From assembly GCA_019448385.1 (NCBI GenBank), contig JAGTXO010000001.1, forward strand, positions 1,488,001-1,552,000: DNA of 64,000 nt, given 5' to 3'. Origin of the DNA: Diacronema lutheri. Its lineage: Eukaryota; Haptophyta; Pavlovophyceae; Pavlovales; Pavlovaceae. The notes under the pieces are model-generated. The model saw only the letters and a program-made list of their open reading frames with translations, was not told the origin of the DNA and ran no database searches. This document shows positions 1-64,000 of the stretch, piece after piece; position 1 is the stretch's first letter; every line of letters begins with the position of its first letter. Position numbers and translations under genes: made by a program.

Positions 1-2
1 GG

Positions 3-1299
3 GCGCGCCTCTTTGGCGCACACAGCGACGGGCGGCTCGCCGACACCGACGCGACGGCCGCGAAGCTTTTCGACCGCGAGCTGTGCCAGCCGCTCGGCGT
101 GGGCAAGCGGCACGTGTCCGGCGCGCTCGCCGACGCGGCGGCGACCGGTCGCAGCGCGGGCACGACCGCGACCGGCGCGCCGGGCGCGGCCGCGTCGGCG
201 TCCGGTGCGACCGTGGCCGCCGGCGGCGGCCAGCTGCACCCGGGCTCCTTCGTGCCGAGAGCGGACGCGCCCGAGGCGCTGCTCGAGGCGCTCGGCCGGC
301 TGCTCTTCAAGTGCGTGCTCGACAGCCTGCCGCTGCCACTCGACGCGCTGCCCGCCTACTGGTGGCGCGCCGCCGTCGGCCTGGGCGGCGCGTGCGGCCT
401 CGCCGAGCTCGAGCCGCTCAGCCCCCTCCTCTCCCTCCAGTACCACGCGCTGCTCGCTTCCGGCACGACAGACGGCTGGATGCTCGACTTTGAGCAGCTG
501 GGCATGGCGCCTGCTGACGTGCCGCAGAGCCTCAAGCTGCAGTGGGTCACCGCGAAGGTGCACCTCGAGCTCAGCTCGAGCCGCGCGAAAGCCCTCGAAG
601 CGCTGCGCCGCGGCTTCGCGCGCGCGGCGGCCGCGGGCGCGCGCGAGCCGAGCGCGAGCCAGCCGCTGCAGAGCCTACCCGCCGAGGCGCTCATGCTGCT
701 CGCGGCCGGAGGCATCTCGCCGCCCGCCGCGCAGCTGCGCGCCGCGCTCCGCTTCTGCGACTTTCCGCCCGACTCGCAGGCGGAGCAATTCGTGCGCGCC
801 CTTGTCGACCTTATGCCAGGTGGGCCGCTCGGCGCGCGGGGCGGAGGGCGCGTGGCACGCGCCAGGCGTGCCACTCACCCAGTCGTCCGGCGCGCGTTCG
901 CGCCGCCCTTTGGCCGCGCAGGCATCCAGCTGCGCCGCTTCATCCTGCTGCTCACCGGCTTTGTCGAGCTTCCCACCGTGCGAGCGGACGGCACGCCGAC
1001 CTGCATCACGGTGCGCACCGGGCGGCGTGCGTCTCGCCGCCCCAGCGCCGTCGCCCATCACGCCGCTCCACGCCGCACGCGCGCCCACCCGCGCTCGGCC
1101 GCTCGCCGCACGCTCTCGTGCGCAGGTCCGTTGCTGGCCCGGCGCGCAGGATTGCGCGCCGATCGCGCACCGGTGCGCGCTCACCCTCGACCTGCCCGAC
1201 TACAAGTCGTTCGACAAGCTCAAGCAGATGCTTTGTCGCACGCTCGACGACATGCCCGAGGCGATGCCGATGAACGTGGTGTACGACGGGGACCCGTGA
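3..1299 (+). CDS. HECT-type E3 ubiquitin ligase, 3' part (5' end outside window)
   Basis: C-terminal HECT domain of an E3 that receives ubiquitin from an E2 on a cysteine and passes it to a substrate lysine. The frame is open from the left edge, so the start is outside the window. Visible blocks are an N-lobe segment (LGRLLFKCVLDSLPLPLD, nt 283-350), the LQFVTG-like segment RRFILLLTGFVELP after the first intron, and the catalytic-cysteine block IAHRCALTLDLPDYKS near nt 1162-1210, where the Cys of AHRC matches the AHTC of the family. Proposed exons are 3-819, 922-1010 and 1150-1299. Both introns have GT...CAG ends and keep the frame. The tail after the Cys block is short (about 35 residues), normal for HECT. 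The splice sites are inferred; the family call is firm. Confidence 0.85.
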   Translation, partial: RASLAHTATGGSPTPTRRPRSFSTASCASRSAWASGTCPARSPTRRRPVAARARPRPARRARPRRRPVRPWPPAAASCTRAPSCRERTRPRRCSRRSAGCSSSACSTACRCHSTRCPPTGGAPPSAWAARAASPSSSRSAPSSPSSTTRCSLPARQTAGCSTLSSWAWRLLTCRRASSCSGSPRRCTSSSARAARKPSKRCAAASRARRPRARASRARASRCRAYPPRRSCCSRPEASRRPPRSCAPRSASATFRPTRRRSNSCAPLSTLCQVGRSARGAEGAWHAPGVPLTQSSGARSRRPLAAQASSCAASSCCSPALSSFPPCERTARRPASRCAPGGVRLAAPAPSPITPLHAARAPTRARPLAARSRAQVRCWPGAQDCAPIAHRCALTLDLPDYKSFDKLKQMLCRTLDDMPEAMPMNVVYDGDP

Positions 1300-1398
1300 T
1301 TGTGCGCTTGGCTGAAGCCTGAATGAAGGTGCCTGTTCACCATCTCAAATCGCGCACCGCTTCTGAATTCGATCAGTGTGCTGTGCGCATTGCCCAAT

Positions 1399-2742
1399 TT
1401 AGCCGCGCTGCACGTCCGCTGCGGGCGGCGCGTTCTCGTGGGCGACGCCCGCGGGGTGGCCGGCGGGTACAGGCGCGTGCACATCGCCCGGCAAGAACCG
1501 GCAGCCTGTCGCAAGCTCAGAGAGCACCCAAAGCTCGCGCGCCATGCGTGCGTCCTGTGCATGGCCGCCCGACTTGCAGCGCACCGGGTGGCCGCGAAAT
1601 TCGTGCTGCGGGCCGTAGAAGCCGCCCGATTTCACGTCGCCGTGCGTGGCGGCGAGGAGGAGCGGCAGCGCGCCATCCTCCGCCGACTGCATGTGCGGCG
1701 CGAAGCAGCGGAAGAAGGAGGGGATGCTGCCCGTGCGCGTGGGCGCATCGAAAAGGTGCGTGTCAGCGACCCCCGGATGCGCGCACACCGACTTCACCTT
1801 GCCCTGCAGGCCTGCTGCGATGAGGCGGCGGTCGAGCTCAAACGCAAAGAGCACATTCGCCAACTTGGACTGTGCGTACCGCACGAACGGCGCCGCGCCG
1901 GGCAGCCTGCCCGCGAGGCCGCACATGCCGTCCATCGCGCCCTCGTTGAGCGCCTCGCAGTTGATGCGCGGCGTGCCTGCCTTGTGCGCCATCGACGAGT
2001 GGTGCACGGCGCGGCCACCGCCCGGCGCGCGCGCGAGCATGTCGAAAAGCTCGCGCGTGAGCAAGAAGTGGGACAGGTGGTTCGTCTGCAGCTGGACATC
2101 CCAGCCGTCGACGGTGAGGCTGCGCGCAACGCCCATGATGCCAGCATTGTTCAGCAGCATGTCGAGGCGATCGTGCCGCGCGCGGAAGTCGACAGCAAAG
2201 GCCCGCACCGAGGCGAAGGAGGCAAGATCCAGGTGAGACACCTCGACGTGCGCCTGCAACCCCGCCTCATCGCGCAGCGCGCGCTCGATCTCGGCTTTGG
2301 CCGCGGCCGCCTTTGAGAGGTCCCTGCAGGCGAGCACGACGGTCGCGCCCTTCGCGGCGAGCGCGCGCGCGGCCCAAAAGCCGATGCCAGCGTTTGCACC
2401 CGTGACGATCGCGACCTGCCCCGCGAGATCAGGCACCATGTCGCGCACGAAGCTGGCGTACATCGTGGACGGCGCGCGGAGTGCGCCGCCGGGCTGACGC
2501 ACCGTCACGGCACCGGCGCCCGCAGCCTTCGCGAGCTCCGGCTCCGCAACCAGCTTGGCGCCTTCACGATCGGGGACCGGCGAAATCTCGAGGAGCGGGT
2601 CGCTATCCACCGTGCTCGGGAGCTTGCGGCCCATGAGCAGGGCGAGCGACGGGCACACATTGCCCATCGCGCAGCCCGGCGGACGATTCGGGCCGACGAG
2701 TGGTGTCGGATGTCGAAACGGTCGAGCGTCACTGATGACCAT
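1399..2742 (-). CDS. Short-chain dehydrogenase/reductase (retinol-dehydrogenase/WWOX-like)
   Basis: Intronless 447-residue NAD(P)-dependent oxidoreductase of the classical SDR superfamily. The nucleotide-binding motif TGANAGIG is at residues 114-121, NNAG at 198-201, a catalytic serine in HHSSMA around 249-250, and the YAQSK active-site motif at 289-293. Spacing is normal for SDRs such as retinol dehydrogenase 11-14 and WWOX. The roughly 100 residues before the Rossmann fold are low in conservation and may be a targeting leader; an internal Met at residue 26 is an alternative start. It is convergent with the HECT gene (stops 100 bp apart). The substrate cannot be told from sequence. Confidence 0.88.
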   Translation of the reverse strand: MVISDARPFRHPTPLVGPNRPPGCAMGNVCPSLALLMGRKLPSTVDSDPLLEISPVPDREGAKLVAEPELAKAAGAGAVTVRQPGGALRAPSTMYASFVRDMVPDLAGQVAIVTGANAGIGFWAARALAAKGATVVLACRDLSKAAAAKAEIERALRDEAGLQAHVEVSHLDLASFASVRAFAVDFRARHDRLDMLLNNAGIMGVARSLTVDGWDVQLQTNHLSHFLLTRELFDMLARAPGGGRAVHHSSMAHKAGTPRINCEALNEGAMDGMCGLAGRLPGAAPFVRYAQSKLANVLFAFELDRRLIAAGLQGKVKSVCAHPGVADTHLFDAPTRTGSIPSFFRCFAPHMQSAEDGALPLLLAATHGDVKSGGFYGPQHEFRGHPVRCKSGGHAQDARMARELWVLSELATGCRFLPGDVHAPVPAGHPAGVAHENAPPAADVQRG

Positions 2743-2796
2743 TCTGAGTGAGTTCTGAGTGAACGCTGGAAGCGCGGCCCCCGGGCGGCGGGCGCC

Positions 2797-3729
2797 CTAC
2801 ACGACGTCGTCCAGGCCAAGCACGTTGGCCGTTTCGAGCACGTGCTGCAGCTCCGCGTGTGCCGCCGCGTTGGACGCGAGCAGCGGGCGCGTGGCGATCG
2901 TGTGCGGCGAGCCGTCGAGCGCGGTCACGCGCCCACCAGCCTCGCGTACGATCAGCGCGCCGGCCGCCGTGTCCCACGCATTGAGGTCGGCCTCAAAGTA
3001 GGCGCTCAGCCGGCCGCACCCCACCCACGCGAGCATAATGGCCGCCGAGCCGAGCATGCGCACGGTGCGCGCGCGGCCGCCGACTGCCTGCAGCCCGCGC
3101 ATCATCGGCCGCAGGCTCGCCTCGTTGGGCGCAAAGCCCGTCGCCACAACCGCGTCTGCAAGCGGTTCGTCGCCAACGCGTATCGGCTGCTCGTTGAGCG
3201 TCGCGCCCTGGCCGACGAGCGCCGAGAAGACCTCGTCGCGGAACGGGTCGACGATCACGCCACACGCCAGCTCCCAGCTTCGGTCCGCGTCGTCGCGGCG
3301 GCGCGCGACGCCGATGCTGATGCCCACGAGCGGGAGCGACTGAACAAAGTTGGTCGTGCCGTCGATCGGGTCGCAGATCCACAACCAGTCCGATGCGGAC
3401 ACGCTGAGCGCGGCGGCGATCGCGTCCGAGCTCGCCTTTGCGCCCGCCGGCACCGACTCCTCGCCGAGGAACGCGTGCGTCGGGAACGCGCGCGCGACGT
3501 GCTGCTCGATAATGGTCTGCACCTCGCTGTCGACCGCCGTTAGCAGGTCGCCACGCGACGCCTTGGTCTTGAGCACCTCCGCTCCGAGCTTGGCGCGCAC
3601 CGTGGCCGACGAGGCGCGTCCGGCCTCAACCGCCACGCGCAGGACCTGCGACAGGTCGGTCGCCATGCCGTGCGCCACGCCTGCGCTTGCGACCAGCAGC
3701 GCGAGCGCGAGTGCGACATCACGCGCCAT
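2797..3729 (-). CDS. Inositol monophosphatase-family phosphatase with signal peptide
   Basis: Mg2+-dependent, Li+-sensitive-type phosphatase (IMPase/FBPase/BPNT superfamily), 310 residues. Metal-binding motifs are all present: GEES at residues 89-92, DPIDGTTNF at 120-128 and AWDTAAGALI around 251-260. The start was set at the Met giving a hydrophobic leader (ALALALLVASAGVAHG), because the longer open frame upstream runs into the promoter of the divergent gene. The leader suggests secretion or plastid import through the ER in an alga with a complex plastid. The divergent neighbour starts 97 bp away, so the two probably share a promoter. IMPase, histidinol-phosphatase and BPNT-like activities cannot be separated by eye. 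Confidence 0.88.
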   Translation of the reverse strand: MARDVALALALLVASAGVAHGMATDLSQVLRVAVEAGRASSATVRAKLGAEVLKTKASRGDLLTAVDSEVQTIIEQHVARAFPTHAFLGEESVPAGAKASSDAIAAALSVSASDWLWICDPIDGTTNFVQSLPLVGISIGVARRRDDADRSWELACGVIVDPFRDEVFSALVGQGATLNEQPIRVGDEPLADAVVATGFAPNEASLRPMMRGLQAVGGRARTVRMLGSAAIMLAWVGCGRLSAYFEADLNAWDTAAGALIVREAGGRVTALDGSPHTIATRPLLASNAAAHAELQHVLETANVLGLDDVV

Positions 3730-3826
3730 CTCGCGCGCCGAGGCACGCGCCCCACGACCCAGACCTGCTGCGACGCCGCGGTGTGCAAGAAAAAAGCGTG
3801 CCCTCGCACGCGTCCTCCACCCCCCG

Positions 3827-4690
3827 ATGGCGATGCCCGTGCGGAAGCATTTGGCGAACAACTGGGGCTGGTACCTGCTCGGCGGCACCGTGGGCAGCCT
3901 CGGGAACTACCTATACTGCAGCTTTGCGACGAGCAAGCGGCGGGATGCGCTGCTCAAGGTGGTGGAGTCGCGCATGCCCGTGAACGCGGACGAGCTCCTC
4001 GAGCTGCGCAGCACGAACGACGTGCGCACGCGGCAGCTCCTCGACATGCAGGCGGCTCTGCTCGACTGTAGGCGCAGAGGCGCGGTGTCCGGCGAGCTGA
4101 GCCAGCGTGACCTTGTCGAGGCGCTCCCACGCGCGCTCGGCCGCGAGCTCGTGGAGGGCTACGCGCTCGAGCGGATGCTTGCGGCGGTGAGCGAGAGCGG
4201 TGGCAAGCCGATGCGCGCCTCGCACGCGGTCGCGAGCCTGATGTTCCTCAGCGTCGACTCGGTGGATGAGCGATTGCGCGGCGTGTTTGCCGCTTACCGC
4301 CATGAGCTCGACGGCGGCGGCCGCGTTCCTCTCGCGCAGGTGCGCGAGCTCGTGGGGACGCTGCTTCTCACAGGGCAAGTGCCGCTCGAAAAGCGCGCCA
4401 AGGAGCGACCGCGCCCCTTCTACCTGCCGAACGAGTGGGAGGAGCTCACCGCTGATGAGGCGATGCAGCACGTGCAGCCCGAGGACGAGCAGTCCGGTGG
4501 CCTCGACGAGGCGGCCTTGAAGCGCTTCCTCTGCTCGGACTGCGTCTGCATCTGGGGCGAGTGCTACCGCCTCGCCGAGGAGGCCGAGCGCAAGAAGGCG
4601 GCCGAGCAAGCGGAGCGCGACCGGCTCAACCCACCGTGGTGGGCCTTTTGGCGTTCAAAACCACCGGCAGCTCCGCCCACGGCCGCCTGA
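3827..4690 (+). CDS. Small membrane-anchored protein with EF-hand-like segment, unknown function
   Basis: A 287-residue protein starting at the ATG nearest the divergent IMPase gene (a second Met is two codons in). The N-terminus has one likely membrane segment (WGWYLLGGTVGSLGNYLY, about residues 13-30). The middle is helical, and the segment LRGVFAAYRHELDGGGRVPLAQVREL resembles a degenerate EF-hand pair region, though no complete DxDxDG loop is present. The C-terminus has a short charged coiled segment and ends Pro/Ala-rich (PPWWAFWRSKPPAAPPTAA). I do not recognise the family. The stop lies inside a 26-bp tandem duplication. Confidence 0.65.
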   Translation: MAMPVRKHLANNWGWYLLGGTVGSLGNYLYCSFATSKRRDALLKVVESRMPVNADELLELRSTNDVRTRQLLDMQAALLDCRRRGAVSGELSQRDLVEALPRALGRELVEGYALERMLAAVSESGGKPMRASHAVASLMFLSVDSVDERLRGVFAAYRHELDGGGRVPLAQVRELVGTLLLTGQVPLEKRAKERPRPFYLPNEWEELTADEAMQHVQPEDEQSGGLDEAALKRFLCSDCVCIWGECYRLAEEAERKKAAEQAERDRLNPPWWAFWRSKPPAAPPTAA

Positions 4691-4721
4691 CTACGGCTCC
4701 GCCCACGGCCGCCTGACTACG
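4670..4721 (+). repeat. 26-bp perfect tandem duplication across a stop codon
   Basis: Two adjacent identical 26-bp units beginning gctccgcccacggccgcctg. The first contains the TGA stop of the upstream gene; the second puts an identical stop context directly downstream in the 3' UTR. It looks like recent replication slippage. Confidence 0.9.
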
Positions 4722-4784
4722 GTGGAAAGAGCCAGGAGTCAGGACGGCCGACTCTGGAGGCGTGGGTCGCTGTGGAGTCACACG

Positions 4785-5441
4785 TCACGCTCGCATTGTC
4801 GTGCCAAACTCGGCGCGATAGGCGCGCACGGCCGTGAGCTCTGCTTCCGCGTCGGGCCGCCGCTCGAGCAGGCCGACAAGCCCATCGAGCGAGCCGAGAG
4901 CAATGACCGGGATGCTGAATTCGGCCTCGACCTCCTGAATGGCCGATTGCGCGCCGTGCGCGCCGCGCTCCTGGCGGTCGAGGGCCACGACGACGGACGC
5001 AAGCGTGCCTTCATGCGCGCTGATGATGGCGAACGCCTCGCGCACCGCCGTGCCCGCAGTGATCACGTCGTCGACAACAAGGACGCGCTGTCCCTTGAGC
5101 GATGCACCGACGACGACGCCGCCCTCGCCGTGGTCCTTTGCCTCCTTGCGGTTGTAACTCCACGGCACGTCACGCCCGTGCTCCGTCGCGAGCGCCGCGG
5201 CCGTCGCAGTGACGAGCGGGATGCCCTTGTAGGCTGGCCCGAAGAGAACGTCAAACTGCACTTTCGAATCCACGATCGCACGCGCATAGTGGCGTCCTAG
5301 CTCAGCGATGGCGCCGCCCGTGGAGAAGAGGCCAGCGTTAAAGAAATAAGGCGACTTCCGCCCCGACTTGAGCGTGAAATCGCCGAACTTGAGCACGTTG
5401 CGCGCCAGGCAAAACTCAAGGAACGCGTCCGACGACGACAT
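4785..5441 (-). CDS. pyrE: Orotate phosphoribosyltransferase
   Basis: Converts orotate plus PRPP to orotidine 5'-phosphate in pyrimidine synthesis. It is a 218-residue single-domain protein, close to bacterial PyrE length (about 213) and not fused to OMP decarboxylase as in plant and animal UMP synthase. Visible motifs are the [10 protein letters not shown] substrate loop (residues 67-76), the flexible catalytic loop [11 protein letters not shown] (98-108) and the PRPP-binding loop [13 protein letters not shown] (120-132). The start was set at MSSSDAF because upstream in frame lies an AT-rich leader (ggaaaatattttaaaatc) followed by a poly-C tract. The AT-rich stretch is conspicuous in this genome and is probably the core promoter/5' UTR. 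Confidence 0.93.
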
Positions 5442-5605
5442 CGTGGGAAGAAAGAATGGAAAATATTTTAAAATCTGAGTTTTGAATCTTTCCAAAAAAA
5501 AGATGATCTCACTGGAGGTTGGTTCTGGATCCTCACTCCTCAGCTGCTTTTTGCACTTGCCCGAGCTTGCGTCGCACGGAATGATCTTGTCCGCGCCGAT
5601 CGGAA

Positions 5606-5632
5606 CCCCCCCCCCCCCCCCCCCCCCCCCCC
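5606..5632. repeat. Poly-C tract (27 C) with C-rich flank
   Basis: A run of 27 cytosines followed by a C/T-rich stretch to about 5661. It separates the OPRT 5' region from the broken glycosyltransferase and could form G-quadruplexes on the minus strand. Confidence 0.95.
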
Positions 5633-5679
5633 ACCCCTCCTCCTCCCCCCTCCCCTCCCCCCGAGAAAAAATGGCGCCA

Positions 5680-6398
5680 GTGCTCCACCAGCTGCGCAAA
5701 CGAGGCGCGTTCCACTTTGGCGAGGGGTCGCTCCACGCGCGGCGTAGGCCGTGCGCTCGTCGTGCGCGGCAGCGGCGTCCTCGAGCATGCCGGTGTGCGT
5801 CGGCAGCCCGGACGCGCCCGCCGCGCAGAGGACCTGGAGCGTGGTGTAGCGCACCGCCGTGCGCAGCGACAGCACTCGACGCGCGAACGCGCTCGCTCTC
5901 GGGTGCGACGACGTCTTGCCTGCCCACCCGCACACGTGCCGCAGCGCGGGCGCGCTGCCGAGCGCGCGAAACTCGCGCGCCGCGCGGGCGTGCGAGTCAA
6001 TGCCGGCGTAACGCCACGAGATCAGCGTGTAGTCTGGCGCAAGCAGCACGTCGCACGGGCTGCGGCGAGGACTGCAGCTCGGGCAGCGCGCATATGCGAG
6101 ACGTGCAGTTGTGGTCGTTGAGGTCAAAGACGAGCGCAAAGTCTGGCACGCGCCGCCGCTCGCGATATGCCTCGCTCAGCGCGAGCTCGAGCATGAGGCC
6201 CGTCAGCTCAACCCGCTGCCCGTCCGCCTTGCCACAGAGGCATAGCAAGCCGTCGCGGAAGTCCACCCACAGGCGCGCGCGCGTTGGGCCGACATTCTCG
6301 GGCTGTGCACCCGGGCTGCGGAGCTTCTGCCAGCGCTCGGCGCGCCAGCGATGCGCGCATTTAAGCGACCGGTCGGGCACGTGCACGCTCAGATGCAT
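5680..6398 (-). pseudogene. GT90/CAP10-like glycosyltransferase fragment, frame changes, probably broken
   Basis: Minus-strand coding-like blocks resemble the CAP10/KDEL O-glucosyltransferase family (GT90). The first block, starting near 6398, contains LWVDFRDGLLCLCG and RRVPDFALVFDLNDHN, comparable to the family's 'DG.ly' and 'lPDvefvinl.D' segments. A second block in another frame contains LLAPDYTLISWRYAGI and [16 protein letters not shown], comparable to 'Pdy.f..W' and 'WrGa...npR'. A third, in yet another frame, contains [13 protein letters not shown] find no convincing intron at the first change of frame (around 6070-6100). The 3' part stops at the poly-C tract without the usual C-terminal region. 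A decayed gene or a misread multi-exon gene are both possible. Its 5' end lies opposite the start of the EDR2-like gene. Confidence 0.4.
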
Positions 6399-6564
6399 GC
6401 GCGGGCGGTCGGTAAGCGCCTCCAGTGCCCCTCGCGGGCGAACAGCGAGACACCAACCCACAAAGCTGCCATGCACGCACCAACGGTGCGCCCAAATTTG
6501 GAAAGAGGCTCTGTGCGCATGGCCGGAGGCTGCGCTCGGGCTGCTGGAGGCAGGCTCTGTGCGC

Positions 6565-9192
6565 ATGGCGGAGGCTGCGCTCGGGCTGTTGGAGACATCG
6601 GAAAGCGCTGAGCTGACGGATGCGCTCCGGATCAGCGCGTGCGGAGCTGGCCACTTCTCGGCCGTGCTGCTCAAGCGCTCGACTTACCTGCACCAGTGGA
6701 AGCGGCGGCCGGTCGTGCTCAAGGGGCACGGCGATGGCCTTTGCCTCACGTTCAACAAGCAGAACGCAGAAACGACCCTCAAGCTCGGAGGGCGCAGTCT
6801 GAGCGTCGCGATGCACGAGACCGTGCGCGATCGCAAGTCGGAGCGCGAGCTTGGGCACAGCGAGATCTACCCGTTCACGACGGACGCGAGCCGTTCCGAG
6901 TGGCTGCGCGTGCTCGGCGCGTTGCTCGGCGGTCGGGCGACGTGGAGCGAGCTTGCCACTTTGCAGGAGCAGCGTGGCGCATTGGTCGCTGCGGCGTGTG
7001 CCACTCCTGAACTGCCGGCCGCAGCCGCCGGCGAAGGCGAGCAAGCAGGCGCCGTGCCCGGCGTGCGTGCCGCGGCGCCTTCGAGTGCGCCCATCGCCGG
7101 GCTAGCGACGACCGAACGGCCGGCCACGGCAGCCAGCGAGGATGCGCGTCGCGCGCCATCAGTGTTGCGGGAAGAACGCGCTCCACGCGCGCGCGGTGAC
7201 CCCGCGCTGCGCATCTTCGACGCGCCGGGCGAGCGATGGCGGCTGCACGAGGTGCGAGACGGCGTGCGGCTGTTCGTCGAGGAGCAGGTCAACGCGCTCA
7301 CTCAGCAGTCGTCCGGCTGGGCGTGGCCGCCGCTCGGCGCGGACGCCGTCGTGTCGCTCCTCGTGCTCGTCATGGCGCTCGGAGCCGCAGCTGCCGGCAA
7401 GGCGTGGGCTGCGAGTGCGATGTGCTGCGTGCTCGCGCTCCCGCTTGCGCTCGCCCTCGCCGGCAGCGCGCACGCGCCCGTGCGTCCGCGCCTCTCCGCA
7501 CAGCTCACGGGGCGTGTGCGCGCGACGACGTCTGTGCGGTGCAGCCCGGAGCTCGCGTTCGCGGTCGTGATGGGCACGGGGCCCGCGCGGTTCGAGTGGG
7601 ACGGCGCATTTGACGGCGCGCGTGTGATCGATTCACTCGACCGCCATTCGGACGTGCTGCACGTGCGCCTGCCCGCGCTTTCCGTCGCGCCCTTCTGCGT
7701 CGCCGCGCCGCGCGACGCGTGCGTGCTCCGCTACTGGCGGCGCGAATCGAGCTCGTCCCTGACCGTCGTCTACCTTCCGTTTGAACACGTCTCGTGCCCG
7801 CCGCCTGCGAGCGGATCCGTGCGCGCCGTCGTGATCGGTTCGGCGATCACGATCCGCGCGGCCAAGCCGCGCCCGGCCGACGACGACGCGACAGTTGGCG
7901 CGACGCCCGGGCTGCGCGACGGCGGCACGAGTGACGCGGGCGTGAGCATTATTTCGCACGTGCTGCACTTCGCGCCGCGCGGCTGGCTGGGCCATCCGTG
8001 GTGCACGGCGATGTGCGCGCGGTACCAGCTGTGGGTCGTGGGCCAGCTGCTACCGCTTCGGTTGTACGCAGAGCAGCAAGAAGCCGACTCCCTCGACGCG
8101 CAGCTCATCGAAGATTACATCGCGCCGTCGGGCAAGGCGACGGCCGTCGCGTCAACGCGCTCCGCGCACACGCTCTCTGCGCGTGAGCCAACGGTCGCCG
8201 CCGGGCTGCAGCAGCTCCCGCCCGCACTCAACGAGGCGAGCCTGCTGCTGCGCGCCGCTGCGCCCGCGCCCGCGGGGCGCGCGCCGCGCCGCGCGGCCGC
8301 CGCGCCGTCTGCCGCGGAGCTCGAGGTGCTGTGCTCACTGCGGCGCGCAGCGCACGGCGAGGACACGCACTGCTGGGATGAGCCCGAGCCGCAAACCTTC
8401 AAACTGCGCGGCGCGAGCTACTTAACGGACAGGCTCAAGGTGCCTGCGCCCGAGGGCTCGACGCTCATGCAGCTGATCGCCATCGATCTAATCTGTGCAG
8501 CCCAGCCCATCGAGCATGCGGCCGCGCGGCCAGGCAGCCCGGCGCTGCGCGAGAGCGCGGACAATTTTGTGCTCGTCGTCAACCTGCAGCTGCCCGGATC
8601 GCCCGCCGTGTCGCTCGTGCTCTTTTGGGCGGTGAAGCGGCAGGACATGGCGGACGGCGCGCTGATGGCGCGACTCGAGTGGTTTGCCGATGCGGCGACC
8701 GACGAGGAGCGCAACTCGGTGCTCAAGCTTGTGCCGAGCGTGCAGGAGGGCAACTGGATCGTGCGCAGAGCCGTCGGCCAGAAGCCCGTCATCCTCGGCC
8801 GCGCGCTGCACACGAGCTACCACGGGCTCGCCGGCAGGTATATCGAGGTGGACGTTGACATCAGCTCTTCGTCCGTCGCCGCCGGCGTGTTGCGCATCGT
8901 GCGCGGTGCTTCGCGCACGCTCGTCGTCGACTTGGCGTTTGTGCTCGAGGGGCAGAGCGATGAGGAGCTGCCCGAGCGCCCGCTCGCGTGCGCACGCCTC
9001 ATGTGTGTCGATCTTGACCTCGCAACGCCGATCGACGCGCCCAACGACAGCGGCGCAGCGATGGCGAGCGGGCCGGCACCGGAACCGTTCGATGCCTCCT
9101 CCACGGGCACATCGCCGCTGCGCGCAGACGGCGACACGCCGCACGGCGTACGTGTGCTGGCCAGTGCCGAGTCAACGCTGAATGGTCAATGA
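6565..9192 (+). CDS. EDR2-like PH-START-DUF1336 lipid-binding protein
   Basis: Predicted 875 residues without introns. A PH-like domain is at about residues 27-125 (GAGHFSAVLLKRSTYLHQW...), then a Pro/Ala linker. A START-like domain begins near ERWRLHEVRDGVRLF (about 218) and continues through the FEWDGAFDGARVIDSLDRHS block. The C-terminal DUF1336/EDR2 domain (about 592-826) carries FKLRGASYLTDRLKVPAPEG, EGNWIVRRAVGQKPVILGRA and the HTSYHGLAGRYIEVDVDI block. Plant EDR2 proteins have this order and bind phosphoinositides and lipids at membranes. Unusually, two hydrophobic helices (about 257-300) interrupt the start of the START domain. The chosen Met is the last of two near-tandem copies of an AEAALGLLE-coding repeat at nt 6519-6600; an earlier start is possible. 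Confidence 0.85.
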   Translation: MAEAALGLLETSESAELTDALRISACGAGHFSAVLLKRSTYLHQWKRRPVVLKGHGDGLCLTFNKQNAETTLKLGGRSLSVAMHETVRDRKSERELGHSEIYPFTTDASRSEWLRVLGALLGGRATWSELATLQEQRGALVAAACATPELPAAAAGEGEQAGAVPGVRAAAPSSAPIAGLATTERPATAASEDARRAPSVLREERAPRARGDPALRIFDAPGERWRLHEVRDGVRLFVEEQVNALTQQSSGWAWPPLGADAVVSLLVLVMALGAAAAGKAWAASAMCCVLALPLALALAGSAHAPVRPRLSAQLTGRVRATTSVRCSPELAFAVVMGTGPARFEWDGAFDGARVIDSLDRHSDVLHVRLPALSVAPFCVAAPRDACVLRYWRRESSSSLTVVYLPFEHVSCPPPASGSVRAVVIGSAITIRAAKPRPADDDATVGATPGLRDGGTSDAGVSIISHVLHFAPRGWLGHPWCTAMCARYQLWVVGQLLPLRLYAEQQEADSLDAQLIEDYIAPSGKATAVASTRSAHTLSAREPTVAAGLQQLPPALNEASLLLRAAAPAPAGRAPRRAAAAPSAAELEVLCSLRRAAHGEDTHCWDEPEPQTFKLRGASYLTDRLKVPAPEGSTLMQLIAIDLICAAQPIEHAAARPGSPALRESADNFVLVVNLQLPGSPAVSLVLFWAVKRQDMADGALMARLEWFADAATDEERNSVLKLVPSVQEGNWIVRRAVGQKPVILGRALHTSYHGLAGRYIEVDVDISSSSVAAGVLRIVRGASRTLVVDLAFVLEGQSDEELPERPLACARLMCVDLDLATPIDAPNDSGAAMASGPAPEPFDASSTGTSPLRADGDTPHGVRVLASAESTLNGQ

Positions 9193-9291
9193 TCTACATC
9201 GTCTTGACTGAGCAAACTCGGGGCGCGACGCAGACCGTGCAACTCGGCGGAAACGCCTCCAAAGGCGGTTGGAGGGGCGTGCACCTCGCAC

Positions 9292-10339
9292 TCACAGCCG
9301 GCCTGCGGCTTGAGTCTGCGAGGAGCCCGAGCTGTGGAGCTCGAGACGCGAGAGGAGCTCCTTCCACTTGGCGGGCGGGACTTCACTCCTGGCGCGCAGG
9401 CCCTCGCTGATCTCGCGCGGCTGTTCGGGTGCGCTCCTGCCGTGGTGCACGCGGAGGGAGGCACACCGGCACGCTCACGCGTTCAGCATTGGCGCGGCGC
9501 TCTCCGCAGCGGTGCAGAGGGCAACGCTGCACACTCACTTGACGTGAATGTACATGTCTTTTGTCATCCGCTTGAGGACGAGGTCCTCGAGGCTGCCGCC
9601 GAACGCAGCGGTGGTGCGCTTGTTGTCCTTGTCGAGCCCAAGCACACGCAGGCAATCCCACAGCCTCGTCTCAGTGAGCGAGTTGGACGCGAAGCGGACG
9701 GCGCCGATGACAACGCAGACGAGCGCGCGGTAGTGCGCGTCATCAGGCTGCTCCTTGCCGAGCGGCGTCTTGCGCTGGAGCGTGCTGACGAGGAAGAACT
9801 TGTGCGGGCCGGCCTTGTCGAGCCGCTCCTCAGCGTCGGCCTCGCCGTCCCTCTGCGTGCCGGCATCAGGCTCGAGCGCGGCGCCCTTGGCGACAGCTGG
9901 GGCGATTTCGAACCCAAACGTGTCCTTAAGCACCTGGTTCGCATACGCGAACGCGTAGTCGAAGACCTTGCCGCGAGAGTCCTTAAAGTCGGCCATCACG
10001 GCCTTCTTGATGTCGGCGCGCGTGAGGCCCTTCTTCGTGTGTTCGCTGAACAGCAGCATACGCGAGATGTCGCGGCTGAGGCGATCGCGCGTTGCATCGT
10101 CGCATGGCTTGGGCCCCTCGAAGCTCGGCTGCGCGTCATTCTCCTCGTCCTCCGGCTCCTCGGCCGGCACCGTCGTCACTGACGCCGGCTGCGCACGCGG
10201 GCGCAAGGGGATGCGCACGGGTCGGCGCGAGGGCGGTGGGGCGCTGCGCGCAGAGTCGACGATATCTTGGCGAGCAGTGCCTCGGGCCTACCTTTTTGCG
10301 CTGCGACGCCGTGCCCTCGCCCGACTTCCGCTTCGACAT
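9292..10339 (-). CDS. NSE3-like MAGE-domain subunit of the SMC5/6 complex
   Basis: Three exons in transcription order: 10339-10292, 10188-9539 and 9436-9292, giving 280 residues. The introns are GTAGGC...GCGCAG (103 nt) and GTGAGT...GGCAG (102 nt), both phase-consistent. Exon 1 encodes the basic MSKRKSGEGTASQRKK. The central part is a MAGE homology domain: LSRDISRMLLFSEHTKKGLTR, then IKKAVMADFKDSRGKVFDYA, FGFEIAP, KFFLVSTLQ and LWDCLRVLGLDKDN. Single MAGE genes in algae and protists are NSE3, which with NSE1 and NSE4 forms the ubiquitin-ligase/DNA-binding subcomplex of SMC5/6 in DNA repair. The last exon completes the second winged helix and ends after KWKELLSRLELHSSG. Confidence 0.8.
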
Positions 10340-11759
10340 GGCGCTGGCTGAGCGGGGTCGTTGAACTTCCCGCCAAAAGCGAGTGCCAGAGAGGGCGGCC
10401 TCTCCTCACCACGCGTCTTTTTTGCCGGCCGCGCGTCCGAGCGATTTCCCGTCAAACACCTCATCCTCATCGGAGGCTCAGTGTAGCGCGGGTCTTCTTC
10501 GAGGAAGCCGTGTAGCGCGACCTTGCTGGGGAAGCCGTGCGCATTTCGGCCGACAGCCAACGTGTTCGTGCGAACGAGGAGCCGTGGACGTCCGGGCGAG
10601 TCGCTGTTCGCGCTGCGCACCAGCGCAAGGCGCCGCCTGCGCGCTCGGTACCTATTGAAGCGCTCCAGCGCGTCCTTGCTGTGGCCGACGGGGCAACGCG
10701 TCATGTTGATGCCAAGCCGCTCGCCGAGCGCGTGCATGTCCATGACGAAGCTCTCTTGCCGCAGCAGCACGTCGATTGACGGGGCGGGTCGGGCAATCAT
10801 GCGGCCACACCCATTGGCACCCAGCTGGCGCGGCCCAATGGTGCTCACGTGCTCGCTCGAGTTTGCGATCCGCGAGGCGGCCATGAAGCCGCTCGCCGTC
10901 TGGTGGTGCGGCCACTCGTGGAATATCGCAGCGCATGCGACGGCGCGCAGGTAGGCGCCAAAGCGCTCGCGCTCATCCAGCCGGCCCGATGCTCGCAGCT
11001 CATCCTCGTCGCGCACGGTGCCTTCCCAGCCCGCAAGCAGCCAGTCCGCGTGCGAGCGGCGGATGGCGCCAAAGGTGCGCTCAAAGTCGGCGCGCATTCT
11101 GCCCATCTGCGCGTGCGCGCCACCAACTTGCGCGCCAAAGCGTCGTGGATCTGGCAGGCGAATCGCGGCGTCGCCGACCACCTCGTCCAGCCGCACGCGC
11201 ACGGTGAGCCGAGTGAGGATCTCGAGGTACGCAGAGACGACGCGCCCGACGGGCTCGCGCGCCTGGCCGACGGCGAGGAAGCGTCGCTCGCTGAGGCGAT
11301 GCGCGGTGCTCGGGTGTGTAAACCAGTCAAAGCCCCTCTTGCGCGCGTTGGCGAAGGCGCACGCCCACCAGTTGGAGAGCGACGTGGAGCCCGCCTTCCA
11401 CGTGAGGTACGCGATTACGCGCTTCTTCTCGTCCACGTTGACGAGCCGGTCGCGGTCGCACCACGTCGTGCTTGGAGTCAGTCGGTCATATCGAGCGCAA
11501 TACGATGGCTTTGACCAGTCCGCGTCCTCGTAGGTCGGCAGCGCCTCGCCCCTCCACCCGGCCGGCAGGTGCAGCTGCCGTGGTCGGTAACCGCGCGCGC
11601 GCGCCTCGCGCGCCGGAGTCCGGACCGTGCAGCGGCGCGCGAGGAGCGCGTGGTGCGCGACGAGCGCCGCAGGCGCACTTGATGGTGCGATCGACCGGCT
11701 CGGGCAGTAGCGCGCGTACGCAGCGTACGCACGGCCATAACGGCGAGCTTCGGCTGCAT
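10288..11759 (-). CDS. Carbohydrate-sulfotransferase-like protein (Sulfotransfer_2 type)
   Basis: A Golgi-type sulfotransferase fold that would use PAPS. The 5'-phosphosulfate-binding loop is RVIAYLTWKAGSTSLSNWW (nt about 11370-11430) and the 3'-phosphate-binding block is FLAVGQAREPVGRVVSAYLE. The C-terminal half has the expected Phe/Arg-rich helices. No in-frame ATG precedes these motifs in the same frame. The ATG at 11759 lies in another frame, so a 5' intron between it and the PAPS loop is likely. The 3' end is also odd: after FLEEDP the frame runs into an Arg-rich tail overlapping NSE3 exon 1. The duplicated copy near 27 kb instead keeps a family-like end (VCRVFFQDFACFGY). This copy may therefore have lost its true terminus. 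Confidence 0.6.
10490..10663. repeat. 174-bp duplicated segment, copy 1 (partner at 26898-27071)
   Basis: Same orientation as the partner 16,408 bp away. Three mismatches were counted over 174 bp. It corresponds to the coding sequence for the FNRYRARRRRLALVRSANSD...HGFLEEDP part of the sulfotransferase. The high identity argues for a recent duplication or gene conversion. Confidence 0.9.
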
Positions 11760-11815
11760 TGCTCCCGCGGCGCGTAAAAATTAAAATCAGGACGGAAATG
11801 GAAATTGGGTCATGT

Positions 11816-12047
11816 TGCGTGCGCCCTTTCGCTCGCTCCGTTTGTCCAGCCTCGGCCCCGTGCGCGCCCCTCCTGCTGACCCGCCTGTAAGCGTCGTTAG
11901 TATAATTCCTTAGGCCGCTCCTTGCCGTCCCGGCCGTCCCCGCTGCCCGTGCACAGGGTCGACGCCCTGACTTCGGACCGACGCTGCGTGCGCACTTTCG
12001 CTCGCTCCGGTCGTCACGCCTCGGCCCCGTGCACGCCCCTCCTGCTG
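11816..12047. repeat. 63-bp imperfect direct repeat pair (11816-11878 and 11985-12047)
   Basis: Two copies 169 bp apart share the layout tgcgtgcg..ctttcgctcg followed by cctcggccccgtgc.cgcccc and tcctgctg, with several substitutions. They lie between the RF2 3' end and the presumed sulfotransferase start, so they may be promoter modules. Between them, at 11889-11904, is aagcgtcgttagtata, which recurs at 35506. Confidence 0.7.
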
Positions 12048-12074
12048 CCGTGGTCCCGTGGTCCCGTGGCCCTG

Positions 12075-13451
12075 TCACTCTGCGGGGCCTGACGCCAGGC
12101 CCGATGTTGTGCTGTCGCACCCGGCGACGGTGGCCTGCGCCTGCGCCCGATGGAAGGCTTCAATAAATGGCCCGAGCTCGCCGTCGAGCACGTCCTGTGG
12201 CTGCGAGCTCTCGTGGCCAGTGCGCACGTCCTTGACCATCTTGTACGGCTGAAGGACGTAGCTGCGTATCTGCGCGCCCCACTCCGCCTTGACCGCGTCG
12301 CCTCGAATGGCTTGCAGCTCGGCGACGCGCTGCTCCTCCATCACCGCGAGGAGCTTGCCGCGCAAGATCTGCATGGCGCGCTGCTTGTTGAGCGGCTGAG
12401 TGCGCTCCTCTGTGCACTTGACCGCCAGCCCGGTGGGCAGATGCTTGATGCGCACGCCCGTCTCCACCTTGTTCACGTTCTGTCCACCCGCGCCACCCGA
12501 GCGCATCGTCGTGATCTCGAGGTCGGTCGCGGGGATGTCGACGTCGCGCAGCGCGAGCTCCGCATCGTCGAGCAGCGGCATGATCTCGACGCCCGCAAAG
12601 GTGGTCATCCGCTTGGCCTGCGCGTTGAATGGTGAAATGCGCACGAGGCGGTGCGTGCCCTTCTCGGCGCGCAGCCAGCCGTACGCGTACTCGCCGTCGA
12701 CCTCGACGGTCGCCGACTTGTACCCGACCTCGTCGCCGGCCGTAGCGTCGACGAGCTTCGCGCGGAAGCCCTGGCGCTCGGCGAAGCGGAGGAACATCCG
12801 CGTGAGCATCTCCGCCCAATCGCACGCCTCCGTCCCGCCCGCACCCGCCGTAATCGTCAGCTGGCACGAGTGCGCGTCGTACTTGCCGCCAAAGAGCCGA
12901 AGCACCTCCCACCGGCCCATGTCCGCATCGGCGGCATGCAGCTTGTCGCGCACGTCGGCGAGCATCTCGGTAGTCTCGGCATTGCTCGAGCTGCCTGCAT
13001 CGCCCGCAAGCTCGACGATCGCCGCCGCATCGTCCACCGCGCGCCGCCAGCTGGCGACCCGCTCGACGAGCGCCTTGGCCGCGCTCAGCCGGCGTACGAC
13101 GCGCTGCGCGCTGTCCGTGTCGTCCCAGAACGCGGGATGCTGCGTCGCTGCCTCAAGCTCACAGATCATCTCGCGTTGCGTCGCAGTGTCTGCGAGTGGC
13201 GCGTTCTCCTCGACGCGCGCCGCGAGCGCGCGTGCAAGCCTGCGTACGTCGCCGAGCGCATCCTGCGCGTCCGCGCCGCCCGCGCTGCTGCTGATCAGCG
13301 CGCGTGGGGCGCGCAGGATGGCGGTTCCACCCAAGCGTGGCCGCATGAGCCGCGCGCATTCCGCGGTGCGCGCTCGCCCGCGCACGCAGCGCGGCGCCAC
13401 CGAGGTGCGAACTGCCGCGGCCATGAGGCACGCGAGCACGCCGGCCGCCAT
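12075..13451 (-). CDS. prfB: Peptide chain release factor 2, organellar
   Basis: Class-I release factor that recognises UGA/UAA and hydrolyses peptidyl-tRNA, 458 residues, intronless. The stop-codon recognition tripeptide SPF (RF2-specific; RF1 has PAT/PVT) is at residues 273-275. The catalytic GGQ lies in [12 protein letters not shown] at 322-324. The N-terminal domain begins near residue 65 after a roughly 60-residue Arg/Ala-rich leader starting [20 protein letters not shown], suggesting import into plastid or mitochondrion; plastid is favoured because plastid-bearing algae keep PrfB. There is no sign of the programmed frameshift used by bacterial prfB. Confidence 0.92.
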
Positions 13452-13538
13452 CGCTCGGCGGCGAGGAAATCAACCAATTTTAAAATAGCATCCCCAAAGC
13501 CCAAAGGCCAAAAGGCTTGAAACGGTTCGGCCGTGCGA

Positions 13539-13721
13539 ATGGCCCAGCAGCTCCGCCCTCCGATCACGAGCAGCAGGCAGTCCAGGGGCTCCCTCGCGAG
13601 CCCGGGCGACATATTTCTCGTCCCTCCTGGTAGCCCGGGCCCGAGCTCGCCGAACAGGCGAATGCTCCTGCCTCCGGCCCCCGGCAACATGCTCTTCTCG
13701 CCTGGCGCCCGGCGCGATGCG

Positions 13722-13760
<39 letters not shown>

Positions 13761-15028
13761 ATCCGCGCACACGAGATGCGTGGCGCGGTGCGGGGCCTCA
13801 CTGCATGGCAGGTGGGTGCAGTGCGGGCGCAAGCCATCTGCCCGCTCGCTGTGGTGCTCGCTCACGCGCACACTACGGCCTTTCGTGCGCCACGCGACGC
13901 GCGTGCCGCGTTGCGCAGACCGGACGGCACAAGGAGCTCGATCGCGAGCTCGCCGACCTTGAGGCTGCGTTCGCCAACAAGGTGCGCGAGCTGCGAAGCA
14001 GGCTCGCCGACGACTTCATCGCGGCCAAGGGGCTCATGAACGAGCGCCTGCGCGCCCTCGAAGTGGAGCAGCGCGCGCAGCAGATGCCGGTGGAGAAGTG
14101 GGCGCTCGGCCCGCTGCTCGCGCGACACGAGGATGAGATCACGATGGTACACACCGAGCTCGCGGCGGAGCTGCGCAACATTCAAGACGTGCACGAGCGG
14201 CTCATTGATCAGCTCAAACACCTTCGCGCGCGCGACGAGCGCCGATTGCATCAGCGGAAGGAGGCCGTTACAAACGTGATCTCGACGATGCAGACGATGC
14301 AGGCAGAGCTCGCGCGCACGCTCGAGCGCGCGGACAAGGCGGAGCGCTCGGCGCTCGGTTGGCACAGCGAATGCGAGAGCTTGCGACTCAAGCTGCGCGA
14401 GGCGGACGAGCGCGACACGCGCGCCGCCGCGGACCGCGTGGCGCGCGAGATGGCAGAGAGCTCGCACGCGCGCGAGGCAGCGGGCAGGAGGGCGGCCGAG
14501 GAGAAGGCCGCCGAGCGCGAGGCGCAGTTGCGCGAATCGCGCGAGCAGGTGCTCGCCTTGCGCGAGAAGATGGAGGCTGATCGCGAGACGCGCGAAGTCA
14601 GCTCCTTCACGAGCCCACGGCGCACTGTGCGCGCAGCCCAGCACCGAGCACCGCGTTGCGCCGGGCAGCGCGTGCGCCATCGGCTCGCTTCGTCACCGTG
14701 TGCCCCGCCCGTCCCGCCCTGTGCGCGCGCGCAGCTGTGGGGACCATGCTCGTCGCAGCCGCCGGCGCCGCGGACGGCCGACTCCATCCAGTCACGCCGC
14801 GCCATCTTCGAAGGGCCGGGTTCGGAAGGCAAGGGACAATCCCGCGGCAAGGAGAACAGCGGCTCCGCGGCGGTGAGCTCAAAACCCACGTTCCGCAGGT
14901 TTCCGACGCTGCCACCAAGCTTCACGCAGGGCCCAAATTCGGCGCGCAAGGACATGCCAGCCGCCGCAGCACACGCGAGCGCGCGCCGTGGCCGCAACTC
15001 GCTCTCACCTGCACAGCCCATGGGTTGA
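13539..15028 (+). CDS. Coiled-coil protein with poly-Asp run and KEN box, unknown function
   Basis: Proposed exons are 13539-13811, 13919-14596 and 14735-15028; both introns are GT...CAG and phase 0. Exon 1 encodes a Pro/Ser-rich head and a run of about 11 Asp from a (gac)n repeat. Exon 2 is a long coiled coil of about 220 residues from TGRHKELDRELADLEAAF through REQVLALREKMEAD. Exon 3 is basic and Ser/Pro-rich with SIQSRRAIFEGPGSEG and RGKENSGSA, where KEN matches an APC/C degron. The domain order recalls SOGA/kinesin-tail or spindle-associated proteins, but I recognise no family. The second intron has no in-frame stop and could be retained. Confidence 0.6.
13724..13758. repeat. (GAC)n trinucleotide run encoding poly-Asp
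   Basis: About 11-12 consecutive gac triplets inside exon 1 of the coiled-coil gene. It is likely length-polymorphic. Confidence 0.9.
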
Positions 15029-15070
15029 TTCAGTCTATGGGCCGTTCTGCGCACGTGCCACAGCGCTCGC

Positions 15071-16466
15071 TCACCGCGAGTTCTCGCACTGCTGCATCGC
15101 CTTGAGGAGCGCGGCGACGATCACCGTCTCCTCCGAGTCGGGCAGCGGCCTGAGCATGTTGACGGCAAGTGCCATCATTCGCTGCGCCGCCCGGCGCATG
15201 CCGATGATGACTGGGTCGGACATGGTGAGCTCGAAGCGGTGGGGCGTGCGCACGTACTCGAGGGTCGGCGCACGGCCCTCCATCAACACGACCTTGCCGC
15301 CCCCGCCCATCTTGGCGGCCGCTGCGGACGCGAAGGCAACCACCTCGCCTTGCGTCTGCTCGGCCACGGCGGGAAGGTGCTTGCCGATCACGGCCTCCTT
15401 GAGCAGCGTGTTGGCCACTTGGCTCACACACACGTCGAGCCCAGCGCCGATGCGAATGTCCCACGCCTCGTTGTGCCAGCCGAAATCGAGCGCACCAATG
15501 AACTCGGCGAGGAGCGCGGGCGAGAGCACCGCGGACATGTCGTATTTGCCTTGAGGCGGGGCGGGGCGGGGCGGGGCGGGGGTCTGGTGAGCAGCGGCGC
15601 GCGGGCTCGACGCGTGCAGCGTGCGTCGCCGCACCGCGCCGCGCACCCTCGTCGTTTGGCTGCAGGCCAAGGGTGGCGCACCGCTTGGTCGCGAGGAGCG
15701 TGAGAGCTCGAAAGACGTTGCCATTCGACCAGGTGACCGCGTTGGGCAGCGCAGCCTTCACGCGGTCAACCGTCGTGCCCTTGCCCGTGCCGCTCAGGCC
15801 CTGGAGCACGACGACGCAGCCGGAGGCGGCGCAATCGCCGAGCGCGTCGACGATGATCCCCGCCACCTCGACTGCGCTCTTGCCGAGCACATCAATCTTC
15901 TTCACGTCCTCGACGGGCGGGTTTGCGGCGAGCACGCCCTTGTCGACCGCAAGGCGGATACCAGCCTTCAGCTTGTCGTCGTCCTCGGCATCGCGCTCGA
16001 TGATCGCGTGCATCTCGCGCGTGGCGAAGTCGACAAAGGGCTGGTGGCGCGAAAACGTGCCGATGATTGCGTTTGTCGTTGTGTCGTCCTGCGCCATCAA
16101 CACCTCTCGCGTGAAGGCGCCCGAGCGCTCGAGACCGGACGCGACGAGTGCCGTGTGCACGTGCGCCCAGTAGACGCGCCAGAACTCCGATTCGCTGCAG
16201 GCACGCGGGATGAGCCGGTACGAGAGAGCGGCGATCGCCGCGCTCCGCTGCGCGTGTCGCGCGCTCAGCGCGCGGAAGTGGGAAAACTCCCAGAGCTCAG
16301 GCATGAGCTCGGCGCGCGGCGCGCGAGCTGCGGCAAGGAACGTGTCCGCGGGGATAGACGCCACCTGTTCGAACAGCGCCAACTGCTCCTCGTTCGCGAC
16401 GTTGCTCCCATCGAACCAGCTGCTCGGCCAGTCCCCCTCGGCCTCGCTCGTCGCAGCCTGGCCCAT
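15071..16466 (-). CDS. BSD domain-cytidylate kinase-like fusion protein
   Basis: Exon 1 runs 16466-15682, then an intron, then exon 2 from about 15560 to 15071. The first half has a BSD domain (ELWEFSHFRALSARHA, ISESEFWRVYW-type block SESEFWRVYWAHVHTAL, residues about 55-120). The second half has a P-loop nucleotide kinase, LQGLSGTGKGTTVDRVKAAL with SNGNVFRALTLLA, as in cytidylate kinases (GxSGTGKG...GAMYRALT). Exon 2 adds GLDVCVSQVANTLLKEAVIG, VVLMEGRAPTLEYVRTPHRF and IGMRRAAQRMMA. I recall this layout from protist proteins annotated as cytidylate kinase-like; the substrate is unproven. The donor is GTGCGC at 15681. The acceptor is uncertain: CTCAAG fits the protein but not the phase. The presumed polypyrimidine tract is a (CCCCG)n array. 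It is head to head with the next gene, 58 bp between starts. Confidence 0.75.
15557..15583. repeat. (GGGGC)n array in an intron acceptor region
   Basis: Four to five ggggc units on the plus strand, which read as (GCCCC)n on the transcribed strand just before the presumed 3' splice site of the BSD-kinase gene. It resembles the C9orf72-type hexanucleotide in being G4-capable. Confidence 0.85.
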
Positions 16467-16524
16467 GGAGGTTTGGACGGGTTCGCGTTTTGGGGCTCGG
16501 CGCCGCAGCTGCTGGATTCAGCCG

Positions 16525-18942
16525 ATGTTCAACATGGGTGGAAGGAAGCGGGCGCGCGCGGCGGAGGTGGGCGGTGCGGCGGAGGGCGAGGGCGTGACGG
16601 ATCTCTCCGAGCGCACTGCGATGCAATTCGTGATGGCGGCACTCGGCTCCATCGAGCGGCTGGGCGAAGCGCATGGCGCGACCGCGCATGGCGGCGCGCT
16701 GCTCGACCGCGCGGCGCAGAGCGTGATCACGTCGGAGCTCGTACGCTGTCTCGGGCGCGCGATGGTCGATCGGCACCCTACGTCGACGCCCGTGAGCCTA
16801 TCCGACATCTTTGACGTGAGCGAGTTTGCAGTGCGCATCCTCGTCAGCCTGCCGCTGAGGAATAGGCTTGCGTGCGCTCTCGTATGCACCACGTGGCGGA
16901 GTCGCGTGCAGCACGACTGCGAGGACGAGGACCGGTACGACTCGAAGACGCTGCGCTGCACGCTGCTGAGCCGTACCAAAGCGCCCGTCATCCAGCTCGG
17001 CCTCTTCTCGCGTGGCTCCAAAACGTTTGTCCTCGTGCGCGCGCACAGCGACCCCACCCCGCTTTTCCCTCCTCCGCCTCTTCGCGCGCAGCGGTGGCCG
17101 GCAAGCCGCGTGCAGCGGCAGGCCGGTCGCGCGCGGCCGCGTGCCGTATCGCGCTTGCGTGCATACGAGCGTGGCGTGGTGCGCTGCTCACGTCCCGCGC
17201 GCCGATCACCCCGACTCACGCTTGCGCGCGCGGTGCGCCAGGCCCTTTCCAAGGCTTGCGAGCTTACAAAGTTGCTGTGCACGACGGCCCCGGACGCGTC
17301 GCAGCAGCAGCAGCAGCAGCACGAATGGAACGTGCCGATGGTCTCGCACGAAGCCATGGCCGCGTGGAGCCGCTTTTGGCCTTCGAGCGGCAGCGCAGGG
17401 GCTCCAGCCGCAGAGCCACCAGCCGGCGAGCGCGCGTCAGATCAGCTTCCGCCGGACAAGGCGCTGCTGCACGAGCCCTTCGACTCGCAGGTCGTGGTCA
17501 ATAACGCGGGCTCGTACCTCATGTTGCTGCAGCAGGCATGCGCACGTCGCGCCCGCCCTTTGCTGCCCCGCTGCGCGCGCGCGCGCGCGTGCAGCTGGGA
17601 CTGTCGTGCGGTGCGGCGGCCAGAGGCGAGTGGCTCAGCACAGGCGGGGCTTGCGCGGCGCCACCCGCGACTCGCAGGGCATGGTGCGGCTCTTCTACGC
17701 GCTCTTCCACCGCGATTGGACGCCCGAGCAGGTGAAGCTGCCGTGCGCGTGCATGGCCGTATGCGATACGTCAGCCTCCCGCGCGCGCGTGCCAGTGTCG
17801 CTCACGATCCACGGCTGCGCGCCGCCTCCCTTCCGTGCCACGCCAGATCTCGCTCAGCTTTGCCATGCCGCCGCGCGTGACCGCGCTCCAGTTCTTCCCG
17901 CTCGACAACAATGTGCGTGCGCACCGCGCTAGCCCGGACAGGGGTGCCCGGACAGGCGACTGCGCCTCCCGCAAGGCCCCGCCGGCGCGCGATCGGATCT
18001 TCGCGCCGTCTGCCGTGCGCGGCACGCGTGCTCACCGCTGCCCGCCGCCGCACGCCGCGCACGCGCCGCTGCGCGCTCGGCGTAGGTCTTCGCGATCGCG
18101 CACGCCGCTGCTGGCGCGGAGGGCGAGGGCGAGAAGCACGCGGTGCACACACTTCAGGTTCTCACTGTGCGCGGTGCAGTCATCCAGACGCTGCGCGGCT
18201 TCCACCAGCAGCCGATCGAGGGGATCTGGTGCGCGCCGCACTGCTGGCTGCAGCTGTGCGCGCACGCCCGCAGCAGGTGCGATCCCCAGCCTCACTCACG
18301 CCCGCGCGACGCGACGCGACACGCGTTGTACCTCCGCGCGCTCGACGATCGATCGTGCGCAGGTACTACAAGGGGGCGAACGGGAGCTTCACCTTCCAAG
18401 TGACGCACTCGGCCGACGTGATTCACTGGTGGCGGCTCTCGCACAACCCGCAGTGGCCGGGCATGGTGCACTCGACGCCCGCGCGCTCGCTCCCGCTGCC
18501 GCCGCTTGCCTCGCCAGCCGTTGCAGTGCGACTCCATCCGTCGGGCGATGCGGTGGTCGTCGCGTCGCGCGAGCAGCTGCGTGTGCACTCCTTCAACAGG
18601 ACCGTGCCGGACGCGCGCCGCGCGATGCGCGTCGTAACGGCCGCGACGCTCCTCTGCGTCGAGCGCGACGGCATCCTTCTCGTCGCCGGTTCGACCACGT
18701 CGGTGCGCAGCGACCAGATCCTCTTCTTCAGCTGCGCGGGTCTCGCGCTGCTGCGCAAGTGCACGCTGCCAAACGGCTGCGGTGCGTTCGTCGCCGGCCA
18801 GCCGAGGCCAATCATCACGGCGATCGGCCCGCCCGAGGTGCCCGAGACGCGCACGATGAAGAAGCGGCAGACGGACGCCATCCACGAGCTCGCTGTCGGC
18901 AACGACCGGGGCGAGACCATCCTCTTGGCGTATAGAATTTAG
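16525..18942 (+). CDS. F-box-like protein with C-terminal propeller-like region, multi-exon
   Basis: The start MFNMGGRKRARAAEVGG follows a 58-bp divergent promoter. Exon 1 (16525-17034) contains an F-box-like segment, VSEFAVRILVSLPLRNRL then ALVCTTWRSRVQ. Exon 2 starts at 17242 (ALSKACELTKLLC) and holds a CAG run encoding six Gln and HEPFDSQVVVNNAGSYLMLL. Further coding blocks in shifted frames, implying introns, are GMVRLFYALFHRDWTPEQ (about 17680), PPRVTALQFFPLDNN (about 17870), VHTLQVLTVRGAVIQTLRGF (about 18145) and a last exon from about 18360 (YYKGANGSFTFQVTHSADV) to the stop. The C-terminal strands look like a beta-propeller, which would fit an SCF substrate receptor. Internal splice sites are unresolved; one donor may be GC. 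Confidence 0.6.
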
Positions 18943-19019
18943 GTGGGGCGCCGCGGCCGCCGACGCGCCCAGGCCCAAGCGCGAGTGCAGCCTGCGCCCT
19001 GACTCGTGAACTGTCCAAT

Positions 19020-22000
19020 ATGGCTGCTCACCGCAGCGACGCCGCTGTGTTCGCCCGTCGACCGTGGCAAACGGGCGCGGGACAGCTTTTGCCGCGCGAG
19101 GCGGTCATGTCGCGCGGCGCCGCCGTGGGCGGCTCGGACCAGTTGGCAGGCGCATCCTCGTGGTTTGCCAAGCTGCGCACGATGTCGTCTTCGCACGGCA
19201 CCGCCGCGCACGCGGCGCAGCGCGTGCGCTTTGACGGCGCCGCGCTCGTTATTCAGCTCGCCGCGCGCGAGTGGCTCTCGGCGCGGCGCGCGCTGCGTCG
19301 CGCGCTCCGCGCGCTGCGCGTGTATGCGGCGCCGCGAGCAAAGGCGTGCCGCAGGCTCGCGCGCCGCGAGCGCCAGGCCTATGTGCTCTCGTGGCAACGA
19401 TTGGCGGGGTGCGCCGAGCTCCTCCGTTCATCGCGGCACCTCCACTCGATCGCCGACGCGCTGCACGGCGGCGCGGAGGGCGGCGCGGCGGTGCGGCGGC
19501 GGTACTCGGCGCACGCGTCGAGCACATCCTTCTTCGCGCGCTTCAGGGGTCTCGCGCAGCCCAAGGCGCAGCAGCCGATCCACCTGCCCCCGCCCGTTGA
19601 CGAATTCGAGGCGGCCGTGCGGCAGCGGTGCGCGGCGGCGAGGATCGCGCGCGCCGTCCGCCGCGGCTGCGTCGGGCAGCGCGCGACGGCGCGCGCGGCT
19701 CTGCGCGCGTGGAGTGGCATGACCCTCGCGCGCGCCACCGCGCGCGCGCGCGGCGCGCTCGCGCGGCGCGCGCGCGCGCGCTTGGCGTTTGCGCGGTGGG
19801 CGGGCCGTCCTGCACCGCAGCTCTCGCTCGATCTGGCGGTCCGCGGCGGCTCATCACAGTCGGCGCGCGGCGCGCCGGCGAGCGCGCTCCGGCAGCGCCC
19901 CGCATCTGCGCGTGAGCCCTCGCTCCGCCGACTCGACCACGGGCAGCCCAGTGACCGTGGTGTCACCAGTGACCGTGGTGTCAGCTCCGGAGCAGAGAGC
20001 GCACGCAATGCCGGACGGCGGCGCCGAGCGTCCGGCCCGGATGGGCCGGCCCGTGGCAGGCCGTCGGCGCTGCAGCGGCGCGCGGCGGAGGCGCCGATTG
20101 CAGCGGGTGCGAATGGCGCAGCTGCGGACGCCGCCTTGCAGCGCGCGCCGGCTGCCCTCGCGAGCGCTGGCTCGCCTGCGGCTGCGCACACGCCGCGCCG
20201 AGCGCAGAGCGTGCACCGCTCGCGCACCCGCGGCCCAAAGGCACCGCGCCCGTTGGGCCCTGCGAGCGTGAGCGTGCGCGCGGTCAGCGCGCGCGACGCG
20301 GCGCGCAGCCGGCTGCAGCGTTGGCCGTGGCTACCGTGGGCTACGACAGCCGCTCCGACGCCCGGCACAGCCACAGGCAGCGGCTCGAGCGCCGCGGCTG
20401 CAGCGCGCGGCGCGGCCGCACCGGCGGAGATGGACGCGCGAGCCGGCACACCGCCTGTTGGCGCGCCCGCGCCGGCCACAGTCGCCGTGCGATCCGATGC
20501 GGGCACACCGCGAGGCAGCAGCCGTAGGCGCCGCGCGGGCGTCAGCAGGGCGGAGCTGCTGTCGTCCGTTGTGCGCAGCCGCAGCGCACCCGCGAGCAGG
20601 GACGAGGGCGCACGCGCGCGCGCGAGCCGCGCTGCGGCGGCCAGCGCGGCCGTCGAGGCGGCTCTCTGTGCGATCGAGTTTGAGGATGCGGCCGGTGCGC
20701 CGACGTCGGCGGAGTGTGCGGCACGGGCGGGCGGGCAGCGCGAGCAGGCGCCCCTCCGCCCAGCTGCGTGGCAGGCAGCGGCGCGCGCTCTGCGCGCAGC
20801 TCACGATGGCTGGCGCGCGCGCGCGTCGGAGCTGGCGCATGCGCGTGCGGAGCGTGTCCGCCTGCTGCGCGAGGCCGACCGCATCTGCTGGTATCGGTGG
20901 GTGCGCGAGGCGAGTCTCGAGCGTGCGGCCACGCGGCTGCAGGCGGCGGCGCGTGCGCGCAGCGCGCGCGCGCGACAGCGCCACGCTCGGCTTGCCGCGC
21001 TCGCGCGCGCGTGCGCTGCGCGCCGCGTGCAGCGCGCCGTGCGCCGGCGCGCGCGCGCGCGTGGCGCCGCCGCCACGCGCGTGCAGGCGGCGCACACCCG
21101 CAGCCTGAGTCGCGCACTCACGCGCCAGCTGCGCCGGCTGCGCGCGCTCGAGTGCACGGCGATGGACGCATTCGATGCGTACGAGCACGCTGCGGCTGCG
21201 TCAGGGCTTGACGGCACCGCAACGGCTGGCGCGCAGATTGGCGCGGACAGCGATCAACGCAGCGGAGCGGACGCGCACGATGGGCTTCTTCTCCTGTCGA
21301 TGCTGTCGCCGTTTGACCGCGAGGAGCAGCTTGCCGAGACGAGCGAGTATGCGGCGTTCTGGGCGGCGCAAGAGCTCTACCGCGAGCAGGCCGCCGTGTG
21401 CGAGCTGGCGGCGAGCAGGCTCGCGCGCAGGCTCTATCCGATCCGCGCCCACCTTTGCCCCCCCCTCCCCTGCCACGCGGGCGCTGAGAGGGCCAGCGAC
21501 GCCGCTGCGGGCGCCGCTGTGCGCAGCGCGGGCGCCGCCGCCACAAGCCGCGCCGCAACCGAAACCGATGACAGCGCGCCCACCGACGACGACGGCACAG
21601 GCGCTCGCACGCACGCCGCGGCGCGCACGGCGACGGCGGGTAGTACGATGGCCGCTTCGCTGCGCCGCCTGCTCTTCGGGCGCTCCGAGCACCACGTGCC
21701 CTTCCAGCCGCCGCGCGCGCCGCGCAGGCCGCCCAAGGCAGGCGGCTTGCCGCGCAGCCGCGCAAACACGCCCATGCGCGACGCGACGCGCGCGCGCTCG
21801 AGGACGCCCATGTCGACGGCGCCGGCGCCGGCGCACACGCGACGCGGGCTCGTTGGCGGCGGCGTGCTCGTCGACGGGCCCGAGGGCGCGGACGGCGCGG
21901 CCGAGATCGACGCGCGCAACGCAGGCAGCAGCCCGCTCCTCTTCCTCTCGGCACGCCCGCGCAAGTCGCTAAAAAGCCGGCCGACGGCCACGCGCGGCAC

Positions 22001-22070
22001 CGCCTCGGGGGCCGATCCGGCCATCGCGCGCGCGCCGTCGGCCGCGCAGACTTCGACGACGGCGCGATGA
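19020..22070 (+). CDS. Large Arg/Ala-rich protein with IQ-like motifs
   Basis: 1016-residue open frame, intronless, starting 78 bp after the previous stop. Most of it is low complexity. The better-defined parts are an N-terminal helical region (AALVIQLAAREWLSARRALR), a central helical array with IQ/Sfi1-like repeats (ATRLQAAARARSARARQRHA, RRVQRAVRRRARARGAAATR, then VQAAHTRSLSRAL) and a more ordered segment LLLLSMLSPFDREEQLAETS followed by YAAFWAAQELYREQAAVCEL. Such arrays typically bind calmodulin or centrin. A short DNA repeat at about 19950-19982 gives SDRGVTSDRGV. The C-terminal 150 residues are disordered and basic. Opposite-strand frames of similar length exist only because of the GC content. 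Confidence 0.6.
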   Translation: MAAHRSDAAVFARRPWQTGAGQLLPREAVMSRGAAVGGSDQLAGASSWFAKLRTMSSSHGTAAHAAQRVRFDGAALVIQLAAREWLSARRALRRALRALRVYAAPRAKACRRLARRERQAYVLSWQRLAGCAELLRSSRHLHSIADALHGGAEGGAAVRRRYSAHASSTSFFARFRGLAQPKAQQPIHLPPPVDEFEAAVRQRCAAARIARAVRRGCVGQRATARAALRAWSGMTLARATARARGALARRARARLAFARWAGRPAPQLSLDLAVRGGSSQSARGAPASALRQRPASAREPSLRRLDHGQPSDRGVTSDRGVSSGAESARNAGRRRRASGPDGPARGRPSALQRRAAEAPIAAGANGAAADAALQRAPAALASAGSPAAAHTPRRAQSVHRSRTRGPKAPRPLGPASVSVRAVSARDAARSRLQRWPWLPWATTAAPTPGTATGSGSSAAAAARGAAAPAEMDARAGTPPVGAPAPATVAVRSDAGTPRGSSRRRRAGVSRAELLSSVVRSRSAPASRDEGARARASRAAAASAAVEAALCAIEFEDAAGAPTSAECAARAGGQREQAPLRPAAWQAAARALRAAHDGWRARASELAHARAERVRLLREADRICWYRWVREASLERAATRLQAAARARSARARQRHARLAALARACAARRVQRAVRRRARARGAAATRVQAAHTRSLSRALTRQLRRLRALECTAMDAFDAYEHAAAASGLDGTATAGAQIGADSDQRSGADAHDGLLLLSMLSPFDREEQLAETSEYAAFWAAQELYREQAAVCELAASRLARRLYPIRAHLCPPLPCHAGAERASDAAAGAAVRSAGAAATSRAATETDDSAPTDDDGTGARTHAAARTATAGSTMAASLRRLLFGRSEHHVPFQPPRAPRRPPKAGGLPRSRANTPMRDATRARSRTPMSTAPAPAHTRRGLVGGGVLVDGPEGADGAAEIDARNAGSSPLLFLSARPRKSLKSRPTATRGTASGADPAIARAPSAAQTSTTAR

Positions 22071-22215
22071 CCGCAGGGTCAGAGACTCAAAAACGGCTGA
22101 GCGCTCCAACGCACGTGCCACGACCCACGGCCCACGGGCCGACGGCGCCTGCCGTGCGGTCACAGTGTCACGCACACACCGCGAGCGTCACTCGGACAAA
22201 TCATCATCCGAAAAA

Positions 22216-23892
22216 ATGGCGCGCACGGGGATCCGTGCGGCCATGTGCTCCGCGCTTTTGGCGGGGGCGGTCGGCTTGGCGCCGACGCGAGCGCGCACTG
22301 ACGCGCGGCGCACGCGCGCGGCATGTTGTGCGCGGCTCGCGATGTCGCTCGGCGCCGAAATCGCTGATCCGCGCGTAGGCACTGCGCGTGAGTTGTTGGT
22401 GCTGGGCGTGCTGCCCGGCGAGCACGCGGATCGGATCGAGTGGGACGGCGACGCGCGGCGGTGGCGGCGCGCGCGCGGAGGCGCCGCCGCGGACTCCCAA
22501 TTGGGCATGGCGTGGCACTTCGTCTCTCGCCCACTCGCCCGCCTGCTGCTGATGGGCACGGACGCGGTGACGCTCGACTACTACCGCTTTACGAAGTGGC
22601 GGATGGCGCAACGCCTTTTCTCGGCGGTCAAGGATGTGTTCGCGACGCAGGCGCTCCTCGGCGCGCTAGGCGTGCGCGCCGACGGAGCGCGCGGCGGCGT
22701 TGCGGCTGCAGGCGCGTGGATCGGCAAGGAGTCGTTCGGCCGCCTCTCCAAGATCGTGTGGAGCGGCAAGATGCGCAAGCTGATGGACGCCGACGCGAAG
22801 CGCGTGCGCTTCCGCACGGCCGTGCTCTACCCGCTCGGACAGCTGCTCGAGCTCTCGTGCAGCCGGTGGCCGCACCTTTTCCTGCTCCTCGGCACCGCGG
22901 GCATCTTTTGCAAGCAGATCTCTCAGATGACGGCATCGGCGACGCGCTCCGCCTTCTATCGCTCCTTCTCGGCGGACGGCGCGGCGGGGGCGATCGGCGA
23001 GATGACGGCAACCGGCGAGGCGCAGGTGTCGGTCGCGAGCGCGGTCGGCATCGCGATCGGCATCTTTGCGTCCGACCGGCTGCTCGGCGGGCGCGCTGCG
23101 CTCTTCCCGCCCGTCTTTGCACTGCTCTGCGCGCTCGACGTGTGCGCGACCTATATGGAGGTGCGCTCGGTCGTGTGCGCGCGGCTCAACCACGAGCGCA
23201 CGCAGCTCGTCCTCAGCGGCTGGCTGCGCGAGCGGCGGGCGCCGTCGCCCGCCCAGGTGGCCGCGCGCGAACGTGTGCTGCGCGGCTCGGGCGCAGCGCA
23301 TGCATTCGCGGCTCCCGCGCAGCTCCGGCTCGGCCCGGCAGAGCTGGCGCCACTGCTGTCGCCGTGGGAGGGGCACGTATTTGCCATCGTGCCTGCGTGG
23401 GCTCTCGGCGCGCGCGCGCGGCGCGGCATGCACGCGCGCATCGTGCTGAGTGCGTGGGCGCGCTGCTCGCAGGAGGGCATCCTGTGCGCGTGGCTGGCGC
23501 ACTGCCATGCGTGCGAGCTGCTCGCGGACGTGCGGCAAGGCGACCTCGTGGGTGCGCAGCTGGCGCTCAGCACGGCGCGAGAGCGCGCTGACGCGGACTT
23601 TCCTGCGCTCCGCTCCGCCCTCGTCGACGCCGGATGGAACCTCGCGAGCTTTGCCTTCCTTCCGATTGGCGCGGATGACCGTGCGGCTTGGGACCTCACC
23701 GCCGGCCGGCAGTCGAGCCTCGGCCGTCATGGCACCGGCGATGGTGCGCAGGAGGCGCGCCCGTCTGTCGCCGAAGTTCTGCACGCGCCACCGTCGGCGC
23801 CAGGCGGCGGCACCGATGCAGAGCTCGAGCAGCACGCTGCGCCCTTCAACCGACCGGACGTTCAATTCCCCCCGGCCCATTTCATTCTGTAA
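22216..23892 (+). CDS. RUS family protein (root UV-B sensitive, DUF647)
   Basis: 558 residues from ATG at 22216, chosen because it gives a hydrophobic leader (IRAAMCSALLAGAVGLAP) followed by an Arg-rich stretch, as expected for import into a complex plastid or the ER. The DUF647/RUS domain spans roughly residues 95-330, with TLDYYRFTKWRMAQRLFSAV, ALLGALGV, GKESFGRLSKIVWSGKM, LLELSCSRWPHLFLLLGTAG and ISQMTASATRSAFYRSF. In plants, RUS proteins act in UV-B sensing, auxin and vitamin-B6-related pathways at plastids; molecular activity is unknown. The C-terminal 230 residues include QEGILCAWLAHCHACELLAD and look like the RUS C-terminal region. Its stop is 18 bp from the convergent small gene. Confidence 0.85.
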   Translation: MARTGIRAAMCSALLAGAVGLAPTRARTDARRTRAACCARLAMSLGAEIADPRVGTARELLVLGVLPGEHADRIEWDGDARRWRRARGGAAADSQLGMAWHFVSRPLARLLLMGTDAVTLDYYRFTKWRMAQRLFSAVKDVFATQALLGALGVRADGARGGVAAAGAWIGKESFGRLSKIVWSGKMRKLMDADAKRVRFRTAVLYPLGQLLELSCSRWPHLFLLLGTAGIFCKQISQMTASATRSAFYRSFSADGAAGAIGEMTATGEAQVSVASAVGIAIGIFASDRLLGGRAALFPPVFALLCALDVCATYMEVRSVVCARLNHERTQLVLSGWLRERRAPSPAQVAARERVLRGSGAAHAFAAPAQLRLGPAELAPLLSPWEGHVFAIVPAWALGARARRGMHARIVLSAWARCSQEGILCAWLAHCHACELLADVRQGDLVGAQLALSTARERADADFPALRSALVDAGWNLASFAFLPIGADDRAAWDLTAGRQSSLGRHGTGDGAQEARPSVAEVLHAPPSAPGGGTDAELEQHAAPFNRPDVQFPPAHFIL

Positions 23893-23910
23893 AGCCTGAT
23901 GCACCGCGCG

Positions 23911-24198
23911 CTACGACGCAGCCTTGCTCTCCTCGCCAAGGCGGGCTGCCTCAGCTGCTCGCGCGAAGATGCGATCCCAGCTGCGCGCGTACGACGGGCT
24001 GTAGCCGATCTGCTTGCCGCCCTTTGAGAGCGACTTGGTGATGTCGGTCGGCTCGCCGTTGACCTCGTACGGCTGGGGCTCGTCCGCGCCCGCCGCGCGC
24101 AGGTCGTAGTGGTCTGCGGGTACTTGCGACAGCCGCCGCACGCGCAGCTGCGGCGCGCGCGGGCCTGCGCGCGCAGAGAGCGACCTCGCGAGGAGCAT
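23911..24198 (-). CDS. Small protein with mitochondrial-type presequence, unknown function
   Basis: 95 residues. The N-terminus MLLARSLSARAGPRAPQLRV is Arg/Ser/Leu-rich without acidic residues, typical of a mitochondrial presequence. The mature part contains DEPQPYEVNGEPTD, ITKSLSKGGKQIGYSPSYAR and SWDRIFARAAEAARLGEE, which has balanced, non-repetitive composition unlike shadow frames. The family is not recognised; size and the SYARSWDRIF motif suggest a respiratory accessory subunit, which is a guess. Start codons of this gene and the divergent one are only 24 bp apart. Confidence 0.55.
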   Translation of the reverse strand: MLLARSLSARAGPRAPQLRVRRLSQVPADHYDLRAAGADEPQPYEVNGEPTDITKSLSKGGKQIGYSPSYARSWDRIFARAAEAARLGEESKAAS

Positions 24199-24222
24199 GG
24201 CGGAAAACGGTTTCACACCGCA

Positions 24223-24786
24223 ATGTTGGCGTTCATGCCCGTCGTGGCATCTATCCTGCGCCAACGTCGACTCGGAAACGAGGCGACGCCGAGCCCGCAG
24301 CCGTGCGGTCAGTGGCTGGGCGCCTTCAGCTCGCCATCGGGCGTCGTGGGCTTTGAGTGCGACGGCGGTGATGCGCTCGAGAGGACGTTGCTGAAGGGCG
24401 AGTCGCGCGGCAACCACGAGGCGTGGCCAACTGAGCGAGACGAATGCTCCGCGTGGTGTGAGGCGGGCCATTCGAAGGACGCGCGCGACGGCTGGTGCTG
24501 CGCGTTTTTCATCGAGGTCGAGATGGGCGGCGTCCGCGGGCGGACCTTCTGCACGTGGTCGAACGGCGCGCCGCGGAGACGCATCGTCTCCAAGATTCAG
24601 AACGGTACCTCGGCGTACATTCTGTGCCCGCCCGCCCCCGCGATGGCCGCCGGAGAGAACACCACCGGCACCGCAGGCCAGCCAGCATCTGCGCCAACTC
24701 ACGCGCGGCATCGCGGGCAGACTCGCGGCAGCGGCAGCGGCGGCCACAGCAGCCTGAGCCGGCAGCGGCACGGTCGCCGCCGTTGA
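24223..24786 (+). CDS. Cysteine-rich, probably secreted small protein
   Basis: 187 residues from the ATG at 24223 (MLAFMPVVAS). The middle has a regular Cys pattern: PCGQWLGAF, VGFECDGG, DECSAWCEAGH, GWCCAFFIEVE, RGRTFCTWSNG and YILCPP, a total of eight cysteines, most likely disulfide-bonded. The C-terminus is Gly/Ser/His/Arg-rich and disordered. The C-xx-WC...WCC...C-WSNG layout looks like an extracellular lectin or adhesive module found in algae, but I cannot name the family. A short hydrophobic N-terminus is compatible with secretion. Confidence 0.5.
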   Translation: MLAFMPVVASILRQRRLGNEATPSPQPCGQWLGAFSSPSGVVGFECDGGDALERTLLKGESRGNHEAWPTERDECSAWCEAGHSKDARDGWCCAFFIEVEMGGVRGRTFCTWSNGAPRRRIVSKIQNGTSAYILCPPAPAMAAGENTTGTAGQPASAPTHARHRGQTRGSGSGGHSSLSRQRHGRRR

Positions 24787-24829
24787 CACGGTATATACGG
24801 TTTGCCCGTATCCGACGACGGCTCATTGA

Positions 24830-25708
24830 AAGCCGTCAGCAGCGCGCATTTGGGCGCAGGCGTGAGCCTTGCGGGTGTGCGCGCTAGTCGGAGGAGCTTG
24901 TGTGTGCACCGATTCGATACCCCGTAAGTGCCCGTCGATACGCAATCGGCAGTGGATCGAACGCACGAGCGCGAAGAAGGTGCGATGCGTCGTCGTCGCC
25001 GCAATCGGCTCGACTCCGCTCGCTGAACAGCACCTGCATCTCCGTCCGGGCGACAGCGTCGTTGGTGCGCTCGCGCCGCGTGCGGGTGCGCCGTGCTCGC
25101 CGGCGCCCTTTGCCACCTTTGGTCTCTGCCTTTTGCGCGGCAGGGAGAGCGCTCCCACCCTCGCGGCACGGAAAATGCGCTTGGCGTGTCCGTGCCGCAA
25201 CCGGCGCGCGTGGCTCCAGCGGCACGGCGAGACGAGCGCGCCCACCCGGCGCAAGCTGCTGCCGCTCTCATCGTGCCGGCGCTGCGTGCGCACGACAAAG
25301 GGGCTGAGCGAACGGCTCGTCATCTCGAGGAACGTGGTGCACGCGTGCTGCAGCCCGTGAGGGGCGCACCTGCATGCGGCCGACGCTGGGCGCCGCGCCG
25401 CGAGTCCTACGGGGAGCTACGGCCCGCTCTTGGTGTACGGGCGCACGATGGAGCATAGCATAGGGCTCGCGCCGCGCGCCACACCGCACAGCTCGACACG
25501 GCCATCCGCCTCCACGCGACCACGCCCGATCTGCAGCTCGCGCGCGACCACGCCGCGGGCGCGAGCCTCGTCGACGAGACGTCGATGGTGCGCTCCCTGC
25601 CCCTCGCGCCGGTATCAGTCGACCAAGCTTGCCCTCGTCCGTACTCGCGGGCGCCATCGTGCGCGGCGAGCGAGACGGCGGCGTGCCGGTCGCCACAAAG
25701 TCAGACAC
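24830..25708 (-). other. Unresolved minus-strand coding blocks, probable multi-exon gene
   Basis: No long convincing frame, but several blocks with natural composition lie on the minus strand in changing frames: MAPASTDEGKLGRLIPARG (about 25665), VEADGRVELCGVARGASPML followed by CSIVRPYTKSGP (25435-25540), FLEMTSRSLSPFVVRTQRRH (about 25330) and RTEMQVLFSERSRADCG followed by FDPLPIAYRRALTGY (24890-25040). They could be exons of one gene of about 250 codons. I cannot assign a family, and the plus strand has one competing frame (24869-25360). Treat as a placeholder. Confidence 0.3.
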
Positions 25709-25766
25709 CGCTCATGAACCCTAGCATGCGGCACCATCTGCCCAATCGATTTCTGGCGGAGAAAAC

Positions 25767-26690
25767 ATGCGAAGCTTCCTGCAGCCGAAAGAAATGGCCG
25801 CAGCCCTCCGCCGCGCCAGCGGCGTCGTGGTGCCTCGCACGTCCGCGCGGGTCTCGCAGTCGACTTCCGCGGCGGCTCAGCGGATCAAGACGTTTGAGAT
25901 CTACCGGTACGATCCCGACGCAGGCGGCAAGCCGCGCGCGCAGAAGTACGAGGTGGACCTCAACTCGTGCGGCCCGATGATGCTCGACGCCTTGATCAAG
26001 ATCAAAAACGAGATCGACACGACCCTCACGTTCAGGCGATCGTGCCGCGAGGGCATCTGCGGCTCGTGCGCGATGAACATTGATGGGACAAACACGCTCG
26101 CCTGCCTCTGCGCCATCCCCGACGTCTCGACCAAGACCAAGGTCTTTCCGCTGCCGCACATGTACGTGGTCAAGGACCTCGGTACGCCGCCCGCGCGCCG
26201 CGCACCGTCACCTCCAAGCGATCGTCCCGCACAGGCGGGCACGCGGAGTCACGCGCGCGCTCCCCGCGATCCCCACTGCCCACCGCATCCAGTGCCCGAC
26301 ATGTCCAACTTTTACGCGCAGCACAAGTCGGTGCAGCCGTGGCTCAACACAAAGCCCGGCACCGACCAGACTGTCGAGAACAAGCAGTCGAAAGAGGAGC
26401 GGCTCAAGCTCGACGGGCTGTATGAGTGTGTGCTCTGCGCGTGCTGCTCGACCTCGTGCCCTTCGTACTGGTGGAACGCGGATAAGTATCTCGGGCCCGC
26501 GGTGCTGCTGCAGGCGTACCGGTGGCTCGCCGACTCGCGCGATGCGACGCACAAGGAGCGGCTCGCCTTCCTTGACGATGCGTACAAGCTCTACCGTTGC
26601 CACACGATCATGAACTGCTCGAACGCGTGCCCAAAGCACCTCAATCCGGGCAAGGCGATCCAGGCGATCAAGAAGCAGCTCGCGCACTGA
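25767..26690 (+). CDS. SDHB: Succinate dehydrogenase iron-sulfur subunit, mitochondrial
   Basis: Exons 25767-26181 and 26293-26690; 270 residues. SDHB carries electrons from FAD to ubiquinone in complex II. The presequence is about 35 residues, then an N-terminal 2Fe-2S ferredoxin domain with Cys at about 93, 98, 101 and 113 ([10 protein letters not shown]...LACLC). The C-terminal half has the 4Fe-4S motif [12 protein letters not shown] and the 3Fe-4S motif [18 protein letters not shown]. The 111-bp intron (GTACGC...CATCCAG) is a multiple of three and has no stop, so an unspliced reading would insert a Pro/Arg-rich stretch between KDL and [10 protein letters not shown]. The spliced [13 protein letters not shown] matches the family exactly. 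Confidence 0.93.
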
Positions 26691-26788
26691 GCCTCCGTGA
26701 GGAGAGGATGCATCATGGTGCGTCGCTTCGGCGTGCCGCAGCTTGCCATTTTGGGGGTGGCTGTCTCAGCAAACTCGCTCGTCGACTG

Positions 26789-27071
26789 CTACGCACACTG
26801 CGGGAAGTGCGCTGATGAGCGGCATGCGGCCGGCAGCGCGTAGCCAAAGCACGCGAAGTCCTGGAAGAAGACGCGGCACACGATTCGCATCAGCGACGGG
26901 TCTTCTTCGAGGAAGCCGTGCAGCGCGACCTTGCTGGGGAAGCCGTGCGCATTTCGGCCGACAGCCAACGTGTTCGTGCGAGCGAGGAGCCGTGGATGTC
27001 CGGGCGAGTCGCTGTTCGCGCTGCGCACCAGCGCAAGGCGCCGCCTGCGCGCTCGGTACCTATTGAAGCGC
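26789..27071 (-). pseudogene. Sulfotransferase C-terminal fragment (paralog of the gene near 11 kb)
   Basis: This stretch holds only the last part of a sulfotransferase. It encodes FNRYRARRRRLALVRSANSD to HGFLEEDP, then a family-like end, IVCRVFFQDFACFGYALPA. The PAPS-binding motifs are absent, because sequence on the upstream (right) side at 27072-27219 is unrelated. Bases 26898-27071 match 10490-10663 with three mismatches. It lies 100 bp after SDHB and is most likely a duplication remnant. Confidence 0.65.
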
Positions 27072-27219
27072 AGCGTCATCGAAATCCGATCGGGCAACGC
27101 CCTTCACCCCCCCTAAGACATCCAGCGTCGAGACTCGAGAGAGACCCGAGGAGGCGCCGACGGGCACGTGACTCGCCGTCCGTGTGCTCGTCCCCATGCC
27201 CACGAGTCCTCCGGCGTCT

Positions 27220-30210
27220 TCACTTTCCCGCGCGCTCATCTCGCTCCTCGCGCAATGAGCCGCTCGAGGTCGGGTGCGCACCGCTCGCTGCCAGTTGGAC
27301 CCTCTCCGCGAGCCGCTCGCCAATGCCCGGGCACTGCCAGTCCGCCACCGAGAGCGCGCCCAGGTTGCGGCCCTGGCCCGCGAGGACGGTTGCGCGGGCC
27401 AACAGCGACTCGCCCTTCGCCGTCGAGATGCCGCGCACCTCGACGACCAGCCGCTTCACGAGAGCGCCGACGGCGTCACCGTCCCACGCCACCCTCGCCT
27501 CGCCCGTTGGCAGCAGGGCCGCGCCGGTGCTCGGGGGCTGCATTTGAGGCCGCGCCGCATCGTGCGGCATGGCAGGAGCCGCACGAGCGCCCGCGCGCGC
27601 GCGCAGCGCGACGCGCCGGGTCGCCGCGCCTGATCTGTCGAGGGTGCGGATCCCCCCTCTCGGGGGCTGCACGCTAGGCCGTGCCGCGTCGTCCAGCGCG
27701 GCGGGCGATGAGCGCGCGTCTGTGCGCGCGCGCAGCGCGGTGCGGCCGTTCTCCGCGCCAGATATGTCGAGGGTGCGGGCGGCATTCAGCCGCCTTGCGC
27801 TCGTCGCAGCGGGCGGCCGGCGTTCGCCGGCCGCCGGCGCAAAGTCGATCTGCTCGAGCTCGCGGCGCAGGTATGCTTCCTTCCCCATCAACGTGTTGAG
27901 CTGCTCCCAATCCCAATATGGCACCTCGATCACGTGCCAGCCGAGCTTGCGCAGATGGCGCGCCTTTGTGACAGAGGCGGGCCGCGGCATCCTGTTCAGC
28001 GTGTAGTGCCATGGCCCGTTCACCTCGATGATGACCGAGCGCACAGCGGCGAGCGCGGGCGGGGAGGGCGGGGAGGGCGGGCGGGCCACTTCGACCACCC
28101 TGCATGCCGCGCCCGCCGTCTGCGCGCGTGGCCACAGCGCGGACGCCATGAGGACGCGCGGCATCGACAGGGCCGGGTCGGGCAGCACCGCAATGTCGCA
28201 GTGGTAGCCCGCATGCGCGACGCACAGCTCGTTCACGTGCGCGACGCCGAGCTGGCTGAGCGCAAAGGACACATCGTTGTGCAGCTGCGACGACGCGGCC
28301 GGCGCCTGCACGACCATCGCCGCGAGGAAATTGCTCGCCATCTCGTGCGGCAGCTCGAGTGGCGGCGTGTCGCCGAGCCGATAGCCGGCGGGCGACGCGG
28401 GCAGGACGGTGTCGACCCGGTCGGGCAAGAAGGGCTGGTCGAGCTGCAGCGCCATGTTGAATTGGTGCAGCTGGCACGACGCCTCCAGCCCAAACGCATC
28501 CGCCCCGCTCTCGATCGTGCGCGCGACGAGGGCCGCCGCGAGCGCAGGCCGCATCTGCTGCGTGACGGAGAAGGCCCATGCGGTGTTGGCAATGTCCTGC
28601 GGCTCGAAGCCGGCCACGCGCGCCGGCACGAAGGTGGCGAGCACGTCGAAGAGACGCTCCGACGACGAGCCAACCGTCGCGCACGCCCACACAAGGTTTG
28701 CGATCTCCTGGGCCTTAAACTCATGGAGCAGCTCGGAGCTCATTCGCTCGACGAGAGTCCGCTCAATCGCGGCGAGCAGCCGGTGCGCGCTCGGCGCGTT
28801 GACCGTGGCGAAGGCCCACGCCATGTTGGCTATGCCTTGCGGCGCGAGCTGCGCGACCATCGGGCACGTAGCGTCGCACAGCAACTCGTAGATATCCTCC
28901 GTCGCAATGTTGCGCTTGGCAAATGCCCACGCGACGTTGGTCAGCTCCTGCAGGTTGAACTCGCCCTGCCGCTCGCGCAGCTCGTGCGCAACAGCGGTGA
29001 AGAGGCGCGGCGCGCTGATTCCCGCCGTAGCGAACGCCCACGCCGTGTTCGCAATCTCCTGCGTGCGAAACTCGTCCATCCGGTCGGAAACGGCTTCTGC
29101 TGCAGCGTAGAAGAGCTCGGGCTCATCGGCACCGGCTGTCGCAAACGCCCAGATCGTGTTCGACACTTCCTGCGACTTGAAGAGGTGCACGCGCGTCACG
29201 AAGACGCGCGCGAGCGCGGCGAACAGCTCGTCGTGGCGCACGCCCGCGGTCGCGAATGCCCACGCCGTGTTTGCAAGCTCCTGCGCCTTGAATTCATGCA
29301 GCCGCGGCACGGCCTCGGCGGCGAGCGCATTGAAGAGCGCGTGCGCGCTGTGGTCCGCCTTGGCGAAGGCCCATGCGAAGTTTCCCAGCTCCTGCGAGTT
29401 GAACTCGTGCGCGCGCGGCATGGCCTCGCGCGCGACCTCCTCGAAGAGGCGCGGCGCCGGCTCGCGGACCGTCGCAAACGACCACACGAGGTTGGCGAGC
29501 TCCTGGGCCTTGAAGAGCGCGAGCTGCGGGATCGCCTCGGCGGCGATGGCGGCAAAAAAGGCGGGCGCGCGCACGCCCGCTTTGGAGAATGCCCACGCCG
29601 TATTCGACAGCTCCTGCGGCTTGAATTCGTGCAGCCTGTGCCGCGTCTCGCGCGCGACCGCGTCAAAGAGGTCGGGCGCGGCGAGGCCCGCCTTGGACAA
29701 GGCCCACACGAGGTTGGCGATCTCCTGCGCCTTGAAGTCAGCGAGGCAGTTGAGCGCGCGGTGGGCGATGCGAAGCATCGTACGGTGCCCCGCGCGGTAG
29801 CCCACCCGCGCGATCCCGTGCGCGATGCCCGCCAAGTTGCGCGGCGCAAGCCGGTGCACGATGCGATCCGTCCGGTCGTTCATGTCCGCCAGCGTGCGCT
29901 CGTTGCGGTGGAAGAATACCCGGCGGTCAGACGGAATGATGTGCTGCTTGCCCAACCGATTCCACGCCGTGCTGAGGTTAACGTCCTCGAACCTGTCCCT
30001 GTGATCAATGAACACGCGCATGATCGACTCTGCGCTCGTCGCCGAGACGAGCAGCTGATTGATCGACCGACCGTCCAACGGCCGCCCGGCAAAGCCACCC
30101 TGCCCTGGCACCGGCCCGCGGGCGGGCGGGCGCCTCGCGTGCGGGCTCACCGAGCGCGCGGGGCCCGTGCTGCTGCACAGCACCACCACGGCTACAAGCA
30201 CGGCATTCAT
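27220..30210 (-). CDS. Helical-repeat RAP-domain protein (HPR/OPR-like), organellar RNA factor
   Basis: 996 residues, intronless. The N-terminus has a short hydrophobic leader (MNAVLVAVVVLCSSTGPA) and a Pro/Arg region, consistent with plastid import. From about residue 120 to 540 there are about a dozen repeats of about 37 residues with consensus LHEFKAQELANTAWAFATAG, alternating Trp-Ala-Phe/Leu, as in heptatricopeptide/OPR-type RNA-binding repeats. The RAP domain is near residues 735-790, with SVIIEVNGPWHYTLN, RHLRKLGWHVIEVPYWDW and AYLRREL. Family members control stability, splicing or translation of plastid and mitochondrial RNAs. After RAP come two 43-45-residue repeats (RTLD.SGA..R.ALRAR) and a tail ending DWQCPGIGERLAERV, resembling a helix-hairpin-helix. 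It is divergent from KNL1. Confidence 0.85.
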   Translation of the reverse strand: MNAVLVAVVVLCSSTGPARSVSPHARRPPARGPVPGQGGFAGRPLDGRSINQLLVSATSAESIMRVFIDHRDRFEDVNLSTAWNRLGKQHIIPSDRRVFFHRNERTLADMNDRTDRIVHRLAPRNLAGIAHGIARVGYRAGHRTMLRIAHRALNCLADFKAQEIANLVWALSKAGLAAPDLFDAVARETRHRLHEFKPQELSNTAWAFSKAGVRAPAFFAAIAAEAIPQLALFKAQELANLVWSFATVREPAPRLFEEVAREAMPRAHEFNSQELGNFAWAFAKADHSAHALFNALAAEAVPRLHEFKAQELANTAWAFATAGVRHDELFAALARVFVTRVHLFKSQEVSNTIWAFATAGADEPELFYAAAEAVSDRMDEFRTQEIANTAWAFATAGISAPRLFTAVAHELRERQGEFNLQELTNVAWAFAKRNIATEDIYELLCDATCPMVAQLAPQGIANMAWAFATVNAPSAHRLLAAIERTLVERMSSELLHEFKAQEIANLVWACATVGSSSERLFDVLATFVPARVAGFEPQDIANTAWAFSVTQQMRPALAAALVARTIESGADAFGLEASCQLHQFNMALQLDQPFLPDRVDTVLPASPAGYRLGDTPPLELPHEMASNFLAAMVVQAPAASSQLHNDVSFALSQLGVAHVNELCVAHAGYHCDIAVLPDPALSMPRVLMASALWPRAQTAGAACRVVEVARPPSPPSPPALAAVRSVIIEVNGPWHYTLNRMPRPASVTKARHLRKLGWHVIEVPYWDWEQLNTLMGKEAYLRRELEQIDFAPAAGERRPPAATSARRLNAARTLDISGAENGRTALRARTDARSSPAALDDAARPSVQPPRGGIRTLDRSGAATRRVALRARAGARAAPAMPHDAARPQMQPPSTGAALLPTGEARVAWDGDAVGALVKRLVVEVRGISTAKGESLLARATVLAGQGRNLGALSVADWQCPGIGERLAERVQLAASGAHPTSSGSLREERDERAGK

Positions 30211-30255
30211 GCCTCCTCGCTCGAGAGTGGCCGGACCACGTCGCCGGACCGGAGC

Positions 30256-30279
30256 GCGCGATTTGAACGTTCAAATCGC
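30256..30279. promoter_or_regulatory. 24-bp perfect palindrome in the RAP/KNL1 divergent promoter
   Basis: The half-site cgcgatttgaac is followed immediately by its exact reverse complement. It lies between the start of the RAP gene (30210) and the likely KNL1 start (30320). Each arm contains TTTGAA, the sequence of the metazoan cell-cycle CHR element, preceded by CGCG. A regulatory role is inferred only. Confidence 0.5.
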
Positions 30280-30319
30280 GGAAGCGGGAGCAAAAAGCAA
30301 GGCCGAGGAGAAGAGCGCC

Positions 30320-33048
30320 ATGGTGCGGCCATCGCCCGTGCCGGCCAAGGAGAACGACGTGCCGCGCGCGCCGTCGCCGCTCACGAAGAAGCCTCGCCCG
30401 TCAATGAACAACAAGCGCGTGAGCTTCGGGCACGTCGAGCTGCACACCTTCTGCAAGGATGCTGATCGGACGCCGTCGCCGATGCCGCCGCCCGCCGCGC
30501 CGCTCTTCGCCTCGGCGATTGACGGTCGCGTCGAGACGCATGCGGTCGTTGCGCTGCGCACGCGCGCCACGCCATTGCCCGCCGCGCAGCAGCCGCATGC
30601 GTCGCTCGCCGGCGGGCCGGTGCTCATCGACCAGGCCCCGCAGCTGTCAGACCTGCTGCGCGGCATGGACGAGCCGAGCGGCGGGCGAGCCGCCCCTTTC
30701 GAGGAGGACGACGACGACGTCGTCTTTCAGCCGCGCGCGGGCGGAGAAAGCGTGACGATGGACTTCACGCAGGCGTACGGCGGTGGCATCCGCGAGGTGC
30801 GCACCGACGCGCAGTCGCCGGCGCACGAGCCAGCGGCCGTTGGCATGGAGTTCACGCGCTCGTACGGCGCCGGCATACTGAGCTCAGGTGGCGCCGAGCC
30901 GATGGATGAGGACGAGCCGGTTGACGCGGCCTCGTTGGCGCCGTCACCGACGCCGACGTTCGACGCGCCGACCAGCCAGCCGGCAGCTGGCGCGCGCGCC
31001 GAGCCCCTGACGTACGAGCAATTCCTTGCAAACCACGGTCAGCCCGCACCAGCGCGCAGTGTGTGTGTGCGCGCGCGCGCGCGCGCGGGGACGCGCTCCC
31101 ATCGGCCTTTGCGCGCGCACCGCGCGCTGCGCTGCTTCGCTCTGCAGGCATCCGCTTTCTCGACGAGATTGGCCCACCAAGGAAGTCGTCGGTCGCTGCC
31201 GAGGGCGAGGCGGAGCTTCGCGCCGACGGCGGTGTGGCCGAGCGCGAGCAGGCGCTCATTGTCGCGGCGGCGTGCATCTGGCCACAGGTGGAGAGCGCGC
31301 AATGGGGTGCCGAGCAGCTCGCCGCGTCGTGCGCGCAGCTGCGCGCGGCGATCGCGCAGACGGAGGAGCTTGTGCGCGCGGACGCGGCAACTTTCTTTGA
31401 GCACATCGGCGCAGCGTCTACCGAGCTCCACGCGCTCAAGGCCGTGTGCCGCAACGGCGCGCTCGCCATGTGGTACGAGTGGCGCTCAAAGCTTGAGGTG
31501 TCCAACGCACAGGTCCTCGCTGACTCGCAGACACACCTGCTTGCAGACAAATCGCGCCTCGAGCCGCTCCTTCGCGCGGTGCGCGACGTGCATGCGCGCG
31601 CGCGCGCCGACCCGCGCGCCGCGGGGCTCTCGGCGCGCGCTGCCGACGCAGAGCGCCGGGTCGCCGACGTGCAGCGCGAGGCTGCGCGTTGCGAGGCGGC
31701 AATTGCCGCCGCATCATCTCGCGCTGCCGCCGCGCGCACCGCCACCGCCGCGCTGCGCGCAACCATCGAACCCGCCGCCGGCACGAGCTCGACGGCCGCG
31801 CTCGAGGCGGAGGAGAGCGGCTTGGTCGAGAAGGTTGCGTCGCTCCGCGAGTCGTGCGACCAGCTGCTCATCGCCACGGACGACAGCGTCGCTGTGCAGG
31901 CGCGTGGCGCGGTCGAGCCGGCGGCGGACGCGTGCGCGCGCGCGCAGGAACACGCCGTGCTCGCCGCCTGCCTCGGCTGGAAGGCGATCACGCTGACAAG
32001 CTCGCTGATCGAGCTGCAGTTTGCAGCCGGCGTGCGCTTGTGCGCGAGTCTCATGCCCGCGGCCGACAAGTCGGCGCTCCGACTGCGCGCGCCGCCATCG
32101 ATCGAGCGGATCGCACGCGGAGGCGCTGAAGACGGGATCGCATGCATCCTTGCGGACCTCGCGCTCTGTGCCGTGTCGCGAGAGGCGGCGGCCTGCGTGA
32201 GCCTGTCCGCGCTGCCCCCGCTCGCCCGTCAGCTCGGACTCTTGTGCGGCCGTGCGCACGAGCTCGCCCTCGAGGTACGCGGCGCCACCAGCCCTCTGCA
32301 GCGTGCGGTCGGTGCAGCGGACGTGCGCACGCGTGGCAGCGCGCGTCGTCACGCGTGTCCGCTCGTTTGACGTGCTCTCGCGCGCGACCGCGCGCCTCGC
32401 GCTCTCGCAGATCTGCGCGCTGAGCGTCCCGCATGAGATCGAATGCGCGCGCGAGCCCGCCATCATCGGCGGCCGGCCAGGTGCGCAGCAGCATGAGCAG
32501 CGTACCCGTTGCTTGCCACGCGTCCTCGCCGGCAAGCGACGAGGCGCTCTTGGAGTGGCGCGCTCACGTCGCCGCGAGCGCTCGCCGCACTCGCACGCGC
32601 GCAGGGAGCGCGCCCGTGCTCACGATCACTTTCACGAACAGCGCGCAGCGCCTCCGCTTCAAGGCGACGCTCCGTATCGACGCTCTGACTGTCCCTGCAG
32701 CGATCAGCTACCAGAGAGTGCGCGCGCGCCTCGTGCCCTGCGATGCGAGCGTGCTCTTCCATGCTGCCGCGCACTGTGCACTGCGATGAGAGAGCGTGCC
32801 CTGCGATGCGCGCCGGCTGGCTGCTGAGCAATGCAGCGCGGCCCACACCGCCGCCACCATCCGCCGTGGCGCACGGCGCGCAGGTCGACGTGGAGCAGTG
32901 CCCGGCCGGTCTCTCGCACAATTCGGTCGCAAAGTGCGTCATCGACGCAATGGCTTCGACTGAGCGACTTGCGCTGCTCCGGCTCACGGCAGTGTGCGCG
33001 TCAGTGCACGCGGCACTCAGCGCAGCGTGCGGCGCGCTCACGCGGTGA
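30320..33048 (+). CDS. KNL1: Kinetochore scaffold KNL1/Spc7 homolog
   Basis: Scaffold of the KMN network that recruits PP1 and Bub1/Bub3. Exon 1 (30320-31037) has a KEN box (residues 10-12), the PP1 docking motif in NNKRVSFGHVELHTF (RVSF at 33-36) and two MELT-type repeats, TMDFTQAYGGGI (147-) and GMEFTRSYGAGI (176-). The Spc7 signature LTYEQFLANHG joins across a 110-bp intron to IRFLDEIGPPRKSS. The coiled-coil region follows (31148-32274), then a short exon with RVRSFDVLSRATARLALSQI. RWD-like strands VLTITFTNSAQRLRFKATLR are at about 32610-32680. The last exon (32884-33048) starts VDVEQCPAGLS. The first and last introns fit well; junctions around 32275-32520 are tentative. A Met at 30209 is an alternative start. 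Intron 1 contains a (gt/gc)n run. Confidence 0.8.
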
Positions 33049-33132
33049 TGCGGCCCGACATCTGCGTGCCCGGACGCGCGACACGATTATCCTGACGGTT
33101 GAGTGACGAGGGAGGAAATTTTTTCTGGATCT

Positions 33133-34389
33133 TCACTCACGTAGACTCATGAGATGGTAGTGCAGCCCAGCGCGCATGAGCGCGAGCCGCACCTCCCCCA
33201 GCGGCGGCTGCGCGTGCGGCCGCGCGCCGAGCAGCACCCAAGGCTCGTCAGAAGCCCCGTCCATCGCCGCAACGCCCTCGTCGGCGTCGTCGTCGCGGCA
33301 CGCCTCCACGTGCGAGGAGAACTCGTACGATGGCGCGACAGTCGGGCCGCCTCGTGCGGTGCCGTCCACGTGGATGAGCTCGAGGTCGTAGACGTGGATC
33401 AGGCAGCCGAGCCGCTCAGAAAGCGCGACGAGCTCGATCGCTCCACCGTATCGCGGCGAATTGTCGTCCGGCCACAGGCGCTCCATCTGCGAGAGGTACG
33501 CGTCCCACGAGCTGCCAAGCGCCGCCTCGCACGCGCGAAAGCGCGGCGCGTGCGCGCGCATGTGCTCGCACGCTGCAAGGCGCAGCGCAGCGACGAGCGC
33601 GTCCGAGCTCTGCTGCGCGGCGAGCGCGGCGCAGATCGCCTCGCGCGCGTTCGAGGGGAGCGACCCGTCGTGCAGCGCGCCGAGCAAGTCCAGCGCCTGC
33701 TCGTCGTCCGCCAGCGAGGTCGCGGCGCCGGAGGCAGAGGTGATCGAGCTGCTCCCGAAGGCGTCGCCGCAGCTGCGCGCGCCCTCGCCATGCGCGCCCA
33801 GCGGCTGCACAGGCGCGCGCACGAGCAGCCGCGAGAGCGACGCGCCAATCTGGCGCGCGCGCGAAGGCGTCATCTCACGCACGGCGAGCACGAGGCCGGC
33901 GCCCAGCGCGCGGAACATGCAGTGCCCGTCACCGCGGATGCGCACGAGACGCGCGCCGAATTCGCCGAGGAGCACGAGCGCACGCCGCCCGGCGTCAGAT
34001 GTGCGCAGCTGCAAAGCCACGCGCGGCGCGAGCGGCTCAGGAGTGCTGACGAGCGGCGGGCGCTCAAACTGCGCAAAAAGCGGGCTGGATGGGTTGAGCA
34101 TCGCTGGCCTGTCGACGCCGTCCGCCGCCGGGGACGAGTCGGTATCCATCATCGACGCGAGCAGGGCCGCCTGCAGGTCGGCGTCATCGTCGGCGAACGC
34201 GAGTGCGGATGTCGTGTCTGGCTCGACGGAGGCAGCGCTCGGCGCGCCGAACGCGGGCGAGCCGGCAGGGTCGTGCGCAGCCGGGTTGCACGCCGGATCA
34301 GCGCGATGCCCTGGTGCGCTGTTGACAACCTCAGCGGCTGGCGCCTCGCCGGCGAGCTGCAGCGCGAGCGCGAGCGGCCCTGGGTGCAT
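33133..34389 (-). CDS. OTU-domain deubiquitinase with UIM
   Basis: 418 residues if started at the first true ATG in frame (34389); an upstream exon is possible because the frame stays open to 34623. A ubiquitin-interacting motif, DDDADLQAALLASMMDTDS, is at about residues 67-85. The OTU catalytic core begins RIRGDGHCMFRALGAG with Asp154 and nucleophile Cys157. YGGAIELVALSERLGCLIHV matches the 'WGg..EL.als..l...I.v' block, and the catalytic His is in AGLHYHLMSLRE at the extreme C-terminus. OTU proteases remove ubiquitin from substrates. A long Ser/Ala-rich insertion splits the core between the Cys and His blocks. It is convergent with KNL1, 85 bp between stops. Confidence 0.8.
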   Translation of the reverse strand: MHPGPLALALQLAGEAPAAEVVNSAPGHRADPACNPAAHDPAGSPAFGAPSAASVEPDTTSALAFADDDADLQAALLASMMDTDSSPAADGVDRPAMLNPSSPLFAQFERPPLVSTPEPLAPRVALQLRTSDAGRRALVLLGEFGARLVRIRGDGHCMFRALGAGLVLAVREMTPSRARQIGASLSRLLVRAPVQPLGAHGEGARSCGDAFGSSSITSASGAATSLADDEQALDLLGALHDGSLPSNAREAICAALAAQQSSDALVAALRLAACEHMRAHAPRFRACEAALGSSWDAYLSQMERLWPDDNSPRYGGAIELVALSERLGCLIHVYDLELIHVDGTARGGPTVAPSYEFSSHVEACRDDDADEGVAAMDGASDEPWVLLGARPHAQPPLGEVRLALMRAGLHYHLMSLRE

Positions 34390-34612
34390 GTCGACAGGCA
34401 AGGATGACGAGCCGAGCACGCTGGCAGCGACAGTTGGAGGCACGGCGGGCGAAAGCGCCGCGTCGCACGAGTCTTCGAGCGTACGCGGCGCCTGCACGGG
34501 CGCGTGCGAACGCCCGCGCGCGGGACTGACGCTGGGTGAGCACGGTCTTGAGAGGCGCGACGCCGCGTGTTGGTGCCGTGCGGCGTGGCACGCACCTTGG
34601 TTGGCGAGCAGA

Positions 34613-34691
34613 GCCCGCCGCACGTCTCGTCTCGCACCCGCGCTGGGTCCGACCGCATGCCCGCGGGTGCGAGACGCTGCCTGCGGCGGGC
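34613..34691. repeat. Nested inverted repeat able to form a long hairpin
   Basis: The outer arm gcccgccgca pairs with tgcggcgggc and the inner arm tctcgcacccgcg with cgcgggtgcgaga, around a loop of about 20 bases. It lies upstream of the OTU gene, just before an AT-rich stretch. It may be a regulatory hairpin or a small foldback element. Confidence 0.6.
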
Positions 34692-34805
34692 AGATGCACG
34701 ACGCGTGCCCGCTTGTGACGATATTTCAAAAGGGAACCACCGGTTGTCCAAAGATCCTCCGACCGATTAAATTATTGACTTATCATCAGAATATCATATT
34801 ATAAG

Positions 34806-36240
34806 GCTTGCGACGGCTGCGCCCTCGCGCTCTGATGGCCGCGCTCCGCGCGCCCCGCCGCCCCTGCCCATCGACTGCGCCGGCACCGCGAACAACGTAC
34901 TTTTCGCCCCGGTCGGTGGGTTTGGGGGTGGCGGGGCGCGCGCGCACGGCCGCACGAGCGACGGCGGCGTGACCTTCTCTACGACGAAACCTTCGCTTGC
35001 GACGGCTGCGCCCTCGCGCTCTGATGGCCGCGCTCCGCGCGCCCCGCCGCCCCTGCCCATCGACTGCGCCGGCACCACGAAACACACACATTTCGCCCCG
35101 GTCGGTGGGTTTGGGGGCGGCGGGGCGCGCGTGCGCGGCCACGCGGCCAGCATCGCGGCGCTTGCCACGCTGGCGGCGGGTGGCGGTGCGCTTCGCGGCG
35201 GTGGCAGGGGGCTGCGACGCGGCGGGGAGGGCGGCGGCTCGCTGGCGGCGGGCGTCGCGCTCTGCAGCGGCGGCGGGCGGCTTGGCGACGTGGCAGGCGG
35301 CGGCTCGGGGGTGGCGGTCGTCGTCGACGATCTTCGGGCCTCGGCGTGCGCGTGCGGGTCGGCCGGTGGTGTGGTTGACGGCGGCCACCGGTGCGGCGGC
35401 GCGCGGGCGGCGGCGCGCGGTGGCTAGGCGCGTGTGGGCCTTTGGGCCTGCTTCGCCTGGCGCCTCGCTGCGCACTTCCTGACCCCGCACTTCCTGACCC
35501 GTCGGAAGCGTCGTTAGTATATTAACAGGCGCCGTGGTCCCCGTCGGCGCGGCGCGCGCCGGCGCGGCCGTGCCGGCCGGCAGCTTCGGAACGCCGGCTG
35601 CCTTGACGACGCCTGCCTTTGCCATCCAGGCTGCGCCCTCGCGCTCTGATGGCCGCGCTCCGCGCGCCCCGCCGCCCTTGCCCATCGACTGCGCCGGCAC
35701 CGCGAACAACGTACTTTTCGCCCCGGTCGGTGGGTTTGGGGGTGGCGGGGCGCGCGCGCGCGGCCGCACGAGCGACGGCGGCGTGGCCTTCTCTACGAAG
35801 AAACCTTCGCTTGCGACGGCTGCGCCCTCGCGCTCTGATGGCCGCGCTCCGCGCGCCCCGCCGCCCCTGCCCATCGACTGCGCCGGCACCGCGAACAACG
35901 TACTTTTCGCCCCGGTCGGTGGGTTTGGGGGTGGCGGGGCGCGCGTGCGCGGCCACGCGGCCAGCATCGCGGCGCTTGCCACGCTGGCGGCGGGTGGCGG
36001 TGCGCTTCGCGGCGGCGACAGGGGGCTGCGACGCGGCGGGGAGGGCGGCGGCTCGCTGGCGGCGGGCGTCGCGCTCTGCAGCGGCGGCGGGCGGCTTGGC
36101 GACGTGGCAGGCGGCGGCTCGGGGGTGGCGGTCGTCGCCGACGATCTTCGGGCCTCGGCGTGCGCGTGCGCGTCGGCCGGTGGTGTGGTTGACGGCGGCC
36201 ACCGGTGCGGCGGCGCGCGGGCCTGGGTCGGAAGCGTCTA
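34806..36240. repeat. Nested direct repeats: 189-bp tandem units inside a duplicated ~600-bp segment
   Basis: The block starting ggctgcgccctcgcgctctg occurs at 34815, 35004, 35629 and 35818. This is two pairs with 189-bp period, and the pairs are 814 bp apart. The second unit of each pair continues into a shared ~410-bp stretch (gcgcggccacgcggccagca onward). Both large copies are followed by gtcggaagcgtc (35501 and 36231). The 189-bp period keeps a 63-codon reading frame on both strands; the minus strand gives repeated PPPPNPPTGAKSTLFAVPAQ-like units. No family is recognised. Whether any of it is translated is open. Confidence 0.85.
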
Positions 36241-36787
36241 TATACGGCGCGGTCCGGGCTGGTCCGGCCAGTGTAAGGCTGAGAGTACGACCCGGGTCGT
36301 ACAATCAAGGGTTAAAAGCCAGGCAATGAGCGCTCGAGGGGTCGGAGCGATGCTTAGGACGAGCCTAGGACCGAGACCCCCCTCCTGACCGGCCGATTTT
36401 GAGTAGAATTCGGGGTCGAGCGGGCGCGGCGGACGGAGGGCCCGAGCCGGGCCGACGGAGTTACCGACCCCGGAATGCGGGCGACCGGAAGGGCTTGGGT
36501 GATTGACGCAGAGTAGAATAGAATGGCGGATTCCGGGGGGGATCGCAACTGGCATCGCGCAAGCTGAGGCCCTCTGACTGACCGGACCGCGCCGAGTGCG
36601 CGTGCACCCCGTGGAGGGCGCGGCCAGTCGGACACTCTTCGCGACTGAGCTCGCCGCGGCATACCGTGCGCTGCGCCGGCGCGCTACTTGCCGTTGGCCG
36701 AGCTGCGGGTGTCGCGCACGGCCGTGCTGCGCAGCCAGCGCCTCGATGCGCCGGTGGCCGGAACCAGCGCCTCGACAGCATGTTGGC
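36241..36787. other. Gene-poor stretch with an 18-bp palindrome and TATA-like start
   Basis: No supportable gene. Noted items are tctatatacggcg at 36237-36249, the palindrome gtacgacccgggtcgtac at 36285-36302, and a moderately AT-richer patch near 36390-36530. No tRNA cloverleaf could be drawn. Confidence 0.5.
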
Positions 36788-37093
36788 TCACTTGGGCTCG
36801 GTGCGCGGTGCGCGGCTCTGCCGGCGCGGGCGCGTGCGCGGGCGCGGGCGCGACGCTTCGGACTCGCTGCCCGGCTCTGCCTGTGCGGGCGCGATGCACT
36901 CGGACTCGATGCCCGGCTCTGCCTTCGTGGGCGCGGTCGCGGGCACGGGCGCGCCCTCGACCCCGTCGCGGTTGAAGACATCGAACTCGACGCACACGCC
37001 GTGGTCCTCGAAGTCGGTGGCCTCGCTGTCGTTCGCGTAAGCCTCGGGCGAACTCGCAACGAGCGACGACATCTCGGCGTGGAGCCAGCACAT
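36788..37093 (-). CDS. Small acidic protein, hypothetical
   Basis: About 101 residues from the first ATG in frame. The first half is ordered and acidic (LVASSPEAYANDSEATDFED, GVCVEFDVFNRDGVEG). The second half has repeats of AEPG.ESE (KAEPGIESE, QAEPGSESE) and ends Arg/Pro-rich. Balanced composition of the first half favours this frame over its shadows. It may be the 3' part of a longer gene whose 5' exon is not resolved. The family is unknown. Confidence 0.35.
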   Translation of the reverse strand: MCWLHAEMSSLVASSPEAYANDSEATDFEDHGVCVEFDVFNRDGVEGAPVPATAPTKAEPGIESECIAPAQAEPGSESEASRPRPRTRPRRQSRAPRTEPK

Positions 37094-37167
37094 CTCATGC
37101 TGCACCGCGTGATCAGGTTCTTGAGCGCTCCGTTGAAAGAGTCACTCTCACGGAGGCGCTCGCTGCA

Positions 37168-37688
37168 TTACACCAGATAGCCATCGAGCTTGTGAGCGTG
37201 CTCGTGCGCCCGTGCGAGGTCCTTGGAGAGCGCGTCGGCGCGCGCGCACATGCCGTCGCATGATTTGGCCGGTGTCATGCTGTGCTTCCAAGGCCTGGTG
37301 CTCGGCGTTGAGCGTGTCGTGATCCACGCGAACGAGCTGCAACCAGCTGCAGCAGCCGCGCGACGCCGCTGTCGCCGACGATGCGCTGGAGCATGTGGCC
37401 CATGAGGTGCGCGCGGCACGTGGCGAGCGCGACGTTCTTGCGCAGCAGCGCGAGGATCCGGGCGCCGCGGACGAGCCGGCCCATGCACTTGAGCGCGTAG
37501 ATTCGGCCGCACATGCACGCGCCGACGACCGAGTCGGCGGGCCCGCCGTCGAGCCAAAAGTTGGCCTCGGCCGCATCGCGGCGGCGGGCGACGCGCTGAA
37601 GGATGCGCACGCGGTAGTGCCGGTCGACGAGCAGCTCGTCGCCGAAGATCTCGTCGGGCAGCAGCTCGGAGACGTTCTGGGGGTACAT
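37168..37688 (-). pseudogene. Unknown gene in changing frames, probably decayed
   Basis: The first block from MYPQNVSELLPDEIFGDELL runs well for about 120 residues (HYRVRILQRVARRRDAAEAN, ANFWLDGGPADSVVGACMCG, RIYALKCMGRLVRGARILAL). It then switches to a second frame (RVDHDTLNAEHQALEAQHDT) and a third (RADALSKDLARAHEHAHKLD, ending GYLV). No GT-AG introns explain the switches within about 170 bp, so small indels in a decaying gene are more likely. The end is a coiled coil. No family is recognised. It flanks the MITE and the Helitron-type helicase and may belong to the same accessory block. Confidence 0.4.
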
Positions 37689-37774
37689 GTTGTGCGAGCG
37701 AGCACGCGACGAGATCTCGTCGGGCGTGCCGTCCGTTCGTTCAGAGCAGAGCGCGTCGGACCGGCAGACAGACG

Positions 37775-37978
37775 ATGCAGCGCGCGAAGGCACCTGCAGC
37801 GCGCGGCGTGGCCTCGCGTGCCGTCACGAAGCCGCCTGCGCGCACTGCGGAGGCGGCGAGCGCGACGAGGGCGGGCGCGGACGAGGTGCTGAGCGGCGTC
37901 ACGTACGCGCCCTCGCCCGCCGAGCTCGACGCCGCGGCGCTGACGATGCGCGCGGCATACCACACCGACCGCCTCTGA
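37775..37978 (+). CDS. Small hypothetical protein
   Basis: 67 residues: a basic Ala-rich start (MQRAKAPAARGVASRAVTKP), then a more ordered end (DEVLSGVTYAPSPAELDAAA to YHTDRL). It could be the N-terminal exon of something larger. The only support is composition. Confidence 0.25.
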   Translation: MQRAKAPAARGVASRAVTKPPARTAEAASATRAGADEVLSGVTYAPSPAELDAAALTMRAAYHTDRL

Positions 37979-38109
37979 GACGATGCGCGGCGCCTGCGGA
38001 GGACTGGTCCGTTGGCGCGCAAACCGTGGGCGAAAGGGCGCGAAGCCAACGGCCGTCCGCGCACGTTCAAACGCGCGCATACGGGTGGCTTCCTCCCACC
38101 TTCGGCGCG

Positions 38110-38323
38110 GCTTTTCAAAAGGGTGTAGGGTGTTACTTAGTGTAGGATGGATCTATTCTCTAAGTATTTACATAGTGTAGGGTGTAGGATAAGTACGGTT
38201 ATGAAAGTCCCATAGGGGGAGAAGGAATGACGCTGTGACGGAAGAAGGAGTGACGTCGGGCCCAAATGTGGGGAGGGCTTGTTTTGCATCCTACACCCTA
38301 CACCCTACACCCTTTTAGAAAGC
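38110..38323. mobile_element. MITE-like element with telomere-like terminal inverted repeats
   Basis: 214-bp non-coding element. The left terminal repeat (38110-38133) and the inverted right one (38300-38323) share 22 of 24 bases; the perfect core is aaaagggtgtagggtgt. The inner part is AT-richer than surroundings. The gtgtaggg units resemble telomeric repeats: the right end has three in a row, and tgtagggtgtagg recurs internally at about 38175. No clear target-site duplication was found, and no transposase is encoded, so the class is open. Confidence 0.7.
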
Positions 38324-38499
38324 GGCGGCGCCTCGGAGCATGGCGGCTCGACAGCATGGCGCCTCGACAGCATGGCGTCGTCCAGCGTCACGCCGCGTCG
38401 TGGTCCTGCCGCTCCTCCGTGGCGCACGGATGGCGCTCCTCCGTGACGCAGCCGAACGACGCCGCGGCGTCACGGCCCGGGCGCAGTCGCCATCCTGGA

Positions 38500-40140
38500 C
38501 GCCACGGATGGCGAACCGGTCGACGAGATCCGGCACGAGGACGTCTGCGCCATCGCCACGCAGCTCGACTGCGTCTACACGGGGCTCACGGGCTCGATGT
38601 TTGGCACCAAGTGGAACGTGTGCGGGGTCATGCTCCCGAAGCGCGCCGAGCAGCGGCCGCAGCCCGGCTCGGACGCCTTCGCCTCGTACAGCGTGGCCGC
38701 CTGGGCCGACACGTTCGACTCCACGGGGCTGTACGTGCCCGACGAGCGCGAGCGCGCGGCGGCGCTCGCGGCGGTGGCCGGTCTGCGCACGGCGCGCGCG
38801 CCGGCCGGGCCGGGCGGGCGCGAGCTCGCGCGCGCGCAGGGCTACGATCGCGCCGAGCAGGCTGCGAGCGCGGCGGCGGCGCGCGCGGCGATGGCCGAGA
38901 CCGGCCAGCAGCGCGCGCTCCACGGCGCGGTCGTCGACTCGGCGCTGCGCGGCGTGGGCGACCGGCTGCACTTTTGCGACGCGCCGGGCGGCACGGGCAA
39001 GACGTTCGTCGAGCGCGCCATCATCGCCGCCGTGCGCGCGGATGGGCACGCGGTCGTCGTGTGCGCGTCCTCGGGCGTCGCCGCCACGCTGCTGCCCGAC
39101 GGCCGCACCTTCCACTCGACCTTCAAGGTGCCCGTCGGCGCCGACTCGGACGGGCAAGCCGTTCAATGGCGTGCCGCGCTCCGAGCGCGGGCGCTCCGTG
39201 GCCGCCGCGGCGAATGATCGTGGGGGACGAGGCGCCGATGCAGAAGCGGGGCCGCCTCGACTCGCTCGATCGGTGTTTGCGCGACGTGACGGGCGTCGAC
39301 GAGCGCTTCGGCGGCAAGACGTTGCTGCTCGCCGGCGACTTTTGCCAGTGCTTGCCGGTGGTGCGGCGCGGCTCGCGCGCGCAGATCGTGCGCTCCTGCC
39401 TCGAGTACTCGGCATCGTGGCAGCACGATCGGCCGTACGCCTTGGTCGAGAACTCTCGCGCCTCGAACGCGGCGCGCGACACGGGCGACGCGCTCGGCGC
39501 GGGCGAGTGGGCGAAGCTGCCGCGCAGCCTCGGCGACGGCGCCTTTCCCGCGGCGGTGCCGCCTGCGGGGGCCATGCCCGGCGCATTCCCGCTCGATCCC
39601 GTGCAGCTGCCCGAGGCGTCTCGGCCTACCCGGCGGAGCTCGTAGCCACTCGCCTCCTCTCGCTCGGCGAGGGGCTGTGCAGCGGCACGCGGCTGGTCGT
39701 GCGCGGCGTGCGCGCCGGCGGCCGGCTGCTCGAGTGCGCGCGCCCCGGCGCGGCCGCCGGGCGCGACAGCACCGTGCTCATCGCGCGCATCGACCACCAC
39801 TCGCCCGACGAGGGCACGTTCGCGTTTGCATGGCTGCACCGCCAGTTCCCGGTGCGGCCGGCGTAACAAGGCGCAGGGTCAAGCGCTCGGGTGCGCGGGC
39901 GTGTGGCTCGCCGAGCCGTGCTTCACGCACGGCCAGCTCTACGTGGCCGCTTCGCGCGTCGGGCACGCGTCGCGCATCCGCTTTGCGCTTGGCCCGGACC
40001 ATGTGACGCGCACCGTCGTCTTCAAAGAGGTGCTCCGCGCGGTCAGCGGTGGCGAGGCGGCGGCGGCGGCGGCGGCATTCGCCGCGGCCGCCGTCGCCGC
40101 CGCGCGCGAATGCGCGGCGGCGGCGCGCGGTGGCGGCGGG
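38500..40140 (+). mobile_element. Helitron-type PIF1 helicase, decayed
   Basis: SF1B helicase motifs appear in the order and wording typical of Helitron RepHel proteins. They are Walker A with CDAPGGTGKTFVERAII; VVVCASSGVAATLLPDGRTF then HSTFKVPV; Walker B in RRMIVGDEAPMQKRG; GGKTLLLAGDFCQCLPVVRR then GSRAQIVRSCLE; GEGLCSGTRLVVRGV; LHRQFPVRPA; RNKAQGQALGCAGV; and HGQLYVAASRVGHASRIRFA. These blocks fall in three reading frames with about three frame changes or small losses. One region between the Q-motif-like block (around 39600) and the GLCSGTR block is missing. No Rep (HUH) domain was found upstream. A host PIF1 is less likely because CASSGVAATLL and GSRAQIV are Helitron-style. Confidence 0.75.
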
Positions 40141-41618
40141 CGCGGCGGGCGCGGCTCGGACGGCGCGCGCGGCGCCGGCGGCGGGCGGCGCGCTGGCGGC
40201 GGGCGCGACGCCGGCGCGCGGTGCTGCCCAGCACCCGCCGGCGCGACGCCCGTCGCGCCGCTCGCGGCCGACACGCAGCCGGCGGGTGCTCGCCAACACC
40301 GCGCGCCGCGCGACTGGCCCGCGTACCTGCGCGCCCTTCTAGGGCGCGCAGGGGCCTCAAGCCGGCGCGCTGCCCGCCGCCGCGTGGGTCGCCGCCGCGC
40401 GCGTGCCGTCGGCGCTGCCGCCGTCCGGCGTCGCGCTCGCGCCGCTGCCGCAACCGCAGCCGCCGCCGCCGCCGCCGCCTGCCGGCAAGCTGGGCAAGCG
40501 CGCAGCGGCGGCGACGGCGGTGCGTGGCCCGGCGAGCAAGCGGTAGCGGTGCCGCCGAGCCGGGGGCGGGCTCCGTGGGCGACGCGGCTTGGCCCGCCAC
40601 TCGCACCACTCGCGCCGGGCGCGCACAACGCGCCGTGGTCCGCTGCGCGGCCGGGCGAAAATGCGGTCCTGGCTGCGGGGCGGATCCGACACGCCGTGGC
40701 CGTACAGCGCGTTCGGCATGGATTTGTTACTCATGCCATGGCGTCGCGCCACGATGACGCCCGTGGCCCCGGCGGCCAGCCTCGCGCCGCTACGCCGTGT
40801 CGTCGCGGCCGGCGCACACAGCGAACTGTGTGTCCGCGGCACATGCCCGGCTGCTCGCGCGCTGCAAGCTTGCCGAACTGCTCGCGCTGGAATGGCGCGC
40901 TGCGGGCGTGCCCGCGCACCGCGCGTGTGCCATGCGCGTTCCGGGAGCGCCGCGCCGCGCGCCGAAGCGGCGCGCGGCGCACGTGCGGCCTCGGGCCGAA
41001 GAGGGGCCGGCGCGACCGGCCGCGAGGCGGGCGCAGACGCTCGGCGTGCCGGTCGATGCGTCGTCCAAATCCGCGTCGGGCGGGTGCGCGCCTGGGCCGG
41101 CGCTGCGTGCAGTCGGCGGGGCCCGGCCACGCGCTCGGGCGTAACGTTCGCGCCTGTTCGGCCGAGGCGCACTCGCCGTCCCCTCGCGCCGGCAACGTGC
41201 GTGCGGGCCAGCACGCAGGCAGCGTACGATGCCACGGCAGCGGCGAGCGCGTCCCCGCCGGTGTGCCGCTCGGCGCCCCGTCACGCGCAACGTGCGCGCC
41301 GCCCGCTGCATGCGCACGCATACGCGCGCTGGCAGCGTGCGCACAATTGCCCGGGCAAGATCGTCCCGCGCTCGCGCCGCCGACGCATCATTCCATGTGT
41401 CCGTTTCGGCATCTGCCACCATCCACCAGCCCTCGAAAGCCGGCTTGCGCGTGGGCGCCCGTCCGGTGCGAGAAGCGGCTCGCGTCCTCGCGCGGGGCGC
41501 CTCCGCGCCAGGCGCCCGGCGCGCGCTCGTCTTGCCGCGCCACCACGCTGATCTGCGCCCAACCCTCGCTCGCCAATTCCCCCGTCGTCCCTGCTGCGCA
41601 GCCCGCAACAGCGCGCGC
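40140..41618. other. Low-complexity GC-rich spacer without a convincing gene
   Basis: Long open frames on both strands are Arg/Ala/Pro-rich and look like shadows. Two items are noted. A perfect 10-bp stem hairpin lies at 40328-40350 (tgcgcgccct, tct, agggcgcgca). A minus-strand block near 41340-41480 has natural composition (AFEGWWMVADAETDTWNDAS then RARDDLARAIVRTLPA) and might be an exon of an unseen gene. Confidence 0.4.
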
Positions 41619-43041
41619 ATGGCGCGCGCACGGCGCAGCGCCTTGAGCAAGTTTTACGTCGTCGGTCGGCAGCCTGTGGAAGACGCGTTTGACGGCCCGA
41701 TGTGGCCGGTGAGAGTGCCCGGCGTGCCGCGTGGTGAGCGCCTGCACGGCTTGCCGGGCTCGGCGCGCGCCCAGCCAGCCTCCCTCCACCCCGCCGCAAA
41801 CCGTGCGTGCGCACCCCGCACACCCGGCGCTGCGCGGCGCGGCGCAGGCGCGAAGAACGAGGGCAACGCGTGCTACACGACGTCCTTATGCAATCGCTCT
41901 TCGCCCTGAACGTGCTCCGTGCGATGCTTCGCTCCGCTTCGCGCCGTGCCAACAGCGTCGAGAGGGCGCGTTTTCGGGACTTTGGCACGCTGATCGAGGA
42001 CACCAAGGCGCCGACACGGCTGTGTCTTGTGTCCGTCATCGACGTCATCTCGGGCCGTGGCGCGCGAAGGACGCCGCAGGATGCCGCTGAGTTCTTCCGG
42101 TTGCTACTCGGCCGAGTGCCCGGGCTCGCTGCGGCCTTCGGAGCCGACACACGCGTCGGGCCAGTGCTCGAGCAGATCGCCGTGCCTTCAGAGTCCGGCG
42201 AGGGCATCGCCGTACTCGTCAGCGTCGGCGGCGATGCGGCGCGCGCGCTTGCACACGCTCTGGGGTGCGCCGCTGGGCCGCCGCGGGATCGCCACACGAA
42301 CGCGGGCCACTCGGGCGTGCTCACGCCAGCCAGCATCGCTGTCGAGGCGCCGCGCACGACGCGCGGCAATGGCCCGCAGTGCAAGAACAACCGCGCGCTC
42401 GTGTGCGCGCCGCGGCTGCTACTCGGCGGGCGCGACCACCTCCTCGTCGCCGGCGTGGTGCACGTGGGCGAGGGGCCGATGAGCGGGCACCTTGTCGCCA
42501 TCGTGCTCCGCAACGAGGCTTGGCTTCCGTGCGACGACTACAACGTGCGGCGGCGCGCACGGTCGCTCGGTGCCGCGACCGGCGGTCGAGCGCAGCCGCA
42601 ACCGCCCCGTCCTCCCGCGCGGCACGCGCGCGTGGCCTGAAAGCTCGCGCGCGCGCCTGCCGCACGCACGCGCGTTGCCCGCGCAGATCTACAACGTGCC
42701 TGAGTCCGACGCGCTGGCGTGGGCAAGTGGTGCGAGCATGCTCGTTCACAGCCGGCTCGACGTGGAGCCGTTGGACCCGGCGCCGGGCTCAGCGTCACCG
42801 CCGTCGGCCGCATCGCCTGCGTGGCCGAGCTCGGAGCCCGACGCGCCGACCTTGCCGGCAGCCTGGCCGCGGGTGCGGCAGATGGCAGCGGTGCCAACAG
42901 ATGCGACGATCGGCATCGCGGAGACGGCTGCAGACATCTCTACGGCGGCGATCGGCCCAGCTGCGCGCGAGGCCCGCCAAGTTGTCTCCGTGACGCGCGC
43001 ATTGCCAACAGCGGTGAGTGCGTCCTCGTCTCCGGCGGCCG

Positions 43042-43096
<55 letters not shown>

Positions 43097-43301
43097 CACT
43101 CTCCCTACCTTCTTCCTCCTTTCGCACCTCGCACGCGCACGCCGTCCGCTGCCCGCTGTCCGCGGCCCAAATTGCCTTGCGGAAGCCGAGCAGGCAGAGC
43201 CCTGCTTGGATGGCCCCAGCGCGCATCTTGTGGATGGCGACGCTGTGGGCGAGCACGGACGCTTAAATGTGACCAGTGGCGCGCACGTGCACGTGCGCTA
43301 A
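41619..43301 (+). CDS. USP-type ubiquitin hydrolase (C19), with one frame break
   Basis: Deubiquitinase-like gene. Exon 1 (MARARRSALSKFYVVGRQPV...) ends at a GTGAGA donor at 41709. The Cys box follows the next acceptor: AKNEGNACYTTSL, matching N.GNtCY..S..Q. It continues one frame over as MQSLFALNVLRAML. Next are a QQDA..F-like block (RTPQDAAEFFRLLLGRVPGL) and the His box MSGHLVAIVLRNEAWLPCDD then YN. An intron leads to IYNVPESDALAWASGASMLV. A last exon (EPCLDGPSAHLVDGDAVGE) would follow an intron from 43014 that holds the poly-C/(CA)n run. The shift inside the Cys box near 41886 is either a sequencing indel or real damage. Confidence 0.65.
43047..43094. repeat. Poly-C (36) followed by (AC)n
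   Basis: Thirty-six C then about six ac units, inside the presumed last intron of the USP gene. Confidence 0.95.
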
Positions 43302-43639
43302 CTGGACGTCGAGCGTGTGCGCCTTGTCCGCACGTGTGCACTTACGTGCGTCTGCGGCGATCTGCCCGGCGTAGTAGTCCGCGCGCGCGGGAACCGCGTC
43401 GGCAGTAGGAGCAGGATAACGTACTTGCGCCTGACGAGGACGGCGAGAAGTGCGGCTTTTCGCTCGGGGCCTACCATGCCGCCGAGGTTGGCGCTGGCGC
43501 GCGTGAGGCAGTCGGAGCGCGCTGGGCCCGGGTTGAAGGCCTCACCCCAGGGGACGGGAGGATTCAAGGCGCCGAGCCGCTGCGGGTGCGGCGGGAGGCC
43601 CCGGGCGGGTGTGCTAATGCGGCTCGATGGCCGCCTGCC

Positions 43640-43667
43640 GGGGGGGGGGGGGGGGGGGGGGGGGGGT

Positions 43668-43701
<34 letters not shown>
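43640..43701. repeat. Poly-G tract (27 G, T, 34 G)
   Basis: Longest homopolymer in the window, inside the LINE-like region; it reads as poly-Pro on the minus strand. Length is likely unreliable in the assembly. Confidence 0.95.
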
Positions 43702-44104
43702 CGTTGGGCCGCCCGCGGAAACGGAGGTGAGCGTGTGGGAGCGGCGCGCGTCGGCGCGCGCGGCTGGCGTGCAGCACGGATAAGTCTTGTGTGGACTTCG
43801 CGGGGCGGATCCCGGTGCAGGGATTGCCGACGTAGGCCGCGAGCGCGAGCAGGGCGGGGATGAAGACGGATGATGGGGTTGGGGCCAAGGCCGCCGCACC
43901 CGCAGCTATCACGGTGGCAGCGACCGCCACGGTCAGTGCGAGGCTCGCGTGGCCGCTGCGCGGGCAGCTCGCCCGCCAGGTCCAGGAGGGCCGGCCTGCG
44001 GCCTCAGTGCCCAGCGTTGGGCATGTCAGCGTCTGCGTCTGCGGGCCCGCCACTGCGATGGCGCTTTGAGCCTGGCGCACCAAAACGCAATCGGTCCGCC
44101 GATC

Positions 44105-44133
44105 GGGGGGGGGGGGGGGGGGGGGGGGGGGGG
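44105..44133. repeat. Poly-G tract (29 G)
   Basis: Second poly-G run in the LINE-like region. Confidence 0.95.
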
Positions 44134-45497
44134 CGAGGCGTGCGGGCTTGGGGTGGGCTCCGGGTGCCGGCGCTGTGCCAGCGGCGGGCTTGGTTGACGC
44201 CGTCTCGCCGGGGCCCTTGCGCCTTGCGGCGCGAGCGTCGCGGAGGGGCGTCGGCTGCGCTGGCTCCGCGTCGGCGGTGGCGTGGGGCAGGCTCTTGTGG
44301 AGGGCGGAGCGCTCGCGCACGAGTCGGTTGCCAAGGCGGGCTGTCTGCGTGCCGTTGGGCTGCGCTTGGGTAGGTAGGACCTGCGGCCTCGGAGGCGGGC
44401 GCGTTTTCGTGTTGGGCCAGGCGGCAGCGCGCACCGGCCGTGTTCGCGGCCGGCAGGCGGACGTCCGCAGCGGGGCGGAGAATGCAGGCGAAGCGCCTGC
44501 ATGAACGCGGTTCGCACCTGGCGGCCAGGCGATCACGAACCGTTGGGTCGCCCGGCTGTTTGGTGGAGCCGAGGGCAGCAAGGATAGCAAGCTTGGCCGC
44601 CTCATCGGTGACGAGCGGCACTGTTGCCCAGCTCTGTACCTCGAAGCCCTGGATGTGCAGGCGTCGGGGAAGTTCCCGGCAGCGTCGCCTGCGTCCGTCG
44701 AGAGGCGGACCGAAGTCGCGCCCGTGCCCCCGTTGGCGACACCGAGCTCTCGCTCGTTCACACCGGCCCGCCGACGCGGGCGCGTGGTGCGCGCGCGTTG
44801 GGTGCGTGTCTGCCTCGAGCAGCGTGCCCAGTCGCAGTGTGGGCGCGTGTCCGTCTGCCTCAAAACGCCACGTGGAGGGGAAGGCGCGGGGCGGGCTCGC
44901 CGAGGAGGTGCCGCCGCTCGCTGCCACCCGGCGCGGGCTCGGGGCAGCCGTCTTCGGGTGCCGCGCTCTTCGCGCCATGCACGAACGTTCCGCCGCGCTC
45001 GCAGCGCGCGAGCGCACACACAGAGCGCGCGGCGACCCCGGCGGGGGCAGTGCGTCCCGGTGGCACTCGCGGGCGCGCGCCTGGCCTGGGCGCAGCTTGG
45101 CGCGTTGCCGCCCGCGCAGCGAGCCGCCCGCGCGCCTCGCCGCGCGCGCGCTTCGTCGCACGCGTGCGCCCTGCATGCACGCGCACAGCGCGCGGCGGCT
45201 CGGCGCAGTGCAAGGCAGAGCGTGCTGCAACGGTTGCGAGGGCGCGCACGCGCGGCGCGGCGCGCCCCTGTGTGGTCGCCTGCGCGCGGCGCGTGGTCCG
45301 GACGCAGCTCGGTGGCGTGATGCCGTTCGTGCAACACAGTGCGCGTGAGAGCCGCACGTGCACACCTGCAGTGCAACGCGGCATTGCGCGCGTTGCGTGC
45401 GCGGAGCGCGGCTGGATGTGCCTGAGGTCGCGCAGCATGCCGCGCGCCGCGCGCTGTGCGGCGCAGCGAGTCGGCCATGCCCCTGGTCCTCGTCTCC

Positions 45498-45517
45498 GGG
45501 GGGGGGGGGGGGGGGGG
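45498..45517. repeat. Poly-G tract (20 G)
   Basis: Third poly-G run in the LINE-like region, followed by tttggtggtggtgg. Confidence 0.95.
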
Positions 45518-46041
45518 TTTGGTGGTGGTGGCAACCAGGATCCGCCAGCGCGTGGTGGGCGCCGTCCAACTCCCAACCAGGATGCGCCCCGTTCTTCCCC
45601 GACACTCTCCGTCCAAACCCGCCGCCCAGCCTGCCGCCGCACCCGCCGCCAACGCCGCCGCGCACCCATCCGCCGAGCTCACCGCGCGCGCGCTCGCGCT
45701 CACGCTGCGCGACGAGGCTGCGCAGGCCGGCGCGCGGCCGTGCAGAGCAGCGCAGGCCGGCGCGCGGCCGCGCGCGCGCGCTCACGTTGCGGCCGCGCAG
45801 CGAGCTTTCGCCGCGTCGCAGCCCCTCCGAGCAGCCACGATGCACGCCCCCGGAGGACGTTGGCCGCGCTCGGAGGCCGCGCTCGGGCGCGCAAAGAGAG
45901 GCGGCGCGGGCAAACGAGTAGGCTCGGCGCGCTGGCGGGTCCTTGTTGTGGGAGAGCGGGGCATTCTCCAGGGCATCATGTAAATTCTCCCAAGTATCAT
46001 CCGGGCCGCCATCCGGACACTGACGTGCCCACAGTCTGCAG

Positions 46042-49000
46042 ATGGAGGACTCCGTGAAGGACGCTTTGCGCGGCGGGCGGGGCGGCTCGGACAGTTTCTC
46101 GCTGGCCCTCAGCACCATTCTGTCGCCGGGAGATACCCACCCCCACGTGGTCCCATCCACTTGCCTCATCGCCCTGCTGCGTTACGCGGATTTCGGCACG
46201 AGCAGGGTTATGCTGGGCGACACGGGGTGCTCGCAGCATGCGCTCAAGGTGGCGCTGCGCAACCTGCGCAAAGCATGCGCGGATGCGGACCGGTTTGGGC
46301 AGGTGCTCGTGGTCGTGCTACCGTTCTGCCTCCGCGCGTCCAGCGGCCTCGCGCACTGGACGGCGGCGTACCTGCTCCTCGCGCCGCCCGCGCAGCGCGG
46401 CGCGCCGCCCGGCGCCGCGCTCGCCCTGCTCGCCGATTCGCGCACCTTGGGCAACGGCGAATCGGCGTACGCCACGGCGGCCGGCGTGCTCATCAAGAAG
46501 CTTGCGCAGCGCATCGGCAGAACAGCGCCGCCCATCGATGCCTTCAAGGCGCCCCCGCAGAGTGGGGCCGCGTGTTGCTTCGCCGCGGCAACAGTCGCGG
46601 CCGAGGTCGCGGCGAGCGCATCGACGCTCTACGGCCGCCGCGCGAATGTCCTTGTCGAGATCAAGAAGGCTTTGGACGCGCGCCTCGCGCGCCTCACGAC
46701 GGCCGCGTACGAGGAGACCCGCGCGCGCACGCTCCGCGCCGCCATCGGCGCTCTGCTCGGCGACCGCGCCAGGCGCTTCGGCCCGTTCACCCGCGAGGCC
46801 GCGCGGCTCGCCGAGGCCGCGCGGCTCGCCGAGGCGTGCGATGCCAGTGTCGGCGGATCCGCGCCCGACGGGCTGCTGCAGGCCGTCGAGGCGGCGCTGC
46901 GCGCGCCCGACGACCGCATCGCACGCACGGCCGCGCTCGACGCGCTCACGGGCGCTGCAGGCCGCGCGCTGTCGACGGCGGCCAGGCCGCGCGGCGCGGC
47001 GGCGCCAAGGCCGCCGTCGCGAGCGCCACCGCCGCGTGCGCCGCAGCGGCGCGCCGCCTCGGCGTGGGGGCCCCGACCATTCAGCCTCCTCGGCGGGGGC
47101 GAGGGCGACGGGGACGATGGCGACGCCACCACCGCTGACGACGGGGAGGGCGCGGAGGACGGGGACGACGACCTCGCGGGCGCGGCGGCTGCGGCGGTGG
47201 CGACGGGCACGGCGGCGACGAGCGCGGTGGCGGCGGGCGCGGCGCCAACCTCGCCGGCGGCGGCGGACGGCGGTGGCTCGGCGCCGCTCGAACGCCGCTG
47301 CGTCTACACTGCGCCTGATGAGGGCGACGCGGACGCGCGCGTGTACGACGCCAAGGACCCCGAGCAGCTAAAAGCGGGTAGGGCGCGGCTGCGGGCGAAC
47401 AGCGGGCGCGCGCCCGCCGTGGTCGACACGCTTTTCGCGCACGCGACGGGCACGATCGTCACGCGGCAGCGCACGGAGGGCGTGACCGGCGCGGGCATGC
47501 ACCACCTCGCCGCCCCGACGCAGGGCGCGGGGTACGGTACCGTCGTGCGGGCCGAGCTGGGCGAGCCCGGCTTCGCGGGGACGACACGGCACATGACGTC
47601 GGGCGTGGAGAACCAGCCGCGCGCGGTACGAGCGGCCGCGCGCGCGTACGCGCACGACGGCTGGGGCGGCGTGTACACTGCGCACGAGGACTTTGCCGCC
47701 TTCGAGGGCTTGCCGCGGCTCGCCGCGCCCGAATCGCTCGCGGCCATCGCCGGCGGGTCGGCGGACGCGGTGTTCTGCTGGCGGTCCGGCCGGTCCGTCA
47801 ACGGCGAGGTGACGACGGTTCACTTCAATGGCGACCGCGCCGCCGCCATCGACCACGCGCGGGCGCTGCGCGTCAGGCCCGATTGGCGCTCGCAGCCCAG
47901 GATCTACGAGGCGGCGTGCGGCGCGGAGGGCACGGTGCTGCTCGTGTGGGTCGTGCCCGACCGTCACAAAAACCCGCGGCTGGACTGGGCGCCGATTCTC
48001 GTCGTGATCCACCTGCCCGCCGACCCCGACTGGCTCGCGCGCGCCACGCCGGCGATCGCGAAGGCGCGGCGCGAGGTCGAGGACGGACGCGCGCGCGCGG
48101 AGGCGCGCGGCGTGCCGCAGCACCTCGCCTACACGCTGAGCCCACGCTTCCGAGGCACCGCGCCGCGCGGCGCCGCGCGCGTGCCGCCGCGCCTCGGCGC
48201 GAGCGACGCGCGCGAGGCGCGCGCGCTCGCGGCGCTCGAGTCGGCGCTCATGTTCGCGCCGGCCTGGCGGCGCGCGGTGCGCGCGGCGAGCCGCGCCCCC
48301 GGCAGTGGCGCCGCGGCCGTCGAGCGCGCGCTCGCGCGCCTGCACAACGCGCCCGAGCCCGATGACGAGAGCGCGCCCGAGTCGGCGCGCGTCGCGCCGC
48401 TCGCCGCCGCGCTCGAGCAGTCGGCGGGCTGGCCGGCGGGCACGGCGCGCATGGCGGCAAGCGTGACCAAGGGCCCCGGCGTCGGAGATGGCGCAGGTGG
48501 CGACGAAGCGATCAAGGTGGAGGAAACGGCGAAGACGAGCGGCGACGGCTGCACCGGCACGCCTCCTCTGCGCCCGGCCGCGCGCGCGGCCGGCGCGGCG
48601 GACGACGGAGGGGCGGCGGTCGTGGCGGGCGTCGAGGGCGAGCGCGACGCACTCGCCAAGACGGGTGCCGGCGGCTGCGACGACGACGCTCGCGAGCCGC
48701 TGTCGGCCGGCAAGCCCGGCGCACTCGCCGCCGCGGCGACCGTCGGGGGTTTCGGCGAGCTCGTCGGCAGCCTATGCGCGTGGCTGGCGCACGGCGCGGC
48801 TGGCGGCGCCATCGCGGCCATCTCCCCCGGGACGGCCGCGCGCGGAGCAAACGGCACGCCGCAGCGCGCCGAGCCGCCGGCCGCCGGCGATCCCGTCGCT
48901 CCGCACGCGCGCGTCGCCGCTGCGGCGCCCTTGGCGGGCAGCGCGGCGGCGCCGTCGTCGGACGCGCGCGACGCGCAGCGCGGCGTCGCGGGATTCGACG

Positions 49001-52000
49001 CGGCCGCGCACGCGCACGCGCGCGACGGCAGGCGGGCGGCACGGCGGATGCGCGAGCAAGAGGGGGCGGTGCACAGGGCCTTCCGCATGTCCCTCTGGCG
49101 CGACGCGACGTTTGCCGAGTTCGTTGAGAAGCTGCGCCCCGACGGCGGCGCGCAGCTGCTCGCGCGCGAGCCCACGCGGCGCGCGGCGGCGGTGCTGTGC
49201 GAGCTCGCGCGCGGCCGCGACGGCGCGAGCGGCGCGGCCGGGCTGCTGCACGAGATGAGAGCCGCCGATGCGCGCGCGCGCGAGGCCGCCAAAGCGGCGG
49301 CGGAGGCAGCGCGGCCTGCGCACGGGACGCTGCGCATCGTGGCAACCGTGGCGCTGGGCGGTGCGGTCTTCGCCGGCGTGTCAGCGCTGGTCGTTGCTTG
49401 CGCGGCGCGCACGGCGACCGGTGCGCTCTTTGGGGCCCGCCGCCCGCGGGCGGCCGCGCGCGGAGCCGACGACGCGCTCGGCGCGCCGCAGCGCGCCGAG
49501 CCGCCGCCCGCCGACAAGGGCAAGCGCAGGCGCGCCAGAGCCAACGACGACCCCGTCGACGCGGCGCGCAAGGCCGTGGGCAAGGCGGAGGGCAACTGCC
49601 GCAAGGCAGCCCGCCGGCTGCACCTCGCTGCACTGGGCGAGGAGGAGGCGCAGCAGCGCGTGCTCGACGCCGAGGCGGCGGAGCAGCTGGCGCGCTCGCG
49701 CGAGCCGGCCGGCGGCTGGGTAGGCAGCGCGCGCGCGCGCGCGCGCGCGCGCCCCGCCGCGCGCGCGCCCGTCGATTGGCGTGCGCGCAGCGCAGAACGG
49801 CGCGCCAGCTCCGTCACCCGCGCGCCGCCGCGCCCGTGCCCCTCGCGCGCAGGGGCGCCCTGCGGACCTGCGGCTGCAACAGGCGCACTTTGGCATGCGC
49901 GAAGATGCCGACGCGGATGTGCGCCGCGCGCACGAGGCGCTGCGCCGGGCGAGACAGGGTGTGGCGTGCGCCAAGGCCAGCGTGCGGCAGATGGAGGCGG
50001 CGTTGCTCAACGCGACGCGCTGCGCCACCGCGGTGCTCGCGCCGCGTGGCGTGCCGGAGGGTGACGAGCAGGCCGCGGCGAGAGAGCAGGCGGCGCTGGA
50101 CCGGGAGGCGCCGCCGGCCGCGCAACGCGCGGCGCCGACGGCGCGCTCGCCCTCGGAGCCGCCGTCCGAGTGGGGCCCGCCAGCGGTCGGCCGGCGCCCG
50201 ACGCCGCGTGCACTGTCGCACGCCGCGGGGCGCGGGGACGACAACCCGTTTGCGCCGCTCGCAACCGTCAGCGGCGATTGGTCGCCCACGCCGAGCTCGC
50301 GCTCGCCGTCCTCGCCGCCGCGGCAGCCGCCGTCCGACCGCCGCAGCGCGCAGCGTCGCAGCGCGCGCGCGCGGCCGCCGAGGCCGACCGTTTCGCCCGA
50401 GGACGCGCTCGCAGCCGAGCGCCAGGCGCGCGCGCTGTCGGAGCAGGCGGAGCAGAGGCGCGCCAAAAAGGCCGCCGCCAAGGCCGCGCGCCGCGCCGCG
50501 CGCGCCGCCGACAAGCGGACGGCGCGCGTCGTCCACGCGTGCGTAAGCGCCGCCTTGCGGCGCGTCTGCACGAGCGTCGCCACGGGCACGCCGCTCGCCG
50601 TGCTCCGCGAGCGCGCCGAGGGGCCGCGCGCGCCGAAGGCGGCGCCCGCGCCGCCACGCCGCGCAGCGGACGGCGGCCGCGCGCTCCGCCACGCGCGTAC
50701 GGCGGCCGCCGCGGCGGCGGAGCGCGAGGCGGCGGTGGCGGCCGACGCCGACGAGCGGTTCGAGCGGCAGCCCTCCGCCGCCCGGTTCGACGGCGGCGAT
50801 GGCGGCGGAGGCGGCCACGTCGAGGCGAGCGCGCGACCGCGCGCCGGCGAGGCCGGCGAGGCTGGCGCGCACGGCGCGCCTGGCGCAGCGGGGACCCCGG
50901 CGGCGTCGCTCGCGTCGCGCAGCCCGTGTGATGCGCGCCGCACGGCACGCCTCCCGCACGCACGCGCCGCAGCCACCTGCGCACGCAACGGCGGCTGGGG
51001 TGGCAACGTCGGCGGCGACGTGTGCGGCGATTGTTTCGGCGGCGGCGGCGTCCGTCGCGACGCCTGCGGCGGCGGCGACGCCACCTGCGGCTGCGGCGAT
51101 GGCGGCGTCGGTGCTGGCGCTGGCGAGGCCCCTGCACACGGTGCGCCGGCGCGCGCGACGGCGTCGCGCTTGCTGCGCTTGCTCGGCGCGCCACGCGCCG
51201 TGCTCGGTGCGATGGCGCACGCCGCGGCCGTGTTGGCGCGCGGCGTGGCCGCAGCCGTCGCTGGCGTGCGCGCCGCCGCGCGCGCCGTGCGGCGCGCGCG
51301 CCGCCGAGCGCCTCGCGCGCGCCGCACGGCTGCGCGGCGGGCTCGCGGCCCGCCGATGCGCGACGTCGACGGCGCCCTGCGGCCCTCGCCGTCCTGGTTG
51401 CGCACACGCCTCGTCTGCGGCCGGCGCCTCGCGCCTCTGCGCCGCGCGGGCGCGCGCCCGCCGCCCGCACACGCCGCGCCGAGTTCCCGCGCGCGCGCTG
51501 CGCAACCCGACAGCGACGCGCCGGCGTGCGCGCCGCGGCGCTCGGCGCCTGTCGGTGCGCCGCCGCGCGCGCGTGGCCTACGCGCGGCGCGCGCACGGCG
51601 CTTCCTCGACGTCGCCGGCCGCGCGGCGCGGAGCGCGCGCCTCGGCGCGCGCATCACGCGCCAGCGCACGCCGGGTTCGCCATCGGAGCCCTGCACGGCC
51701 GAGAGCGGCGACGGCGCGGGCGCCGGCGGCGTCGGCGCGGCGGCGCCTGGCGCGGCGACGATGCGCGCCACCGGCGCGCGCGCAGCGCGCGCTGCGGCGG
51801 CGGCGGTCGGTGGCGCCTCGCGTCTCGCGCGCCGCGCGATGGCAAGCGCCGCCGCCGCTGCCACCTCCATCGCCGGCGCTGCCGCCTCGACCGTCGCCGC
51901 CGCCGCCGTTGCCATCGGCGCGGCCGTCACGTCACCGGCGTTCGCCGCGGCGCGCGGCATGGCGGCCGCATGCGTCGCTGCCTGCGCCCGCCCCACCGCC

Positions 52001-54300
52001 GCGCAGGCGGCCGCGTCGCGCGCGCTCGGCGCGCTCTTCGTGCTCGTCGACGCGGCCGACGCGGCGGGCGACAGCGACGCCGCGCTCGGCGCGCTCGCGG
52101 CCGCGGTCGACGCGATGGAGCTGCGCCCGCCGCCGGCCTTTTGGCGCGCGGGCCGCGCCGCGGCGTACGCACCGCGTCCGCCGCCCCTCGACTCGGCGCG
52201 GCCGCGCTACAACCGGCGCGCGCGCGCACCTAGCCCTCCCGTCGCGGCCGCGCGGCGCAATCTAGCGCGCGCGGTGCGCGAGCTCACGCGCGCCGCGCGC
52301 GCTGAGCGCGAGCGCGCGCCGGCGCCGCGCGGCGCGCGCGGCGGCGTGCTCCACGCGCTGCGCGCGTCGCTCCCCGTGCACGCGCGCGTTGCGCTCGGCA
52401 CGGACGCGGAGCTGCGCGCGGACATCGCCGCGTTCGCGCGCGCGCGCCGCGAGCTGCACAGCCTCACCGACGCCGAGGTGGCGGCGCTCGCGCGCCCGGA
52501 CGGGCCGCCGCTGCCCGTGCGGCTCGCGTGCACGGCGGTCGCGCGCGCGCGCGGCGTGACCGTGCTGCTCGACATCGTGCCGCGCGGCGGCGGCGCGCCC
52601 GAGCGGCTCGTGTGCCGCGCCCGTCGCCGCGGCGCCGCCTCGCGCACGCCACGGCCGACAGCCGCCGTTATCGCGCGCGCGCCTCGCATAGCGGCGCGCG
52701 TTGGCCACACTGAGCCGGCGCGCGCGTGCGCGGGCGGATCGATCGGGGTCGCGCGCCTCCGTTCAGCGCGCCGCCGCTCTTGGCGTGGGGCGCGGCTCGA
52801 CGTGCACACCCGCGAGCGGCTGGCCACACCGGTGCCAGGCCACGTCGTGGCCTGCGCCGCCGCCTCGGCCATCGGCGCGTGCGTCGCTCGCGCGCGGCTT
52901 GGGCTTGCACGGCTGGCGCGCGCGTGGCCCTGCGCCTCCGCTCCACTGGCCACTGCTGCTGTCGCCTTCGCGCCTGCCGCCGACGGTGTTTTCTGCGCCC
53001 CGCTGGGCGCTCCTGCATCCGCCTTCGCGCCTGCCGCCGACGGTGTTTTCCCCGCCGCACTAGCCGCTGCTGCATCCGCCTTCGCGCCTGCCGCCGATTT
53101 TCCCGCCCCACTAGTTGCTCCTGCACTCGCCTCCGCGCCAGCCACCGACGGCGTTTTCCCCGCCCCACTAGTCGCTGCCGCTGTCGCGTCCGCGCCTGCC
53201 GCCGCGGGCGTGTCTTCCGCCCCACCAGCCATCGCCGCCGCGCCCGCCGCCAACGTGCGCACCGCCAACGTGCCCGTTGCCAACGAGGCTACCGCCACCG
53301 AACCAGCCGCCCTTGAGCTTCCCCTCCAACCCGCCAACTCGGCGCTGCTGGCGTGGGCGGGCGACGCGGCTGCGCGCCGGCTGGCCTCCGCCGCCGCGAG
53401 CGCCGGCCTCCCGCAGGCAGAGGTGGAGCGCATCGCCAGCGGCGACATGCTCGCCTCAACCGTCGACGCGTGCTGCGAGGTCGTGCTGCGCGTGCACGGG
53501 CAGGCCGGCGGCGGGCATGTCTGCCACGTGCCGCTCGCCGCGCAACCCGCGGTGTTCCAGGACGGCGCCGAGCGCGCCGCGCTGCTGCACCGCCTGCGCA
53601 GCGAGGCGACAACGCAGGCTGTCATCGGCGTGTGGAGCCCGTCGGACGAGCGCGGCGGCGCGGGCGGTGACGACGGCGCGCAGCTCGCCTCCGGCCATTT
53701 CACCGCGTTGCGCCTTGTGCGCGTCGCGCGCGCGGGCGAGCATCGCTACGACGCGGTGCTCGTCGACACGCTCGCGTCGCCCTGCAGGCAGGCGCTCATG
53801 CTCGCCAAGGCGATAACTGTCACGCTGCACGCGGCGGGTCTCGACATTTCGCGCGTGCGCCGCGCGCTGCTGCTCAACGAGGCGGCGCAGCGTGGCGCGA
53901 CGTGCGGCCTCGCGATAGTGGGCGCGCTCAACGACGCGCTCGCCGCGGCGGGCTGCTCGTCCGCGCCGCGCACGTTCAGCGTGGCGGACATGTACGCTGT
54001 CGGCGAGCGCCTCCGCGTCGCGCTGACCGGCGCGGCCAGCGATCGTGCGCCGGGCGGCGTCTGCGCGGTCACGAGCGCGGTGCGTGGCGGGGGCAGCCCC
54101 GATCGCGCCGAAACGCCGCCGCAGACGCGCGGCGCCAAGGCCGCCGCTGGCGTCACCGCCGCCGCCACCGCCGCCGCCACGCCGCCGCCGCCCGCGCTGG
54201 GCGCCGCCGCCGCCGCCACCGCCGCCGCCGCCGCTGCTGCCGCCGCCGTGGCCGCGCCGTCACCGCCGCCACCGCCGCCGCCGGCCGGCGACGAGGGCGA

Positions 54301-54399
<99 letters not shown>

Positions 54400-57300
54400 G
54401 CGCACGTTCTTGAAGCTCGCGCCCAGGGCGCGCGCGGCCGCCTCGGCGCGTGAGGCGTTGCGCGCCGCGTGTGCGCGTGCGGACGCGGCGGCGTCGTCAC
54501 ACGCGTCGGCGCCGCACGCGCCCGCCGGTGCGCGCCGCCGGCGGCGCGCGGGCGCAGGCGAGCTGGCGCTCGCGGCTGCGCGCGCGCTCGCCTCGACGGA
54601 GCACGGCGATTTGACGGACGACGCGCTCGAGGCCGCCGTCGAGCAGGAGCTGGGCGACGAGCGCGGCCAACTGCTGCTGTGCACGCGGGGCGCAGTGGCG
54701 CAAAGGCCCGCGCTTTGCCGGCTCCTGAAGCACGCGTGCGCGTCGGCGCGCGCGGCGAAGCGCGCGCAATTCACGGTGTTCGTCGTGCGCGCGGCCACGC
54801 GCGGCGAGCGGGGGGGCGCCGCCGCGAGGCGCGTGGACTCGGTGGTCGAGCTGTCGTGCGCGCTGCACGAGAAGGCGGGCGCGCTCGGCGGCCTCCAGAG
54901 CGTCTGTGTGCGTGGCTTCGCCCTCGAGCGCCGCCGGACACTCGACGCTGGCGCCGAGGCCGGCGCGTCCGCCATCGGCCAGGACGAGCAGGTCGAGGCA
55001 GAGGCGGGCGAGGCGTGCGTCGCCGGCGTGACGATGGCCAAGCAGCTGCGTCAGTTTGCCGAGCAAGCTGCCCGCGACGACGTGCTCTTCCACGTCGCCG
55101 TGTCCGAGGCCGACGCCCACGCCCGGCTGGCGCGCGTTGCGGGTGACGATGTCGGCGCGTACAGCGTCGTGCTCGCAGTCGCCGGGCTCGTCTGGCTGGC
55201 CAAGGCCGACGAGGTTGCGCCGGCGGCCGCCCAGTCCGCCGCCGTGCCGCCCGCCGCCCCGCCTGCTGCCGCCACGTCCGCCGACGCCGAGCGCGACGCC
55301 TCGCCTTCCGACCGCCTGCGCGCGCTGACGCTCGCCGTGCGAGTCGCGCTCGCGCGCGGCGTGCTGCGCCACCTCCTCGCCGACGCGTCGCCGGGCGCGT
55401 CCGCGACCGCTGGCGGTAGTTGCGCGACGCCCGTCGAGGCGGCCGCGTCCGACGCCGCGCCGCCCGCCACGGGCGTCGTGACGAGTGGCGTTGCGGCGGG
55501 CGCTGTGGCGGCCGCACCGGCTGCTGCGGGCGGGGCGATGGCGGGTGCATCGCCCATCGCGCGGCCGGCGAAGCGCGCGCGGCGCACGCTCACCGCCGCT
55601 CCAGCCGCCTCGGCCGTTGCGGCCGCTGGAGGCGCACGCGCTGGCGCACGCGGCGCGGCCGGCGCGCCTCGCGCGCGCGCCGCGCGCGCGCCGGCCGAGT
55701 ACGTCTGGCTTGCCATCGCGCGCCGGATGCTGGCGGCGCGACACGCGGCGGCCGCGGGCGGCGACTTTGTCGCGTCGTGCGTCGCCGCGATGCAGGCCGA
55801 GTACGGCGACGGCTGTGCCGTCGTCGTCGGCGACGCGCCTGGTGACGCCTTGGTCGAGGCTGCGGCGGCGGCGCTGCTCGAGGGCAAGCACGCGGCGGTG
55901 AGCCTCGGCTGCGTCGACCGGCCGGCGGTGCTCGTCGTGCAGCGCGCCGTGGACGCGCCCACGTCGCGCGTGCACGGGTGGTGCGCGCACGCGGCGGGCG
56001 CCGCCGAGTTTGACGAGGGCGCCGCGCGCGACGTGTTCAACGCGATCGTCGAGCGCGCGTGGGCGCTGCGTCCGGACCCGGCCGACGGCAGCCCGCCGCC
56101 CACGCGCACGTGGGAGGTCGAGCGCATCGCTGACGACGCGCCCGACCAGGCGGGCGTGGCCGCGCTGCGCGTGCTCTACGCGCTCGTCGCGGCGCACGGC
56201 CGCTACCGCTCGGCCGCCGCGCTCTCTGGCGCGCTCGCGCAGCTGCACGCGCCCGACGCCGCCGGCGCGCGCGCGGAGGTCGTCGCGGCGGCGTGCGCGG
56301 TGCCGCCCGGCGCGCGGCCGGGCGCCGCGCCGGCGGCCGCGCGGGACGACGCGAGGGAGCGCGCATGGGAGGGCGCTCGGATCGCCGCGCTCGCCGTCGG
56401 CGCGGACGCTGCGCGCAGGCGTGTCGCGCCCGTGCGCGCGCTCGTCGACGCGCTCGGCACGCCACCGACCTCGGCGATCACGGGCGGGCCGGCGGTGCGG
56501 CTCGCGGGCGCGGGCGACGGCGGCCACGGTGCACGGTGGGTGGGCGGGCAGGCGGCGACGCCCGCCGAGCAGCTGCCGAGGGAGCTGCTGCGCGCCTACC
56601 ACGAGGCGGTGCTGTGCGTCACGCCCGGCAGCCTCCAGCTCGACTCGGCGGCGCTCGACGCGGTCACGCGGCCGCGCGAAAACGACACGCTGGAAGGCCT
56701 CCTCGCGCGCGTCAGCTGGCAGTGCGGCACGAGGGCGAGCACGTGCGCCATGCTCGCCACGTTTTCCGAGCAGGCGGGCACCGGCTCGCGCGTCGCGCTC
56801 AAGGCCCTCCGCACGAGCTCCGACCTGGCCGGGCTGACGGCGGCTGCGGTCGGGCAGCAGGCGCCGCAGACGCCGCCGCCGCCGCTGCTCGTGATGCTCG
56901 GCCGCTGCCCCAGCCCGCTCGTCGGCGGCGGCCTCTTCCCGCCCGACCGCGCGACGGGCGAGCCGGCGGTGCACGCGGCGACGTCCGAGCTCGCCGTCGA
57001 GCTGCTGCGCGACGCGCGCGCGCTGGCCGGCACGGACGGGCGGCTCGTCGTGCTGTGCCTCGAGGCGTCCAACCCGCTCTGGTTCTGCCCCAAGGTGCGC
57101 GAGCTCGAGCTGCCGCGGACGCGGTCGGACGGCGTGCGCGCGTCCGGCTGCACCTGCCCTGCGACGTGCAGCGATGCGCGCGGCGCGGCGGGTGGCGCTG
57201 CCCGCGGCGCATCGACGCGGCCGGCGGCGCGCGCGATCAACAAGGCGGTGCTCGACCACTTCGTCGCGCTTTTCGGCCGCGAGGGCTTCGCGACCTTTGA

Positions 57301-60300
57301 GTTTGCGGGCGGCGGCGAGGCGAGCTGGCTGTGCGACAGCGCGGCCGGCAAGACGACCGTCGCGGCGTGCGCGTCGCTCCCGCCGCGCATGGGCGATGGG
57401 CAGCTGGCCATCCGGCGGCACACGCTCGGCACGGGCGCCGACGCGCCGGCGCACGCCGTCGTCTCGCTCCGCGTCGCGCACGTGAGCCACGCCATCCGCC
57501 GCGCGGCGGACGACGGCGGCGCGCGCGCCGAGCGGATGGCGCGCGCCGCGCGCGCGTTTTGCGATGTGGCGGCCGCGCTGCGCGTCGACGCGATCCTGGC
57601 GGAGGTGCCCGAGGACCGCCCGACGGGCACGCCCTTCCTTGGCGGGCTGCTCGAGTTTTGGAACAAACGCCACGGGAGCTCGACGGCGCCAGCCACGCTC
57701 GCGCTCGGAGACGTGCGCGAGGTGGCCAAGCGGACGGCCGACGCAGCGGCCGGCCGAGCGGACGAGGTCCCTGCGGCTGGCCGTCCGCAGGTCGCGGCGC
57801 GCGCGTGCGCTGGCGCGATTGGCGGCGGCGCGGGCGCGGCGGGCGCCTCGGACGCTGCGCCCCGTGCACTGGCGGGCGCGTCGGGTGCGCGCACGGACGG
57901 CGGCCCTGCCGACGCACCGCGCCAGCTGGAGAGCCGCTACGGCGAGGCGAGCAAGCTCGACCTACCCCAAGATTCCACTACGGGCTGCGTCCTCGACGCT
58001 CGCGAGGCCCAGGACCGCGCGCGCGTGCCTGCTGCGCCCGACGGCACAGCGCTGCGCCGCGTGCTCGACGCCGTCGGCGCGGGCGCGCCCGCGCAGCGCA
58101 GCCCGCGCTGGCACGACGAGCGATGGGAGGAGGTCACGGGCAGCAAGGTTGGCGACGTCGTGAACGACAACGCCGGCGTCGCGCACGAGACGCTCACCGA
58201 CGAGTACGTGCACCGGCGGCGGCGCGAGGTGCGGACCAAGGCGACGACCGCGGGCATCCTCGGCGAGGCCGTCGCGCTGCGCAAGCTGGCGGCCGCGTAC
58301 GGCATCACCGTCGTGTGCAACCTGCCGATGGTGCGTGCGGACCCGCACGACAAGAGCGCGCCGTTCGCCTTCTCGCCGGACGGGCTCGCCATCCTCCCCG
58401 AAGACAACGAGCAGGTCCTCGTCGAGGTGAAGACGCTCACCAAGGCGGACGCCAAGGCGCACGAGGACGGGCCGCCGCAGCCGCACCGCGATCAGCTGCA
58501 GCTCGGCATGCACGTCCTCGGCGTGCGCAAAGCGCTCTACGTGCAGTACCTCAGGCACGAGGACCGGATCGTCGTGCACGTCGTGACGCGCGGCGCCGGC
58601 TGGCTTGCATTCGCGCAGCCGAGGGTGCAGGCCTTCTGGGCGCGCGTCGTCGAGCGGCGCGCGCGGCTCGAGCGCGCGCGCGCCGACCACCCGGCTGCGA
58701 GCCGGCGGCACCGGCGGCAGCAGACGCCGGCCGGGCCGCCGCTCGTGCTCGCGCTGGACGGGCGCATCCCCGCCGCGCGCGCCGCCGCGCTGCACGCCGT
58801 CGCGCACGGCACCGCGAGCGCGGCGGCGGTGGCGGCGACGGCGGCGACGGGCGACGCGACGGCGTTGCAAGACGCGATCGCGGCGCTGCGCGCGCCCGTC
58901 GGCAATGCGGCGATCGACAGCGCAGCGCGTGCGGAGCGCGCGGCCGTCGAGCGGGCGATCGCGTACCTCGGGCAGCCGGCAGGCGACGCCGCCGCCCGCG
59001 GCACGGCCGAGGCGGCCGAGGAGGAGAGGACGGTCGACGCCGACATCTGCGCGTTGCTGCACCAGCTCGGCGCGAGCGTGGCGCACGTGCACGTCGAGGA
59101 CGCGGATTGCGTCACGCGTGAGCACTGGGGCGGGGCGGTGCTCGCTGCAGCGGGCGACCCGTCGAGCGCCCCCGCCATTTCGAGCGTCATCGTCGCGCAC
59201 ATCGTGCGGCTCGCCGGCTTTGGCGTCGAGCTCCCGCAGTCGATTCGCGTCGCCCCCAGCACGGCCGACTGGCACGAGGGCTGGCTCGACGTGCAGTGCG
59301 TGCTGCTGCGCACGCGCCGGCGCGGGCGGCGCGACGACGACTTTGTGGCCGTCGTCAGGCGCGGTGGGCGCTGGTTTGCGTGCGAGCCCGGCCGCGCGCG
59401 GCGGCTGCAGTGGCGGTCGGTCCTGCGCCGCGCGCGCGGCGGCGTCGACGGGACCGGCGAGGAGGCGTTCGCGGTCGTCTACGTGCGGCGCGGCGACGCG
59501 GCCGGCGACGCGGCTGGCGACGCGCAGGCCGAACGGGCGCGCGGCGGGCGCGCGCGCAGGCGCACGCGCGGCGGCACGCGCAAGCGCAAGCGCGGCGCCT
59601 CCGCCGGGCTCGAGGCGGCCGCGCCCGCCGGCGCGCCGGCTGCCGCGCCCGCCGGCGCGCCGGCGGGCGCTGCTCACCGCCCGCCCGCCATGCGCGCGAC
59701 GGTCGCCGCGCGCACCACGCGCTCTGTGACCGACGCGCGGCACTCGGCGCCTGCCGCCACGGTTGCACCTGTCTTCGACTGGCGCGCCGGCCGCCCGCCC
59801 CCCGCCGCTCGAGCCCGCCACCCGCGGCCGCGTGGGCGCGCGCCACCGGGCAAGGCCTGGGACAGCGTCTCGGGTGCGTGGGCGGACAAGCCGACTGGTG
59901 CTGCCGTCGCCGGCGCGCCGCCGCCGCTGCCGCCCGCCGCCGCGCCGCCGCCCACCGCCGCGCCGCCGCCCGCCGCCGCGCCGCCGCCCGCCGTCGCGCC
60001 GCCGCCCGCCGCCGCGCCGCCGCCGCCGCCGCCACCGGCGGCGCTCAACCGCTGGCAGCACGTCGGCGCGGGCGGCAGCGCGGCGGGCCGGCGGCTCGCG
60101 GCCATCGCACGGCGGCAGCGCGGCGTGCGCGCGCCGCCGCCCACCGCGCGCTTCCTCGCTACGCTGCCGCCACCGCCACGCGACGGCCTCGCGCGCACGA
60201 GCAAGCAGGCGCGCGCGAGGCGCAACGCGGACGGACGGCCGGCGCACGCGCGCGCGGCCAACGCGCGCGCCTTCTACCGCGGCGTGGAGCTCGGCGTGCA

Positions 60301-63300
60301 CGCGACGCGCGCCATCGTCGACGCGCGCCACGCCGACCTGCCGCAGGCCGTCTTCGTGGCGGAGGCGCGGGCGATCGTCGCGCGCTCCGCCGGCGGCGGC
60401 GCGCTGCTCGCGCCGGACGACGTGCGCGACCTGTGCGACGCGCAGACGGACGCCGATCGCGCTGCGATCTGGGCGTCGGTGGGCGCGCACGAGGCGTCGC
60501 GCATCTTCGCGCTCGTCACGCGCAACGCGAGCTTGGCGGGCGCGGCGCTGCTCGTGCTGCACACGCCGGCGGGCGCGCCGGCGCGCGCGCTCGGGCTCGT
60601 GGCGACGCGCTCGCGCGCGCCGTCGACGGGCGCGCCGCGCGACGCGCACAGGGCGCTGGTGCAGCGGTTGGACGTGCTGATGGACGCGATCGCCGCGGCG
60701 CGAGGCGCGTCGCCGCTCGAGCTCGAGCTCGCGCTCGCGCCCGAGCCGCAGAGCGCGTGCAACGCGCGTGCGGCCGCGCTGCTCTGCCTGCAGGCCGTCG
60801 CGGACGCGAGCGACCGTCCCGCCGCTGAGGACGCGCTGGCCGCGCTCGACGACGCGCGCGGCATCGACCGGCACTGCCACGCCGTCCGGCAGCAGATCGA
60901 GGCGAAGCTCGCGTGGCGGCGCGCCGACGGCGCCGTCGGCGTTGACGGCGCCGACGGCGCGCCCGCGCTCGCGCCTGCCGCCGCACCGCCGGCGTGCGCG
61001 CCGGCGCACGCTGCCGGCGAGGCGGCAGTCGACCAGGCGATCGTCACGCGGGTGCGCGACGCGCTGCGCGCGTGGGCGACGACTGGCACCGCGCCCAGCG
61101 CGGCGGCGCTCGACGACGCCTGCGCCGCGTACACGGCGCGCGCACGCGCGCGCAAGGACGCGCGCACGGCGCTGGGCCCGACGCGCGCGGCCGAGCTGCT
61201 CGCCGCGGCCGCGCGCTGCGGAGCCGACGGGGCGGATGCCGCGCGCGCGCTGCTCGGCGGCACGCCGCGCCTGCTCGTCGTGCTCCTCTGCGTGCCCGTC
61301 GCCGCGCCGTCCGGCGAGCCGCCGCGCCCGGTCGGGCTGCTCGTCGCCGACCGGCCGACGGACGACTCGCGCCCGGCCGCGCTCGTGCGCTACGACTTTG
61401 CGCCGCTCGACGCGGACGTGGCCGCCGCGGTCGGCGCGCATGCCGTCGCGCTGGCCAGTGCGATCTGGCCGCTGCTCGCGGCCGAGGGGGAGCCGCAGCC
61501 ATCGCCCGTCGTGCGCTCGCAGCCGCGCGGCGGCGACGATGGCGCGCGTGCGCTCGCAACGTTCGCGTGCCTCGACGCGCTGATGACCGCCAGCGTCGGC
61601 GCGCACGGCCTCGCGGGCGGCGCGGGCATGCTGCCCGCGCTGGTCGCGCGAGGCGCCGCGGCCGCCCAGCGCGAGCGGCAGCTGCGCGCGGCCGCCGAGA
61701 GGCTGGGCGGCACGGTCGCTGGGTGGCCGGACACGGGCGCGAGCGCGGCGGGCGCGAGCGTCGACGAGGAGGCGCGCACGTACGAGGTCGAGGCGGTCGT
61801 CGACGAGCGCCGCAAGGCGGGCAAGAAGTTGACGTTCGAGTTCCGGATCAGGTGGCGGGGCTACGACGAGAGCGCCGACACGTGGGAGCCTGAGGCCAAC
61901 GTGAGCAGCGACCTCGTCGCCCAGTTCCGCAAGACGCGCGACGAGCAGAAGCGGCGCGCGGGCGGATCGGGCAGCGGCAGCGGCGGCGCGGGCGCGGCGT
62001 CGGCATTGGCGTCGGCGCCGCTTCGCGCGCACGGCGTGTCGGGCGCCGCGGGCAAGCGCGCCGCGGCGGGTGCTGCCGCGAGCGCGCGCGACGCCGCGGG
62101 CGCGCGCGCGCCGAGCGTTCCCCGCGCGCGCGGCGTCGAGCGCGCGCGCGTGGACGAGCCCGCTGCGCCGAGCGCGCGCGCCGCCGGCGGCGCGACGGCG
62201 CGCACGCGCGGCAGCGTGCTCCCGGGCTTCGTGGTCAAGCGCTCGACGCTCAACGCGGGGCCGCAGGCGGTGACGGCGCAGCCCGGTGCGCGGAAGGAGC
62301 TGCGGCGCATCGCGGCGGCCGTGCACAGGCTCACGACACAGGCGTACCGCGCCATCAACAAGGTGGTGCGCGACGAGGCTGCGGTGGCGAGCGCGCAGGC
62401 CGTCGGCGCGGCGTCGGGCGGCCCGTCGACAAGCGTGCACACGTCGACCACGATGGACAAGGGAACCGTCCGTGCGATCTTCTCGGCGATCGGCTGGCAC
62501 AAGGACGTGAGCACGTACGGTGCAGCGGCCCGAGGCAAGCCCGCCGAGCAAGCCGCCGCGCAGACCAAGGCGGCGACGGCGCGCGCCGTCGGCGAGATGG
62601 CCGACGGCGTCCAGCCCGTCTGCGCGGTGGGCCTCGATAAGATCCTCGCGGAGGAGGCGACGCAGGTGTCCACCGCGTGCCTGATGCACCCATCGCGCGT
62701 CGTGAACGGGCTGCTCCGCGACGTCGTCCGCGCGGCAGTCGAGCGCGACGAGGCGCTCGTCGCGCTGCCCGAGATGCAGCGAAACGCGCGCGTGCGCGAG
62801 CTGTGCGAGCGGCTGCTGCGCGGCGACGTGGAGGGCGCGCGCGTCGGCTGCCCCGCCGCGCTCGACCGCCACCTGCCCGACATGGTCCTCCACAAGATCA
62901 ACTACGAGTGCGCGCCCACGAAAAGGTGGAACTACGACCGGCACACGACGCGCTACTTCCTCGTGCAGATCCGCAACCTGCAGCACGTGGCCAAGGGGCA
63001 GGCGCTGCTCTGCCGGCTCGCGCGCCTGTACACGCAGCTCACCGACCGGCCGCCGCGGTATAATGTGGCGCCGCTGCGCACGCACAATGTGCGCGCGAGG
63101 CGCGGCTGCCGCTACCGCCGCCGAGCGCCCAAGCGCGCGCGCCGCCGCCGTGCGCGCCGCCCCGCGGCCAGGTTGGTCACGCGCCCGCGCGCTCGCGCGC
63201 CGCGCGCTGCGCGCAGGTGCCGCGCAACGTGCGCCTCACCGCGAACGCCATCTGGGAGACGCTCCCGGACGACGAGCGCAAGGAGCTGCGCGCGCGGCTC

Positions 63301-64000
63301 AAGGCGCTGGACCTGCGCGACCACGATGGCGAGCCGATCAAGTGGACCGCTCAAGGCGGCTCGTTTGTCCCGCCAATGTCCGACGTGCGCGTCAGGTACG
63401 CGGTCTTCGCGACGCGCTTCGACATCTCCAACCGCGTCTTCGACTACGCCGGGCGCGAGCGGCCGCCGGCCGATCTGCCGTGGCACGCGCGGCGCTCGTG
63501 GGTGGGCCTCGCGCCGCTGCCGCGCGTGCCGCTCCCGGGCCGGCAGCCCGTCACGTCGGTGGTGACGGATGGCGTCGCCGTGCACGCCGTCGCGACCGTC
63601 CTCGTGCCGAAGGCGCAGGCGCCGGCCGGCAGCTCGAGCGTCCTGCACCGCTGGCGCCGGCCGGACGGGCGCATCGCCGTCGCGCTCGGCTCCGAGCTGC
63701 GGCGGGCGATCGACATCGAGGAGGCGGTCGTCGTCGCGGCCGACCCGAACATGGGCAACATCACCACCTACTCTGCGCACGTCGGGCGGGCGGCCGTCTG
63801 GCGGCAGTTCACGCAGCGCGCGCGCGCGCGCGCCGCGGGCTTTGCGCGCGAGACGGCCAAGACCAACGCGGCGCGGCGGCGCGTGCGCACCGACGGGCGC
63901 GGCGAGGAGTTCAGCGTGGAGGCGGACGAGGCGCGGCTTGGCGAGGCGCACAGCGCCAAGGTGCTCGACGCGGGCAAATACATCGCCTTCCACCGCGAGA
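46042..64000 (+). CDS. Giant multidomain protein: Ulp1-like protease, YqaJ exonuclease, chromodomain, Fanzor-like nuclease (3' end outside window)
   Basis: Proposed exons are 46042-49719, 49853-63064 and 63217 to beyond the edge, at least about 5,890 codons. Both introns are GT...GCGCAG and phase 0 (GGW to GRPADLRLQQ; RPPRYN to VPRNVRLTA). Order by predicted residue: Ulp1-like C48 domain (about 15-190), an unknown ordered region (about 420-720), one transmembrane helix (RIVATVALGGAVFAGVSALV, about 1098-1117), Arg/Ala/Pro-rich linker, second Ulp1-like domain (about 2400-2600), poly-Ala, several decayed protease-like segments, YqaJ nuclease (about 3970-4155), chromodomain (about 5200-5255) and Fanzor-like C-terminus (from about 5375). 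It may in truth be two or more genes or a polyprotein, since low-complexity stretches could hide introns or starts. No DDE transposase was recognised. The left flank is LINE debris. Confidence 0.6.
46084..46611 (+). other. Ulp1-like (C48) protease domain A
   Basis: First domain of the giant protein. Catalytic pattern: His-Trp in SGLAHWTAAYLLL (His105), Asp in ALLADSRTL (Asp132), Gln in PPQSGAACCFAAAT (Gln173) and Cys178/179. Spacing fits SUMO/NEDD8-protease folds. Cys is preceded by AA rather than DCG, so activity is plausible but not certain. Confidence 0.6.
47300..48160 (+). other. Unrecognised ordered region of the giant protein
   Basis: This stretch has balanced composition amid low complexity: VYDAKDPEQLKAGRARLRAN, VVDTLFAHATGTIVTRQRTE, ENQPRAVRAAARAYAHDGWG, FCWRSGRSVNGEVTTVHFNG and LDWAPILVVIHLPADPDWLA. 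Alternating strands and helices suggest a globular domain. No family is recognised. Confidence 0.4.
53395..53965 (+). other. Ulp1-like (C48) protease domain B
   Basis: RIASGDMLASTVDACCEVVL resembles the 'L.d..I..yl.ll' opening of Ulp1 domains. SGHFTALRLVRVA supplies the His (Phe replaces Trp), YDAVLVDTLASP the Asp, and LLNEAAQRGATCGLAIVGAL the Gln and the Cys-Gly of Q...CG. All four catalytic positions can be aligned by eye. Confidence 0.6.
54301..54399. repeat. (GCC)33 repeat encoding poly-Ala
   Basis: An uninterrupted trinucleotide array within the giant coding unit, reading as about 33-36 alanines between GDEGDA and RTFLKLAP. Nearby poly-Ala/Pro codons are also gcc/ccg-rich. A run this long in humans would be in the disease range for poly-Ala genes. 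Confidence 0.9.
58090..58640 (+). other. YqaJ-like PD-(D/E)XK exonuclease domain
   Basis: Resembles lambda-exonuclease/YqaJ-type recombination nucleases. The opening is QRSPRWHDERWEEVTGSKVG (the 'QRS..W...R....TaS...' start). A glutamate is in TAGILGEAVALRKL (GE.....L). The PD motif is in FAFSPDGLAIL, and the ExK motif in VLVEVKTLTKADAK. The downstream HRDQLQLGMHVLGVRKALYV gives the Q..QLQlqM motif that is diagnostic of YqaJ. All catalytic residues appear intact. Confidence 0.8.
61770..61936 (+). other. Chromodomain
   Basis: TYEVEAVVDERRKAGKKLTF then EFRIRWRGYDESADTWEPEA and NVSSDLVAQFRK. The Y-E-V-E, the KWkGY-like RWRGY, and the D-TWEPE-N residues match methyl-lysine-binding chromodomains. 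In mobile elements, chromodomains steer integration or binding to marked chromatin. Confidence 0.9.
62300..64000 (+). other. Fanzor/TnpB-like nuclease region, cut by the window edge
   Basis: The segment after the chromodomain resembles eukaryotic Fanzor proteins, TnpB relatives that are RNA-guided nucleases. Features are a helical N-part (HKINYECAPTKRWNYDR, LARLYTQLTDRPPRYN), then the block before the RuvC core with QPVTSVVTDGVAVHAVAT (compare 'TDGvsvs'). The RuvC-I-like motif follows, EEAVVVAADPNMGNITTYSA (Asp in DPNMGN, compare 'vgvDPG..n'). The downstream helix is WRQFTQRARARAAGFARETA, and EARLGEAHSAKVLDAGKYIA matches the post-RuvC-I helices of Fanzors. RuvC-II, the zinc ribbon and RuvC-III would lie beyond base 64000, so nuclease integrity cannot be judged. 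Confidence 0.55.

Follow-up and report, generated by a model that had tools for sequence, protein, structure and literature searches.

A 29-kb repeat of the haptophyte Diacronema lutheri with a predicted Fanzor-type nuclease, an exonuclease domain and a chromodomain in one giant reading frame

IS4EU and KDZ transposons encode a DDE transposase, carry inverted repeats and duplicate their target. IS200/IS605 elements with TnpB have neither inverted repeats nor target duplications, and they insert so that a short target motif flanks them on the left, with the gene for the nuclease at their right end. Giant viruses are known to hold YqaJ-type nucleases and Ulp1-like proteases. For the Fanzor/TnpB lineage, PMC3627910 gives the motif D-X(125,275)-[TS][TS]-X-X-[C4 zinc finger]-X(5,50)-RD, and PMC10711439 describes a displaced RuvC-II glutamate, E-x6-C, and states that little is known of the biological function of Fanzors. 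The locus described here, where a predicted Fanzor lies in one frame with an exonuclease domain and a chromatin reader, bears on the part that Fanzors play in their host elements.

The locus is part of a repeat that resembles IS200/IS605 TnpB elements in its ends, its left motif and the right-end position of its nuclease, and differs from them in its eukaryotic introns, its fused domains and the lack of a Y1 transposase among the frames scanned. With the Helitron2 elements CRe-1, 2 and 3 of Chlamydomonas it shares an algal host, many copies, insertion beside a short fixed motif, apparent non-autonomy (theirs as described) and the lack of a target duplication, which in those elements holds where the 5' end is complete (PMC3627910). 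Unlike them, the repeat has CTATATA[C/G] rather than TTTT as its motif, no clear asymmetric inverted repeats and a giant multidomain frame.

Copies and boundaries of the repeat

The window, the whole 64,000-nucleotide stretch of DNA analysed here, comes from the haptophyte D. lutheri. The segment flagged in the initial annotation (position 46042 onward) belongs to a 29.1-kb repeat (36238..65351), of which it forms the right two thirds. The repeat was delimited by copy comparison and end alignment and extends past the window edge at 64000; it and all features below lie on the plus strand unless stated otherwise. A 2,001-base probe matched full length at 40 places with 99-100% identity (best 40 of 465 candidates), indicating at least 40 copies. 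Because the genome searches scored the best 40 candidates each (of 465, 275 and 280), the copy number is a lower bound; short additional matches (one per search in two of the searches, one of them at 71%) were excluded from it. Among the matches listed, 21 of 40 left ends had a right-end partner on the same strand no more than 45 kb away, a limit that left out a left/right pair on contig C69 lying 66 kb apart. The paired copies include 15 of 29,060-29,339 bp and five of 21.43-21.49 kb. Collectively, these observations point to a sizeable, likely mobile element that has well-defined ends and occurs in many copies. The initial annotation had proposed a large mobile element, and the presence of repeat copies, which it had named beforehand as a test, came out in its favour. 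Its suggestion that the element might be undescribed agrees with the open-licence PMC literature, in which we found no previous description.

Flanks at the left end were compared over 17 stretches, with one (L077) left out because the wrong place had been located in it and one copy (L073, whose flank is that of C46-a) uncounted. That the copies reflect an assembly artefact or segmental duplication instead of a mobile element is extremely improbable. Two copies on contig C46 have a common flank and resemble a segmental duplication, but the remaining flanks read differ among copies (except in copies that share another repeat, X), the ends are exact, and the assembly was made from long reads (PMC8379373).

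The giant reading frame and its domains

GC content by codon phase points to one coding unit (46042-64944) that spans about 6,230 codons, is interrupted by two phase-0 introns and ends 944 bases past the window edge. Exon 1 (46042..49719; 1,226 codons) is followed by intron 1 (49720..49792; 73 nt, GT-AG, the acceptor being the best candidate), exon 2 (49793..63088; 4,432 codons), intron 2 (63089..63216; 128 nt, GT-AG) and exon 3 (63217..64944), which holds the C-terminal half of the predicted Fanzor. The codon-phase signal lies in frame 1 from 46.0 to 49.7 kb, in frame 2 from 49.8 to 63.1 kb and again in frame 1 from 63.2 to 64.9 kb; both long frames are free of stops, and five 450-base windows (starts 49501, 50701, 52801, 53101 and 55501) favour a different frame or strand, with a low contrast of 0.08-0.18. 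The annotated D. lutheri protein P0007 crosses the junction at intron 2 exactly as predicted, with RTHN before it and VPRNVRL after it. Exons 1 and 2 are stop-free in all three other long copies read and exon 3 is intact in two of the three, the third having a frameshift near the end of the frame. Over the part compared, dN/dS is 0.73-0.96 in the three copies of greater divergence and 1.25-1.64 in three recent copies; in the Fanzor C-terminal half, three comparisons give pN/pS values of 0.44, 0.65 and 0.83. From these values it is difficult to assess selection on the frame, a point that counts against the explanation favoured below.

Profile matches support a RecE/YqaJ-type exonuclease domain at 58085..58660. 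PHROG phrog_434 matches over about 190 residues with E 1.4e-17, TIGR03033 with E 7.7e-6 but at 26.1 bits, well below its cut-off of 68.05, and Pfam YqaJ (PF09588) with E 0.0011 at 19.6 bits, just below its cut-off of 22; when the exonuclease piece was searched by itself against PDB sequences, no nuclease came up. The predicted domain is like phage RecE/YqaJ exonucleases in this match and unlike them in being embedded in a giant eukaryotic frame with no annealing partner protein identified. A possible endonuclease-like stretch was seen by eye at about 57.0-57.6 kb, for which we make no claim.

A chromodomain of the HP1/CDYL type at 61781..61933 matches PF00385 above its cut-off (E 5.6e-13), with CDYL (4.3e-10) and HP1 (7.6e-10) as PDB matches. 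In the alignment it has Y, W and Y at what we take to be the places of the HP1/CDYL aromatic cage.

The initial annotation had placed four motif sets in this frame. Three of them, the exonuclease, the chromodomain and the Fanzor, are supported by profiles, and the single coding unit is supported by the codon-phase signal; the Ulp1-like proteases are reduced to an H..D..Q..C spacing at 46348/46555 (in exon 1) and 53687/53882, a pattern that was written after seeing the sequence. Pfam, NCBIfam and PHROG models gave a Ulp1/C48 protease no support, no protease of the Ulp1 kind appeared in two PDB sequence searches, and when the first 264 residues served as query in a homologue search, none of the 7,995 candidates scored supported one. 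A single-sequence fold model of low confidence (pLDDT 40) likewise gave Ulp1 no support.

The N-terminal half of the predicted Fanzor (62249..63088) was assigned from its position and from the way P0007 continues it across the splice, and had no profile match. The RuvC/zinc-finger end, which had been named beforehand as a test, was found once the downstream sequence was added: Cas12f1-like_TNB (PF07282) matches with E 1.9e-6 at 28.4 bits, above its cut-off of 26.3, in a copy on contig C50 (L012:1240-2964). Other matches are to NF040570 (E 0.024, with 13.9 bits where the cut-off is 100), to the Cas12f1 chain 9i8y by profile (E 0.0082) and to PADLOC Cas12f models, which are weak (E 0.007-0.02) and rank behind a Csx1 match (E 0.003). 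An AlphaFold2 model of part of exon 3 was too poor for a fold search (pLDDT 47).

The predicted catalytic residues are D176 (the RuvC-I Asp, codon at 63742), E358 in E-x6-C with C365, and RD418 (exon-3 numbering). D176, E358 and RD418 are all kept in P0004, a 46%-identical relative, as is the E-x6-C arrangement, which agrees with the displaced glutamate in PMC10711439. The motif given in PMC3627910 is also present, with D176 followed after 184 residues by TS, then TSMHC, CPAC and, after 8 residues, RD. From the whole pattern in PMC10711439, which was made for TnpBs, the sequence deviates in the distance from D to E (182 versus 120-160), in DPN (versus DPG), in a first zinc pair that is C-x13-C and not CxxC, and in the 9 residues from the last Cys to Asp (versus 4-8). 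These features support a Fanzor-type nuclease domain in the frame. This predicted domain is like other Fanzors in its RuvC Asp, the displaced Glu that precedes the first zinc Cys by six residues, its zinc-finger cysteines and RD, in adjoining the right end of its element, and in a left-junction motif that lies where Fanzor target-adjacent motifs (TAMs) lie. It is unlike them in its first zinc pair and in its place in the C-terminal part of a frame of 6,230 codons that also holds exonuclease and chromodomain.

The frame might instead be passenger cargo, with machinery acting in trans moving the element, the frame idle or only keeping copies, and the nucleases acting independently. Such a reading would be consistent with the lack of a Rep or other transposase in the element (frames scanned), with several copy pairs in which dN/dS is close to 1 or higher, and with the Fanzor elements CRe-1, 2 and 3, which are reported to be most likely non-autonomous Helitrons (PMC3627910). 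However, the 18.9-kb coding unit (introns included) has stayed open in two of the three other copies examined and the catalytic residues are retained in the 46%-identical relative, and we consider cargo unlikely.

The left arm and its Helitron link

The left arm comprises minus-strand stretches with some codon-phase signal and a broken frame (36791..37823; two pieces scanned, 0 families), a broken PIF1/Helitron-type helicase gene (38447..39549) in pieces in two frames, and a C-terminal remnant of a ubiquitin hydrolase (UCH; 42437..42556; PF00443, E 4.3e-5, 23.7 bits, just below the cut-off of 23.9). The helicase matches PF05970 with E 6.5e-19 (38447-39214) and 2.7e-23 (38254-39642), and this region has more 5' sequence in copies on C46 and C85 (L073 and L071). 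A piece of it is 55.6% identical over 81 amino acids (E 5e-9) to the post-Rep region of a Helitron on contig C63 of the D. lutheri genome. The C63 Helitron, unlike the element, carries a Rep domain (PF14214, E 8.3e-23), which was the only match to Rep in a six-frame search of the genome, and the end motifs of the element were not found in 11 kb read of it.

The element has a PIF1-type helicase, albeit broken, and no target duplication was seen by eye; an HUH Rep and Helitron ends were not found. The Helitron1 ends 5'-TC/CTRR-3' are absent from its ends, and the best asymmetric inverted repeat for a Helitron2 end structure was equalled by 64 to 131 of 300 shuffles and was rejected. The Helitron group is a closer parallel than IS4EU or KDZ, the parallels originally suggested, since inverted repeats and target duplication were not seen and no DDE transposase was found among the frames scanned, which take in part of the short ones.

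An integrated remnant of a large DNA virus could account for the exonuclease, PIF1 helicase, Fanzor and protease-like domains, all known from giant algal viruses, and Emiliania and Phaeocystis viruses carry Fanzors (PMC3627910). This origin is very unlikely given the two introns and the discrete ends of 21 paired copies; moreover, no capsid, polymerase or packaging genes were found in the frames scanned, and two viral-contig scans, sensitive to close relatives only, found no relatives.

Junction motifs and a possible mode of spread

Directly 5' of the conserved left end GGCGCGGTCCGGGC (36246..36259, from the end alignment) stands CTATATAC (36238..36245), a candidate TAM and the sole CTATATAS of the window on both strands. 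A perfect palindrome of 18 bp, GTACGACCCGGGTCGTAC, assigned to neither strand, lies near the left end (36285..36302). Among the matches listed, CTATATA[C/G] is found at 28 of 40 left ends and TATA at 35 of 40, the final base being C in 18 and G in 19, and the right end is near-constant, with CATCTATAC in 25 of 27. This asymmetry is expected if the left motif belongs to the target and the right end to the element, and suggests that CTATATAC is probably target-derived. However, 7 of the 40 left ends listed adjoin the 3' end of repeat X, and CTATATAS is absent from the 3' end of X in five element-free copies read, which argues against a purely target-derived left motif.

Neither inverted repeats (end alignment) nor a target duplication was seen; by eye, the left and right flanks of a paired copy have no repeat in common other than TATA, which is present in both the left CTATATA[C/G] and the right CTATAC. 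The same observations would fit a tyrosine-recombinase (Crypton-like) element, whose circle, recombined site-specifically into TATA targets, would leave short TATAC-like direct repeats. No integrase was found in the frames scanned, and we regard this origin as decidedly unlikely; PF12012 had no match in the genome and was equally silent in 14 control genomes, so its silence is not evidence of absence.

Our best explanation, which we believe and doubt in equal measure, is a 29-kb Helitron-like element that is probably mobilised in trans; its Fanzor would cleave sites that lack the element, and its exonuclease would aid copying-in. We infer its rolling-circle (Helitron-like) type and its movement in trans, lacking Rep, and likewise the mechanism of spread. 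An empty site would be cut by the Fanzor, the break resected by the linked RecE-like exonuclease and filled by recombination with an element-bearing copy, so that exonuclease, chromodomain and Fanzor as a set would likely help the element copy into matching sites. The 407 nt from the Fanzor stop (64944) to the right end would be a guide RNA scaffold, the guide would be read from the flank, the TATATA motif would be the TAM, and the chromodomain may keep the protein on methylated chromatin. The absence of Rep or another transposase from the frames scanned, the lack of Helitron ends and the broken helicase argue against this explanation. Possible but rather doubtful is an RNA-guided homing machine in one polypeptide, in which Fanzor cutting of the empty site beside TATATA with a guide taken from the flank of the element, resection by a tethered RecE-type exonuclease and a chromodomain anchor on marked chromatin would let recombination replace a transposase.

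The Helitron-like explanation, if true, would bring together in nature an RNA-guided cutter and a resection enzyme, a combination relevant to genome editing. It makes testable predictions, as the host alga is culturable and the copies are near-identical with exact ends, each with a predicted guide and a candidate TAM. In fold predictions, a 160-nt RNA (z -1.32) and the hairpins at the ends, treated as DNA (z -1.31 and -0.89), are unremarkable and count against it, and the last 260 nt of the element outdo 196 of 200 shuffles (z -2.26), suggesting a possible RNA.

Copies and edges of a 29.1-kb repeat

The window carries most of a 29.1-kb repeated element (window 36238-65351, extending past the right edge), whose giant reading frame (46042-64944) comprises three exons separated by introns at 49720-49792 and 63089-63216. 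Copies were sought in the D. lutheri assembly (43,492,796 bases, 103 contigs; the text of PMC8379373 gives 43,502,671 bp and 103 contigs) and are named here by their contigs; the window itself lies on C9, at 1488001-1552000. A 2-kb probe (60000-62000) matched at least 40 places over its full length at 99-100% identity, the best 40 of 465 candidates having been scored, together with one further short match at 71% identity. Probes of the left and right ends likewise matched at least 40 places each, at 96-100% identity (plus one partial match) and 99-100% identity, respectively. The right edge was sharp at window 65351 (position 1351 of L009, the sequence past the right edge of the window) in all four copies compared (C50, C46, C42, and C38). 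The left edge was sharp at window 36238 in the C50, C42, and C38 copies; the C46 copy diverged from the window copy further inside, at 38511, and no left end was found for it in the copy comparison.

A same-strand right end lay within 45 kb of 21 of the 40 left ends, and the paired lengths were 29,060-29,339 bp (15 pairs), 21,434-21,488 bp (five pairs), and 26,215 bp (one pair). In the short type, as read in C4 and C38, the stretch from about 43.05 to 53.32 kb is missing, and about 2.4 kb of different sequence with its own coding signal takes its place (L070:7118-9548). Between the 21-kb and 29-kb types, the N-terminal portion of the giant frame seems to be swapped. Divergence from C38 drops sharply beyond 55.2 kb, so that element copies look like mosaics. 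No description of an element joining a Fanzor, YqaJ/Ulp1, and a chromodomain was found among the open-licence papers searched. The main text of the D. lutheri genome paper (PMC8379373) holds no words beginning with transpos- and no mention of Fanzor, YqaJ, or Ulp1; in its passage on repeats, LTR and LINE elements are named.

The giant reading frame and its domains

Codon-phase GC pointed to one strand and one frame over 46.0-64.9 kb. The frame changed lastingly only at positions that accommodate GT-AG introns, and five windows within this interval pointed to another frame at low contrast. Exons 1 and 2 contained no stops in three other long-type copies (C50, C46, and C42), where every indel was 3 or 6 bases long. 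Exon 3 was open in two of these three, the C46 copy having a 2-base insertion and an early stop. Comparison of the window copy with the B-type copy C38 over 3,794 codons showed no change to a stop, a count that ignores the net frame effect of small indels in C38, numerous at 54.1-54.3 kb with a few more at 63.35 kb; C27 similarly has a few small indels at 63.35 kb. Over the compared parts, dN/dS was 0.73 for C38, 0.77 for C27, and 0.96 for C9, and pN/pS in the C-terminal half of the Fanzor was 0.44, 0.65, and 0.83 in the same order. Three recent copies gave dN/dS values of 1.25-1.64, based on 17-24 changes. On these data the open frame is firm, and purifying selection on it is at most suggested.

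The initial annotation had placed Ulp1-like proteases, a YqaJ exonuclease, a chromodomain, and a Fanzor-like nuclease in this frame, and all except the proteases drew profile matches. The exonuclease domain (58085-58660) matched the RecE-like family of PHROG (E 1.4e-17); its matches to the lambda-exonuclease family TIGR03033 (E 7.7e-6) and to Pfam YqaJ (E 0.0011) were well below the curated cut-off and just below cut-off, respectively. The frame just upstream of this domain is matched nearly letter for letter by P0008, a 425-aa Pavlova lutheri entry in EukProt. The chromodomain (61781-61933; E 5.6e-13) has CDYL and HP1 as its closest solved structures. For the proteases, the searches made returned no profile support. 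Two H..D..Q..C spacings were counted against a shuffled mean of 0.09 (two were reached in 2 of 500 shuffles), with a pattern devised after the sequence had been seen, so that a possible Ulp1 identity is only a lead.

Exon 3 of the C50 copy matched Cas12f1-like_TNB above the curated cut-off, and the top PDB match of a five-sequence profile was Cas12f1 (E 0.0082). Exon 3 also has the catalytic Asp, the RD motif, and a displaced Glu in the E-x6-C arrangement. A homologue search, with scoring confined to the 7,992 candidates that had the most words in common, returned P0003 (94%), P0004 (46%), P0005 (40%), P0006 (41%), and the annotated D. lutheri host protein P0007. The full C-terminal motif set is kept in P0003 and P0004; P0005 and P0006 are fragments ending ahead of it. 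P0004-P0006, relatives of the Fanzor half, begin where exon 3 begins, which hints that intron 2 is conserved. The spliced intron 2 junction is present in P0007 (KFE25_006464, C69), a host chimera with element sequence. In this protein, about 100 Fanzor residues spanning intron 2 are fused to SAM domains.

The left arm and its relation to Helitrons

Pieces of a PIF1 helicase lie at 38.4-40.1 kb in more than one frame, and the C46 and C85 copies have about 1.1-1.2 kb of extra sequence ahead of the helicase, also with a frame change. The stretch of the helicase preceding the Walker motif shares 55.6% identity over 81 aa (E 5e-9) with the region following a Rep on C63, where the sole Helitron Rep match (Helitron_like_N) in the genome is located (C63:35738-36019, L029). 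The element therefore carries a broken Helitron-type helicase. No Rep was found in the element as far as searched. As a true Helitron, the element fails on both Rep and end structure, and it is accordingly termed Helitron-like rather than a Helitron. The C63 Helitron gene itself appears decayed, with ankyrin-like repeats behind it by eye. The extra sequence upstream of the helicase (L071 and L073, the C85 and C46 copies; window 38345-38511) starts MAAIDLRAF..., a start for which no Pfam family scored above cut-off. The end of a ubiquitin hydrolase lies at 42.4-42.6 kb.

Element ends and a proposed model of movement

The 8 bases ahead of the conserved GGCGCGG were CTATATAC in 15 and CTATATAG in 13 left ends (together 28 of 40), and 7 of the remaining 12 were one base off either form. 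The last left base was G in 19, C in 18, A in two, and T in one, and the right end CATCTATAC was kept in 25 of 27 copies, one having a transition and one being cut by a contig end. The last left base differs between copies while the right end is nearly constant, which suggests a target origin of the left motif, by analogy with the target-adjacent motifs (TAMs) of TnpB systems. CTATATAS (S, C or G) occurs once in the window, at the left junction. Counted against a target origin, 7 of 40 left ends adjoin the 3' end of a repeat, X, and CTATATAS is absent from the 3' end in the five element-free X copies read. A 17-mer of repeat X has 345 exact copies in the genome (174 + 171; reversed control, 0); X has the 3' end GTAAGCGTCGTTAGTATA and occurs in the window at ~11.9 kb and ~35.5 kb. 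Element ends showed no target duplication.

The 407-nt stretch from the Fanzor stop to the right end showed the same 8 base differences from the window copy in C38 and C27, 3 in C9, and 0-1 in recent copies, with no changes at positions 88-342 in any of the six copies aligned. Gene conversion between copies could account for these unchanged positions. RNA folds of the last 260 nt (z -2.26; 4 of 200 shuffles as good) and the last 160 nt (z -1.32; 22 of 200) were evaluated. The stretch fits a putative structured RNA ending at the element edge.

The element, its frame, its domains, and its ends are observed; for the mechanism, we propose as most likely that a Helitron-type Rep would move the element in trans. 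A guide RNA would comprise the right end plus flank; the right flanks read differ from copy to copy, which would give every copy a separate guide. With a TAM within TATATA, the RNA-guided nuclease may cut empty sites, the linked exonuclease may resect the break, and an element-bearing copy may template the repair, with anchoring on chromatin as a further presumed step. Perfect palindromes occur close to both element ends, on the left (GTACGACCCGGGTCGTAC, 36285-36302) and on the right (AAGGACGTCCTT, L009:1270-1281).
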